From Lachnospiraceae bacterium (lineage in GTDB: Bacteria; Bacillota; Clostridia; Lachnospirales; Lachnospiraceae), in assembly GCA_024403275.1 (NCBI GenBank), contig JAKSSD010000011.1:1-49648 (forward strand): a stretch of 49,648 nt of DNA, in the 5' to 3' direction. Within the stretch, counting starts at the first letter, position 1, and each line of letters opens with the position of its first letter. The position numbers and the translations under genes are program-made. The notes under the pieces were generated by a model, which was given only the letters and a program-made list of their open reading frames with translations, made no database searches and was not told the origin of the DNA. Positions 1-49,648 of the stretch are shown here, one piece after another.

Positions 1-2926
1 TTATCATATCCATGGTGAGTTTAAGTAAGTCTTCAACATACTTCTTAGCATCATCCATGTCATCTTTCATCTTATCAAGAGATTTTCTTGCATCATCAAG
101 ATTAGCTTTAGTGTCCGCTGTTGAGTCAGCTATGTCTTTAAAGTCAGGGTCAAGAACATCAATCTGCATTTGAATCTTACTAACAGTTTTCTCAGCATCT
201 TGAAGTTGTTTAACGCTTCTATTATAGTCACCATAGAGTTTAACCTTGTTTAACTGGTCACCTCTAACTGGCCCGATAAAGTTACGTTCAGCTTCGGTGA
301 TAGCCTCATATTCAGCTTTCTTAGCCTCAAGTCTTCTCTTGGCTTCACGAAGAACAATTCTTGATTTATCAAGTTCAGCCTGTAATGTAGCTTTCTTTTC
401 CTCAAGCTGTTTCTTCTTTAATTCCTCAAGTGCCTTTTCATTTAACTTGTAACCATATTCAGTTTTCTCAATAGCATCTGCAAGTTCAGGATACTTATCA
501 AGTAACTCTACAATATCTTTTGCAGAGAAGAACTTATCAGCATCCTTATTATCTTTCATAACCTTGTCAAGTTCATCAAGAGATTTAGCTGCCTTATCAG
601 CAGCACTATCAAGTTCAGATAAACCCTGTTTAGCTTTAAGAACTAATGCTTCGATAGCGTCAAAATCATCAGATGCCGGAACGATATTATCATTAAAAGA
701 AAGCTTGATAGATTTAAACATATCATCAAACGCAGTTTTATAATATGTAAAATACTCATCACCATAAACATCCTTAGTTTTCTGATATAACCCTTCCAAC
801 CATGATGTATAATCAACAGTACCACTGGCTTCTTCAAATGTTTTACCGACACTTTTAACGTATGACTCATACACATCCTTAGCTCTTAATTTTAATCCCT
901 CTTCAACTTCTTCAAAGTCTTTTTCAGAAGGCATGAAATCACTTGCCCAGTTTATTATTCCACCAATCAGTGGAACTTTACTGTCAGGGTCGGCATATAA
1001 TTCATCAAGTATATAGCTGATATTATCAAACAGATTCTGTTCATCTTTATTAAACTTTCCAGTTTCAGTTCTAACGTCAATAAGTTCAGAACGTACTTCT
1101 TCAAGTTTACGTTTAAATTCAAGAGGATTATCGGCATTAAGCTGAAAATCTGTTCCGGCTATACCACCTTTTACCTCTTCAAACAAGCCTTGGATTTCTG
1201 GTTTTAGGTTCTTAACCTTAACACCAAGTTCACCAAAAGTATCAACTATACTGTATGATGTTCTGGCTTGGCTTACCTGACCAAGAGCTTTATTAAATAC
1301 GTCTTCGGTTTTGCCTATGGTTTCTTGTCTTTGTTTTGCTATTTCCTCATCAATAAGTCCAAGACCTTCGGCACGAAGCTGATTAATCGTTCTGATTTTT
1401 TCTTCTTCAAAACCGTACCGTTCAACTAAAGTCTTTTTGATTTCAGTTAATCTTTCATTTCTGGTCTTTTCGTCAACAGTAGAGGTCATAAGCTCCTCAT
1501 ACTGTTTTCTTAAATTAGTAAGAGTTCCAACCTGAGTTTCAAGTTCAGTTCTAAGTTTACTTGACTCCTGAAGTAAATCATTATATTTATCCGCAAGATT
1601 ACCAATCCATTGAACAACCCCAGTAATAATTGCTGTAACACCTAAGCTCATTGCGACATTTAAAGCTTGAGTTGCTAATGTAGTAGCTTTAGTCTGAAGT
1701 TCAGTCTTCCTTAAATAACTCTGGTAATTCTTTTGACTCATTGACGCTGCATTTGTTGTTGCTAAATATTGAGCCATAGCTGGATTAGTTTTCGCTACTT
1801 CAGAACGGAATATAGCCTGAGCATCTGCGCCAAGACTGGTTATAGACTTATATCTGGTAATAACCATATTGGCATTCTCAGTTACCACTGAACTCTGTGC
1901 TAACCATGTAACATATCCCTGCATGCTTGCTTCAGCACCATTAAGCGATACAAGATACTGTTGCATTGTAGTAGTAGGAATAGTTGTTGCAAGTTGAGTG
2001 TTTAATCTTGAACTCTGTCCAAGAGTAGAGTTATACATCTGTAGCGATTTAGTTATTGATGATGCAGTGCTAACTTGCAACTCCATTGCTTGATTAGCTT
2101 GTGTTGCCGAATTAGTAAATATACTCCACTGATGACCAAACAGGTTAATCTTAGAACCTGTTTCTGTAACAGTAGCACTGATAATGTTTTTAGTATTAAG
2201 CATCCATGCACTAAAAGCACTGAAGGCAATTTTAACAACATCAATTTTTTTAACTACCCAGTCAATTGCCTGTACCAAGTCATTAACAGATGATACAAAT
2301 TCTTTAATTCCATCTGTACTAAATATATCAGTTGATAATACTTGGAGAGATGAATTAACCTGATTAATTCTTGCTTCAAGAGAATCAGCCCAACGTTCTT
2401 GTTCCTGCATAGCTGAACCGATACCTTCGGATGCTGTCTGTGCCGATTTGATAGCCGATTCTACTATGTCAAAGTTTTCAAGAAGCGAAGCACCAATATT
2501 TGCCTGCCTAACACCAAACAAAGCTTTCATAATAGCGGATTGTTCCATGCTATTAAGTTCATGCCAAACAGCAGATAATTCTCTTAATGTTTGTACTGTA
2601 GATTTGTAATTTCCATCACTACCTATAATGTCCACAGGCGATTTGGTATTTGCAGTTAAAGCCAGTACTAAATTTCTATATTCGGATAATGTCTCACATG
2701 CATATTCGGTTTCTTCGCCCATCTCTTCAAGTTTTGCTTTAGTTGTCGTAAGACGAAGCGACATCGTTTTTAATGCTGTGCCTACAACCTCCGGCTGCTG
2801 TACTACGGTATTTGCACCCGTAATAAGACCGATGGCTTCATTAATATCATTCCCTGCTACAGCAAGAGATGACGCAGATCGTTTTAACGCCTCACCAATT
2901 CCGGCTGACGAGATACTAAATTCGTT
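1..2926 (-). CDS. Tape measure protein, 3' exon (runs off left edge)
   Basis: Second exon of the tail tape measure gene, which sets tail length and forms the core of the tail tube. The frame opens with NEFSISSAGIGEAL, the conserved tape measure stretch that should follow VDKFNKVG of the first exon, and continues open for about 975 residues to the window edge. It carries GNDINEAIGLITGAN and TALKTMSLRLR, hallmarks of Firmicute phage tape measures, a hydrophobic segment near 1600-1660 and long charged coiled coils near the left edge. It has no start codon or ribosome binding site because it is joined by splicing. The C-terminus lies outside the window. Confidence 0.9.
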
Positions 2927-4598
2927 CTAAAAAACTGTTACTTTCTGTTGGTATTAACCAACATACTAACCATAAATAAATTTATGGCGGCTAGTCATTT
3001 CTGGCTAACTCTCACATTTTATATATAGTGTGAGGTCGGACTGGATATTATACCCTCTTGTCCTAAAAGGAGTAGGGTAGACGAGTTCGGAATGAGTGTT
3101 ACCACTCATCCCACCGCAGTCTCTACAATTAGATTATTAATTATTTCTTTTTCAATTTCTTCTTTACCAAGATAATACGGGAATCTTAATAAAGGAATAT
3201 TATGAGATTTACAATATTTATTTTTTATTTCATCTCTTATCTGAGTGCTTTCAAATCCTTCTTGTCCACCAAAAAATTCAACAGACTCATAATGTTGCCT
3301 TCCGTCATTTTCTATAATAAAAATGACCTTGCCATTATCATCTAAAATAGCAAAGTCAAACTTTAATTTATATTTATATACACAATCATCAAATGAATAC
3401 TGTTTAATATATTTTATATTATATTTTACAAGAATTGATTCGGTAATTCTTTCAAGAGACGATTCAATTTTACATCCACAAGATGTTGTATGACATGACA
3501 TTACTTTTGCAGGAAGAGCTACGAACGTATTCTTGCATAATGGACATTCGCAATTCCACATTCTTGTTCCTTTATCATTTTGATAAGCAAAACTTAAAAG
3601 TTTTACTCCTGCATCAGAAACAACATTTGTCCAATCCTTCTCATTTATAGTTGAATTAATTTCTTTACGCAAACATCCGCAAGATTTTGTACTACCAGAA
3701 AGAACGTCATTTTTAAATAAAATTATTTCTTTTCCACAATCACATAGACACTTAACTCTTGGCTTGGTATGATTTTCAAAATCATAGATTGTTTCTAATA
3801 TTAATAATCTACCAAATTTCTTATTATTAATATCAATTGCGCAAGCATCTACAATTGATTTGTGACGTTTACATCCACAAGAAGGATTTTTAGCTCTAAA
3901 TAAAGAATCTACCACTCTAATAATTCCGTTTCCACATGAACAAACGCATTTACACTTTGTTCGCTTATCATCAGAATCACGATTAGGATACATCATTTCT
4001 AATACAGTTAATTCTCCAAAAGACTGCCCTGTGTAATCTACACGTTTACTTTCATTTGATTTATAACGAGCGCAAATCCAACATCTGGTACAGTGTCCAT
4101 TATTTAAGTTACTGGTTTTTACAATGGTTGTATTACCACAAGAACATTTGCACTCCCAATATTTTGAATTTTTGTCTTTAGCGGTTTCAGGAGCATCAAC
4201 TAACTTTACAACGGTTAGTTCGCCAAACACCTTGCCTGTTAAATCAACCCATTTATCTTTCCATCTAAATTTCCCAGCACAGCTTCTGCACATTGGATTT
4301 TCTACGTTTGTTATTCTTGAAGAAGTTTTTATCATTTCTTCACCGCATCCACATCGGCACTTCCACTTGGTTGTCCAATCATGTCCGCTTATATTATCAG
4401 GTTTTTTAACTTCCTCTAAAACTAAACAATCTCCAAACATTAATCCTGTTAAGTCTCTTTTCATATCAAGACTCCTTCCTTTGATTTTCCGTATTATATA
4501 ATCTAATCTCGGTCTTATCCCATCTTTGATTTACTGGACTTTAACCGATTTACTCATCTGCTTTACGCTACATTACTGTAACGTATGGGCAACGATTT
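2927..4598 (-). mobile_element. Group I intron in the tape measure gene, with homing endonuclease ORF
   Basis: A self-splicing group I intron of 1672 nt interrupts the tape measure frame. The 5' exon ends GUGGGU and the intron holds a matching guide GCCCAU (4585-4590), giving a P1 helix with the typical U-G wobble at the splice site. The intron ends in G directly before AACGAATTT. Near the 3' end a P7 pair GACTG / CAGTC is visible (around 3117-3121 and 3040-3044). Joining 4599 to 2926 restores the uninterrupted sequence VGNEFSIS. The inserted ORF occupies most of the intron and its C-terminus overlaps the P7 region. Splicing is inferred, not shown. Confidence 0.88.
3106..4464 (-). CDS. Intron homing endonuclease, EDxHD (Vsr-like) type with zinc repeats
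   Basis: Homing endonuclease expected to cut intronless tape measure alleles and spread the intron. Residues about 4-335 hold five degenerate repeats of a small zinc-binding DNA-recognition module (DLTGxxFGxLTV, then CxCxCG, then SCGC). Residues about 338-445 form a Vsr-like nuclease with FDFAILDDNGK, then IENDGRQHY, then RDEIKNKYC and LLRFPYY, matching the EDxHD homing nucleases typified by I-Bth0305I. The start ATG has AAGGAG seven bases upstream. Five repeats suggest a long recognition site. The stop codon lies inside the intron catalytic core, so protein and ribozyme share sequence. Confidence 0.85.
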   Translation of the reverse strand: MKRDLTGLMFGDCLVLEEVKKPDNISGHDWTTKWKCRCGCGEEMIKTSSRITNVENPMCRSCAGKFRWKDKWVDLTGKVFGELTVVKLVDAPETAKDKNSKYWECKCSCGNTTIVKTSNLNNGHCTRCWICARYKSNESKRVDYTGQSFGELTVLEMMYPNRDSDDKRTKCKCVCSCGNGIIRVVDSLFRAKNPSCGCKRHKSIVDACAIDINNKKFGRLLILETIYDFENHTKPRVKCLCDCGKEIILFKNDVLSGSTKSCGCLRKEINSTINEKDWTNVVSDAGVKLLSFAYQNDKGTRMWNCECPLCKNTFVALPAKVMSCHTTSCGCKIESSLERITESILVKYNIKYIKQYSFDDCVYKYKLKFDFAILDDNGKVIFIIENDGRQHYESVEFFGGQEGFESTQIRDEIKNKYCKSHNIPLLRFPYYLGKEEIEKEIINNLIVETAVG

Positions 4599-7500
4599 AC
4601 CCACTTTATTAAATTTATCAACAATCTGCATAGCATCATTAGCTTCAACCTTGAAAGCCTTCATAGTAGATACAATAGATTCTGTTGCATCTTGTATACT
4701 ATCAAGTTCGCCAACATTCCTATATACAGTGGCGGACTTTGCCAGTTCTTCAGCTTCGCCAATACTATAACCAAGTTTTGCAAACTCAGCCGTAGCATCA
4801 ATAAGGTTTGTCATATCAGCATGAAGTTCTTGTGCCGATTCTCCGGCTCTTTTAAAGAAGTTCTGATACGACTGGTCGGTTTCATCAGTAACCTTCTTAA
4901 GATTTACCATTGCAGTATCAAGTTCTTTAACATTGGTAATCATTTGTCTCATAAGAGTAATAACTCTCATGATGATAGTAGTCATACCAAACCATGCTGA
5001 AAATTTTGATATATTCTGCTTAAGCTTATCAATAATACTTGTACCAAGTCTACCAGCTTCTTTGAGTTTCATTGTAAATGTATTGAACTGAGTATTAATA
5101 TTACTCAAATCCATCTTACTCTGAGCCTGTTGTGCTTGATTAGCAAGTTCTCTAAGCTTTGTTTTTGCATTCTCTGATAAGCGAGAGTTCTCAGAGATAA
5201 ATAAATTAATCTTTGTTGAAAGATTTGCTGCTTGAACAGCTAACTGATTAATCCCGGTTGTACTACTGATACTATTCTTAAGTTGCTCTATTCTTTTCTG
5301 CACATTTGCAGCATCATTCGCCCAAGCATTGTATTGGTCAGGAGAATAAATATTCTGAGCAGCAAGTTTTAAGTTATCAATATCAGTAAGTAACTCTCTA
5401 TATGTACCATCAAGATTTCCTACAACACCTTTTTGTGAAACAAGAGTCTGTCTTAATACATTAAGAGCTTCTACACCAGTATTAACTTTTTCAGCAATAT
5501 CAACTCCGCCAACTTTAATTACCTCAGAGTTAATAGCACTAACAAGTTCATGCCATCTAACTTTTAAATCATCAAAAGTAATCTTGTCTGTTGTGTGATT
5601 TAACTCATATACAATAGCTTCAGCTTGTTGTCTAAATCTCTCAGGAAGATTGAGATTATTAGCAAGATAAGTATTGATGTCGCTAACCAAAGTTCTTACG
5701 CTGTTATTAACAGATAAGAAATTAAGATCGCTTTTAATTTCAATACCAGTCTGTTTAATTCTTTCCTGTAACTGACCGATGCTATTTTCCATTATCTCAA
5801 AATCATCTTTTGATGTAATAGCACCATTGTTGATACCAGTAATAAATCTGTCTATCTCTGATATTAACCGCCCATAACTACTTCCGAGACTACCAACTTC
5901 TTGCTGATGAGCAATGACAGATGTTCTTAATGTTACAAGAACTTCTTGTGTATGAAGCAGTTTATCCTCTAACGGAACGCCACCAATACGCTGTTGCTCT
6001 GTAGCTATTGATTTAATGAAGTTAGTGTATTCTGTTCTGATTCTTTCAAAATCAGGCATAGTAAACGCAGCAGCAAGCTGATCTCTAAAGTCGTTAATAG
6101 TTTCTCTCTGTACCTGTGTAATATTAGTAGTAGTACGAAGATAACTATCCATCTCAGTATCAAGAGTAGCTATCTTATTTATAAGATTGTCTAAGCTATT
6201 ATCACCATTAACAGCCGATGAAAGCTGGCTGAATTCTTCTCTTGCTAATTTGAAATTAACAGATATATTTGTTAAATCACTTTCCTGAGTAACATTACCA
6301 ACTTGAGTTCTAAGTTGTACAAGAGAATTTCTAAATGCATTAACCTGTGCCGACATTGTTTCAGGCACTTTTGTGGCCATAGCATCAAGCTTAGAAATCA
6401 TTGATGTTATTTCAGCAGAGTAAACTGACATATCCTGCCTTAATGTAGGACTAAGATTTTCCTTTGCCACATTCTGAAGTTCGGCTTCATATAATCTGAA
6501 ATTCTCAACAATACGTCTTATTTCTGTCTGCTGTGTTTGAGATAATATTTCAGTACCATTAGTGATATTATCAATCTGACTTCTTACGTTAGTAAGTTCG
6601 GCTTCATAAGCTGCCATCAACTGATTATCTCTTGCAAGGTGCGATGATACAGATCTTGCATTTGCATCAATCTTATTTAACTGAGTTTCAATACCTTCAT
6701 TAAATAAGGTAGTTCTTTGCATTGCACCGATTTCGGTATTAGCCTGCCTTATTCTATCCTGAAGCATACCAACTTCATTATTGAGTAAATTAAATTCATC
6801 AATGGAAGTTACAGCACCGCTTCCGGCTCTTGTAATGAATGTATCTATCTCATCTATTAACTGTTCATATCCAATACCAAGATTGCCTATTTCAGTACGA
6901 TGAGTAACAACATCTGTTCTTAAAGCAACAAGTGTTGATTGTAAACGAACAAGTTTTTCTTCAAGAGGAATACCACTAATTCTCTGTTGTTCTGTTGCAA
7001 TAGAAGTTACAAGATTATCCCACTGAGTTTTTATGCTTTCAAATTCTGGAATAGTAAAACTAGCATTAAGCTGATTTCTTAAATCTTCAAGCATAACTCT
7101 CTGAGCTGGAGCAATGTTTGTAACAGTACGTAAATACTGTTCCATCTTAGTATCCAGAGTTGAAATCTTGTTTGTAAGATTATCAATAGTGGTTTGACCA
7201 TTAACAGCCGATGAAAGCTGATTAAACTGTTCGTTTAAAATTTTAAAATTAACAATAAAGTTAGTTAAATCACTTTCTTCTGTAACAGAACCAAGTTCAT
7301 TTTGTAACTGTCTGATTGTCGCACGAACATTATTAAATCCATTAGATAAATTGTCCGGGACTTTTGCCGACATAGAGTTAAGCTTTGATAACATGGACGT
7401 AAGCTGTTCATTATATACAGAAATATTCTGCTGTAAATTTGGTTTAAGTCCAGTTTTAGCTATGTTCTGAAGTTCAGTCTCATACATCTTAAAGTTTTCG

Positions 7501-9509
7501 ACTAATCTTCTAACTTCCATCTGTTGTGTCTGAGAAAGAACTTCTGTGCCAGATGTTATATTATTAATAGCATCCCATACTCTATTTAATTCCTGTTCGT
7601 ACTGATGCATAAGGTCTTGGTTTCTTGCTATACTTGAAGAAACAGATCTTGCATTCTGGTCTATCTTTACCATTTGCATCTGAACATTTTCATTAAATAA
7701 AGTAGTGCCTTGTCTTGCATTTATCTGATTATAGAAACCATTTAACTGACTGTTGAGAGTGGAGATTTCTGCTGATATTCTATTGAATCCTATTTTATCA
7801 GTGGTTGTTGCAAGTCTATTTTGAATATCAACTATTCTATCAGAGAAATTACGATACTCTGTGTCAAGTCCATATAAATCATTTCTTTGAGCAAGTAATT
7901 TTTCAGACATACTATTAAGTGTCTGATTAGCAACCATCTTCTGATTTGCAATCTGTCTTGACTGCCATGTGTTGTACAAATCATTGATAGCCTGTTTGGT
8001 TTCAGCTACTTCAACCTTTACATTTTTTATTCCAGACTGAGTGCTTACATCTCCAAGATTTGTTCTAACTTGATTTGTTCTATCAACTAATCTCTGAAAC
8101 TCAACATCCAAGCCTACAGTATCATTCTGCATTTCAAGAAGTTTCTGCTCAGATATTGTGAGCGAACTATTAAGAGTTCTAATAGAACGACTCATATCTT
8201 CAGACTTAGTATATGCATTCATTAATGCATTTGCCTGTCCAGATATTCCTTTCAATTCAAATCCAGACTTTGCCTGATTAGCCTTGCCAGCTAAATCAAG
8301 CAGATTCTGTTTATAAGAATCTGTAAGGTTTTTGTTCTCTCTGATGAATGTCATTATCTTTGCATTAACATCATCCATATCAGATTTGAGTTTCTGGTTA
8401 GCTGTACTATTAGCAACATCAGAATTATATTGCTTAACGCCTTCTCTAACTAACTTCAGATTAGCTGAATATAAAGCAAACTCTTCGCCATTTGTTACAG
8501 AGTTAAGCTGTGTTCTAAGTCCAGAAATATCCTCATATATTTTCTTATATTCATTTCCTAAAAATCCCGTTTCTTGCTTGTTCTTAGTAAGATTCTTAAG
8601 CATAGTATTAAGTTCTGCATTGCTTTGCTTAATAGATTCAGAGAGATTCTTAGGGGATAGGGAAGTAGCACCCTTTGCTGCTTCTTTAAGATTCTTTACA
8701 TATGCTTCAAAACTTGATACAAGAGAACTGATATATGTTTTCTGTTCATCGCTAAGTATCTTATTCTCAGAACGTATTTCAGTTATTGTTTGAGCTACTT
8801 TTCCTGCCTTAGCATTATATTCATCAAAGAATTTTGAACCTTCTTTGATAGGAGATGAAAACCCAATGGCCGAATCATGAATCTTTCTAAATGAAGATTC
8901 AATCTTAGTCATATAGCTTAATGTTTCCTGATAAGCTTTACCTTCAGTCTTGTCTATATAGTTTGCCCCAGTGGAAACAAATCCCCATTCTTTATTGTCA
9001 AACTTAGCCTTGATATAATCAACACGAACCATCTGATGTTCAAGGTTTTCATATTCAACTCTTAAAGCTTTGACTTGACCAACTTCATTAGTAAGAGCAG
9101 ATACATTAACACTATTCTGTAATGATACATTCCTCTTATCATATCGAGACTGGAGTTGGTCTATCTGTTTCTGTATATCATTAGCATTATATAAGTAATC
9201 TTGTCCGGCAGCTTTTAATTCATGAACATTATACACTTGCTGTGCTACTTTTTTACCAGCTTCTTTAAGTTTTCCCTTGTTAGTTCCTTCGGTAATTTTT
9301 CCAAAGTCAACTTTTAATTTCTTTCCAAGTGATTCAAGTTCTTTATTAATAGCAGCCGCTGAACCCTGTACATTAATATGCGCTATAAAAGAAGGAAGTG
9401 ATTTATCATTAAGACTATCACTAATCTTTTTTAAATCATCGTTTATCTGAGATTCAGATAAAGATATATTTAATCTGGCAACCAAGCTTAATCCATTATT
9501 TCTTGCCAT
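4599..9509 (-). CDS. Tape measure protein, 5' exon
   Basis: First exon of the tape measure protein, 1637 residues, from an ATG preceded by AAGGAG. The reading frame continues 11 codons into the intron before a stop, but the true junction follows FNKVG at 4599. The protein is almost wholly helical coiled coil with a hydrophobic stretch near residue 1505-1535 (IIMRVITLMRQMI). Residues about 600-930 and 932-1260 are a tandem duplication of roughly 332 residues, each beginning TTLFNE and containing ARSVSS, LSQTQQ, QLSSAVNG and a GNLG-like motif, followed by a half copy. With the 3' exon the protein exceeds 2600 residues, implying a very long tail. It is the last visible gene of the tail operon. 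Confidence 0.92.
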
Positions 9510-9526
9510 TCTTTAATCTCCTTTCT

Positions 9527-10066
9527 TTAGTATTGAGGTATAACAATTTCGATTTCTATACCCATATAATTTTCTGATTGGAATCTATCAATAGCTTCTT
9601 GCATAAAGTCAAAACCACCTTTAAATCCAAACTGTGGCCTCCAACCAAAAGTATAAATATTACTAAACCACGGTATAGAAGTAGAATATCCTTCATACAT
9701 AGCTGTTGCCACATCGAAAGGTTCTGATGAAGATGAATACCAATATGTTCTTCCATCTTCACCATCAAGTCCGTCACCGCTATGATGAAAACCTATCTTA
9801 TTAAATCCAACCTCTATACTCATTGTTTTACTATTAACCTTAAATGATGGAACATCCATTGCGATAGAATTTAATAATTGTCCCGTTCTCTCATACAATG
9901 GATTTTCAATTTGTTCCCATCTCATATCAAGTACTTCTTTGAATACCTGAGTTAGAATACGTTCAAGTCTATCCGCTTCGTTGATAAAGTTTTCTTGAAC
10001 AGTCCTACCATTTTTCATTACACATTGACTTACATCAATCTGGTTCAATTGCTGTCGTAAAGTCAT
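9527..10066 (-). CDS. Probable neck or tail completion protein
   Basis: 179 residues, immediately upstream of the tape measure gene and overlapping the preceding gene by 32 bases in another frame. The N-terminal half is helical and contains PLYERTGQLLNSI, a pattern found in HK97 gp10-like and related minor structural proteins that act at the head-tail joint. The C-terminal half is rich in aromatic residues. A minor tail or tail completion role is inferred from position and this motif. No catalytic motif is seen. Confidence 0.6.
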   Translation of the reverse strand: MTLRQQLNQIDVSQCVMKNGRTVQENFINEADRLERILTQVFKEVLDMRWEQIENPLYERTGQLLNSIAMDVPSFKVNSKTMSIEVGFNKIGFHHSGDGLDGEDGRTYWYSSSSEPFDVATAMYEGYSTSIPWFSNIYTFGWRPQFGFKGGFDFMQEAIDRFQSENYMGIEIEIVIPQY

Positions 10067-10325
10067 GTTCTATCAGCTTCCTAACTGCATTCAAATCGCT
10101 TAACGCCTGTTGATAATCAAGATTGAAACAAGTTATCTTTAACCTTTTACCGGGAATAATATCACTTAACTGACTTACATCATATTCAGATTTAAGTGAT
10201 ACCTGAACATCCTCATATATTACATAGCATGAGCTATCCAGTTTCTTTACATTAGTCGTGAGCATTAATGCATATTTTGTCGTAAAGTAGTTCCCGGACA
10301 TAATAAACATTTCTGTCTTTTCCAT
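10035..10325 (-). CDS. Hypothetical protein of the tail module
   Basis: 96 residues, not recognised. Its start overlaps the stop of the upstream gene by one base and its end overlaps the next gene by 32 bases, so it is translationally coupled in the tail operon. Mixed alpha/beta composition with one cysteine cluster residue pair but no metal site. Probably a small tail or connector component, by position only. Confidence 0.6.
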   Translation of the reverse strand: MEKTEMFIMSGNYFTTKYALMLTTNVKKLDSSCYVIYEDVQVSLKSEYDVSQLSDIIPGKRLKITCFNLDYQQALSDLNAVRKLIEHDFTTAIEPD

Positions 10326-10831
10326 TAGATTACCTTGTTTTCAATCATAGCCTCAACAAGCTCTGTCGGCTTAAAATCTTTGCTCTCAGTATACTTAGTG
10401 ATAAAATTCTTAATATTATCTTTACCAACGGCTTCGACTATATCATTGCTTTCACTAAGTCTTGTTCTTAAATAATTGATGAGTTCTGAGAGAGCAACGT
10501 CTGTAAGAGATATATTCTTTGCATCTCTATGTTCATTAATTCTATATTCAATCTTTTTATTGATTGCCGATTCAATAGTTTCTCTTATAACAACAGGAAT
10601 ATCATTCTTAATCTTAAGAACATCCTCTTTTGAAAAATACTCAAACGCTTTTTCAAGATTAATCTCATCAGCTTCCTCAAAGTCTGGCTTATTCTCTGAG
10701 AATGCACAATAGTACATCCATAAATAAAAGTCCTTTAATTCAGGTCTGTATTCAAAATCCGATTCTTCATTTACATAGCAAACCTTATCAACTACGCCAT
10801 CAACAATGACCATCATATCATTTATATTCAT
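10325..10831 (-). CDS. Hypothetical helical protein of the tail module
   Basis: 168 residues, not recognised. Acidic and strongly helical (ETIESAINKKIEYRINEH; LSELINYLRTRLSESND). Placed between a RusA-like gene and the tail genes with only two bases from the upstream stop. Size and position would fit a tail assembly chaperone, but there is no slippery-site frameshift into the neighbour that I can identify, so this remains a guess. Confidence 0.55.
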   Translation of the reverse strand: MNINDMMVIVDGVVDKVCYVNEESDFEYRPELKDFYLWMYYCAFSENKPDFEEADEINLEKAFEYFSKEDVLKIKNDIPVVIRETIESAINKKIEYRINEHRDAKNISLTDVALSELINYLRTRLSESNDIVEAVGKDNIKNFITKYTESKDFKPTELVEAMIENKVI

Positions 10832-10833
10832 CT

Positions 10834-11397
10834 TTAAATCTCCTTATATTTACCACAAATATTATCTTCAATATCAGACTGAACTTTGCCTTCAACTGCA
10901 TTTCTCAGAATAGAACAATTTCTCTTAAATCTTTTACACGACTCACATTTATTTTTGAAATTGTTATACTCAATCTCACTATCAAAAATCCCAACAAAAT
11001 CTGTCTTATATATAGTATATTCAATCCTAGGGTTCTCACTATCATACATGACTTTAATTACACGTTCACAAGCCATGTTGTCATCCGTCCAAATAACCTT
11101 AGAATCTGTGATTGCATCAAAAGGAACTTTCCAATAGTTGTTTGTATCCATATCTATTCTTGGAAATACATATACTGTGTCTACATAATAATGCTGAAAC
11201 GGATTCGGATCTGTAATCCATCCTTGTTTTTCAGCTTCCTCAATTACATACTTAGCAAAATTCTTCTGAAACTCTTTTGCCTTTTGAGTTTTATAACAGC
11301 TCACCATAGGTGTTTTGTTTTTCATAAATGCTCTATGGGCAAGGTAATGATTAACCGATATAAAATCAGTAATAATTAACTTTAATTCTTGGCTCAT
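10834..11397 (-). CDS. RusA-like Holliday junction resolvase
   Basis: 187 residues. RusA-family endonucleases resolve four-way DNA junctions, which in phages helps clear branched DNA before packaging. The family signature is visible: VFPR followed by acidic residues D82 and D84, N87, K90, D94 and then W103-T-D105-D106, in the usual spacing. The N-terminus (KTQKAKEFQKNFAKYVIEEA) fits the family's first helix. Unlike compact RusA proteins it carries a C-terminal tail with a CxxC plus two more cysteines that could bind zinc. It is embedded among tail genes, which is unusual for a recombination enzyme. Confidence 0.78.
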   Translation of the reverse strand: MSQELKLIITDFISVNHYLAHRAFMKNKTPMVSCYKTQKAKEFQKNFAKYVIEEAEKQGWITDPNPFQHYYVDTVYVFPRIDMDTNNYWKVPFDAITDSKVIWTDDNMACERVIKVMYDSENPRIEYTIYKTDFVGIFDSEIEYNNFKNKCESCKRFKRNCSILRNAVEGKVQSDIEDNICGKYKEI

Positions 11398-11474
11398 AGT
11401 TAATCCTTTCAGATACGATATCTTTTATTTTCTTCCATCCCGGATATAATTCGTATCAATTAAATGTAAAAAAT

Positions 11475-11502
11475 GGGCGATACCGTTTGTACGATACCGC
11501 CC
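11475..11502 (-). terminator. Probable intrinsic terminator
   Basis: On the minus strand an interrupted stem starting GGGCG and ending CGCCC is followed by ATTTTTTACATTT. It lies just after the stop of the zinc-binding gene at 11510 and before the RusA gene, and may partly end or attenuate the capsid and tail tube transcript. The inner part contains a direct repeat CGATACCG, which weakens the stem. Confidence 0.55.
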
Positions 11503-11509
11503 ACCTTTC

Positions 11510-11830
11510 TTATGATTTCTTTCTACTTCTTGGCTTTGAAACAGGTTCGTCAGCCTCATCAATCTCTGATTCAACAGATTCAGCTACTGGAACAAATAGT
11601 ATTTCATCTACTATTTTCTTTACATCGTCATTATACTCAATGTCGGTGTATTTGTTAAGTATCTCCATAGCTTCATCTTTTGATTTCAGATTTCTTTTAT
11701 ACTCAAGTATTGCAAGAAAAGGAACTGAATGTTCTACGCAACATACAGTTTTTCTCCATGCATATCCACCAGATGGACACTGATTGCATGGTTCAAATTC
11801 CTTATTGCATACTCCGCAACGCTTAAGCAT
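11510..11830 (-). CDS. Small cysteine-rich protein after the tail tube gene
   Basis: 106 residues. The N-terminus carries CGVC, CNQC and CC within 31 residues, a likely zinc-binding knuckle. The middle is helical and the C-terminus is disordered, ending in SKPRSRKKS. It begins four bases after the major tail protein gene. Function is unknown; position fits a tail assembly factor. Confidence 0.6.
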   Translation of the reverse strand: MLKRCGVCNKEFEPCNQCPSGGYAWRKTVCCVEHSVPFLAILEYKRNLKSKDEAMEILNKYTDIEYNDDVKKIVDEILFVPVAESVESEIDEADEPVSKPRSRKKS

Positions 11831-11833
11831 AAA

Positions 11834-12634
11834 TTAGTCCTCGTCAGGGAAGATAATGAAATCCCAGAAGTTGTTAGATGTTGAACACTTGTTCTTAAGA
11901 GCTGTCCATTCAAATGAATGAGTTGTCTGAGAGTCACCCATTTCAAGATTGAAGTTACCTGTAAAGTCAGCTCTTGGTACGCTAAACTGGAAACAAGCTT
12001 CCTTACCACAAGCATTCTTAGCAAGACCTGTATAAACAAGTTCACACTCTGTTGAATACTTAGAAGCATCGTTTGTAATCTTAACGCCAGTGTCATCTGT
12101 GAGCTTAACATTGTAGTATACTGTTACAACGTTACCTTCAGCAATTGCTGAAGCAGCAAATGTAATTTCCTTATTATCATATGCAAACTTGCCTTCGCCA
12201 GCATCTACAGCCTGCTGATATGTTGTAACTACTTCTGTAGCACCCTTAACATATACATACTGAATTTCAGCACCTGCTGTGCCTGTAGGTGTCTTTGTGA
12301 TAGATACCTTGTTAGCAGAAGCCATGTCTGCTGTAACTGTGATAGTATCCTTCTGAAGAATAACGATATCCTTTGTTGTCTGCTTACCACCTGTCTGAAC
12401 TTCCATGAGTCCACCAGAAAGAAGACCGTTTGTACCAGTACCGTTACAACCCTTGTTTCTCTTGTTAGAGTTGAGGATAGAACCGCCTGCACCTGTAACA
12501 TCCTGTGATTCTTCTGTATTGTTAATAGCTACTTCCTGAAGTTCATCAAGAGTAAAAAGGTGAAGACCATTCTTAAAGCCTTCAATGGCATCCCACTGTG
12601 TGACTGTCCAGCCATCAATTGAAACTATACCCAT
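11834..12634 (-). CDS. Probable major tail tube protein
   Basis: 266 residues from the ATG at 12634 (MGIVSIDGW), which has AAAGGA upstream; a longer frame to 12721 starts inside the previous gene and lacks a binding site. The protein is rich in beta strands, Thr, Gly and Ala, with a central Ig-like or repeat region (KDTITVTADM ... GNVVTVYYNVKL) and a C-terminal strand motif ending NFWDFIIFPDED. Composition, size and place between connector genes and tape measure fit the tail tube subunit. It is followed by the small cysteine-rich gene. Decoration by an inserted domain is likely. Confidence 0.65.
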   Translation of the reverse strand: MGIVSIDGWTVTQWDAIEGFKNGLHLFTLDELQEVAINNTEESQDVTGAGGSILNSNKRNKGCNGTGTNGLLSGGLMEVQTGGKQTTKDIVILQKDTITVTADMASANKVSITKTPTGTAGAEIQYVYVKGATEVVTTYQQAVDAGEGKFAYDNKEITFAASAIAEGNVVTVYYNVKLTDDTGVKITNDASKYSTECELVYTGLAKNACGKEACFQFSVPRADFTGNFNLEMGDSQTTHSFEWTALKNKCSTSNNFWDFIIFPDED

Positions 12635-12662
12635 TATTGAATACATCCTTTCTAAATATAAA

Positions 12663-13388
12663 TTATAAAATGAATTTATTAAGTTCAGTTTGTGGTATCT
12701 TTGATAAATCAATACCTCCACTGTAACCGCCTAATGTTATTTTATCCACATAATCAGATTTCTGTATTTGTCTAAAACTTGACAAGAAATCGTATATGGT
12801 TAAATCAGATACGGATTCAAAATTATATTTGAAATTACTATTATTGACAAGCAACAATATCATATTATCAAATTCAGATGAATTCTTATCTCTCATAGCT
12901 TTTTCATACTCTTTCTTTGCTATCTTAACAGCCATCTTCAAAGCTCTTTGATTACAAAATTCTCTATGAGTCCTTTCACGATAATACATTTTTCTTAATA
13001 CCTCTGATAATTCTTCGTATATATCTTTAGTTATAATGATTTCATTTTCCTCATCAAACACATATACATCTACATTATCGGTAACCACTTTCCAATTACA
13101 CACTCCAGCATTTTCAAATATAAGTCCATAATTTAACCCGGAGTATTTCTCTATTATAGTAGCAAAAAAAATGTAGTCATCAGTAAATATCTGGAAATCA
13201 ATACCTTGTTCATATAACTCAACCATAAGATCGGTCGGAGTACATATGAATGGTGTTATCAAATTAAAATTTCTAACTTCATCCTCGTCACATTTTCCTC
13301 TTAGTTCTCTCAAAGTAGGAATATGCAACACCAGACCATTAGATAAAGTATAATTCTGTCTTCCAATAAGACTAATGGTTTTTGGCAC
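12663..13388 (-). CDS. Hypothetical protein of the tail module
   Basis: 241 residues, not recognised. Overlaps the upstream gene by 17 bases. The N-terminus (PKTISLIGRQNYTLSNGLVLHIPTL) looks like beta strands of a structural or chaperone protein, and the middle is helical with KMAVKIAKKEYEKA. Its place directly before the tail tube gene suggests a tail assembly role. Inferred from context only. Confidence 0.6.
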   Translation of the reverse strand: MPKTISLIGRQNYTLSNGLVLHIPTLRELRGKCDEDEVRNFNLITPFICTPTDLMVELYEQGIDFQIFTDDYIFFATIIEKYSGLNYGLIFENAGVCNWKVVTDNVDVYVFDEENEIIITKDIYEELSEVLRKMYYRERTHREFCNQRALKMAVKIAKKEYEKAMRDKNSSEFDNMILLLVNNSNFKYNFESVSDLTIYDFLSSFRQIQKSDYVDKITLGGYSGGIDLSKIPQTELNKFIL

Positions 13389-13878
13389 GAATTACACTCT
13401 TTTCATTGAAGTCAACTACCTTATAACATAACTGAGTTGCAATATACTGATTGTTTGGTGATTCAATAATTTTTTCATAAACACGGTTATTATATCCAAT
13501 ACCTAATACATTCTTGCCATCAAGAAGTCTATTCAACTCAGCAACAATTGCATCTGTTCTTACAGCCATACCATTGTCAAGTCTGACAATATCTTTGCTG
13601 CAAAATATCTGTATATAGAATGTCACATTGTCATAGGTATTAACTCTGTTTGAATAAATATCAAAATCAAAAAGTATATATGCTTCTTTATCAGTTATAG
13701 TTCCATCAACAAATAGTTTAGGAAGATAGTTTTTCCAAATAAGTTCTGGGACTTCTTCTTCATCAACAGGTCTGTTTTTACAAAGTTCAGGCAATATTTC
13801 AGATGATAACAGGGTTTCCATAATCTTTTGCCTGTATTCAACAGTCTTATTATATTTAATCATTTCTTCAGTTGTCAT
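13372..13878 (-). CDS. Probable tail terminator or neck protein
   Basis: 168 residues. The pattern of a helical N-terminus followed by VTFYIQIFCSKDIVRLDNG, then VRTDAIVAELNRLLDG and a final strand, resembles tail terminator or neck proteins that assemble as a ring at the head-tail joint. It starts with an ATGA overlap with the preceding gene. Assignment rests on fold-like pattern and gene order, so it is moderate. Confidence 0.55.
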   Translation of the reverse strand: MTTEEMIKYNKTVEYRQKIMETLLSSEILPELCKNRPVDEEEVPELIWKNYLPKLFVDGTITDKEAYILFDFDIYSNRVNTYDNVTFYIQIFCSKDIVRLDNGMAVRTDAIVAELNRLLDGKNVLGIGYNNRVYEKIIESPNNQYIATQLCYKVVDFNEKSVIRAKNH

Positions 13879-14810
13879 AATAATCCAACTACTTTCATAT
13901 TAATAGATACGGTATCAGCAACAACGTCAAATGTATTACCAACAACAGTATCATCATTATCGCATTTAATCTTTAAGTGCATATCATCCATCTCAACAAT
14001 GGTGATATAACTTGCATTAACACTCCATGTTACTGGAATATTACTTGTAAATGTTTTTACTCCAGACTTTCTTATTTCAGGTTCACCTCTATAAGAAATC
14101 TGAATATCCTTATCTGCTTCCGGGAGATAATCGCAAAGCATTTCCTCTATGTTATCAGTATCAACATTGTATGTATCCTCAGTAAAGACAATTTCAAGAT
14201 AACCTCTACCATTCCATGCTCTGGTAACAGTATCAATTCTTGTGATTCTATATACTTTAGGATGAGTCTTATCGTAATCAACAAACATTCTCTTGTCAGA
14301 TTTAAGAATAAGGGTTTCATCTGTAATCTGCATACGAACCATTATCTGATTTGTACCAAGGGTCATTACTTTATTACTACGTTCACCTGAGTTATACTGA
14401 GATGCTGATATAATTACGCAAGGCTGTTCACAAACAACTCTGTTGCTATTCTGCCATCTTAATATATAATTACAAGCAACTAAATCAAAATCCCAGAAAT
14501 GCATTGTTCTCTGAAGGTTCTTAATTATAAAATAATCCTTATAATCCTCATCATAAAATGTGTCACCGTTACATAAGTCTGATGATAATAACGCTGTACT
14601 TTGTAAGTACCAACCCCAGTCCTCTTGTTTCTGATGATGAACACTTATAGAAACATAATCGTCTTCTGTAAGATATCTTAACAAATGCATATTCTCAAGA
14701 TTTTCTTCATAACTTCTTGCAATTCTACGTTTGTTATACTCTATTAAAGTTTTCTGCTTACTTGGAGAATCCTTGGCGTTCTGAATCTTTCTAATGTAAT
14801 CAATAGTCAT
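13875..14810 (-). CDS. Head-tail connector protein with C-terminal Ig-like domain
   Basis: 311 residues. Residues 1-220 resemble a conserved family found near portal and capsid genes in Clostridial phages (YILRWQN ... SGERSNKVMTLG ... KRMFVDYDKTHPKVYRIT). The last 80 residues look like a bacterial Ig-like beta sandwich (IPVTWSVNASYITIVE ... VVADTVSINMKV). Such Ig-like domains often decorate virion proteins. It overlaps both neighbours by four bases and is translationally coupled. The exact connector role is inferred. Confidence 0.62.
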   Translation of the reverse strand: MTIDYIRKIQNAKDSPSKQKTLIEYNKRRIARSYEENLENMHLLRYLTEDDYVSISVHHQKQEDWGWYLQSTALLSSDLCNGDTFYDEDYKDYFIIKNLQRTMHFWDFDLVACNYILRWQNSNRVVCEQPCVIISASQYNSGERSNKVMTLGTNQIMVRMQITDETLILKSDKRMFVDYDKTHPKVYRITRIDTVTRAWNGRGYLEIVFTEDTYNVDTDNIEEMLCDYLPEADKDIQISYRGEPEIRKSGVKTFTSNIPVTWSVNASYITIVEMDDMHLKIKCDNDDTVVGNTFDVVADTVSINMKVVGLL

Positions 14811-15292
14811 ATCTCTTCATACTCGATTCTCTTTGGTTTTCCAGTAAGTCTATCAACGGATAGATACTGTGTAATTTTCGCTTCGATATCTTTTTTATAA
14901 TTCATAAGCATATCATCAAACGTTTTTCTCTCATTAGCAGGGGAGTATATCATTTTAATATCCGCAGAAGTCATAGAGTTTATAACCGTTTTAAGCTTTG
15001 CAAAATCTCTTTCAAGATAGATATAAAACATCATTCTTGCAAGTATTTCTATTTCAGTATTGATAAGTTCAAATTCAAATTCAGAATCATTCTTATCATA
15101 AAAATTCACATCAGAAAAACCTGATAGTCTTATAGTGAGTGTACTAACAGCTTCCTCTAAATACCCGGATGCTTTTTCAGTAGCAAGTTCCATCGCTTCT
15201 TCTGGTGTACAATTATAGTATTCAAAAAAGTCAAGGTCTTCCTCTACCTTTCTGAAAAATCTTTCATAAATTGTTTCAAAGGAAGTTGTCAT
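14807..15292 (-). CDS. Probable head-tail connector protein
   Basis: 161 residues, mostly helical (EEAMELATEKASGYLEEAVSTL). It is the second gene after the major capsid gene, the usual place for a head completion or adaptor protein. It is coupled to the next gene by an ATGA overlap. No enzyme motif. Call based on size, helicity and order. Confidence 0.55.
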   Translation of the reverse strand: MTTSFETIYERFFRKVEEDLDFFEYYNCTPEEAMELATEKASGYLEEAVSTLTIRLSGFSDVNFYDKNDSEFEFELINTEIEILARMMFYIYLERDFAKLKTVINSMTSADIKMIYSPANERKTFDDMLMNYKKDIEAKITQYLSVDRLTGKPKRIEYEEI

Positions 15293-15301
15293 TATATCAC
15301 C

Positions 15302-15943
15302 TTATCCTTCTGTTTTCTTAGTGGTTCTCTTTGTTTTTTCCTGAGACTGATTAGCCATAAGCTGCTTCATCATTTCCTTAAGCTCGCTAATCTCATCTCT
15401 AAGAGATTCATTCTGTGCTTCAAGTTCTTTAGCCTTATCCTGAGAAATAGGTCTGTCTGTATCTTTCTTTTCAATAGTAATATGAGATACATTCTGACCA
15501 CGCTTGAATTCCTTGTATCTTTCAGTCATAAGATTAATAACTCTATTTGAAATATCAACAGAGCCACCTTCCTTAAGTCCTGTGAATACAGTATAAATTC
15601 TATCAAAGATACTTGAATCAGTTACATCAATAATTTTCTTTAACCCTTCAACCGATGGATTAACAAGGATGTCTTCTACATCAGCATTTGTCAGTATTTT
15701 GTCACCATCTTCAAACTTCATTTCTTTAAATACAGCCTTACGGTCGGTTTCATTAATAGTAATAAGGCCAGTTCTTATAGCATTAGTATTACTATCAATC
15801 CAAAGAAGTTCTTCAAGTGTCAGATATTCTATTGTAGGAGTTCCATCTTCACTAACAGGTGAAAGGATGTAATCACGAAGATTACTTCTAACACATAAAT
15901 TGAATGGGTTATGATTTTCAATTCTGATTTTATTGTTATTCAT
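15302..15943 (-). CDS. Hypothetical virion-module protein with C-terminal coiled coil
   Basis: 213 residues, not recognised. The first 150 residues are mixed alpha/beta (SNLRDYILSPVSEDGTPTIE). Residues about 170-205 form a clear coiled coil (AKELEAQNESLRDEISELK), followed by a basic Lys/Thr tail. It is the first gene after the major capsid gene. It may be a minor head protein. Confidence 0.6.
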   Translation of the reverse strand: MNNNKIRIENHNPFNLCVRSNLRDYILSPVSEDGTPTIEYLTLEELLWIDSNTNAIRTGLITINETDRKAVFKEMKFEDGDKILTNADVEDILVNPSVEGLKKIIDVTDSSIFDRIYTVFTGLKEGGSVDISNRVINLMTERYKEFKRGQNVSHITIEKKDTDRPISQDKAKELEAQNESLRDEISELKEMMKQLMANQSQEKTKRTTKKTEG

Positions 15944-15972
15944 TTATATATCCTTTCATTAATATAGTAACA

Positions 15973-15994
15973 GGGTAGGGGATTAACCCTACCC
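15973..15994 (-). terminator. Hairpin after the major capsid gene
   Basis: Perfect 8-bp stem GGGTAGGG / CCCTACCC with a six-base loop, 30 bases past the capsid stop codon. The downstream minus-strand sequence is only moderately T-rich (TGTTACTATATT). It could be a weak terminator or a 3' stabiliser that raises capsid mRNA relative to the genes after it. Confidence 0.55.
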
Positions 15995-16023
15995 ATTATC
16001 ACTATAGTTATATTAATAATTGA

Positions 16024-16200
16024 TTAAGCTGTAAATGTAACCTTAGCAACCTTTTCTGGGCTTGTTACCTTAACACCGAATTCAACACCTGTGAACTTGA
16101 GCTTAATTCTTTCTGAAGAGTTATCATAATCTTCATAAACTCTCATTTCGCCACGGTCGCAGATAGTGCCTATCTTACCAGCAATACCAAATATTCTCTT
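16024..16200 (-). CDS. Major capsid protein, 3' exon
   Basis: 58 codons plus stop that complete the capsid protein: KRIFGIAGKIGTICDRGEMR ... YEDYDNSSERIKLKFTGVEF ... and a final strand. It has no start codon or ribosome binding site and is in frame with the 5' exon only after removal of the intron. The residues fit the P-domain and C-terminal strand expected at the end of an HK97-fold capsid protein. Confidence 0.9.
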   Translation of the reverse strand, partial: KRIFGIAGKIGTICDRGEMRVYEDYDNSSERIKLKFTGVEFGVKVTSPEKVAKVTFTA

Positions 16201-16592
16201 CGATTATTTTTAAAAATAGTCGCTACACTATTTTCATTGCATAAAGCAATCTCATACTTTCATATGAGTCAAGACTATATCTTCACCCTGATTCCGTTTC
16301 AGGGGCACACCACTTCGGATACCAATCGCTTGTATCCTACTCCCTTCCGGGATAGTCGTTGAGGATTCCTCTATTCGAGGCTTTCGTGCTGATTGCCCAT
16401 TAATTTAGTACTTAGGATTTAACCATATACCATCTATATACTTTTTTCTACTTTCGTAACATTCACGCTTGGCTTTATTTCATGCCTACGTTGTAGTGTA
16501 TATAGCTTTAGGGTTTTTCAGTCTATTCAATGCGTATTTATTCATACAGTTCACACTGTACGCAGACTATAATTTGTGTAAACAAATGTTTA
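16201..16592 (-). mobile_element. ORF-less group I intron in the major capsid gene
   Basis: 392-nt group I intron. On the minus strand the catalytic core is easy to read: AACGACTATCCC (P7 5' strand, near 16340-16354) and AAGATATAGTC (P7 3' strand, 16273-16283), with GGGAGTAGGATAC between them. The intron ends in G at 16201. The 5' exon ends CAGAU and the intron carries GUCUG (16563-16567), giving P1 with a U-G pair. Joining 16593 to 16200 gives LLVPD-KRIFGI. No endonuclease gene is present, so it is either immobile or mobilised in trans. Confidence 0.9.
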
Positions 16593-17414
16593 ATCTGGAA
16601 CGAGAAGTTCACCGTCAGCAGACTTTCTAGCACCTGAGAATCCAGAGATAAGAAGTCCACCGTATTCCTTAACAAGACCGTATCTGTTGTAGTCATCCTT
16701 CATTGTGTCTGACATGTATGATGTATAGCCAGCCATGTTAGCGATAGCCTGTGCATACTTGTTAAGACCGAATGCGATTGGTGAACCACCATCAGCAAGA
16801 TGGTCAAGTACGTAAAGTGAAAGCTTGTCCATAGCAGCCTTTGTAAGAGCTGATTCATTACCTGTAATAGCAAATACCTGATCGCCACCTACGATAGCAG
16901 CATCAAGGATATCGAATACAGTCTTAATCTTCTTGTTCTGAAGAGCTTCTTCAGCAAACATTGTAAGGTTAGCAACTGTTCTGAAACCGTTTCTTCTGAG
17001 GTCAGAATACTTGAGTTCTGTTTCAAGCTGGAGGTGCTTCCATGTTGGTGTGTCGTAACCGCTGTCAATGTATGAACGATTTACGTTACCACCCTTAGCA
17101 GCTTCATAAGCAACGAGTGTATTCTTTGGTGTCTTGTTAATCTGATAATCATCAAATTCACCAATAGAATCTCTTTCAAACATAAGGTCAAGAAGTGCAT
17201 CTGGCTTGTCATATACTTCATCTGACATTGTTTTGATGATGAATGCAGCGATTTCTCTGTTAGCATCTGCACCTGTTTCACCAATCTTCTTAGCCCAAGC
17301 ATCTACTTCCTTAGAAATATTCTTTTCTGTATCTGTAAGGTTTACATTTCTTGTAACCTTAGAAGCCCAGTCTCTAATTTCCTGAGTTTCCATCTTTTCA
17401 GCAAATTCTACCAT
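16593..17414 (-). CDS. Major capsid protein, 5' exon
   Basis: 274 codons starting at an ATG with GAGAGGAG upstream; with the 3' exon the protein has 332 residues. The main shell protein of an HK97-like head. An N-terminal helical arm is followed by NREIAAFIIKTM, a region with WKHLQLETELKYSDLRR and the spine helix (VANLTMFAEEALQNKKIKTV), as in capsid proteins of Firmicute siphoviruses. No separate long prohead propeptide is evident, consistent with an external scaffold in the protease-scaffold gene. The unspliced frame would add only a stop codon after VPD, yielding a truncated and probably non-functional capsid subunit. Confidence 0.88.
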
Positions 17415-17439
17415 TTCTAATTTCTCCTCTCAATAATAA

Positions 17440-17889
17440 TTAAGCCCAGTCAACGATTTCGATGATGATGCCCGGATGAACGCCAGCGTCCTTTGCGTCT
17501 GCATCTGCACAAATCATATTTGACTTACCAGCAGCAACAGCAAACTTACCGTCTGCACCAACTTCAACTCTTGCACCTGTTGTAATACCATCAGCAATCT
17601 GGTCTGTGAAGAACTTTTCGCCCTTCTTACCAGCAACGAGGAGTCCGAATTCGCCAGCAGCGATATCCTGACAATCATATTCTGATACGTCACCGTATAC
17701 AGTCTGAATGCCAACTGGCTGCATATCCTTTGTTACAAAATAAACATCCTGTGCTGTAGCTGATGCAGGGAACTTGAATTCACCTGTTGCATAATCCTTA
17801 ACAGCACCCATACCTGCTACCATGGCTTCCTTAGCCTTGTACATAGCATCATAATTCTCTCCGAGAATATCCTGAAGACCTCTAAACAT
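17440..17889 (-). CDS. Probable head decoration or stabilisation protein
   Basis: 149 residues located between the protease-scaffold and the major capsid genes, where decoration proteins are commonly encoded. Sequence is small-residue and beta rich (GEFGLLVAGKKGEKFFTDQI; GARVEVGADGKFAVAAG). No enzymatic motif. Assigned by position and composition. Confidence 0.65.
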   Translation of the reverse strand: MFRGLQDILGENYDAMYKAKEAMVAGMGAVKDYATGEFKFPASATAQDVYFVTKDMQPVGIQTVYGDVSEYDCQDIAAGEFGLLVAGKKGEKFFTDQIADGITTGARVEVGADGKFAVAAGKSNMICADADAKDAGVHPGIIIEIVDWA

Positions 17890-17906
17890 AATCTTTTCTT
17901 CCTTTC

Positions 17907-19184
17907 TTACTTGCGAAGATAAGCAGCCATACTAAAGCCAACTGATTCTACGCTGTTTAAATTAATTTTTTCTGATGTTTCAACGCTTGCTTTACATTTT
18001 CTTTTAGCAACACATTTGTCAGCAATCATAGCCTTAACGCCATTAAGGTCGGCATTTGCTACAAGAGCTTTAAATTCCTCTGATTCCATCTCTTCATCAG
18101 AGAAATAACCTGATGACTTAGCGTATTCGGAAACTTCCTCCTGTGCTTTTGCAAGTTCAGCTTCAGCCTGAGCCTGTTTAATCTCAGCAAGTTCAGCAGA
18201 ATCCTTTTCAAGTGATTCTATTCTAGCTTTAAGTTCCGCAATTTCATTTGTCATCTCGATAATAACGTTATTCTTTTCAGCAAGAACTGCCTCCATATCA
18301 ACTGTATTTTCTGCTTCTGCAACAGGTGCTTCTGATTCAACAGGTTCTTCTGTTGATGTCTCTTCAACTGTTGTTTCCTCAGATTCAGCTTCTGCTGATT
18401 CTTCAACTTCAGGAGTTTCAACTGATTCAGATTCGTTATTTTCAACCGCTTCTGAAACTTCTTCAACTGTCTCATTCTCTACAGTTTCAGTTGAAACTGT
18501 TTTTTCTTCAACTGTTTCAGAAATTGTTACATTTTCCTTATCCACTTCTTCACCCACTTTATTATTTTTATTTATGTCATTACGTAAAGCATTAGCTAAC
18601 GCAATTTCATCATTATTGATTTCTGCATATTCAAGCATTCCAGCACCCGGTACAGCACCTTCTACTGTAGAACCTAATATGCAATTACCTAAGAACTCTA
18701 CATCCTTAAGTATTTTTCCTTCATCTGTAATCTCACAATCATTAATTGCGAGTTCCCATGATGAAGCAACCCTACCTTCACTCCAAAGTCTGTCAAGAAC
18801 TTCAAAGTACTCAGGGAATCTATCAGACCAGAGTTTCGTAGAAATTGTAATGCAACGTTTTCCGTTTACATTCTCAATATTTGAATCAACAATACTTCCT
18901 ATTGGAACAGTATTGAATTTGTATGTAGTATGTCCTTCTGAATCTTTTTCGACTGAAATCTCATGCCCACCAAAGTCAGCAGGATTACCATTCATATCAG
19001 TTAAAAGTTTAGCTACAATAGGGTATCCAACAATAGATTTATGACATTTAACACCAGTTTCTTCTGGCATATATCTACCGTTTAAATCCCAAGCGTTAAG
19101 CTCTGATATCATCCACTTAGCAATCTTATGATATTGATTCTGTTCGGATGATATAGGCTTTGATGAAATTAAAATCTTTTCCAT
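17907..19184 (-). CDS. Prohead protease fused to scaffold-like domain
   Basis: 425 residues. Residues 1-190 resemble a capsid maturation protease: candidate catalytic His in FGGHEIS and candidate Ser in RVASSWELAI, with GYPIVAKLL and FLGNCILGSTVEGAVPGAG flanking. Residues about 200-300 are an extremely acidic Glu/Ser/Thr/Val low-complexity segment, and about 300-370 a coiled coil (EIAELKARIESLEKDSAELA). This matches phages in which protease and internal scaffold are one polypeptide that is later self-digested. It sits between portal and capsid genes as expected. Confidence 0.75.
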   Translation of the reverse strand: MEKILISSKPISSEQNQYHKIAKWMISELNAWDLNGRYMPEETGVKCHKSIVGYPIVAKLLTDMNGNPADFGGHEISVEKDSEGHTTYKFNTVPIGSIVDSNIENVNGKRCITISTKLWSDRFPEYFEVLDRLWSEGRVASSWELAINDCEITDEGKILKDVEFLGNCILGSTVEGAVPGAGMLEYAEINNDEIALANALRNDINKNNKVGEEVDKENVTISETVEEKTVSTETVENETVEEVSEAVENNESESVETPEVEESAEAESEETTVEETSTEEPVESEAPVAEAENTVDMEAVLAEKNNVIIEMTNEIAELKARIESLEKDSAELAEIKQAQAEAELAKAQEEVSEYAKSSGYFSDEEMESEEFKALVANADLNGVKAMIADKCVAKRKCKASVETSEKINLNSVESVGFSMAAYLRK

Positions 19185-19195
19185 AATATCACCTA

Positions 19196-20770
19196 CTATT
19201 CATTGTTTTTATCATAAGTTTGTTTGTCAACATTTTCCACGTTATTTTCAACAGGTCTACCGCCAACACTATCCCCGGATGTAGTATACTGACTTGCTCT
19301 TGGTGCGAATATAGTATCAACACCTTTATCGTTTTCATTCTTTCTCTTGGTCATTTCGTCATTGAAATCAATGCCAACCATTTCAAGAGCTGTTTCAAGA
19401 GAACAGTTAAATGTACTAAATAATGTTTTAGCAAATTCAAGCTTCATGTCATGTTCCATTAACTCACTATCAATAATTTGAATTGATGGAGCATATATAG
19501 AATCAAACCCATTCTCAGCTAAAAGGTTTCTATATAATCTTTCCATGATAAACTCAAGGTTTTCAGTTATTGAATTAATCATCTTCATTAACTGATTAAG
19601 AGCAATAGTAGCCACAGTACCGCTTGTACTGTTTGTACTCATTAAGAATGAAATACCCAGTGTTGACAATACTCTTTCTATATAGCTCTTAACTACATTT
19701 GGTTCAGTAGTATCAACAGATGGTTCAATATACTTAATATCCTTAACATAAGCCGGAGCAGTTACTAATACTGTACTCATCTTAAAAGCACGAACTAAAT
19801 TGTCGTGAGCATAAGCCATTTCAGAGTAACCATTCTTCCCATCTTCAAGAAGCTTTGGATCTAAGAACTGTCCTATGATTTTCTTGGCCTTTGCTTTTGA
19901 TGTAACCGCATCTGTAATATCAAACTGTTCAAGTATAAGGGTAGGGTATAATGCTCTGAATATAGGAGTCAAACCATACTTCTTATCCTGATTGTTTATT
20001 CTTATACAGCCAGTCCAGTTATGGTCGAGTCTTGCATAATCATCCCCAGCCTTGTAAGCCTTGTAAACTTCTGGAGGATAATTCTGCTTAATCTCTTTAT
20101 CGAGCTTATCAAAAAATAAGGCCTTGTTCTTTTTATTCTTTTTAATGGTACGAGTAATTTTCTTTTTCATATCCTTAACATTAAAAAGAAGAACAGGCTC
20201 TCCGTTAATATCATAATCTGATACTTCAACAAACTCCAAAGAAAAAGGTTCTACATCATAATGACCTTCATTTGTTCGTCTGCAATAGAAGTAGTAATTA
20301 CCATTCTGATAAACATTAGGAATTACATTTTTAATAAGTCTCTTTAAGTTAATTCTGTCATTAAAGTCATCAATTAAAAGTTTAGCTTCATTCAGTTTTT
20401 GAATTTCGCCTTCATCCTCAAAATCCCTATATGATAATTTGTATTGAGTATTAATATTTGTGTTAATAACTTCAACAACTTTGCCAATAATCCAATCCTT
20501 ATTAACATATGTGCTTACAATAGAATTTATCTGCTTAATCTTTCTGATATCCTGCTGTGGTAATACAGCTAAATCATCAAGAGCCTCCTTAGTAAGCTGT
20601 GTAGTTGTTACTGATTCGTTTAAATATGTTCTATAGTATATATTTGAAGGATCATATTTTCGTATGGCTTCCTCAATTCTACTCTGAATTAATTCATCGG
20701 TAGTTGTAATAACTTCAGTGTTCTCATCAATCTGAGTAGCAAATTTAATTTCAAAATTTTCTTCAGCCAA
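19196..20770 (-). CDS. Portal protein
   Basis: 524 residues. The portal is the dodecameric ring at the capsid vertex through which DNA passes. Features include WIIGKVVEVINTNINTQYKL, the central DITDAVTSKAKAKKIIGQ region, long helices toward the C-terminus (LNQLMKMINSITENLEFIME) and a disordered tail. It lies directly after the large terminase. The start is uncertain: a GTG at 20779 lies only two bases after AGAGAGG, whereas a TTG at 20770 (MAEENFE) has good spacing, so I prefer TTG. Confidence 0.85.
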   Translation of the reverse strand: MAEENFEIKFATQIDENTEVITTTDELIQSRIEEAIRKYDPSNIYYRTYLNESVTTTQLTKEALDDLAVLPQQDIRKIKQINSIVSTYVNKDWIIGKVVEVINTNINTQYKLSYRDFEDEGEIQKLNEAKLLIDDFNDRINLKRLIKNVIPNVYQNGNYYFYCRRTNEGHYDVEPFSLEFVEVSDYDINGEPVLLFNVKDMKKKITRTIKKNKKNKALFFDKLDKEIKQNYPPEVYKAYKAGDDYARLDHNWTGCIRINNQDKKYGLTPIFRALYPTLILEQFDITDAVTSKAKAKKIIGQFLDPKLLEDGKNGYSEMAYAHDNLVRAFKMSTVLVTAPAYVKDIKYIEPSVDTTEPNVVKSYIERVLSTLGISFLMSTNSTSGTVATIALNQLMKMINSITENLEFIMERLYRNLLAENGFDSIYAPSIQIIDSELMEHDMKLEFAKTLFSTFNCSLETALEMVGIDFNDEMTKRKNENDKGVDTIFAPRASQYTTSGDSVGGRPVENNVENVDKQTYDKNNE

Positions 20771-20786
20771 ACATTTCACATCCTCT

Positions 20787-22604
20787 CTATAAATTTAAAC
20801 TTGAAACACAATTTGGCATAGTTGTTTCCTGAACTGTAGGTTTTTTAAGAAGTACCTCTCTTCTTTTTACAGCCAGAGCATAAGCACTCATAGCTGCTGT
20901 GTAAGATCGGTCATCATGTTGTACTACCGACTGTCCTTTTTCAAGTTCATAAGTAGTATTACCATTTGACGTTTCATACCTACACATATAACTGATTTCT
21001 GTTTTCATAAGATTATCATTAACCAAAGCTAATTCTTCTTCGGTTGATAAATCATATCTTATGAAATCACCATCCTTTTGTGGTAACATGATATAATTCT
21101 TTTTATCGTAAGACATAAACTTAATTAAATCCTGATTAGTCATTTTCTGCAAAGCATCATAAATGATTCTCTTGTAAGACTGCGGATCTAACAGATGCAA
21201 AACTGGCACAGCGTCAGGATATTTATTCTTAGCAGTTTGATATTGTTTATGTTCTTTATCAATAATACCTTTACGAATATTTCCTTGGTCATCTTTCCAG
21301 TCAGCGAGCATTTGGTCTGCTATACCGCCAAGAGCTTGACCACCTGCACCTGCGTCCATATATATTTCAATGTTTTCCCAATCGTCAGCTTTTTCACCAT
21401 TGTAAAGAACCATTTGTTGTTTTATAATTTCAACTTGGTCAGTCATTGGTAACGGAGTTTTCTTTGCTGATTTAGTATCAACCATAGAAACAACATTAGC
21501 AACCTTAAGATAATATCCAATTTCTTTGCTTTCGCATAATTCAAATATAGCTAACACAGAGTTATCGAAGTTTCTTGCCGGGTCATAACAGAATATAAAT
21601 TTCTGTTTACCAGTTTCATTATAAAGAATAGGTTTTCTTACTTCACTATTTCTAAGAAGTACATCCATCTTTACAACAGAATTACTACCAGCACCTTTAC
21701 GGAAACGATTAAATAATTCTCGCTCTGCTGCTTCCGGGTCATCTTCAATAGCCTTTCTTACAGCGTCTTCAGATATATGAGCCTTAATCTTTTCTCCATT
21801 GATAGTAGAATAATTAAGAATAGTATTTACATTCAGGTCAAGAACAAAGTAATTACTATCACCAAGCAACATATTCTTGCTAAATTCTCTGTATCTATCA
21901 TAAAAAGGAAACTCTACGTCACCAGCAGATGATGCGTAGAATAACTGTAAAGGTACTTGTTTTGGATAATGATAATTCACTTTACCTACACCAGTCTTAA
22001 ATGAACTATCCATATTGGCAAAGTGTTCAATGGCGGCCATCTGTTCTTTTGTCTGCCAAGCTGTTTCATCAAAGAATACAGAACCACCTTTACCTCTGTT
22101 TGCTTCAGCATGAGTTGAAAGAGTAAGCAACTGTGAGTTGTTAGGTAATCTAAATCTATGTCCGGCTGTATCATGGACAAACCCAGTTTTATTATTTGCA
22201 TTCTTTTCAACTTCCATGGCAAATATATCAGTGGCAGTAGCAAAAGAAGGGACTCTTTGCAATGCAATATTCTCAATCATCTTGAATATTTCTACAGACT
22301 GAGCAGCAGAGTTGGTTGATATATATACGTTATAGTTTGGTATAAGTAACATCTTAGCCTGTAAAAACACAGATGCAGATACCGTCTTACCAGTTCTTCT
22401 TGAACATAACCAGAGAACATATGGTGTCCACCATGATTTCATGAAACCATATGCCTGATAGTCAATAAGTTTGATTCCATACATATACTCAACGAACCAT
22501 ATAGGATTCTTTCTGCCTTCGTTTATAACCTGACTAAATCTATCATAAGCTTCAAGTTTCTTTTGAGAAAACTCTTTTTCAGAAAGGGGACATATGTAAT
22601 CCAT
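20787..22604 (-). CDS. terL: Large terminase subunit
   Basis: 605 residues. ATP-driven DNA packaging motor with C-terminal nuclease. The ATPase motifs are seen: SRRTGKT (residues 68-74) as Walker A and VFFDE (176-180) as Walker B. The nuclease domain has FCYDPARNFDNSVLAIF and IYMDAGAGGQALGG, typical acidic motifs of the RNase H-like fold. The ATG at 22604 starts one base after the previous stop codon; a GTG at 22613 is an alternative. It is paired with the upstream zinc protein and the downstream portal. Confidence 0.92.
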   Translation of the reverse strand: MDYICPLSEKEFSQKKLEAYDRFSQVINEGRKNPIWFVEYMYGIKLIDYQAYGFMKSWWTPYVLWLCSRRTGKTVSASVFLQAKMLLIPNYNVYISTNSAAQSVEIFKMIENIALQRVPSFATATDIFAMEVEKNANNKTGFVHDTAGHRFRLPNNSQLLTLSTHAEANRGKGGSVFFDETAWQTKEQMAAIEHFANMDSSFKTGVGKVNYHYPKQVPLQLFYASSAGDVEFPFYDRYREFSKNMLLGDSNYFVLDLNVNTILNYSTINGEKIKAHISEDAVRKAIEDDPEAAERELFNRFRKGAGSNSVVKMDVLLRNSEVRKPILYNETGKQKFIFCYDPARNFDNSVLAIFELCESKEIGYYLKVANVVSMVDTKSAKKTPLPMTDQVEIIKQQMVLYNGEKADDWENIEIYMDAGAGGQALGGIADQMLADWKDDQGNIRKGIIDKEHKQYQTAKNKYPDAVPVLHLLDPQSYKRIIYDALQKMTNQDLIKFMSYDKKNYIMLPQKDGDFIRYDLSTEEELALVNDNLMKTEISYMCRYETSNGNTTYELEKGQSVVQHDDRSYTAAMSAYALAVKRREVLLKKPTVQETTMPNCVSSLNL

Positions 22605-22605
22605 A

Positions 22606-23688
22606 TTATTCACCCATCCTTAAAAGCTGGTTCTTAAGATTGCGATTCTCTTCTTCAAGAACATCAATCTGTTCTTCTTGCTTAGTTATGATTTCTCTCT
22701 GCTTTTTAACCATGTCAGCATAATCATTATCCTGTAAATCCAACTGTTCAAGTATAGATTTGTTACTAATATCAGCAATCTGTTTTGCAGCATCGCACCA
22801 TTTAATATTGAATAAGTTTGGTTGCGCTTCCTCAACTTGGTCATCTAACATTTCTTTCATCTTTACTGCAAGAGTATTCTTATTAGTGTTTGCTCCGCTA
22901 TTTTTACTAGCTGCAATATTACTACTCTCAGCCATTTTAACAATACAATCCTGAATATTTTTACGTGAAGTAATATATCCTTGAAGCATCTTATCATCAT
23001 CAGATGTGCTTCCGGCAACAAGTAAATGATTAATTCTATTATTAAGAATTTCAACTTGAATCTGTTGCTCAACTATCTGGATAACTGATTGAATAGTATG
23101 AGAGTTATCTTCTACATTTGGCAACTCACAATAACTAGCTAACATATTATAAGCTTTCTTCTTATCAATCTCAGATAAGGTAGTATCCTCAAACGGATCA
23201 TAACCAACAACAGATAATACAAATTTCTTGTTTCTATTATCACCGTTATCCTCAATACTTGCATTCTTAGATATAATGTTAGACTGAGGTACTAACTCAT
23301 TGTTAATAAAGCTATTGGCGAATGACTGAGATTTATAAACCCCAACCTTTATCTTAACCATATAATTACCGAAAGAAATATTCTCTTTATCGGTAATGGA
23401 ATTAAATGCACTATCAGAGTATGGAACATCCAATAAAGCACAGCAAACTATTACAGCCAGCTTAACTCCATACTTCAGTTTATACTCCTCAAAGATTTCG
23501 GTAACACAATTCTTACATAAGAGAACTTTGTTCTTGGAGAGCAACCAAATCTTTGAAGCAGGGGATTCATAAAAAGATGAATCAGCCTTTACTTGTCCAC
23601 ACTTGATGCAGTTGTATGTTTTCTCAGTACGTGTTCTCTTAGTAGCTCCATACTTAGCCTGTAAATCCTCGCCTCTAAGATTAGCCAT
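22606..23688 (-). CDS. Zinc-ribbon protein upstream of terL, small terminase candidate
   Basis: 360 residues from the ATG at 23688 (MANLRGEDLQ) with GAGGT upstream. An N-terminal zinc ribbon has CIKCG and, 35 residues later, CKNC. The C-terminus is a long coiled coil (REIITKQEEQIDVLEEENRN). A DNA-binding head plus coiled coil placed directly before terL fits a packaging recognition protein, so it may act as the small terminase or an adaptor. No classical small terminase sequence is recognisable. Confidence 0.6.
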   Translation of the reverse strand: MANLRGEDLQAKYGATKRTRTEKTYNCIKCGQVKADSSFYESPASKIWLLSKNKVLLCKNCVTEIFEEYKLKYGVKLAVIVCCALLDVPYSDSAFNSITDKENISFGNYMVKIKVGVYKSQSFANSFINNELVPQSNIISKNASIEDNGDNRNKKFVLSVVGYDPFEDTTLSEIDKKKAYNMLASYCELPNVEDNSHTIQSVIQIVEQQIQVEILNNRINHLLVAGSTSDDDKMLQGYITSRKNIQDCIVKMAESSNIAASKNSGANTNKNTLAVKMKEMLDDQVEEAQPNLFNIKWCDAAKQIADISNKSILEQLDLQDNDYADMVKKQREIITKQEEQIDVLEEENRNLKNQLLRMGE

Positions 23689-24046
23689 TAACAACACCTA
23701 CCTCATATTTAGAATTCAGCAAAACATTGGATTGTTCTACTAAATTTCTTAAAAACAGTTTGCATTCAATGTAATCAACATGTTTCCATTCAGTTGATTT
23801 ATTATTAATAGTACATATCTGAAATTTATTTCGATAAAATTTTATAAGATAACAATATTCATCGCTTGATATTTTAATTGAAACATGGTTAGTATTATTT
23901 GAGTACCAACCAATCTTTATAATATCGTGATTATATTCTTCAATACCTTCAAACATATCTATAATATTCATGATTATATCAATGTTGTCATCATTTGAAT
24001 GTAATATTAAATCACGAATAAATCTTTTATGTTTGATAATATTCAC
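23681..24046 (-). CDS. Hypothetical protein
   Basis: 121 residues, not recognised. Isoleucine, asparagine and lysine rich, with alternating strands (NHVSIKISSDEYCYLIKFY) suggesting a small alpha/beta fold. It overlaps the start of the zinc-ribbon gene by eight bases and follows the recombinase gene, so it is co-transcribed with both. Confidence 0.55.
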   Translation of the reverse strand: MNIIKHKRFIRDLILHSNDDNIDIIMNIIDMFEGIEEYNHDIIKIGWYSNNTNHVSIKISSDEYCYLIKFYRNKFQICTINNKSTEWKHVDYIECKLFLRNLVEQSNVLLNSKYEVGVVNG

Positions 24047-24057
24047 ATCCTTTAATT

Positions 24058-25083
24058 TTATAAATCTGTAATTGATTTTTTCTCAACAGTCTTGATGCCA
24101 TCAGCACCAAAATACCGGGCAAATGATTCTTCGCTTTCGATGTCCGAATAGATTGAAACCATTTCCAAAGATTCCCATAAAAATATGTCTTTAACAACTG
24201 AAGCCGGAATACCAGCTCTTAAATATCGGCTACATAGACTATGACGGAGTGCATGACAGTAAAAGTCCTTTTTAAGAATCTCACTAAAATATGCATACCA
24301 ACTGTCGATTGTAGATGTATTCATCTGTTCTTCAGGATTAATATGGTCTGGGAACAACCATTCAGACTCAATTCCATTTTCTTCACGATACTTCATCCAA
24401 GCATCGAAATAAGGTTTAAAATCTTTAGCAAGAGTATAGCAATTGATTACCTTACCATTACTACCTCTACCTTTGGTTTTAATCGGATCGCTTTTATATA
24501 AAGCACCTTCGCAAACTAAATGGTCATCGTCAAAATCTGAAACCTTAAATCTGCAAAGTTCTGCTTTACGTCTACCGCCAAATGCAGCTAATGCAATAAG
24601 GCAAGCCTTCTTATACTGTTCTCTTTCCATAAGAACCTCAAGAAGATTATCAACTTCCTCTTCGGATATAACAGTCTTTTCTCTTGCTGCAACCTTCGGT
24701 GGGGATTCAATCTTATTGATAATATTTCTAAATGTAGGGAATTCATCATCAAGAATATTCTCGATATAATTACTCATAGAACTTAAACAAGCTTTAAATC
24801 TTCTGATACGACAAGAGTTAAGTTCCATCTTTTTGATAAGATACATCTGTAGCTTCTGAACATCTCTCTTAGACCATTCAACAAAGAATTTGTTATCAAG
24901 TTCCATTACGCACCAACAGAAGGCAATATTTAAATCACTTCTATAGGCATCAATAGTACCTGATGACTTGTCTGTACTTTCAAGATACTCAAGAAAGCTC
25001 TCGACTAAATCTTTGTTTTTGGGATTAATCTGGCTTATCAACTCAGGAGATGTAATAACGTGTCTTACTGTTTTTCTAGCCAA
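24058..25083 (-). CDS. Tyrosine recombinase (integrase family)
   Basis: 341 residues. DNA strand exchange enzyme. An N-terminal SAM-like core-binding domain (VESFLEYLESTDKSSGTIDA) precedes the catalytic domain, where R171/R172 (GGRRKAEL), a lysine near 202, H277-x-x-R280 (HALRH), W303 and the nucleophile Y312 (VSIYSD) are all in order. It may integrate the phage or resolve genome multimers. It overlaps the phosphoesterase gene. The GTG at 25092 is one base from AAGGAG; TTG at 25083 (MARKTVRH) has better spacing. It lies inside the packaging-direction operon, not beside a visible repressor. Confidence 0.87.
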   Translation of the reverse strand: MARKTVRHVITSPELISQINPKNKDLVESFLEYLESTDKSSGTIDAYRSDLNIAFCWCVMELDNKFFVEWSKRDVQKLQMYLIKKMELNSCRIRRFKACLSSMSNYIENILDDEFPTFRNIINKIESPPKVAAREKTVISEEEVDNLLEVLMEREQYKKACLIALAAFGGRRKAELCRFKVSDFDDDHLVCEGALYKSDPIKTKGRGSNGKVINCYTLAKDFKPYFDAWMKYREENGIESEWLFPDHINPEEQMNTSTIDSWYAYFSEILKKDFYCHALRHSLCSRYLRAGIPASVVKDIFLWESLEMVSIYSDIESEESFARYFGADGIKTVEKKSITDL

Positions 25084-25084
25084 A

Positions 25085-26290
25085 TCAATCACTCTCCTTA
25101 ATTAATATCTTATGAGTATCAACTACTCCACACTTTTCTTTAAAAGTATATATCATACAAGCCGGGTTACTTGACTTCATCAGTCCATCTGAATATGGAC
25201 AAGTACCTATGAAACTTGGCACGATAAAAGTTTCAATATCATGATTAATATTAGCACCATTAACAGCAGAAGCACCACCATGATAATGTGCTAAGAATAA
25301 TACGTCATAAAAACGTCTGTTGTGGAAACTAATATCCTTAATAGCCGTTCCAACATTATGAATAGTATGCCCGTGCATGCCGATAACATTATGACCTAAT
25401 ACATCAAATTCAATATAATCCTTTCCAAAGTTTGTATGTACTACAACATTAGGATTATTGACTAATGTATCATTAATATAATTCCCGATAATAAACTCAA
25501 CATCTTCATCCTTAAGTTCATTTCTATCTGAACCAAGATTGCGAAGCTGTGTGTGATTTCCAGTAGGGCAGTGATAATAATCCACAACTACATATCTACT
25601 GATTCCATTTAAGAACTTAGCAATAGTCTTGGAAATATAAACCGTAGCCTCAACCACTGAAGACTCGTTAAGTTTTAAATCTGATTTTCTGAGAATACCC
25701 TGAACTGTATCTGACAAACATAATACATTCATGTGAGCAATACGATTATCTGCAATAAACGAGATTGTCTTACTCAGTAAGGTTTCAAATCTCTGTGTAC
25801 AAATATCATAACTATAAGCATTCGTACCAATATCAAAGAATGAACCTGCATGAATATCTGCAAGCGTTAATACATAATCAGTATCTGACATATCTTCAAT
25901 ATCTGTAATCTGAAAATCAGGCACTTCAAGAGTAGAAATAGTCTGAGCTATATTTTCATAGAATATTTCCTGTCGGCTTTTCTTTTTAATCGCAGTGTTG
26001 TATTCTCTGCGAACCATAGAGAGTCTGTCTCTTTCTGCAATAATTTCTCTTTTCTTTTCTTCCAGAGCGGCAAGTTCATCGGAATCTGAAATGTTTAAAC
26101 TCTTCTGATATTCCATACCTTGTTTGAAACTTCTGAATCTCTTGCGCCAAGCAGATTCTCCGAAGTTCTTTCCTGTCTCTTTATTAAGAAGTTCTGCAAT
26201 ACTTTCGGAGTTAAGACCATATTCAACTTTGTTATCATACAATCTTAAAGCGTAAGTATTAATATCTTCGTTATCTAATCTTTCAATCAT
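25085..26290 (-). CDS. Calcineurin-like metallophosphoesterase
   Basis: 401 residues from ATG 26290 with GGAGAT upstream. Two-metal phosphoesterase motifs appear in order: D145-I-H147, D194, G-N245-H246, H306-G-H308 and H335-Y-H337. The N-terminal 60 residues look like a helix-turn-helix DNA-binding region (LNSESIAELLNKETGKNFGE), followed by a coiled coil (80-115). Phage proteins of this layout are probably DNA nucleases or phosphatases acting in genome replication or repair. The substrate is unknown. Confidence 0.82.
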   Translation of the reverse strand: MIERLDNEDINTYALRLYDNKVEYGLNSESIAELLNKETGKNFGESAWRKRFRSFKQGMEYQKSLNISDSDELAALEEKKREIIAERDRLSMVRREYNTAIKKKSRQEIFYENIAQTISTLEVPDFQITDIEDMSDTDYVLTLADIHAGSFFDIGTNAYSYDICTQRFETLLSKTISFIADNRIAHMNVLCLSDTVQGILRKSDLKLNESSVVEATVYISKTIAKFLNGISRYVVVDYYHCPTGNHTQLRNLGSDRNELKDEDVEFIIGNYINDTLVNNPNVVVHTNFGKDYIEFDVLGHNVIGMHGHTIHNVGTAIKDISFHNRRFYDVLFLAHYHGGASAVNGANINHDIETFIVPSFIGTCPYSDGLMKSSNPACMIYTFKEKCGVVDTHKILIKESD

Positions 26291-26334
26291 ATTTATTTTA
26301 TCTCCTTTAATTCCCTTTAATTGTTTATAGCGAT

Positions 26335-26395
26335 AACTCATCCAAGGAGTCGAACCTTGTCCTATATAAATCATGCCCACTACACCATATGAGTT
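26335..26395 (-). tRNA. tRNA-like remnant lacking most of the anticodon arm
   Basis: On the minus strand AACTCAT pairs with ATGAGTT and a canonical T arm (CAAGG, loop TTCGACT, CCTTG) is intact. A D-arm-like segment with TAGTGGG follows the acceptor. Only about 12 bases remain where a 17-base anticodon arm plus variable loop should be, so total length is 61 rather than about 73. It could be a degenerate tRNA, a tRNA mimic or a relic attachment site. Confidence 0.5.
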
Positions 26396-26430
26396 TATAA
26401 AATGGAGGTTAAAACTATGAATCGAAAATG

Positions 26431-26503
26431 ATTACCCCTGAAAGAATCGGATTTTCTCTAAGACGGTCAAAGCGTCTTGTGCGACCATTACACTTAGGAG
26501 TAA
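26431..26503 (-). tRNA. tRNA-Gln (anticodon TTG)
   Basis: Minus strand, 73 nt. The acceptor stem TTACTCC / GGGGTAA pairs with one G-U. The D loop has TAATGGTCG. The anticodon arm AGACG, loop CTTTGAC, CGTCT is perfect and gives anticodon TTG. The T arm is weak (GAAAA / CTTTC with loop TCCGATT, a C at position 55 and an extra base before the acceptor). CCA is not encoded. It probably supports CAA codons, but the poor T arm leaves function open. Confidence 0.62.
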
Positions 26504-26542
26504 TAAAACAGGGAATAGCTACAACACTATTCCCTTTAGTAA

Positions 26543-26971
26543 TTATTCAATTTCGCTAAATGCTTCAAATCTATCTTCGTCTTTCTCAACAGGATTAAGA
26601 AGCATATCATATTCATTCATTCCAAATTTGTCGAATCCACATCTTTTAGCAGCAGCATCCATTGATCTGCCCGGTCTAAATTTAGCACAGTATGTAGTTG
26701 GCTTAATACATAATTCCGCTGTACCATCTGGGTTTGGGATAGCACCTTTTCTTGGATTCATTTTTGAAACAAAAAATGTACCTACCTGTGACAATTCAAC
26801 GTCATATCCATTTTCAATTGCACTAAGTAGTCCAGCAATAACAACATCGACAGCATCTTTACAAAAACCTTTCTTGTATCCATAAAGGTCGGCAATATAT
26901 TTTGCAAATTCAACACGATGTAAGGTTCTGTCATTTATACTTTTAGCTGAACCATTTTTGTTTGTTCCCAT
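26543..26971 (-). CDS. HU-like DNA-binding protein
   Basis: 142 residues. Bacterial HU/IHF proteins bend and compact DNA as dimers. The family pattern is visible: a helical N-terminus (VEFAKYIADLYGYKKGFCKD), then VELSQVGTFFV, the basic beta arm region NPRKGAIPNPDGTA, and CAKFRPGRSMD. The C-terminal 35 residues are an extension. It is transcribed between the ribonuclease gene and the tRNA pair and probably serves replication or packaging. Confidence 0.8.
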   Translation of the reverse strand: MGTNKNGSAKSINDRTLHRVEFAKYIADLYGYKKGFCKDAVDVVIAGLLSAIENGYDVELSQVGTFFVSKMNPRKGAIPNPDGTAELCIKPTTYCAKFRPGRSMDAAAKRCGFDKFGMNEYDMLLNPVEKDEDRFEAFSEIE

Positions 26972-26988
26972 TCTTTCACACCTTTCAT

Positions 26989-28416
26989 TTACAAACTAAT
27001 AGTTGTTCCTGAATTTACACAGACAACCTTAGTTGTTTTATTTTTATTTGAATATTCATTTTGTAATTCTTTACAGAAAATTTCTTTATCCTTAAAGTTT
27101 CCATGCACTAATGCAATCTTTTCACAATTAATGTCAGAATAATAAGATAACATCGAATCATGCTGTATGTGACTCGAAAATGATACAAGTTTCGTGACAA
27201 ATGCTTTATTAGGAATTGACTTTCCTTCGATAGTAATATACTTCTGAATTCCAGTCTTAATCTTGTCGGCAAGAGAACCTTCAGGAGCATAACCACAGAA
27301 CAAGAAATGATTCTTAGATGAACCCAAAAGTTTCTGAGTCCATGCTACACTTCTTCCAGCAGTAAGCATTCCTGAGCTAGCAAGTACAATACAAGGTTCT
27401 GAATTATCCTGTAATGCTTTGCTATCATTATATTCTGAGATAAAATGTACATTACTCCATCTCATAACTCTTTCCCAATAATGCATCTGTTCTTCGTTGA
27501 CTATATGACACATAAGATTTGAAATCTTACACGCCATAGGGGAGTCAACATATATAGGTACTTTCCATTCTTTGTCGTTACCATAAAGTTCATACAATAC
27601 CGTAAGCATCGTCTGACATCTATGGTTAGCAAATACAGGAATAAGTACTTTACCTTTTTTCTCAATAGTCTGTTCAATAACACATCTGATTTTTTCTAAA
27701 TCCTTTTCTCTGTCATTAGGTTTAACCTGACGAAGAGGATTACAGTATGTGCTTTCAGCAATAACTAAGTTCGCCTTGGTTACTGGTTCAAACTCATGAA
27801 CATAGTAAGATGGCACATTAGTATTGCCAAGATCAGATGTATAATATATTTTCTTGGTTACATTATTCTCAGTAAGCCACATTTCCATATGAGCAGAATT
27901 TGTAATATGACCGCTATGAGTAAACTTAATCTTCACATAATCATCAATAATATATTCTTCTCCAAACGGAATTTCCTCAATGAGTTCACGTGCAGCCTTA
28001 ACATCATCAGCATTATATATAGGTTCTAAGTCATGCCCTTGACGCTTTAATGTTTCGGCATCCTTTTCAAGAATATAACAACAATCCTCAAGAAGAATCT
28101 TAGCCAAACCATAATTCATCTCTGGCATATACACTTTGCCTGTGAATCCACGCTTAACAAGCAATGGTAATAAGCACAAATGATCCGCATGATTATGACA
28201 TATTATGGTAAACTCTATATCTTTAGCTTTAAAGTCAAACTTACGATTATTAATACGATAACTTTCAAGTATACTCTTTGTAGACTGATTAAGTCCACAT
28301 TCAATTAAGAACTGATGTTCTCCACAACTCACATGAGTCATACTACCAGTAACTTCAGTTGCGTTAGTTCCACAAAATGATATCTTTATTCCAGTCTTTG
28401 ATTTCTTCTTCGCCAT
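26989..28416 (-). CDS. Metallo-beta-lactamase / beta-CASP ribonuclease
   Basis: 475 residues. A zinc-dependent RNA nuclease of the CPSF/YSH1 and RNase J superfamily, which cuts or trims RNA. The zinc motif HNHADH is at 74-79, a later histidine in KFTHSGHITNSAH, and the beta-CASP motifs follow: LIPVFANHRCQTM, YVDSPMACKI, VLASSGMLTAGRS, VSFSSHIQHDS and a final LVHGN. All catalytic histidines appear intact, so it should be active. It is rare for phages to carry one. Location between the ClpP-like and HU-like genes suggests a role in mRNA processing or host RNA decay. Confidence 0.88.
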   Translation of the reverse strand: MAKKKSKTGIKISFCGTNATEVTGSMTHVSCGEHQFLIECGLNQSTKSILESYRINNRKFDFKAKDIEFTIICHNHADHLCLLPLLVKRGFTGKVYMPEMNYGLAKILLEDCCYILEKDAETLKRQGHDLEPIYNADDVKAARELIEEIPFGEEYIIDDYVKIKFTHSGHITNSAHMEMWLTENNVTKKIYYTSDLGNTNVPSYYVHEFEPVTKANLVIAESTYCNPLRQVKPNDREKDLEKIRCVIEQTIEKKGKVLIPVFANHRCQTMLTVLYELYGNDKEWKVPIYVDSPMACKISNLMCHIVNEEQMHYWERVMRWSNVHFISEYNDSKALQDNSEPCIVLASSGMLTAGRSVAWTQKLLGSSKNHFLFCGYAPEGSLADKIKTGIQKYITIEGKSIPNKAFVTKLVSFSSHIQHDSMLSYYSDINCEKIALVHGNFKDKEIFCKELQNEYSNKNKTTKVVCVNSGTTISL

Positions 28417-28428
28417 AAGGACACCGCC

Positions 28429-29157
28429 TTATGAATCGCCACTGCATTCTTCGCAGTCGCAACTAGGAGAGAAACAAAATACCTCTTCAATAGAGATGTC
28501 TTCTCCGATGATTGCATCAATAATTCCTAAATCCTTGGCTTCATCGCTGAACCAGAAATTTTCCTGACGCTTTCTATCTTCTAATTCTTTCATAGTAAGC
28601 TTTGTTCTTGCAGCAATCATTCTATCAAGACGTTCATCAAGTTTGTCATAGAACTTCATTGTATCTCTAAACTTAGTAGAGCTATCAAATAATCCAGTAG
28701 AACCATCATGTAAAAGGAAAGATGAGTTACTAGTACTTATTCTGAAATCACAGTTGATGAGAACATTGAGAGCCATTGAATAAGCATAGCCTACTACTAT
28801 TCCGAATACAGGAGTGGCACTTGACTTAATAGCATCAATTAATCCAACTCCATCAAGCACAGATCCTCCCGGAGAATTAATAATAATCTTAATAGGTAAT
28901 CTATCTTCTGGTGGCAAACCAGCATCCTGAATATTGGCTTTGATAATAAACATTGTTACTTCTCTGAAAATATATGGTGAAACTTCATCATCTAAATAGA
29001 AAATTCTATTTTCGATGTCGTTCATACAAATCATTTCAGCTAACCCATAACTGAAATTTTCTACGATGCCACCATTCATCTGCTGTAGCATTTCAGGTGT
29101 AACCTCAACCTCTGGCTGTTCATCAACAATCTCTACGATATCTTTTTTCTTAGCCAT
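28429..29157 (-). CDS. ClpP-like serine protease
   Basis: 242 residues. The ClpP/crotonase-like fold is shown by RIFYLDDEVSPY, INSPGGSVLDG, nucleophile Ser127 in GYAYSMAL and His150 in FLLHDGS. The third residue is not certain; the position equivalent to the usual Asp appears to be Glu199. The tail contains a cysteine cluster CDCEECS. ClpP-like proteins in phages often mature capsids, but here the gene is far from the capsid genes and a capsid protease is already present, so it may modify host proteolysis. Confidence 0.82.
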   Translation of the reverse strand: MAKKKDIVEIVDEQPEVEVTPEMLQQMNGGIVENFSYGLAEMICMNDIENRIFYLDDEVSPYIFREVTMFIIKANIQDAGLPPEDRLPIKIIINSPGGSVLDGVGLIDAIKSSATPVFGIVVGYAYSMALNVLINCDFRISTSNSSFLLHDGSTGLFDSSTKFRDTMKFYDKLDERLDRMIAARTKLTMKELEDRKRQENFWFSDEAKDLGIIDAIIGEDISIEEVFCFSPSCDCEECSGDS

Positions 29158-29169
29158 AATAATTCTCCT

Positions 29170-29373
29170 TTAATTTTCAATCCCTTTAGCAACACGTTCA
29201 TCATGTTTAGCTTTAGTCCAAGCTGCTAATGCTTTTGTAAGAGTATCTGTGTATTCAAAATCAATCAGAATCATAGTTTTGAAATTCAGATTCTTTTTAA
29301 TTCTTACAACCCTACAACCATTATCAATCAGATAATTTGCTAAAGATAAATTCTTAGCTGAAAATATCTTCAT
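29170..29373 (-). CDS. Small protein, DUF5659-like
   Basis: 67 residues from ATG 29373 (MKIFSAKNLSLANYLIDNG) with AAAGGAA upstream; a longer frame to 29433 starts inside the hairpin array and is rejected. The pattern of a single strand-helix-strand with FKTMILIDFEYTDTLTKALA resembles small phage proteins of the DUF5659 type. Function unknown. Confidence 0.6.
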   Translation of the reverse strand: MKIFSAKNLSLANYLIDNGCRVVRIKKNLNFKTMILIDFEYTDTLTKALAAWTKAKHDERVAKGIEN

Positions 29374-29405
29374 TACTTTAATTCCTTTCTTTAACTTAAT
29401 TATAG

Positions 29406-29478
29406 CTATGCTACGCATAGGATAGCTTGACATTGCTACGCAACATCAAGCTTTGGCTACGCCAAGTCTTTTTATTTT
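29406..29478 (+). terminator. Triple hairpin array ending in a plus-strand T tract
   Basis: Three consecutive hairpins each built on a GC-TAC-GC apex: CTATGC/GCATAG, AGCTTGA...TTGC/GCAA...TCAAGCT, and TTGGC/GCCAA, then GTCTTTTTATTTTT on the plus strand. It has terminator form for rightward RNA although both neighbouring genes run left. In the leftward direction it forms the 5' leader of the gene at 29373. Confidence 0.6.
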
Positions 29479-29574
29479 TCATTCTCATTTTTCAGTGAAG
29501 TATGTAAAATATAAGTCGTAGTAATAACTTATGTTATTCTCTCACTGATAAGATTACCCGTTTTTAAAACAACA

Positions 29575-29612
29575 CCCCTTTCAAACCACGCAAATACGTT
29601 GATTGAAAGGGG
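29575..29612 (-). terminator. Intrinsic terminator after the zinc-ribbon gene
   Basis: A perfect 10-bp stem CCCCTTTCAA / TTGAAAGGGG, with an inner ACGTATTTGCGT hairpin, followed on the minus strand by TGTTGTTTT. It lies about 50 bases after the stop at 29660 and separates the polymerase segment from the ClpP-ribonuclease segment. Confidence 0.65.
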
Positions 29613-29624
29613 CTACATCAAAAA

Positions 29625-29662
29625 TGATTTGTCCACGTTTTATTTGATTTGTCCACGTTTTA
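29625..29662. repeat. Tandem direct repeat TGATTTGTCCACGTTTTA
   Basis: Two exact 18-base copies at 29625-29642 and 29645-29662, 20 bases apart, about two helical turns. The right copy overlaps the stop codon of the zinc-ribbon gene. It may be a protein-binding site. Confidence 0.7.
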
Positions 29663-30421
29663 AGAGTTACGATACTCTTTTTCTTTTTTGGCTTTATATT
29701 TTAATCTATATCTCTGCTGACAATCATCACATCTTACCTTTCTTCCTCTTGATTTTCCAGAAACCTTAAATGGAGTACCGCAATCAATACAAAATTTATA
29801 ATTAATATTATTGAATTTTGACCAAACTTTACCTACATTATCGAATGCTTTTATATTTATAACGGTGTTGCTTGTACTCTCTTTATCAACATATAAAACC
29901 TTCATAGATATATTATCTGGTTTCTTAGAAAATATTATTAATTTTTTCAGATATAGTTCGTGAATATCATTATATTTACTTTTAATATTATTCCATTTGA
30001 TTCCAGCAATTTTGTTTATTTCATCTATGCTATTATTTACCCATTCATGACCAGATACTATATAATTAAATTTTGCTATAACCAATAAAGCGAACGCCAA
30101 TCTCTGCTGACGTTTAACTGGTATAGTGTTTATAACATTAAGTTCATTTTGAGTAATCGGTATTTCATCAACTTCCTTTAATGGAAATTTTTTAGCACTC
30201 TTTATAGCTTTATCAATACGTTCATCCCATTCATAAAGATTAATACAAGGCCAATTGGAAACAAGCACTGATTTAATTTCAGTTTTTGCATCAGTAGAAT
30301 TCATGTTCTTCTTTTTAATATAATACTTGGCAAGCACACCTATTGCCACTCCGGGAGTATAATTATTTGTCTCTTCATTGATAATACACTCCGCATCTTT
30401 AACCTCGTTCATTATTAGCAT
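29660..30421 (-). CDS. Zinc-ribbon protein next to the phage RNA polymerase
   Basis: 253 residues. The first 200 residues are helical and resemble phage accessory proteins (RQQRLAFALLVIAKFNYIVS). The C-terminus has a zinc ribbon, CIDCG ... CDDC, then a very basic tail (QRYRLKYKAKKEKEYRNS) suited to nucleic acid binding. It overlaps the polymerase stop codon by seven bases, so the two are coupled. A transcription co-factor of the polymerase is a reasonable guess but unproven. Confidence 0.6.
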   Translation of the reverse strand: MLIMNEVKDAECIINEETNNYTPGVAIGVLAKYYIKKKNMNSTDAKTEIKSVLVSNWPCINLYEWDERIDKAIKSAKKFPLKEVDEIPITQNELNVINTIPVKRQQRLAFALLVIAKFNYIVSGHEWVNNSIDEINKIAGIKWNNIKSKYNDIHELYLKKLIIFSKKPDNISMKVLYVDKESTSNTVINIKAFDNVGKVWSKFNNINYKFCIDCGTPFKVSGKSRGRKVRCDDCQQRYRLKYKAKKEKEYRNS

Positions 30422-33132
30422 ATTTCAAATTCCTTTCTCTCAAAAAGTACTCCATCGTATTCTATACTACCATCATCAGATTGGGTAAGATAATTTAAAG
30501 TATTATTATTCTTATCAAGAAGATTTTTTATTATCTGATCTACACTGACATCCCATGCGAATGCTTTGGATTTATTATGAACATAACATAAGTCAATTAC
30601 AATATTACAGAGTTCTTCGCTGCTTGAACATGTTTCTTCACATTTACGTTTATAGTATGATTTGATTTCATTAAGTTCTTTTACGAAATCTTCTTTCAAA
30701 ACTTTGAAAGTATTCATTTTTTCACTAAGAGTCATTTTTTCTCTGGTATACTCTCCATATAAACGTTTAATTTCTTCATATGTAATTACATTATAATCAC
30801 AATCACTTTTAAGAATAGTGTAGTCAAATTCTGATTCAGCTTTTATTTTTGAAGCATATCCTTTGAATTCATCTTCAACCATATGACAAAGCTTGTTCAT
30901 GGTACATCCATTATCATTAACAGGAAAATATTTATGATAATATTTAATGTAATCCAACTCTTCCTCAGTAAATTCACTTTTTTGCAAAAGTTCATCTATT
31001 GAACAATCGAAAAGAAAAGCACATTTGTGTTCTGAATTTGAAGTATAATGAATATATTTTTTGTTGATATCTGGATATATATAGCGGAAGAAGTAAGGTT
31101 TCTTATCTACACAAATGCTATTATTAAAAATATCTTCCTCTGTAAGTTCTTCTCCTTCTTTGGGCTTGATTCTCTGATACCAGTATTTTGGCATCGGTTT
31201 GGTTATCGCCCCTTTCACTGCATCGATGTCTGACTGCTGATATAATTGTCCGCATTTTATTCTATATATTAACGTTTTATATTCATCGCTATCTTTATCA
31301 AATAACGGTAGCATATCAAACATACTGGTTACTCTATTGGTTATTGCACCGACTTTAGAACCAAATCCCTTTTTGTTACTATCTCTTAAAAGATTTTCGG
31401 TAACAACGAATTTTTCAGCAGAATTCTGAACGCACATAATTGTAGGCGTAGACTCCCAATTATCAACTAACACCTTGTTATCGGTTGTCAGGAAAATATC
31501 TCCATCGGCATCGGCCCCGTTGCCTGCTGCTCTGAAATTATCATGACAATTAAGAAGCATTAAGTTTGGACAATATCTATACCAGTAATTTGCCTTGTCG
31601 TTACTCGCTATACTCATTACTCTAATATTGTTATGACAACTCATAGGCGCACGAAAACAGGCCACTTTATTCACGTTTTTATCTTGCCAGAACTTATGAT
31701 AAATCTCTCCGGCTTTTAATATGCCGTAATCATCATCGTTTTCCACATTCACACCAAAGATTTTCTGACATAAAGCATAGGGATCTCCTACTATAATAGA
31801 ATAATTACCACGAACCTTAAGTACACCTATCTTGGCGTCCTGAATCTTCTTTGATATCAGAACATTAATCTTATCAATAACATACTTATCATTAATAAGT
31901 CTGTTGTCAATCATAAGAGCTTTGACGTAATCATTCATATTTACATCAATATTATTCTCATTAACCTTAACACCCTTAAGGAACAAAATAGTCTTATTGA
32001 TGTCGGCATGAAGAATATCCTTAAGCTCATTAACAGTAGGAGAGATAAGCTCCTTTATCTGTTCGTCAGTAAGATTATAACTCTGTATAAACTGATAATT
32101 AAGAGTACGCACTTCATCGAGATGTTTAGGTGTTACCTTTGTTACGCAGAATCCATAATTATTCATATGAGACTTGTTTAAAAAATCATCAATAGATTCA
32201 TATGCACTCCAGAGTTTCAGCATGCTTGTTGTAAGAATAATATCAATATCATTAATATTATGTTCCTTACCCCAAACATCCTTAACAATGGATTTATTGT
32301 GGAGTTTTGCGAATTCCTTAAAGTCGAATGTGGCAACCATACCTTTAGTAAAAGCGTGTCGTACACAGCACCCGGATAATAAATAGTCCAAGTGCATATC
32401 GTCCGACCATATCTGAGCAAGTTCAGGGGAGATAAGACCATAACCGTCAGATTCATCTAACTCTATCTCAGCAGTCTTATGTTCCATCTTAGGTTCATCA
32501 GTTTCACTGTCATCAAGGAATATTACATCCTCAGTAAAATGAGTAATCAAGTCATCTACTACAAGAATTCTATTAGTATTCGTAACAGGGTAACTACCAC
32601 TAAGAGCAAGGGCTTTGTATGCCTCATACTTTGCCGGAACTATCTTGTACTCTGGATTTCTGCCATTCTCAACAAGCCTATTGAGTTCGTCATGCATACA
32701 GGTATACATGACAGTGGACTTCTTGACTTGATTAGGAGAACCTATGAATCTCACATAGGTCTTGCCATTGACCTGAAAACCAGACTTTAACTTATCAATA
32801 TCACTGGCCTTATTCATAACCACATTAATAAGCTCAGGAACGAACTGAATATCATCAAGTTCTTTATATAATTCTTTAATTATTAAACCTTTTCCTGATT
32901 CTTTTTTCAAAGATTTAATCTTTTTTAAATTATTTTCATATTTTAATTTTGTTTTTTCTCTGTCAACATTATTAATAGTATCAATCCATCTAATAACCTG
33001 ATTATCAGAAATACTGATTATCTGTTTGTTCTTTCTTGCAGTATTAATATCGACTGCGAAATTCATTTTATTTTCAAGAATATCCTTGCTTTGAATCTTA
33101 AGAATATATCTTGGGTATAAAGGCTGCTTCAA
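30415..33132 (-). CDS. Two-barrel RNA polymerase (YonO / QDE-1 type)
   Basis: 905 residues. Single-subunit RNA polymerase of the double-psi beta-barrel class that includes eukaryotic RNA-dependent RNA polymerases (QDE-1), phage SPbeta YonO and crAss-like phage polymerases. The catalytic metal motif DxDGD is seen as DADGD near residue 540 in NGADADGDIFLTTDN, preceded by VACFRAPMSCHNNIRVM and NYSIIVGDPYALC and followed by PTIMCVQNSAEK and TNRVTSMFDM. By analogy with YonO it should transcribe DNA, probably late genes. The ribosome site GAGAGG best fits a TTG start at 33132 (MKQPLYPRYI). A copy of the TACTAAG motif lies just upstream. Confidence 0.86.
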   Translation of the reverse strand: MKQPLYPRYILKIQSKDILENKMNFAVDINTARKNKQIISISDNQVIRWIDTINNVDREKTKLKYENNLKKIKSLKKESGKGLIIKELYKELDDIQFVPELINVVMNKASDIDKLKSGFQVNGKTYVRFIGSPNQVKKSTVMYTCMHDELNRLVENGRNPEYKIVPAKYEAYKALALSGSYPVTNTNRILVVDDLITHFTEDVIFLDDSETDEPKMEHKTAEIELDESDGYGLISPELAQIWSDDMHLDYLLSGCCVRHAFTKGMVATFDFKEFAKLHNKSIVKDVWGKEHNINDIDIILTTSMLKLWSAYESIDDFLNKSHMNNYGFCVTKVTPKHLDEVRTLNYQFIQSYNLTDEQIKELISPTVNELKDILHADINKTILFLKGVKVNENNIDVNMNDYVKALMIDNRLINDKYVIDKINVLISKKIQDAKIGVLKVRGNYSIIVGDPYALCQKIFGVNVENDDDYGILKAGEIYHKFWQDKNVNKVACFRAPMSCHNNIRVMSIASNDKANYWYRYCPNLMLLNCHDNFRAAGNGADADGDIFLTTDNKVLVDNWESTPTIMCVQNSAEKFVVTENLLRDSNKKGFGSKVGAITNRVTSMFDMLPLFDKDSDEYKTLIYRIKCGQLYQQSDIDAVKGAITKPMPKYWYQRIKPKEGEELTEEDIFNNSICVDKKPYFFRYIYPDINKKYIHYTSNSEHKCAFLFDCSIDELLQKSEFTEEELDYIKYYHKYFPVNDNGCTMNKLCHMVEDEFKGYASKIKAESEFDYTILKSDCDYNVITYEEIKRLYGEYTREKMTLSEKMNTFKVLKEDFVKELNEIKSYYKRKCEETCSSSEELCNIVIDLCYVHNKSKAFAWDVSVDQIIKNLLDKNNNTLNYLTQSDDGSIEYDGVLFERKEFEIC

Positions 33133-33162
33133 TAGTATCAAACCTCTCTTCTTTAAAGTAAC

Positions 33163-33261
33163 TTAGTTCTTAGTAGTATGAGCTAAAACAGAAAACGATA
33201 CATTCATTATAACTTCTTCTGTAAGTATAGCCTGTATCTTTTTGTATTTTCTTAATCTCAT
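33163..33261 (-). CDS. 32-residue microprotein ahead of the RNA polymerase gene
   Basis: ATG with AAGGAG eight bases upstream, reading MRLRKYKKIQAILTEEVI and ending HTTKN. Basic N-terminus, short hydrophobic segment. Its last codons and stop are formed by the conserved motif ACTACTAAGAACTAA (33163-33179). It may be a small peptide or a leader coupling translation to the downstream polymerase. Confidence 0.5.
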   Translation of the reverse strand: MRLRKYKKIQAILTEEVIMNVSFSVLAHTTKN

Positions 33262-33272
33262 TTGAAAACTCC

Positions 33273-33479
33273 TTAATCAAACGTTCTGCGAATCACTCTG
33301 TCTCTCCAGTTATATAAGTCATTCTTGGTCTGAAACTCAGGAATATCCATATGAATATCAAATCCATCAAACAGTTCCTTTGTATACTTAATATCAATTC
33401 TGGTCGGTGGCAGCATATCTTTTCTCTTAATAGTAGCACCGTACAAAGACCTGTCACTGCAATAATGTTTATTCTTCAT
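33273..33479 (-). CDS. Small hypothetical protein
   Basis: 68 residues, not recognised. Basic, with RIDIKYTKELFDGFDIHMDI and a C-terminal NWRDRVIRRTF. Overlaps the preceding gene by four bases, as is typical of this early operon. Confidence 0.55.
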   Translation of the reverse strand: MKNKHYCSDRSLYGATIKRKDMLPPTRIDIKYTKELFDGFDIHMDIPEFQTKNDLYNWRDRVIRRTFD

Positions 33480-33661
33480 CTCAGATACCTCTCTTCAAAT
33501 GTTTCAATTATTTCAGAATCAATAACTTCCTTTGCATACAGTAGAACGTCTGGACTCTTATGGTAGTAGTCAACAAGTTCACTCATTGACTCAAAGCTAA
33601 CAAGCTGCTCCTCAACACTGTGAATGCAAGTCTCTGGAATGTAATAAGCTTTAAATATCAT
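33476..33661 (-). CDS. Small hypothetical protein
   Basis: 61 residues, acidic and helical, not recognised. ATGA overlaps join it to both neighbours. Early leftward operon. Confidence 0.5.
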   Translation of the reverse strand: MIFKAYYIPETCIHSVEEQLVSFESMSELVDYYHKSPDVLLYAKEVIDSEIIETFEERYLR

Positions 33662-34038
33662 GGCGTAATCTCCTTTACCTTTGAATCATCAACAGGACAT
33701 ATATGTAAGAATGCATCCTGTTCCATAGTAAATATCGCATGAATATCACGACAATACATACTAACCTTGGTTGCATATATCACGACACCAGAATCGCATG
33801 AACCTAATATGTTATCAATCGTATAAGTTTCATCATAAAGATTAAACCTATCTCCAGCATTAAGTTCTACTTCATAAAGAGTAATACTTGTATCGGTATA
33901 AGGTTCATATTCTTCGATACATCTCTCTATATATTCCATATTATCTTCATTCTCATGTTTAACCGTTTCAATGGCTTCGTCTTTGCTGCGTGTAGCATAG
34001 ATTGCCATACCCTGAGAGACAAACCAATACAGCTTCAT
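33658..34038 (-). CDS. Hypothetical protein, early operon
   Basis: 126 residues from ATG 34038 (MKLYWFVSQ), which has GGAGG eight bases upstream and overlaps the previous stop as ATGA. An N-terminal domain resembles a short regulator with ATRSKDEAIETVKHEN, and the C-terminal part is beta rich. Function not recognised. Confidence 0.55.
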   Translation of the reverse strand: MKLYWFVSQGMAIYATRSKDEAIETVKHENEDNMEYIERCIEEYEPYTDTSITLYEVELNAGDRFNLYDETYTIDNILGSCDSGVVIYATKVSMYCRDIHAIFTMEQDAFLHICPVDDSKVKEITP

Positions 34039-34541
34039 ATATCCCAACCTCCAGTTTGAATTACTCTTGCATTGCCTTCATTAAGAAGTTTTGCAATAGA
34101 GTTTATGCCCATCTTATACGTGATATCCTTATATTCATGACCAAATGGAATACCAATATCTGCAAGAGTTCTCATGGCGATATCACGTTCCCACTTAATC
34201 TGAGCAACAATATCCTCAATAAACTCATCAACATTAATGAACTTGTCAAGCTTATCAAGGTAAACCCACGTACCCGGCTGATCTATTTCATTAAAATACC
34301 ATCCATAGAATTCAGTTACCGTTTTAAATGCATTGTATTCTTTCTGATTATGAATGATAATCTTATTAATATTTGTAAAGAAGTCATCATGTGAACTGAA
34401 TACAACCTCTTTATGTTCAGATGTAATGAATGTAACGTTCTTCATCTCAGGATTGATGAATGCAGCTTCGTACTCCTTACACTCAAGAGCAGTATCGAAT
34501 ACAGCACCGTCATCAGCAATATACTTAGTTACTTCAGTCAT
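34035..34541 (-). CDS. Hypothetical protein, early operon
   Basis: 168 residues. Begins VTKYIADDGAVFDTALECKE, a pattern common in small phage proteins of Clostridial phages in which a short strand hairpin is followed by a helix. The C-terminus is helical (FINVDEFIEDIVAQIKWERD). Function unknown; translationally coupled to the next gene. Confidence 0.6.
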   Translation of the reverse strand: MTEVTKYIADDGAVFDTALECKEYEAAFINPEMKNVTFITSEHKEVVFSSHDDFFTNINKIIIHNQKEYNAFKTVTEFYGWYFNEIDQPGTWVYLDKLDKFINVDEFIEDIVAQIKWERDIAMRTLADIGIPFGHEYKDITYKMGINSIAKLLNEGNARVIQTGGWDI

Positions 34542-34544
34542 AGC

Positions 34545-35186
34545 TTAGTTCTCCTTTACATTGTAAATATTAGTCTCTATACTCTGTAAGTAATACTTAT
34601 TTGTTTCTAAGCTTTTTACAACTGCCATCTCAGCACCTTCAATTTTATCAAACTTAATTAATTTATAAGGAATACCACTAATCAATTCAAAAGTATCACC
34701 CGGCTTTAAATCTTTTATTTTCTCATGAGGATTTCTAATTTCATAACCCATAAGTTTTGCATATGGTTTAACGACATCTTCTGGCTTAATCTCATATTTA
34801 CCACACGATCCAAATTCAACCTTTTCAGTAATGAAATTTATTAAAACAAATTTGCCTTCAATTAAACACGTATGGAGTTTGATGTCTTCGTTTTTCATGA
34901 ACTCATGATATATTCTGCTAACCCAATCTTCATAGGTTTCGTTGAAGTGTTCTCTTTCAGGTTCAACAAGTTCAATCTCATCGCTGTTTACCCAAGTCCA
35001 ACTTGCTGTTTTTTCATTACATTCATACTCGTATTCAATCCAGTCAACACAAATATCTAAACGAGCAGCGGTATTATCAATAGATATTACCTTACCTACC
35101 GTACCTTTAGGTGGATATGCAAACGAATCGCTCCTAACAGGTTCATCGCATATAGCTACAACCTTATCACCAGTTTTATAATGCAT
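34545..35186 (-). CDS. Hypothetical protein with SH3-like N-terminus
   Basis: 213 residues from ATG 35186 (MHYKTGDKVVAI) with AAGGAG upstream. YKTGDKV ... GTVGKVISIDN looks like an SH3/KOW-type barrel that often binds nucleic acid or protein. A second similar short strand set follows (LKPGDTFELISGIPYKLI). No catalytic motif. Function not known. Confidence 0.55.
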   Translation of the reverse strand: MHYKTGDKVVAICDEPVRSDSFAYPPKGTVGKVISIDNTAARLDICVDWIEYEYECNEKTASWTWVNSDEIELVEPEREHFNETYEDWVSRIYHEFMKNEDIKLHTCLIEGKFVLINFITEKVEFGSCGKYEIKPEDVVKPYAKLMGYEIRNPHEKIKDLKPGDTFELISGIPYKLIKFDKIEGAEMAVVKSLETNKYYLQSIETNIYNVKEN

Positions 35187-35191
35187 AAATA

Positions 35192-35767
35192 TCACTCCTT
35201 AATTTCAAGCCAATGATTCTCTTTATCAGATTCATACACAGTCTTAATCTTCTCAATAAACTTCTTAACAGCATAGCCATAGTCATCAAGATACTTGGAC
35301 TTAAATATCTTCTGAATAGTATCATCATCCAGCTTCTTCACACGTTTACTTGGAGATGTAATACCATTCTCATTTCTCCATCCTGTGCATACACCGCCGT
35401 TATGATAAATGGTAAGTGCATTCTTGCCGTAGATATTATTGTAGTAGATATTGTAAACACAAAGTCCATACTTAACAGCTAAGTCACCATATATAACTTC
35501 ATCAGTTCCATCAACATCAGTCCTGATACCGACATTGCCTGTAAGCACTTTGTACAGTTTATGTTCTCCTACGGCTTTGTAGACATACCAGTCAATGCCG
35601 AATATGTTACACATTGTATCGTCATCTCCGGCAAGAGCAACTGTTTCCTCATACCATTTAAGATTACGATACTCAGCAGGTTTATCTCCATACCAAGTAG
35701 CTACAGGATCTACATAGTAATTAAAGCTTGGATACTTATTCAGAAGTTCCGTTTCCGTTAATCTCAT
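35192..35767 (-). CDS. Hypothetical protein, early operon
   Basis: 191 residues from ATG 35767 (MRLTETELLNKYPSF), which lies inside the end of the previous gene in another frame with GGCGG upstream; a longer frame to 35878 is only the alternate reading of that gene. Aromatic-rich (NIFGIDWYVYKAVGEHKLYK). Not recognised. Confidence 0.55.
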   Translation of the reverse strand: MRLTETELLNKYPSFNYYVDPVATWYGDKPAEYRNLKWYEETVALAGDDDTMCNIFGIDWYVYKAVGEHKLYKVLTGNVGIRTDVDGTDEVIYGDLAVKYGLCVYNIYYNNIYGKNALTIYHNGGVCTGWRNENGITSPSKRVKKLDDDTIQKIFKSKYLDDYGYAVKKFIEKIKTVYESDKENHWLEIKE

Positions 35768-35921
35768 ATTCACAACCGCCTTCCTCTTCAAAGTAATGAC
35801 CGCATAAGTAACAGCCATGTTTCCATTTCTGAATACACTCATAACAATTCTCATCATGAGTGAACGCCGGGTCACCACAGTTGTAGGATGATGACCATAT
35901 ACACCAAAACTTGTCGCACAT
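35736..35921 (-). CDS. Small cysteine-rich protein
   Basis: 61 residues with eight cysteines (CDKFWC, CGD, CYEC, CYLCGHYF, GGC), likely binding one or two zinc ions. It overlaps the start of the next gene by 32 bases. Not recognised; probably a small regulatory or host-interaction protein. Confidence 0.6.
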   Translation of the reverse strand: MCDKFWCIWSSSYNCGDPAFTHDENCYECIQKWKHGCYLCGHYFEEEGGCEYEINGNGTSE

Positions 35922-35925
35922 AGAA

Positions 35926-36144
35926 TTATACCTTATTCAGATTAGCTCTCTCATGACACTTATCACATTCAATCTCTATGAGCTGCACAGAGCCATAGTC
36001 AGAGATGTGATAACTAAAATTCCTGTTACCGCAACAGGTATAGTGTTTGTGCTTGAAGTTCTGCCACGTAATCTTCTCTGATGGAGAGAAGAGGTACAGG
36101 ATGTGGTCTTTTAAATCTGAGATATCGTTATTGTTCTTTTGCAT
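35926..36144 (-). CDS. Small zinc-ribbon protein, first gene of the leftward operon
   Basis: 72 residues. CCG and CDKC, about 26 residues apart, suggest a zinc ribbon. Preceded by GAGAGGA and about 75 bases downstream of the leftward promoter, so it is likely the first protein expressed leftward. Function unknown. Confidence 0.6.
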   Translation of the reverse strand: MQKNNNDISDLKDHILYLFSPSEKITWQNFKHKHYTCCGNRNFSYHISDYGSVQLIEIECDKCHERANLNKV

Positions 36145-36162
36145 TGAGTATCATTCCTCTCA

Positions 36163-36247
36163 TTAGTTCTTAGTAGTATATATAATAGTATAGAGGACTT
36201 AATTAGTCCTTAGTATTATGATACCATATAAGTATGGGTTTTGTCAA
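36163..36247 (-). promoter_or_regulatory. Leftward promoter with two TACTAAG motif copies
   Basis: Minus strand: TTGACA (36247-36242), 18 bases, TATCAT (36223-36218). Directly downstream come two copies of the repeated motif, ATACTAAGGACTAA (36217-36203) and ATACTACTAAGAACTAA (36179-36163). Between them GGACTTAATTAGTCC can fold as a small hairpin in the transcript leader. It should drive the leftward early operon. Confidence 0.7.
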
Positions 36248-36650
36248 TAGGGAAGTTGTAATTTAAGGGGATTATAGTCTGGAGATACTATATATAATAG
36301 TATATAACGGGGTTGGGGAATATTATAATAGTACAGGTCAGGAAATATAGTGTGTATAAAGTGTATTTTAAGGGGCAGGGGTAGGAGTGTTTAGAATTGC
36401 TGTAGGGGCGATGACTGGATTGTTATGGAGTACTACCACCAAACGAAGGCCTTCCCGGCACACGTTCCGTGACAACATACCCCCGGTCAAGATTCCGTCA
36501 GATGCGGTAAACACGTGCATCAGGGCAGGTCAGGCAGCAGATCCACCTCCTGCATTTACTTAAATTAAATTTAAGCTTTTAAAGTTGGCTTCCTTCAAAA
36601 AACGACTTTAATTTTTCGTATACCCTGCAGGGGTATATTTTTTCAATGAT

Positions 36651-36785
36651 TTTTCCTTTGGTTTATTTACTCTAATGTACATTCATTTTCTTTGGAGTAA
36701 ATCAACTAAACAATATTCATTCTCTTTGGTTTATTTCATTCATTGAAAGATATTCCTTTGGTTAATTCACTCCAATGAATTGTAA
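36651..36785. repeat. Four iteron-like repeats
   Basis: CTTTGG cores start at 36656, 36690, 36724 and 36756, spaced 34, 34 and 32 bases. The extended unit is about YCTTTGGTTWATTYACTCNAATG; the second copy has GAGTAAATC after the core. Regular spacing near three helical turns in an AT-rich segment is typical of replication initiator or regulator binding sites. Confidence 0.68.
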
Positions 36786-37082
36786 ATAAACTATGAATAT
36801 TTGTATAAAATGAAAAAAGTGATTTGTATTCTTTTTATTGCAAAACGATATTGATATATTTCAAAATAATATATTCATATTGTTTTGGATAAAGTCACGG
36901 CAGTTGTTCAGGGTATACCCGGCAGCAAAACAAACTTTTCCGATACTGCATAATATAGTATACTTATCTGATATTTTCCGGCCTGATATCATTAAAAACC
37001 CTTGTAAACATCGGTAAAACCTACATTTAAGACTATTTAAACTTTTTCAATGCCGTATAATATAGTATATGCTATAAAAATA

Positions 37083-37136
37083 TTTTAGAAAATTTTCTAA
37101 AAAAGTGTTGACAACTAATTTAGTTCGTAGTATAAT
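37083..37136 (+). promoter_or_regulatory. Strong rightward promoter with palindromic operator
   Basis: Perfect consensus TTGACA (37108-37113), 17-base spacer, TATAAT (37131-37136). A perfect 20-base palindrome with arms TTTTAGAAAA / TTTTCTAAAA sits at 37083-37102, five bases before the -35. The spacer also contains a reverse-oriented copy of the TACTA motif (37120-37133). It drives the right-arm operon. Confidence 0.85.
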
Positions 37137-37208
37137 GTTAGACAAGGGAAGGGATAAAACCCACATACACCCATATACTACCATTATGATTTTTTAGGAG
37201 GAATTCTT

Positions 37209-38333
37209 ATGAAAAAAACTATCGAATTTATTTACAGAAACAAGGCCGGAAAACTTATGAATACTCAGACAATCGGCAGCCGCTTAATAAATGCAGTTGT
37301 AGCTAATACAATTGAAGAAGGTACAGAAACAAACGTTGTAGTTTATAAAGTTCCTGAATACACATTCACAACTGACGAACTCGGTACAATAACAATAGCT
37401 CATACATACACCGAAGAAGACGGGGATATAATCTATCACGTTTCATGCAACTATCATGATATTGAATGTATGCAGTGTGAACTTTCAAAGGCAATAACAA
37501 TGTGCTTTGAATATCTTATGCAGGCGGCCGAAGAAATGGCAGCTGAAGAAGCTGAAGTTATGCAGGAAATTGAAGCTGAAGAAATGCAGGAAGCCCCGGA
37601 AGCTATTGAAAATGAAATAGTTGAAACTGTTGAAACTGAAGACGGGGATATCTACATAATCGAAACAAACAAGGGATATCAAGGAAACATTGAAACTTAT
37701 TTACTGAAGAAAAACGGCAGAATAATATATGAGTCATACAACCTGAATGAAGTGTTAAACTATATGAACGGCCGTATATATGCCGGAGACATTCAACAAA
37801 AATACACTTCAGCAAATACCAGTATAAACGATAAGAAAATCCCGGTTGTATTTTCTACCCTGATTAATAAGGCCGATAAACTTAATATCCGCTTAGATAT
37901 GACAAGTATATTTGATACGGGCTGTGGAAAATATATAAACCACATTAAAGAATATTGCAGCAAAAATCTTATTAGATATTTTGGCCGGGATAAATACAAT
38001 CAACCTGAAGAAGTAAATAATGCATGGATAAATGATATTTACGGAGTATACTTGAATGATGATAATCACATATTTACAAGTAGTAATGTGCTTAATGTGA
38101 TTAAAGGTGAAAACTGCCGTAAACAGTATATAAACGATATAGTCAAGTATATGCAGGCCGGGGAAAAGTTATACATTACAGTATTTGAAGGCAATAAGTC
38201 CGGCCGGGGAAAAGTTACAAAAAAAGACTGTTGGCAGGAAAACAGAAAACTTGCAACTTATATCCCTGAAGTTAAAAACTGCGGATTCTCTGAAGTTACT
38301 ATGAAATATGGTATGATTATAGCAACTTTATAA
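37209..38333 (+). CDS. Methyltransferase-like protein with acidic linker
   Basis: 374 residues, first gene of the rightward operon, with AGGAGG upstream. Residues 1-105 are an uncharacterised N-terminal domain, 105-145 a Glu/Ala-rich acidic linker, and 210-374 resemble a Rossmann-type SAM methyltransferase: IFDTGCGKY (234-242, motif I), an acidic residue at 261 after the next strand, and SSNVLNVI (291-298, motif IV position). VFEGNKSGRGKVTKKD follows. The usual catalytic DPPY is absent, so target and activity are unknown. DNA, RNA or protein modification are all possible. Confidence 0.6.
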   Translation: MKKTIEFIYRNKAGKLMNTQTIGSRLINAVVANTIEEGTETNVVVYKVPEYTFTTDELGTITIAHTYTEEDGDIIYHVSCNYHDIECMQCELSKAITMCFEYLMQAAEEMAAEEAEVMQEIEAEEMQEAPEAIENEIVETVETEDGDIYIIETNKGYQGNIETYLLKKNGRIIYESYNLNEVLNYMNGRIYAGDIQQKYTSANTSINDKKIPVVFSTLINKADKLNIRLDMTSIFDTGCGKYINHIKEYCSKNLIRYFGRDKYNQPEEVNNAWINDIYGVYLNDDNHIFTSSNVLNVIKGENCRKQYINDIVKYMQAGEKLYITVFEGNKSGRGKVTKKDCWQENRKLATYIPEVKNCGFSEVTMKYGMIIATL

Positions 38334-38347
38334 TACTAAACACTAAA
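38333..38347 (+). promoter_or_regulatory. TACTAAG motif copy
   Basis: ATACTAAACACTAAA directly after the stop codon at 38333, preceded by TATAAT. Oriented rightward like the operon. Confidence 0.6.
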
Positions 38348-38360
38348 TTAATACATACAA

Positions 38361-38380
38361 CCGGGGGATAATTCCCCCGG
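38361..38380 (+). other. GC-rich intergenic hairpin
   Basis: CCGGGGGA / TTCCCCCGG, 8-bp stem with a TAAT loop, between the first gene and the next ribosome binding site. No T tract follows, so it is not a standard terminator. Confidence 0.7.
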
Positions 38381-38419
38381 AGTAAATACAAACATTGTTA
38401 CATAGTAGGAGGAATTATT

Positions 38420-38584
38420 ATGAAAAAGAATATTATAGCTGAAGCAGTAAAAAGAACATATGCAGATATCAACAGAATAAACGGTTATATTAAGTATACC
38501 CGTAACAACTCATACGGCTTTACGGCAAAATTTGAAGCTTCAAACAATAACCCGGAAAACATGTTTACTATTGAAATATTCTAA
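38420..38584 (+). CDS. 54-residue hypothetical protein
   Basis: ATG with AGGAGG nine bases upstream, reading MKKNIIAEAVKRTYADINRI and ending MFTIEIF. Uninterrupted and between two well spaced genes. Predicted strand-helix-strand. Not recognised. Confidence 0.7.
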   Translation: MKKNIIAEAVKRTYADINRINGYIKYTRNNSYGFTAKFEASNNNPENMFTIEIF

Positions 38585-38600
38585 TACATAACCCACATAC

Positions 38601-38636
38601 AACCCCGGAAGGCCGGAAGAACTCCGGCCGGGGGTT
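38601..38636 (+). other. GC-rich intergenic hairpin
   Basis: AACCCC...GGGGTT enclosing GGCCGGA / TCCGGCC with a small internal loop; over ten base pairs. It ends 17 bases before the next AGGAGG and lacks a T tract. Confidence 0.7.
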
Positions 38637-38668
38637 ATAACCTGATAACACAATAGGAGGCGTATATT

Positions 38669-39076
38669 ATGAAAAAATTCACTGGTAAAATTCAGGCCGT
38701 AAAGGATAAAACGGCGGCTTATATATTATCACTCTTAATATGTGATGATAGTCAAAAATGGATTATTGAGCATGAAATAAAAGATCTCATTTCTAACATG
38801 CGTATACATGATATATCAGTTTATCACGCTTGTAATTATGGTATTCAGTTTGATATTACATATACGGAAGCCGAATATAAAAACGGCAGCTTAAAAGCTG
38901 AAGTTACAATTGACAACGTATGCACTGGCAATATTGAAATACACGACAAAATAACCGGGGCTATACTGGAGGCCGGAAGCCCTGACATAATTGATAAATA
39001 CAACCCTGATAATATCAGTGTATTCTATGAGAAAATAGATAAATGGGATCTGGATTTTATCCCGTATTCAGTATAA
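38669..39076 (+). CDS. Hypothetical protein, right-arm operon
   Basis: 135 residues with AGGAGG upstream. N-terminal helix (KFTGKIQAVKDKTAAYILSL), then beta strands with YGIQFDITYTEAEYK. Not recognised. Its neighbours are all small accessory genes separated by GC-rich hairpins. Confidence 0.65.
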   Translation: MKKFTGKIQAVKDKTAAYILSLLICDDSQKWIIEHEIKDLISNMRIHDISVYHACNYGIQFDITYTEAEYKNGSLKAEVTIDNVCTGNIEIHDKITGAILEAGSPDIIDKYNPDNISVFYEKIDKWDLDFIPYSV

Positions 39077-39085
39077 TACATAATC

Positions 39086-39118
39086 GGCCGGAGTCCGGGG
39101 ATAATTCCCCGGAAGGCC
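39086..39118 (+). other. GC-rich intergenic hairpin
   Basis: TCCGGGGA / TTCCCCGGA with loop TAAT, flanked by GGCC / GGCC that can extend the stem. Same design and nearly the same loop as the hairpin at 38361. Confidence 0.7.
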
Positions 39119-39153
39119 TGAACAATAATACATATTTTCGGAGGATAAATATT

Positions 39154-39546
39154 ATGAAAAAATTAACATCTATTATTACAATAATTAGCATCATGGCCGG
39201 AAGTTCAGGAAATACATATTTTCAGTCTTTTGAAGACATATATCCGGAAACTGCTATAATTACAGAAACAAATCAGGAAACTGATATTGTAACTGTTGAA
39301 ACTTTAAACGGAAACTTATTCCAGTTTTACGGGGTTGAAGACTATACAACCGGGGATATTGTTTCCATGATAATGGATTCTAACAAAACGGAAGCCGTAA
39401 ACGATGATATAATTTTATCCGTAAAGTATAGCGGATATATCCCGGAAACAACCCCGGAAGAAGTCCCGGAAGTTGAAACAACCCCGGAAGCGGATCTGTT
39501 TATGGAATATCTGGAAGCTATTGAAAACGGAAGCTATAACGAATAA
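39154..39546 (+). CDS. Small protein with possible signal peptide
   Basis: 130 residues from ATG 39154, which has GGAGG upstream; an upstream extension to 39043 overlaps the previous gene and is rejected. Residues 1-20 (MKKLTSIITIISIMAGSSG) look like a short secretion signal. The core (DIVTVETLNGNLFQFYGVED) forms strands and the C-terminus is a Pro/Glu/Thr-rich tail. Similar small exported proteins are common in Clostridial mobile elements. Function unknown. Confidence 0.62.
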   Translation: MKKLTSIITIISIMAGSSGNTYFQSFEDIYPETAIITETNQETDIVTVETLNGNLFQFYGVEDYTTGDIVSMIMDSNKTEAVNDDIILSVKYSGYIPETTPEEVPEVETTPEADLFMEYLEAIENGSYNE

Positions 39547-39561
39547 TAGGAGGCGGAAATT

Positions 39562-39909
39562 ATGATTAATCTTGTATTATGGAACTTAAAAACTAAGAAG
39601 GGTATAAACGTTATTGAAAAAAGAACCCCGGCAGGGATTGAAAAATCTATATCCGTAAACGGCCGTACATTTACAAGTCCTGACGATATCAGGAAAATAT
39701 ATAAACTTATTCAGGAAGCCGAAAATATCAATAAAAGCGTTTTTGCGGAAGATATTGCAACCATTAAAGCGGAGGCCGACTTCCACAATATTGATTTTGA
39801 GGAAGTCCTCAAGGATTATCTTGTTGCGATAGATGAATATGTAGCTTATTACATGTATCAGGAAGCGGAAGAAAACTATATTGACTTGCATAATCGCTGC
39901 CCGGTTTAA
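39562..39909 (+). CDS. Hypothetical protein, right-arm operon
   Basis: 115 residues with AGGAGG upstream. Two-part: a beta N-terminus (NLVLWNLKTKKGINVIEKRT) and an acidic helical C-terminus (KAEADFHNIDFEEVLKDYLV). Not recognised. Confidence 0.62.
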   Translation: MINLVLWNLKTKKGINVIEKRTPAGIEKSISVNGRTFTSPDDIRKIYKLIQEAENINKSVFAEDIATIKAEADFHNIDFEEVLKDYLVAIDEYVAYYMYQEAEENYIDLHNRCPV

Positions 39910-39928
39910 TAATTACATATATCAGGAA

Positions 39929-39958
39929 GGCCGGGACTTGTAAACAGTCCCGGAGGCC
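39929..39958 (+). other. GC-rich intergenic hairpin
   Basis: CCGGGACT / AGTCCCGG with a seven-base loop, flanked by GG...CC. Lies after the gene ending 39909 and before the next promoter. Confidence 0.65.
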
Positions 39959-39978
39959 TGAACAATAACATAAAAATA

Positions 39979-40057
39979 TTTTAGAATATTTTCTAAAATC
40001 CTATTGACAAATAGAAAATAATATGCTATTATATTAACAGATAGAAAATATTCTATC
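39979..40057 (+). promoter_or_regulatory. Internal rightward promoter with two operators
   Basis: TTGACA (40004-40009), 17 bases, TATTAT (40027-40032). Upstream palindrome with arms TTTTAGAA / TTCTAAAA at 39979-39998, again five bases before the -35. Downstream palindrome GATAGAA / TTCTATC at 40040-40057, at the likely transcription start. This bracketed layout suggests repression by a dimeric regulator. Confidence 0.82.
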
Positions 40058-40099
40058 AAACGGAAGCCCACAATTAATACATATCAGGAGGAAACAATT

Positions 40100-40474
40100 A
40101 TGAAAACTATGAAAACAGCTTATTTTTTCGGAAACAAAGTCAGTGAATACGGCCTTGAAAATGGTTATGTAGATTATAGCACACTTGCTAAGTCATTTGA
40201 TGCAGTACTGAACAATGATATCATGGCCAAAATCGGATTTGAAAACTTTGAACTAGTAAACGGCAGTGACTACAATGATGAAACAGATGAATACACTGAA
40301 ATATACCAGTGTTACATTATTTCAGATGCAGGACTCCAGATCCTTCAGGACTACACTGATGAAATTGTTTACAGATCGGAAGATTATGACCTGAATATCT
40401 GGTGTGTAACACACTATGGTACAGGCTGGACTCACGTACTCACAAATATTGAAATTAACCCGGAAGAAGAATGA
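40100..40474 (+). CDS. Hypothetical protein under its own promoter
   Basis: 124 residues with AGGAGG upstream. Acidic, aromatic-rich, with YFFGNKVSEYGLENGYVDYS and YNDETDEYTEIYQCYIIS. It is the first gene after the promoter at 40004, so it is probably separately regulated. Reminiscent of small phage proteins of unknown function with antirestriction-like acidity, but no family is recognised. Confidence 0.62.
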   Translation: MKTMKTAYFFGNKVSEYGLENGYVDYSTLAKSFDAVLNNDIMAKIGFENFELVNGSDYNDETDEYTEIYQCYIISDAGLQILQDYTDEIVYRSEDYDLNIWCVTHYGTGWTHVLTNIEINPEEE

Positions 40475-40491
40475 TTCAGGAGGCGTAAATT

Positions 40492-40533
40492 ATGAAATAC
40501 TCTAAACTGAAAATTAATCTTTATAAACAATAG
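40492..40533 (+). CDS. 13-residue micro-ORF
   Basis: ATG with AGGAGGCG upstream encodes MKYSKLKINLYKQ and then TAG. It starts like the next gene (MKYFRVK), so it may be a remnant of a duplicated gene start or a leader peptide. Directly followed by a TACTAAG motif copy. Confidence 0.35.
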   Translation: MKYSKLKINLYKQ

Positions 40534-40535
40534 CT

Positions 40536-40552
40536 ATACTACTAAACACTAA
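40536..40552 (+). promoter_or_regulatory. TACTAAG motif copy
   Basis: ATACTACTAAACACTAA following a TATACT hexamer, three bases after the micro-ORF stop. No good -35 is visible upstream. Confidence 0.6.
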
Positions 40553-40601
40553 ATTGATTAATCGGAAGCCGGAAACAAACAGATTTTAGGAGGAATAAAT
40601 T

Positions 40602-40811
40602 ATGAAATACTTTAGAGTAAAACCTGAATACGACAACAAAATGCGTATATCAACAAAAGGAAGAAATGAAGGTATTTATGTAGCTAATGAACTTTATACG
40701 GAAGCAGAACTGAAAAAGTATAGAGTATGCAATATCTTTGAAGCTGTCGATATTCCGAAAACAAATACATACTGGTTTTTTGGAGCAAGATTTGAAAGTC
40801 AGGAGGCCTGA
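40602..40811 (+). CDS. Small hypothetical protein
   Basis: 69 residues with AGGAGG upstream. Basic, reading MKYFRVKPEYDNKMR and ending FFGARFESQEA. Strands with a helix; not recognised. Confidence 0.6.
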   Translation: MKYFRVKPEYDNKMRISTKGRNEGIYVANELYTEAELKKYRVCNIFEAVDIPKTNTYWFFGARFESQEA

Positions 40812-40814
40812 AAC

Positions 40815-40913
40815 ATGAATTTTATAATGCTTTGTATCGGAGTTCTTGCAACCATAGCAGCGGCAATAGTTGACTTCTGGAATAATTCCGGGGGATCTGG
40901 TTTACTAATGTAA
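40815..40913 (+). CDS. 32-residue single-span membrane peptide
   Basis: ATG with CAGGAGG upstream (which overlaps the previous stop), encoding MNFIMLCIGVLATIAAAIVD followed by a short Gly/Ser tail. One clear hydrophobic span. Could be a small membrane effector or regulator. Confidence 0.6.
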   Translation: MNFIMLCIGVLATIAAAIVDFWNNSGGSGLLM

Positions 40914-40932
40914 TGAAACGGAGGCGGAAACT

Positions 40933-41076
40933 ATGAAAAGATTAATACTTGAATTCAGGTTAAACAGACTTGACAAACAGATTAAACAACAACAGAAGGC
41001 CGGAAATGTTTATAAGGCCTATGAACTATCACTTATCAGATTTGAATTATCACATAAATTACTTAACAATTATTAA
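40933..41076 (+). CDS. 47-residue helical protein
   Basis: ATG with GGAGGCGG upstream. MKRLILEFRLNRLDKQIKQQ and LSLIRFELSHKLLNNY form two amphipathic basic helices, like a small DNA- or RNA-binding helical hairpin. Not recognised. Confidence 0.6.
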   Translation: MKRLILEFRLNRLDKQIKQQQKAGNVYKAYELSLIRFELSHKLLNNY

Positions 41077-41105
41077 TACATATAATCGGAAGCGGAAAAC
41101 AATAG

Positions 41106-41124
41106 TCCCGGCATAATGCCGGGA
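41106..41124 (+). other. GC-rich intergenic hairpin
   Basis: TCCCGGCA / TGCCGGGA, 8-bp perfect stem with a TAA loop, just before AGGAGG of the gene at 41145. No T tract. Confidence 0.7.
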
Positions 41125-41144
41125 AACATTAGGAGGATAAAATT

Positions 41145-41372
41145 ATGAAAACAAAAAGATTTGTATATGAATACGCAAACGGGAAGTTAAAAGAATTCAA
41201 TGATAACCCGGCAATGCAGGACTGTTACAAACAGGAAGCGAAAAGGAATATTGAAATAGTGATTCAACAATGTGAATATGGTTACATTTCAATTGATGAA
41301 TGTATCAGAAAAATTTCAGATCCTTTTATCATTGACGTAAATACAGGTGAAACAATATTACATAACAATTAA
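41145..41372 (+). CDS. Small hypothetical protein
   Basis: 75 residues with AGGAGG upstream. Helical middle (MQDCYKQEAKRNIEIVIQQC). Not recognised. Confidence 0.6.
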   Translation: MKTKRFVYEYANGKLKEFNDNPAMQDCYKQEAKRNIEIVIQQCEYGYISIDECIRKISDPFIIDVNTGETILHNN

Positions 41373-41431
41373 TCGGAAACAAAACAAGCTGAACTATCAG
41401 GCTATACGGGTACAATCTGGAGGAATAAACT

Positions 41432-41653
41432 ATGAAAAAACATACATACAGAATTGACTATGATATTAAGACAAATGGAAGTCAGTACGGCCGGAGGCTA
41501 TATGTAAAAGCTGATACGGCAAAGGAAGCGAAAGAAGTATTTAAGAATACAACAAACGGAAAATGCTTTTATAATTCTGATTGTCACGCCTTCCATGTGG
41601 AAATACATCAGGCCGATAATGAAATAATCACTGAACAGTACGATATAATTTAA
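41432..41653 (+). CDS. Small hypothetical protein
   Basis: 73 residues with GGAGG upstream. YRIDYDIKTNGSQYGRRLYV, a helix AKEAKEVFKNT and a final strand give a small alpha/beta pattern shared with phage proteins that process surface or RNA ligands, but no family is recognised. Confidence 0.6.
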   Translation: MKKHTYRIDYDIKTNGSQYGRRLYVKADTAKEAKEVFKNTTNGKCFYNSDCHAFHVEIHQADNEIITEQYDII

Positions 41654-41729
41654 TTAGAAATTATTCTAAAAAGTATTGACAGATAGAATATTATATGCTA
41701 TACTGAATACAGTTAGAAAATATTCTATC
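41654..41729 (+). promoter_or_regulatory. Internal rightward promoter with two operators
   Basis: TTGACA (41676-41681), 17 bases, TATACT (41699-41704). Operators TTAGAA / TTCTAA at 41654-41669 upstream and TAGAA / TTCTA at 41712-41729 downstream. Same architecture as the promoter at 40004, and likely controlled by the same regulator. Confidence 0.82.
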
Positions 41730-41756
41730 TGCAATACATGAAACGGAGGATAAATT

Positions 41757-42005
41757 ATGTATACTACAGAACAAATCAAATCAATAATTGGAACTTCAAA
41801 AACAAAGTCAACCATTGAATCTAAACTGAAAAAAGCAAATGTAAAATTTAACTATGATTCGGAAGAAAAAGAGTTCAAAATCAATAACCCGGATGGATCT
41901 GTAATAAGAATATACAAGTCAGTATATAAAGAAATTAAAGTGTTACATATGCAGCCGTTTAAAATGCAGTATTCAGGAACACCAGTATTTTTTGGAAGCT
42001 TATAA
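41757..42005 (+). CDS. Small hypothetical protein under its own promoter
   Basis: 82 residues with GGAGG upstream. Lysine-rich helical N-terminus (IKSIIGTSKTKSTIESKLKK) followed by strands (VIRIYKSVYKEIKVL). First gene after the promoter at 41676. Not recognised. Confidence 0.62.
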   Translation: MYTTEQIKSIIGTSKTKSTIESKLKKANVKFNYDSEEKEFKINNPDGSVIRIYKSVYKEIKVLHMQPFKMQYSGTPVFFGSL

Positions 42006-42022
42006 TTAAGGAGGCATGAATT

Positions 42023-42217
42023 ATGGAAGACAATGTACATGTAGTAGGAATTGACAAAGGAACTGGATACATAGTAGCTTGCACAAATTGTGGCAGATCC
42101 GATGCGGAAGCTTTTGCAAAATACTATAGAAAAATCGGATACAATGCACGAATAGTCACTGAAGAAGTTCTTGATTATATGTTAGAGCAGGAACGTCAGG
42201 AACGAAAATTATATTAA
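42023..42217 (+). CDS. Small hypothetical protein
   Basis: 64 residues with GGAGG upstream. Strand-helix pattern with CTNCGRSDAEAFAKYYRKIG; two cysteines in CTNC could bind metal. Not recognised. Confidence 0.6.
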   Translation: MEDNVHVVGIDKGTGYIVACTNCGRSDAEAFAKYYRKIGYNARIVTEEVLDYMLEQERQERKLY

Positions 42218-42228
42218 TACATACAGCA

Positions 42229-42258
42229 TCCGGGTATAAGTTTAGGCCTATACCCGGA
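42229..42258 (+). other. GC-rich intergenic hairpin
   Basis: TCCGGGTATA / TATACCCGGA, a perfect 10-bp stem with a ten-base loop, just before the ribosome binding site of the gene at 42279. Confidence 0.7.
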
Positions 42259-42278
42259 AGTAAAACGGGGGATAAATT

Positions 42279-42518
42279 ATGTTAATACAGACACTTGACT
42301 ATCTTGTTAATGAAGTAGTTGAAATTGATGATGCTGATATTCAGGCCATAGAAAAGATAGATAACGAATTCAGTATAATCTGGAATTCAGACGGCCTTGC
42401 TTATCAGGTAACAAACAAATTCTTATCAGATATTGGCATTCTGGAAACAGAATCTGAATCAGATAATTTTTACAAACAGTTTATAGACAGAAACGGAAAT
42501 GTAATTTTACCATTCTAA
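42279..42518 (+). CDS. Small acidic hypothetical protein
   Basis: 79 residues; GGGGGAT serves as ribosome site. Very acidic (EVVEIDDADIQAIEKIDNEF), ending with strands. Not recognised. Confidence 0.6.
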   Translation: MLIQTLDYLVNEVVEIDDADIQAIEKIDNEFSIIWNSDGLAYQVTNKFLSDIGILETESESDNFYKQFIDRNGNVILPF

Positions 42519-42531
42519 GGAGGAACTAATT

Positions 42532-42672
42532 ATGATGTACATTACAGTTTATGATGTGGAAGCTGAAGAACTTGAAAAGCTTGCTGAAGACAATGACACA
42601 ACTATTGCAGAGATAGTTGAAATGCTTATGGAATACAAAGACGATATGAAAAGAGAATTTAATTTACAATAG
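42532..42672 (+). CDS. 46-residue protein, possible ribbon-helix-helix
   Basis: AGGAGG upstream. MMYITVYDVEAEELEKLAED, then NDTTIAEIVEMLMEYKDDMK, fit the strand-helix-helix layout of CopG/Arc-type DNA-binding proteins, which bind palindromes as dimers. It is a candidate for the regulator of the palindromic operators nearby. The strand lacks strong basic residues, so this is tentative. Confidence 0.55.
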   Translation: MMYITVYDVEAEELEKLAEDNDTTIAEIVEMLMEYKDDMKREFNLQ

Positions 42673-42684
42673 GAGGCAGGAACT

Positions 42685-42840
42685 ATGAATGAACTAAAAA
42701 AATACATACTTAATCATTGGCCTTCAGAAAATCTTGAATCAGAAATAATTTATGCTTATGATAAAATGGATGCTTTAGATAAAGCATTAGATTGTGAAGG
42801 ACATATATACGAACTTATTGAAGTAGGAGGCCGGGCTTAA
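42685..42840 (+). CDS. 51-residue hypothetical protein
   Basis: ATG with AGGAGG upstream. MNELKKYILNHWPSENLESE, acidic and helical. Its last codons (GGRA and stop) lie within the hairpin at 42831-42848. Confidence 0.6.
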   Translation: MNELKKYILNHWPSENLESEIIYAYDKMDALDKALDCEGHIYELIEVGGRA

Positions 42841-42879
42841 ATGCCCGGTTATAATCAACAGTATACTACTAAGCACTAA
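42831..42879 (+). promoter_or_regulatory. GC-rich hairpin plus TACTAAG motif copy
   Basis: Hairpin CCGGGC / GCCCGG at 42831-42848 overlapping a stop codon, followed by a motif copy ATACTACTAAGCACTAA at 42863-42879. The two repeated elements occur together here, as they do after the first gene of the operon. Confidence 0.62.
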
Positions 42880-42900
42880 GCATATTCGGAGGATGATTAT

Positions 42901-43158
42901 ATGAATATAACAAACAAAGACTATCAGGCCATACAGAACTTAATCAGTGTTGTATCAGGCCATTTAGATGAACTTGATGTTCTGGAAGCTGAATACTACA
43001 TTGAATGTGTTCAGATGATGCAGAGACTGGAAGAGAAACGGAAACAAGATAATGAACGCAGGTACAAACTTATCTCCGAAAAGAGAAAATCAGATCCGAA
43101 CTATGCCAGAACCCTGAATGAGAACGGAAAACAGAAAAGCTATTCTAAAAAGAAGTAA
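42901..43158 (+). CDS. Hypothetical helical protein
   Basis: 85 residues with GGAGG upstream. N-terminal helices (YQAIQNLISVVSGHLDELDV), then a coiled coil and a very basic C-terminus ending KSYSKKK. Possibly nucleic-acid binding. Not recognised. Confidence 0.6.
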   Translation: MNITNKDYQAIQNLISVVSGHLDELDVLEAEYYIECVQMMQRLEEKRKQDNERRYKLISEKRKSDPNYARTLNENGKQKSYSKKK

Positions 43159-43171
43159 AGGAGAATGTTCT

Positions 43172-43504
43172 ATGCCATGGAAGTCAGAAAAGATTAAGCT
43201 GCCGGAAGAATACGACAGACGATGTAAACTAACATCAGATCAGCGTGAAAAGATTAAGGAACTATATGCAACCGGGTTATACTCTTTACGCCAGCTTGGA
43301 ATGGAATTCGGAGTTGATAAAAGCTACATCTCATTGTTAGTTAATCCTGACCGGGCAGCAAAAGTTAAGGCCAATAGGAAGGCCAATGCAGAACGATACA
43401 AAGTTGATAAGGAAGAACGCAACAGAATCATGCGTGAATACAGACAGCGGAAACAGAGATTATATCTGGAAGGGAAGATTGGAAATGAAACTGACAAACA
43501 GTAA
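43172..43504 (+). CDS. Helix-turn-helix protein
   Basis: 110 residues from ATG 43172 (MPWKSEKIKL) with AAAGGAG upstream. The segment REKIKELYATGLYSLRQLGM with FGVDKSYIS is a homeodomain-like helix-turn-helix as in resolvase or sigma-70 region 4 type proteins. The C-terminus is highly basic. It probably binds DNA as a regulator. It overlaps the next gene by 20 bases in a different frame. Confidence 0.65.
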   Translation: MPWKSEKIKLPEEYDRRCKLTSDQREKIKELYATGLYSLRQLGMEFGVDKSYISLLVNPDRAAKVKANRKANAERYKVDKEERNRIMREYRQRKQRLYLEGKIGNETDKQ

Positions 43505-43832
43505 AGTATATGATGATGCTATAAATGATAATCTATATGGAAGAATACATGATATTAGTGATACATGGATAGAGAATGTACTTGTAAATGACGAATGGAA
43601 GATGGTAGGCTTCCAGAAGGTTGATGCCAGATGTTTTATACTAATTGGAACTAGGAACTGGGCTACTAAATATACAGCAATGAATCTGCATGAAGCTATA
43701 TGTTCTGAAACATGGTATGAAGTTGATAAAGCGGAAGGGAATAGCATTTACAACAAGATTCTCAAGTCAAAACGTACATCCAAAAAAGGAAAAGAGTATT
43801 ACATATTTAAATTTACGGAGGTAGAATCATGA
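43485..43832 (+). CDS. Hypothetical protein
   Basis: 115 residues from ATG 43485 (MKLTNSKVYDDAIND) with GAAGGGA upstream; the longer frame overlaps the helix-turn-helix gene. Rich in aromatic residues (GTRNWATKYTAMNLHEAICS). Ends with an ATGA overlap to the next gene. Not recognised. Confidence 0.6.
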   Translation: MKLTNSKVYDDAINDNLYGRIHDISDTWIENVLVNDEWKMVGFQKVDARCFILIGTRNWATKYTAMNLHEAICSETWYEVDKAEGNSIYNKILKSKRTSKKGKEYYIFKFTEVES

Positions 43833-44266
43833 AAGTAGTATGCGGAAGTTATTATGTACACAAGTCAAACCTGAATGAACTGTTTAACAAAGTTCAGGAT
43901 AAGGATCTGGAAGTCCTTATACAACAAACAGATGTTGACTATGATGTTGTCAAGTATGACAAAGGGAACGTAACCCTGATTAAAGCATCGGACTGGGATA
44001 CAGCAAACGAACCATTAATAGACTACACTGTACTCTTTAAGGTCGGAAGCTTATCTGAACCCGGTGTAAAGCGTATGAATGGAAGACAGATATATCACAA
44101 CAAATGGATGTTTGTTAGTCCTGACTACACTGGATTTGATGTAGAGGAAGCTAAGGAACGTACTGCAATATGGAATTCAATTCCTGATATTAAATCCCAT
44201 AAGAGCAGAATCGGAAACAAAACATACTGGGTAGAACTTCTGAACCAGTACAACATACCAGTGTAA
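43829..44266 (+). CDS. Hypothetical protein
   Basis: 145 residues with GGAGG upstream and an ATGA overlap. Alternating strands, YYVHKSNLNELFNKVQDKDL then VNRMNGRQIYHNK-like loop region; not recognised. Small accessory gene of the right arm. Confidence 0.6.
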   Translation: MKVVCGSYYVHKSNLNELFNKVQDKDLEVLIQQTDVDYDVVKYDKGNVTLIKASDWDTANEPLIDYTVLFKVGSLSEPGVKRMNGRQIYHNKWMFVSPDYTGFDVEEAKERTAIWNSIPDIKSHKSRIGNKTYWVELLNQYNIPV

Positions 44267-44279
44267 AGGAGATAGAATT

Positions 44280-44498
44280 ATGTTTACATCAGCAGAGATT
44301 ATTACATATCAAGTGACTACATTAGTATTAGCTAAGTTCTTTATATCAATAGCGGAGAATGTATTTCCGGCAATAGTTAAAGGCCTTAAGTATATCGGAC
44401 TAGGTATAGTCTGGATGATTATATTCCTTCTCAGAGTGTCAGAGTTGCTGCCGGAACTGGATTATAACTACTCATCACGAAGAAGAATATTGACTTGA
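44280..44498 (+). CDS. Small membrane protein
   Basis: 72 residues with AAAGGAG upstream. Two hydrophobic segments (VTTLVLAKFFISIA and YIGLGIVWMIIFLL) and a basic C-terminus, so probably two spans with both ends in the cytoplasm. Function unknown. It may be a holin-like or regulatory membrane protein, but no lysis genes are nearby. Confidence 0.55.
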   Translation: MFTSAEIITYQVTTLVLAKFFISIAENVFPAIVKGLKYIGLGIVWMIIFLLRVSELLPELDYNYSSRRRILT

Positions 44499-44517
44499 CT
44501 CCGTAAGGAGGCAAAGG

Positions 44518-44595
44518 ATGAACTTGTTTCATCCTATATGTTCCGATAGGAACACAATCCCTGAGATAAAAGTAGTAGAGTTCAGTAGAGTATAG
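44518..44595 (+). CDS. 25-residue micro-ORF
   Basis: ATG with AAGGAGG upstream encodes MNLFHPICSDRNTIPEIKVV and ends before the promoter at 44608. The good ribosome site supports it, but length and lack of comparisons keep it tentative. Confidence 0.4.
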   Translation: MNLFHPICSDRNTIPEIKVVEFSRV

Positions 44596-44607
44596 TAAAA
44601 GTTTTTC

Positions 44608-44691
44608 TTGACAAACTGAAGTCTATATGATATTATATTACTAAGGACTAATGAAGTCCTAAATTAAAAACAGTATATTACTATGAACTAA
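44608..44691 (+). promoter_or_regulatory. Rightward promoter with two TACTAAG motif copies
   Basis: TTGACA (44608-44613), 17 bases, TATTAT (44631-44636). The first transcribed bases hold ATTACTAAGGACTAA (44637-44651), and AGGACT / AGTCCT can form a small hairpin. A second copy, ATTACTATGAACTAA, is at 44677-44691. The layout mirrors the leftward promoter at 36242. Confidence 0.8.
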
Positions 44692-44712
44692 TTTAATGAA
44701 AGGGTGATTCAG

Positions 44713-45003
44713 ATGACATTCAAAGACAGAATCAGAAACAGTAAGCATCCTGTAACTGACATCTCAAACATGTTCAGGGAAGTAATGAGTAGTCTTGAGA
44801 TGGAAGTTAAACCGGGAATTGAACGTGTAGTTGAGACTAATAACTACTCTAAGCTCAGGGATTATCTCAAGACTGGTAAGACTCATGCGAATATGATAAC
44901 AGCTATGATAGTTACTGTAGCTCTTGAGACTGGAAGTAAACCTGTAGCAACTCCGATTATACATGATAAAGTATTAGAAGTATTGGACTTAGATTTGGCA
45001 TAG
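44713..45003 (+). CDS. Hypothetical protein under its own promoter
   Basis: 96 residues from ATG 44713 (MTFKDRIRNSK) with AAAGGG upstream. Helical throughout (MFREVMSSLEMEVKPGIERV). Single-gene transcription unit between a strong promoter and a terminator, which suggests a regulatory or high-level product. Not recognised. Confidence 0.65.
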   Translation: MTFKDRIRNSKHPVTDISNMFREVMSSLEMEVKPGIERVVETNNYSKLRDYLKTGKTHANMITAMIVTVALETGSKPVATPIIHDKVLEVLDLDLA

Positions 45004-45061
45004 CTTGCTATGCATGAGCCAGCTAAAGCTGTCTTTGTGCTGACGCACAAGTCTTTTTCTT
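45003..45061 (+). terminator. Three hairpins ending in an intrinsic terminator
   Basis: After the stop codon come GCT-TGC-TAT-GCA-AGC, CAGC / GCTG (45020-45031) and TTGTGC / GCACAA (45035-45050), then GTCTTTTTCTT. It ends the unit started at 44608. The string of three small hairpins before AAGTCTTTTT resembles the array at 29406. Confidence 0.75.
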
Positions 45062-45064
45062 ATA

Positions 45065-45078
45065 ATACTAAGAGCTAA
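45065..45078 (+). promoter_or_regulatory. TACTAAG motif copy
   Basis: ATACTAAGAGCTAA preceded by TATA, four bases past the terminator T tract. A possible start of the next transcript toward the helicase gene. Confidence 0.55.
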
Positions 45079-45151
45079 TTTAGTCAGAGTAAAACGGAAG
45101 TCAAATCCTTAAGTCTTACTATATATATCTTTAATGAAAAAGTCTGTAACT

Positions 45152-45214
45152 CACGTAATTACGTGGCTCAAAATCAATTTTATCACTTTTTTATATGGCA
45201 AAAGTGATAAAATT
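45152..45214 (+). promoter_or_regulatory. Two leader hairpins at the helicase gene
   Basis: Perfect palindrome CACGTAATTACGTG at 45152-45165, then a 15-bp perfect stem AATTTTATCACTTTT / AAAAGTGATAAAATT (45176-45190 and 45200-45214) whose nine-base loop contains the ATG at 45195. This would mask the start codon region or allow regulated initiation. Confidence 0.65.
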
Positions 45215-46421
45215 ATTTGGAAGGGTGATTAAGATTAAAATTAATGTAGTAGATTCTATAATGGGATCTGGAAAAACATCAGCTATAATCAATATGATTA
45301 ATGAGTCTGATGAGTTTGATAAGTTTATCTACATAACTCCTTATCTTGATGAAGTAGCAAGAATTGAACAGAGTTGTGTAGGTAAAAACTTTAAGCAACC
45401 AGTTGCTGTATCTGGAAGCAAGATTAACGGGATTAAGAAGTTGCTTATCAATGACCACAACATAGTCAGCACACATTCTTTGTTTCATTTGTTTGATGAA
45501 GATATCTTTAATCTGATTAAGACTAAGGGATACAAGCTGATTCTGGATGAAGTCACGACTGTAGTTGAACCGTACAATATCAACAAGAAGGATATTGATA
45601 TGATATTCAGTCAGGGTAAAGCTCATGTGGATGAACATGACTATGTTATCTGGGATGATGCAGATTATGACGGTGCATTTGAGGAATTCAAAAAGCTATG
45701 CGACATAAAGAGTCTGTGTATGTATGGAGATTCAATCATAGTATGGTTGTTTCCGATGATGTCATTTGAAGTGTTCTCAGAAATATATATCCTGACATAT
45801 ATGTTTCATGGACAGATTCAGAAGTGGTACTATGATATGTTCAATACTGAATATGAATACTTCAGGGCTGATGTTGTCAATGGGAAGTACGTTATAGTTC
45901 CGGGGCAGCAAGATGACAGAATAGACAAGTCACTCATAAATATCTGCGAGCATCAGAAACTCAATGACATTGGAGAACTTCCGAATACATTATCGAAGTC
46001 ATGGTATTCAAAGTCAATTCAGAATAAACTGATTAATAACCTGAAACTGAATACTGAAAACTATTTCAGAAATGTTATGGAAGCAAAATCAGATATGATT
46101 CTTTGGACTACATTCAAAGAGTACCAGAAAAAAGTTAAAGGTAAAGGATATACAAAGGCATTCATTCCATTAAACATGAGAGCAAGTAACGAATACAGGA
46201 ACAGAAACTGTTTAGCATATCTATGCAATAGATTCCTGAACCCGGTTGTTACTAAGTTCTTTGAAAAGAATAAGATTGAGATTAATCAGGATGCTTATGC
46301 TTTATCAGAAATGCTGCAATGGATATGGCGATCCGCTGTAAGAGATGGAAGCCCGGTCAATATATACATACCAAGTAAGAGAATGAGAACTCTTCTCATT
46401 GAATGGTTGGAAGGTAACTAA
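45195..46421 (+). CDS. P-loop helicase-like ATPase
   Basis: 408 residues. Walker A GSGKT at residues 24-28 and Walker B LILDE at 115-119, with a helicase-like region II motif (VVSTHS-like, residues 90-95). The C-terminal part holds WIWRSAVRDGSPVNIYIPSK, where an arginine could act as a finger. It resembles DNA helicases found in replication modules of Clostridial phages. The annotated ATG lies in a hairpin loop without ribosome site; GGAAGG near 45219 suggests initiation 12-15 codons later, perhaps at a non-ATG codon before KINVVDSIMG. Confidence 0.7.
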   Translation: MAKVIKLFGRVIKIKINVVDSIMGSGKTSAIINMINESDEFDKFIYITPYLDEVARIEQSCVGKNFKQPVAVSGSKINGIKKLLINDHNIVSTHSLFHLFDEDIFNLIKTKGYKLILDEVTTVVEPYNINKKDIDMIFSQGKAHVDEHDYVIWDDADYDGAFEEFKKLCDIKSLCMYGDSIIVWLFPMMSFEVFSEIYILTYMFHGQIQKWYYDMFNTEYEYFRADVVNGKYVIVPGQQDDRIDKSLINICEHQKLNDIGELPNTLSKSWYSKSIQNKLINNLKLNTENYFRNVMEAKSDMILWTTFKEYQKKVKGKGYTKAFIPLNMRASNEYRNRNCLAYLCNRFLNPVVTKFFEKNKIEINQDAYALSEMLQWIWRSAVRDGSPVNIYIPSKRMRTLLIEWLEGN

Positions 46422-46530
46422 TGAGATATTAAGTCTTACTATTGCAAGGGATAACAGGGTCGCAAAATGGCGAACCATTATTTGGAAGAATCAAGAATGA
46501 TTGAATAACAATTTGGAGGTTAAACAAACT

Positions 46531-47430
46531 ATGAAGAAACTTAGAGTATCAGAACACAATGAATTTGGAGTAGTAAGATATACACTCCACAATGGAGAGC
46601 AGCTTTTCGCAGGTACAGATATTGTAAAGTCACTTGGCTTGACGAATAACACTATGCTTATTGACTGCATTGAACCTGATGACAAGTGTGAACTGGAAGT
46701 CAATGAGAATGATATTGAGAGAAAGGTTACAATGATTAATCTTTGCGGTGTTCAGTCCCTGATATCATCATGCAGAATGAATACTAAGACTGACACAAGA
46801 GCATTCAAGAAATGGTTAATTAAAGATATTGGATACAGATCCATGAAGGAGATGGAACTCTCCGGCAGTGATAAGTTTATTCTTGACGCAATACATAAGG
46901 CATACAGCAAGCCGGAAGTAAAAGCTACAACCCCAGAACCAGTTGCAGAGATGGTAGTTAAGACTGAGCCGGAAGAAAAGCTGTATTCTAGAACAGACAT
47001 TCGTAATATTCTGGGTGTTGATAGTACGGTATTGAAAGACTGCCTAACCAATGATTTAAAATGGGTAGCAAAAATGGGCTACATGTATAAAGAAACTGCG
47101 GAAAAAGGATACGGAAGAATTCTGAATGGACATAATGGTTCATTTAGATTTACAGAAGTAGGATTCAATATCATCAAAGAAACTATTTCAAAGAAATTTA
47201 ATAACGTAAACACAAAAGAAAAAGATGAGTTTGATTTAACCGGGATGAAGTTTGGGAAGCTGACAGTTGAAGGCATAGTAAATGATGGTAAGAAAATGTA
47301 TATGTCAACTAGCAAATGGAAATGCAAGTGTGAATGTGGAAACACATCAACACCGATGAGAACAAGTCTTATTAATGGCAAGTCAAAGTCATGCGGTAAG
47401 TGTATAGTGTTTAATGCAAGATGGAAGTAA
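46531..47430 (+). CDS. Bro-N antirepressor-like protein with zinc module
   Basis: 299 residues from ATG 46531 with GGAGG upstream. Residues 1-115 match the Bro-N/antirepressor domain (FGVVRYTLHNGEQLFAGTDI; GVQSLISSCRM; FKKWLIKDIGYR). Residues 140-220 are a second helical domain. Residues 235-299 carry one copy of the DLTGxxFGxLTV ... CKCECGN ... SCGKC module seen five times in the intron endonuclease. DNA-binding regulator, likely controlling phage genes. The shared module suggests past recombination with a homing gene. Confidence 0.78.
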   Translation: MKKLRVSEHNEFGVVRYTLHNGEQLFAGTDIVKSLGLTNNTMLIDCIEPDDKCELEVNENDIERKVTMINLCGVQSLISSCRMNTKTDTRAFKKWLIKDIGYRSMKEMELSGSDKFILDAIHKAYSKPEVKATTPEPVAEMVVKTEPEEKLYSRTDIRNILGVDSTVLKDCLTNDLKWVAKMGYMYKETAEKGYGRILNGHNGSFRFTEVGFNIIKETISKKFNNVNTKEKDEFDLTGMKFGKLTVEGIVNDGKKMYMSTSKWKCKCECGNTSTPMRTSLINGKSKSCGKCIVFNARWK

Positions 47431-47445
47431 ACAAGGAATGGAGAT

Positions 47446-47724
47446 ATGAGAAACAAATATACAAATAGCATCACAGATTTCTTTGACAAGTACACTAACT
47501 TGACGCACTATATGTGCTACGACAACTCAGATATAGCAGCTCAGGAACTACCGATTATCTGCGGTAATAGCACTGTAGGTTATGTGGCTCTTAATAGCCG
47601 GAACATAATCTTTTCTGTTGGTGTGAACACAAACCTGAGCAGATACTCAGAGCAGTTTGAGAAGGAAGTCAGTGATAAGTTCATGGATGAGTTATATGAA
47701 TTCGATAAGGATGTGAAGGCATGA
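47446..47724 (+). CDS. Hypothetical protein
   Basis: 92 residues. Start has GGAGAT upstream. Alpha/beta pattern ending in an acidic helix; not recognised. Stop overlaps the next start (ATGA). Confidence 0.58.
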   Translation: MRNKYTNSITDFFDKYTNLTHYMCYDNSDIAAQELPIICGNSTVGYVALNSRNIIFSVGVNTNLSRYSEQFEKEVSDKFMDELYEFDKDVKA

Positions 47725-48119
47725 GAGTCTGCAAGGTGTGCGGTCAATCCTACACAACATCAGGGTATAAGTACTGTAGCAAGTGTAAAGACAAAGCTTA
47801 TCAGGCACTGGTTGACTATCACAACAAGAAGAACAGACGGGAAGTCAGAACGATTTGTATGGACTGTGGCGGATCTATTGAGAAGCCATATAAGAACCGC
47901 AAGAGATGTTATGAATGTCAGGCAAGAGCCAACAAAGAATCTCAGAAGAGATATGTTGACAAGCAAAAAGAAAAGAAGGCAACCAAGTACAGACCATTTT
48001 ACATTACTAAGTCTGAATTCGGAAGTGGAAGTAAGATGCCGAGCATAACGGAGGCAACCCGTAAAGCTAAAGAACTTAGCATCAGTTATGCTGAATACAT
48101 AGCAAGAAAAGGAGTTTAA
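47721..48119 (+). CDS. Double zinc-ribbon protein
   Basis: 132 residues. Two zinc ribbons: CKVCG with CSKC, and CMDCG with CYEC, separated by basic linkers, followed by a Lys-rich helix (NKESQKRYVDKQKEKKATKY) and a short C-terminal helix. Similar proteins are found in gut phages and probably bind nucleic acid. Related in design to the zinc-ribbon gene beside the polymerase. Confidence 0.7.
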   Translation: MRVCKVCGQSYTTSGYKYCSKCKDKAYQALVDYHNKKNRREVRTICMDCGGSIEKPYKNRKRCYECQARANKESQKRYVDKQKEKKATKYRPFYITKSEFGSGSKMPSITEATRKAKELSISYAEYIARKGV

Positions 48120-48121
48120 TT

Positions 48122-48331
48122 ATGATAGCAGAAACAATTGATGTAATTCTTTCAATCGGTTTATCAGTAGGAGCTATAGCATATCTCATCCATATGTTTG
48201 ATATGTCAGACATGGGTGAGCTTATCACTAAGCTCAGAGAAAAGGTGACGTTTGAGTCGGAAGTTAAAGACAGCGAGATGGAACGTGAGTTCCTTGCGGA
48301 CTACGACTTCCTGTTTGAGAATGCGAAATAA
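48122..48331 (+). CDS. Small membrane-anchored protein
   Basis: 69 residues with AGGAG upstream. N-terminal hydrophobic span (VILSIGLSVGAIAYLIHMF) and an acidic cytoplasmic tail. Not recognised. Confidence 0.58.
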   Translation: MIAETIDVILSIGLSVGAIAYLIHMFDMSDMGELITKLREKVTFESEVKDSEMEREFLADYDFLFENAK

Positions 48332-48352
48332 TACTTTTATGGAGGTAGGAAC

Positions 48353-48565
48353 ATGGATATTAAACTTCGTTCACACAAAGAATGCTTCGATGATATTGAT
48401 ATAGGCAGTACGTTCATATATCTTGGTATAGTATACATGAGAACAAATGACGTATTTGATGTAAACGCAGTTAATCTGAACACTGGATGTTTAACGTATT
48501 TTACACCAACTGCGGGTGTAACAAAGATTAGAGGTTCATTCGTTGAGGAAGGAGTAGAAGGATGA
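48353..48565 (+). CDS. Small hypothetical protein
   Basis: 70 residues with GGAGG upstream. Beta rich (IGSTFIYLGIVYMRTNDVFD), like a small barrel. Overlaps the next gene by four bases. Not recognised. Confidence 0.58.
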   Translation: MDIKLRSHKECFDDIDIGSTFIYLGIVYMRTNDVFDVNAVNLNTGCLTYFTPTAGVTKIRGSFVEEGVEG

Positions 48566-48897
48566 TTATTGATACTGAAAAAATTACAAAAGATTATGAA
48601 AGGTTTTGTGAAGGACAGCATGATTGCGATGCATGTCCGGTTTCTGTTGCTACTAATCAGAAATGTAGCAGTGTTCGTAATATAAACGTGGTATATCCAA
48701 TAATTCAAAAATGGATAGCAGAGCATCCGGTAAAAACGTATCTTACAGATATGAAAGATAAGTTTCCTGATATGATAATTGATAATGATTTTACAATGAA
48801 GTATTGCGTCTGGAGATTCTATGGCAAGAATGCAAAACCCAAGGACGGATGCGTTATGGGTGGTTGCAAGAAATGTTGGAACAGGGAGATAGAATGA
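48562..48897 (+). CDS. Cysteine-rich hypothetical protein
   Basis: 111 residues with GGAAGG upstream. Cysteines in CDACP, C, then C, CV and CKKC suggest one zinc or iron-sulfur site formed by both ends. Not recognised. Confidence 0.58.
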   Translation: MIIDTEKITKDYERFCEGQHDCDACPVSVATNQKCSSVRNINVVYPIIQKWIAEHPVKTYLTDMKDKFPDMIIDNDFTMKYCVWRFYGKNAKPKDGCVMGGCKKCWNREIE

Positions 48898-49181
48898 TGG
48901 ATAATTATTCCAAAGTATTTGAATATGCCTGTGGTAAGTATTACAAGCTTTTCTATACAGATGAAGACAAATCAAATCAGAAAGCGGTGTCAGGGATTCT
49001 TATTAATTATACCTACGATAAATTAGTTATGTTAACACCAAAGGGTTTACTTGAAATTCCTCATCGTCATGTCGAAAGATTAGAACCAAGAGATTTTCCG
49101 AAGGACGATGTTAAGTTTCCCGAAGATTTCAAAAAGCTTTGTAAAGAATTTGAAAAGGAGAATGACAATGAGAAATCCTGA
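48894..49181 (+). CDS. Small hypothetical protein
   Basis: 95 residues from ATG 48894, overlapping the previous stop, with GGGAGAT upstream. Acidic-basic C-terminal helix (FKKLCKEFEKENDNEKS). The preceding strands (GILINYTYDKLVMLTPKG) suggest a small barrel. Not recognised. Confidence 0.58.
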   Translation: MMDNYSKVFEYACGKYYKLFYTDEDKSNQKAVSGILINYTYDKLVMLTPKGLLEIPHRHVERLEPRDFPKDDVKFPEDFKKLCKEFEKENDNEKS

Positions 49182-49377
49182 TAGACTGGATCTCTTTTAT
49201 GATAAGCTAAGAGAGATTCACAAGACCTACATTCCTGACTGGAGAGTTGGTCAACTGATGTACAACTTCATAAAGGTATACGGTGACCCATTCTTCCTTG
49301 AGGAAGACGAGTTTCTCGCAGCCATAGAGGATTACATCAGATGCACTTGTGGCATCTACAAGTATGATAAGGAATGA
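49168..49377 (+). CDS. Small hypothetical protein
   Basis: 69 residues from ATG 49168 (MRNPDRLDLFYDKLR) with AAAAGGAG seven bases upstream. This helical pattern with a C-terminal ...EDYIR is common in small phage proteins of Clostridial phages. Function unknown. Confidence 0.6.
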   Translation: MRNPDRLDLFYDKLREIHKTYIPDWRVGQLMYNFIKVYGDPFFLEEDEFLAAIEDYIRCTCGIYKYDKE

Positions 49378-49429
49378 GCCAGAATCAAAACAAGCTGGCT
49401 GATTCCCTTGAGCGAAAGGATTTATTTAT

Positions 49430-49576
49430 ATGAACTGTAGCAAGAAACACATGAAGCACAGAAAGTATCGTGTTCTGTACGAAGCATTCGGTATCATGAT
49501 TTGGCAGACCAAACATGGTACTGTTAATAGAATTAATGGTGTTGTACTGAAATATACAAGACCGCAAACCACGTAA
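49430..49576 (+). CDS. 48-residue basic protein
   Basis: ATG with AAAGGA upstream encodes a protein rich in Lys, His and Arg (MNCSKKHMKHRKYRVLYEAF). The stop lies within the ACGTAAATACGT hairpin. Likely nucleic-acid binding or spurious-but-plausible; no family. Confidence 0.5.
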   Translation: MNCSKKHMKHRKYRVLYEAFGIMIWQTKHGTVNRINGVVLKYTRPQTT

Positions 49577-49587
49577 ATACGTGGGTT
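49567..49587 (+). other. ACGTAAATACGT hairpin
   Basis: AACCACGT / ACGTGG-TT around a four-base loop, overlapping the stop codon at 49576 and 40 bases before the last gene. Related elements lie at 29582 and 45152. Confidence 0.6.
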
Positions 49588-49627
49588 GTATCATGCTAAA
49601 AACAACGTTTTATGGAGGTAAGTAAAG

Positions 49628-49648
49628 ATGAGTCAGTGGACGCACGTT
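49628..49648 (+). CDS. Gene start cut by window edge
   Basis: ATG with GGAGG upstream, reading MSQWTHV before the edge. Only seven codons are visible; product not assignable. Confidence 0.5.

What the first reader, a model, noticed from the sequence alone, without database searches (positions are those of the whole stretch)
33163..45078. Directional repeated motif TATAMTACTAAGNACTAA confined to the early region
Ten copies: 33163-33179, 36163-36179, 36203-36219 and 37120-37133 read on the minus strand; 38333-38347, 40536-40552, 42863-42879, 44637-44651, 44677-44691 and 45065-45078 read on the plus strand. Each shares TACTAxRxxCTAA, usually after a TATA-like hexamer. All copies left of 37.14 kb point left and all to the right point right, so the element is directional. 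Three copies abut or overlap consensus sigma-A promoters (36242, 37108, 44608). It could be a promoter for the phage two-barrel RNA polymerase, an initially transcribed regulatory sequence, or a polar operator. I did not see clear copies in the structural arm, which argues for early or middle use.
Basis: partly seen in the sequence, partly recalled or inferred. Interest (0 to 1): 0.85.

Follow-up and report, generated by a model that had tools for sequence, protein, structure and literature searches.

The report
Polar operator array of SPβ-like phage
A bacterial virus related to SPβ carries ten copies of a one-way 18-base signal at the starts of its early genes, most likely the landing sites of the repressor that keeps it dormant; relatives place signals of other sequence at matching spots.

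Summary
All ten copies exist. Nine match TATANTACTAAGNACTAA with at most one mismatch, the tenth with three; in the 2.47-Mb assembly no other contig has a match that close to nine of them. Copies left of 37.14 kb point left, the rest right.

'Polar operator' fits better than 'phage-polymerase promoter'. The window is an SPβ-like phage (yonO-type polymerase, yonV homologue, yomM-like recombinase). In SPβ the repeated element SPBRE is the ChAP-seq-mapped operator of the master repressor MrpR. My de novo search shows SPBRE is polar too, on SigA promoters and hard against ribosome-binding sites. The window repeats this layout: a promoter copy with a partner 40 bp on, twice, and a copy just before the polymerase gene.

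φ3T, Perkons and two yonV-bearing phages each have another such element, though word choice favoured polarity in some.

Best explanation: operators of an MrpR-type repressor that block initiation at promoters and probably elongation inside operons, like mycobacteriophage stoperators. The repressor gene is not in the window, and no binding or elongation block is shown here.

The parts
33163..33180 (-). copy 1, solitary; 21 nt before the first TTG of the two-barrel RNA polymerase frame (30 nt before the second, which has the better-spaced RBS)
36163..36180 (-). copy 2; 18 nt before ATG 36144, 40 bp downstream of copy 3
36203..36220 (-). copy 3; overlaps the last 3 bases of the -10 box of the leftward SigA promoter
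37120..37137 (-). copy 4; in the -35/-10 spacer and -10 box of the rightward SigA promoter, antiparallel to it; weakest copy (3 mismatches)
38329..38346 (+). copy 5, solitary, over the stop codon of ORF 37209-38333
40535..40552 (+). copy 6, solitary, 49 nt before ATG 40602
42862..42879 (+). copy 7, solitary, 21 nt before ATG 42901
44634..44651 (+). copy 8; same register on a SigA promoter as copy 3
44674..44691 (+). copy 9; 40 bp downstream of copy 8, 21 nt before ATG 44713
45061..45078 (+). copy 10, solitary, 116 nt before the yonV homologue
36218..36247 (-). SigA-type promoter of the leftward operon (TTGACA-18-TATCAT)
37108..37136 (+). SigA-type promoter of the rightward operon (TTGACA-17-TATAAT)
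44608..44636 (+). SigA-type promoter (TTGACA-17-TATTAT)
30415..33141 (-). two-barrel RNA polymerase, yonO type (PF05183; 28% to SPBc2 YonO over 42% of its length)
45195..46421 (+). yonV homologue (42% to SPBc2 YonV)
24058..25092 (-). tyrosine recombinase, yomM-like, in the late arm; not MrpR-like by sequence

Best explanation
The ten copies are the operators of the prophage's master repressor, equivalent in role and layout to the SPβ element SPBRE and probably bound by an MrpR (YopR)-type protein, a tyrosine-recombinase fold that reads an asymmetric site. Copies on the SigA promoters at 36247, 37108 and 44608 would block initiation. Solitary copies and second copies inside operons, four of them about 20 nt before a start codon, would block host RNA polymerase already in elongation, as stoperators do in mycobacteriophage L5; that would explain why copies follow the direction of transcription. 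The leftward operon would be clamped twice, at its promoter and just before the phage polymerase gene, so the whole late arm stays silent without operators of its own. Shown: copies, polarity, promoter overlap, SPβ relationship, and the same kind of layout with other sequences in relatives. Inferred: that a repressor binds here, its class, and the elongation block.
For: Ten copies far above chance, confined to this contig. The phage is SPβ-like: yonO-type RNAP, yonV homologue 42%, yomM-like recombinase 31%, exonuclease, terminase. SPBRE is the ChAP-seq-mapped MrpR site, ten peaks, yonP and yonX among them. De novo with both strands open, 9 of the 10 listed SPβ genes carry one element upstream, in sense orientation; the tenth, yorM, has it 27 nt inside the annotated start. 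Of 11 genome copies at 3 mismatches of 21, all follow their arm; they lie on promoters and against RBSs such as those of yopM and yonX. φ3T, whose MrpR is 29.5% identical to SPβ's, has another element, 26 copies at 1 mismatch, all following their arm, including copies before yonO and yonP. Perkons 12 of 12, a Clostridioides phage 15 of 15 and contig L088 11 of 11 switch strand at one point, for the words chosen. Copies 3 and 8 overlap their -10 box in the same register and each has a partner exactly 40 bp on. None of the 7 copies away from a promoter has a -35 match of 4 of 6 or better.
Against: No MrpR homologue found: none on this contig and only weak phrog_5830 matches in the assembly (best E 6e-4, also a PF00589 recombinase). 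The contig ends 3.2 kb past yonV; in SPBc2 yopR starts 12.8 kb past it. The motif is unrelated to SPBRE (0 hits at 3 mismatches). Copy 4 is antiparallel to its promoter. The Clostridioides phage has a polar element but no hit to MrpR or to the RNAP, so such elements need not go with MrpR. Several φ3T copies precede TTGAC-like words, an odd place for simple occlusion. SPβ keeps 7 φ3T-type copies, all plus; 6 are not at genes listed as MrpR peaks, so an RBS-adjacent polar element need not be an MrpR site. Looser cut-offs blur the polarity: SPBRE 15-mer at 2 mismatches adds minus sites at 12577, 40129 and 134077; φ3T at 2 mismatches adds sites on both strands; two other Perkons words give one exception each (10 of 11, 12 of 13); the Clostridioides word at 2 mismatches gives 47 matches on both strands against 16.4 in shuffles. 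The φ3T word was sought on sense strands only, and the Clostridioides, Perkons and L088 words were picked with orientation counts in view. Polarity alone is weak: RBS words are polar too. RNAP relatives at 40-47% identity show no such motif before the RNAP gene.
Confidence: 0.7

Rival explanations
1. Promoters of the phage two-barrel RNA polymerase: the enzyme starts at TATAMTACTAAG and drives early or middle genes and its own gene.
For: 18-bp contiguous, directional motif just upstream of genes, one before the RNAP gene itself; the 7 copies away from SigA promoters have no -35 box. The promoter sequence of YonO was unknown in 2017.
Against: YonO serves the late arm in SPβ, where the window has no copy at 2 mismatches or fewer. 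SPBRE, the counterpart, binds MrpR and is absent from the yonK-yonN interval. Two copies sit on strong SigA promoters in the same direction. RNAP relatives do not share a motif at the RNAP gene.
Confidence: 0.12
2. Sites for an activator, antiterminator or other DNA-binding regulator of early or middle genes rather than the lysogeny repressor.
For: Copies lie within early operons and before RBSs. SPβ keeps φ3T-type copies mostly away from the listed MrpR genes, so a second polar system may exist. The Clostridioides phage has a polar element without a detected MrpR. A separate palindrome marks the other early promoters.
Against: MrpR at SPBRE represses: promoter fusions are five-fold lower with it. 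Copies 3, 4 and 8 overlap the -10 or spacer of strong promoters, a repressing position.
Confidence: 0.11
3. An RNA-level leader element (translation or mRNA stability) read in the transcript.
For: Polarity and closeness to ribosome-binding sites; a GGACT...AGTCC inverted repeat follows copies 3 and 8.
Against: Copies 3 and 8 overlap the -10 box, so their first bases would not be transcribed from those promoters; copy 4 lies upstream of the expected start of its promoter. In SPβ several copies lie between a -35-like and a -10-like box.
Confidence: 0.06

Closest known systems
SPBRE, operator of MrpR (YopR), Bacillus phage SPβ
   Same: SPβ-like phage; one short AT-rich polar element; on SigA promoters and beside RBSs; at the operon leading to yonO; early arm, not late arm
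   Different: Unrelated sequence; several SPβ copies lie between -35 and -10, here copies 3 and 8 lie at -10/+1; repressor unknown and binding not shown here
Stoperators of mycobacteriophage L5 and cluster A phages
   Same: Asymmetric short sites, in promoters and in short intergenic gaps, oriented with transcription
   Different: L5-type repressor is a small protein with HTH and stoperator domains; L5 sites lie throughout the genome; sequence unrelated (recalled consensus); elongation block untested here
YonO-dependent late promoter of SPβ (upstream of yonK)
   Same: A two-barrel RNAP is encoded beside the elements
   Different: The YonO start maps upstream of yonK in SPβ; the yonK-yonN interval has no SPBRE

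Membership tests
SPBRE/MrpR operator system | Host phage is SPβ-like (yonO, yonV, late-arm genes) | tested here: met
SPBRE/MrpR operator system | One repeated polar element at promoters and before RBSs in the early arm | tested here: met
SPBRE/MrpR operator system | SPBRE consensus sequence | tested here: not met
   0 hits at 3 mismatches in the window; φ3T, with a diverged MrpR, also has only 1
SPBRE/MrpR operator system | Encoded MrpR homologue | tested here: inconclusive
   window recombinase is yomM-like; only weak hits in the assembly; contig ends before the expected place
SPBRE/MrpR operator system | Repressor binds the element | not testable with these tools
   needs EMSA or ChAP-seq
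Cluster A stoperator system | Asymmetric sites oriented with transcription, also inside operons | tested here: met
   9 of 10 copies precede a same-strand gene within 120 nt; copy 4 does not and is antiparallel to its promoter
Cluster A stoperator system | L5 consensus site (recalled) | tested here: not met
   1 hit at 2 mismatches in the window, 1-4 in each of the other five genomes or pieces
Cluster A stoperator system | Repressor blocks elongation, orientation-dependent | not testable with these tools
   needs reporter assays
Promoter of two-barrel phage RNAP | Copies ahead of the late genes served by the polymerase | tested here: not met
   no copy in the late arm except a 3-mismatch match inside a probable intron; copy 1 lies before the RNAP gene, upstream of the late arm
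Promoter of two-barrel phage RNAP | Transcripts start at the motif | not testable with these tools
   needs 5'-end mapping

The most novel reading that the evidence does not exclude
SPβ-like phages as a group silence their prophage with polar operator arrays that act as stoperators, evolved independently of the mycobacteriophage system and read by a recombinase-fold protein. Each phage has a private element sequence that defines an immunity group, and mixed arrays (SPβ carries 11 SPBRE copies and 7 φ3T-type copies) record past changes of immunity.
Probability: 0.35. Interest if true: 0.75.

Novelty: new member of a known kind. Interest (0 to 1): 0.5.

Why it matters
It places an uncultured phage's regulatory code by layout rather than by sequence, and suggests that SPBRE-type elements are a fast-diverging immunity code in SPβ-like phages. 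It also makes a testable claim that MrpR-type repressors stop elongating polymerase: several SPβ copies sit at ribosome-binding sites rather than at recognisable promoters.

Tried and rejected
Conservation of the exact motif: 12 viral contigs with one exact match each, four of them inside tandem ACTAAGAAC repeats; best weight-matrix score in the 20 RNAP loci L005-L024 is 11.7, against 21.4 or more for the window copies; no second genome with a cluster of copies among 30 other genus genomes (2 mismatches, at most 3 per genome, on different contigs) or 396 other family genomes (1 mismatch, single matches in 21). In what is held the motif is private to this phage.

A repeated motif before the RNAP gene of relatives: 16 of the 20 loci tried (L009, L011, L012, L014 left out as partial); best was an AT-rich word with 6 non-coding matches in L024. 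Whole-locus word counts gave mostly AT-rich, low-complexity words. The blind motif finder ranked RBS-like or low-complexity words first in the window, SPBc2 and the Clostridioides phage; the window motif came second, a form of the Clostridioides element second, and SPBRE was not in its top four. SPBRE was recovered when the search was restricted to the published target genes.

Closer relatives by the terminase (7 loci, 46-57%): 3-mismatch matches in 5 of 7 records, at the level of the reversed-pattern control. By the yonV homologue: in L088 one core match with 1 mismatch, in L090 one with 2, no array. ORF 37209-38333: no relative in viral contigs; terminase and ORF 44704-45003: none in phages. 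The window recombinase as the repressor: rejected, yomM-like and no MrpR match.

Of the comparison elements, some 1-mismatch Clostridioides copies look coding and may be chance; L088 is a 21-kb piece of a 164-kb contig. The late promoter of the phage polymerase was not found; the gap 29434-29659 is a candidate only. The host was not identified.
Full report
OBSERVATION. The ten copies are real. TATAMTACTAAGNACTAA with up to three mismatches matches 11 places against 1.06 expected (100 dinucleotide shuffles, largest 4); with N for M the mean is 2.0 in 5 local shuffles. A weight matrix separates the ten (21.4-27.4) from the rest of the window (nothing else at 9 or more). The loose core with one mismatch is not enriched (14 against 11.5), so the case rests on the full motif. 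In the assembly (2.47 Mb, 179 contigs) all matches with at most one mismatch are on this contig. The left group reads minus and the right group plus. An eleventh, 3-mismatch match at 16405 lies in a probable group I intron of the capsid region (Rfam RF00028, 42.3 bits against a gathering score of 50, E 5e-9 in a search of 1.6 kb; not listed at the gathering threshold) and is at chance level.

SURROUNDINGS. The SigA consensus scan (at most one mismatch in all) gave ten sites: 36247 (minus), 37108, 40004, 41676 and 44608 in the early region, and 49035, 13878, 12850, 11658 and 7437 (all minus) elsewhere, which I did not follow. Copies 3 and 8 overlap the last three bases of the -10 box at 36247 and 44608 in the same register, and each has a second copy exactly 40 bp further on, just before an RBS. 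Copy 4 lies across the spacer and -10 box of 37108, antiparallel. The other five are solitary, 21 to 116 nt before a gene. None of the seven copies away from promoters has a -35 match of 4 of 6 or better; 15% of random positions do. Distances of 18-21 nt to a start codon recur in 36163, 42862, 44674 and, if the first TTG is the start, 33163 (30 nt if the second). The two remaining rightward early promoters carry another element, the palindrome TAGAAAATWTTCTA, which also stands upstream of 37108.

WHAT THE PHAGE IS. The 908-aa protein at 30415-33141 matches PF05183 and, at 28-38% identity, YonO-family proteins of SPβ and Enterocloster phages. The gene after copy 10 is a yonV homologue (42.1% to SPBc2). 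The late arm has exonuclease, terminase and a recombinase that is yomM-like (31%, E 2e-26) and not MrpR-like. The window is therefore an SPβ-like phage, cut off 3.2 kb beyond yonV. Its host was not identified.

SPβ COMPARISON. In SPβ, MrpR (YopR), a protein with a recombinase fold, is the master repressor; [quoted passage not shown] abstract, outline and passages). I derived the element de novo from the upstream regions of those ten genes with both strands open: 9 of 10 share it in sense orientation; the yorM copy lies at 110908, inside the annotated start. At 3 mismatches of 21 there are 11 copies, 1 minus (yonP) and 10 plus (right arm), all with their arm. The 15-mer at 2 mismatches adds minus sites at 63897, 40129, 12577 and 134077, the last two against their arm. 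Several copies sit between a -35-like and a -10-like box, others at RBSs (yopM, yopV, second yonX copy). The pair at yonX (68706 and 68770) resembles the 40-bp pairs of the window. The site at 63897 lies just before yonO (2 mismatches of 15, 5 of 21) but is not among the reported peaks. The YonO-dependent start lies upstream of yonK (PMC5467207, passages); the interval between yonK and yonN holds no SPBRE even at 6 mismatches. I did not convert the published start coordinate.

OTHER PHAGES. φ3T, whose MrpR homologue is 29.5% identical to SPβ's, has AGAATAAAAATAAAAT, 26 copies at 1 mismatch: 3 minus at yonO and yonP, 23 plus to the right. At 2 mismatches of the 15-mer a few sites break this (for example 35612 plus and 123382 minus). 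Perkons (RNAP and MrpR homologues) has TATAATTAAGTT, 12 exact copies, 3 minus and 9 plus by arm, one of them in the late arm; two longer words gave 11 and 13 matches with one exception each, and the blind finder 43 of 55 co-oriented with the next predicted ORF. The Clostridioides phage, linked only by yonV (no RNAP hit, no MrpR hit), has TAAACTAAATAAAAT, 15 copies at 1 mismatch: 9 minus left of 67 kb, 6 plus right of it; at 2 mismatches there are 47 on both strands against 16.4 in shuffles. L088, a 21-kb piece found through its yonV homologue, has 11 copies of TTAATAAATAAATATANGT at 2 mismatches, 2 minus at the left end and 9 plus; at 4 mismatches 29 of 33 are plus. Dinucleotide shuffles (20 each) give means of 0 to 1.05 for the words used. 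The cross table is nearly diagonal, except that SPβ carries 7 φ3T-type copies, all plus, 5 of them directly before an RBS and one beside the SPBRE of yosX. Choice of words: SPBRE was found with both strands open; the φ3T word was sought on the sense strand of 11 upstream regions; the Clostridioides, Perkons and L088 words were picked with orientation counts in view. Shuffle and polarity figures are therefore optimistic for the last four.

MECHANISM. Asymmetric operators read by a monomer, which follow transcription and also sit in intergenic gaps, are known from mycobacteriophage L5, where reversing a site abolishes repression (PMC9283540, abstract and passages). MrpR elutes as a monomer and has a recombinase fold, which fits an asymmetric half-site. 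I therefore propose that the window's copies are operators at promoters and roadblocks inside operons. This explains the double clamp on the operon of the phage polymerase and the absence from the late arm. The words roadblock, elongation and stoperator do not occur in the main text of the MrpR paper, and no held paper has both SPbeta and stoperator (open-licence PMC papers only), so the elongation idea for SPβ appears untested in what I could search.

WEAK POINTS. No repressor is identified and binding is untested. The motif is unrelated to SPBRE by sequence. Copy 4 is antiparallel. φ3T copies before TTGAC-like words and the φ3T-type copies in SPβ are not explained by simple promoter occlusion. 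The Clostridioides phage shows such an element without a detected MrpR. RNAP relatives at 40-47% identity show no such element before their RNAP gene (16 loci, three with identical upstream DNA).

Noticed in passing
37086-37099, 39982-39995, 40042-40055, 41655-41668, 41714-41727: Palindrome TAGAAAATWTTCTA (one copy with 1 mismatch) upstream of promoter 37108 and on both sides of promoters 40004 and 41676, about 60 bp apart: probably a second, dimeric regulator of the early region.
   Followed up: partly
16251-16589 minus: Probable group I intron (RF00028, E 5e-9, below gathering score) in the capsid-region gene.
   Followed up: partly
29625-29660 minus: Tandem 20-bp repeat with AAACGTGGACAAATCA, followed by a hairpin, in the gap after the polymerase and its neighbour gene; candidate late promoter region; no match at 1 mismatch in the loci held.
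   Followed up: partly
46501-47430: BRO-N / antirepressor-like protein with a C-terminal HNH-family match, next to the yonV homologue; candidate anti-repressor.
   Followed up: no
L007:2195-5985, L008:4476-8266, L010:10001-13791: The RNAP gene match spans 3.8 kb instead of 2.7 kb, so an insert (intron or intein) may interrupt it; five of six Enterocloster phage records show spans of 3.4-3.6 kb in 2-3 pieces.
   Followed up: no
SPBc2 (NC_001884) 90637, 113683, 119409, 120659, 128335, 129180, 132766: SPβ holds seven φ3T-type elements, all plus, five directly before an RBS: relics of another immunity or a second polar system.
   Followed up: partly
G000:C5 (3009 bases): Three tyrosine recombinase genes in tandem on a small contig of the same assembly.
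   Followed up: no
36250-37108: About 860 bp without ORFs of 60 aa between the divergent operons, with repeated CTTTGGTTTATTTCA-like words; may be a replication origin.
   Followed up: no
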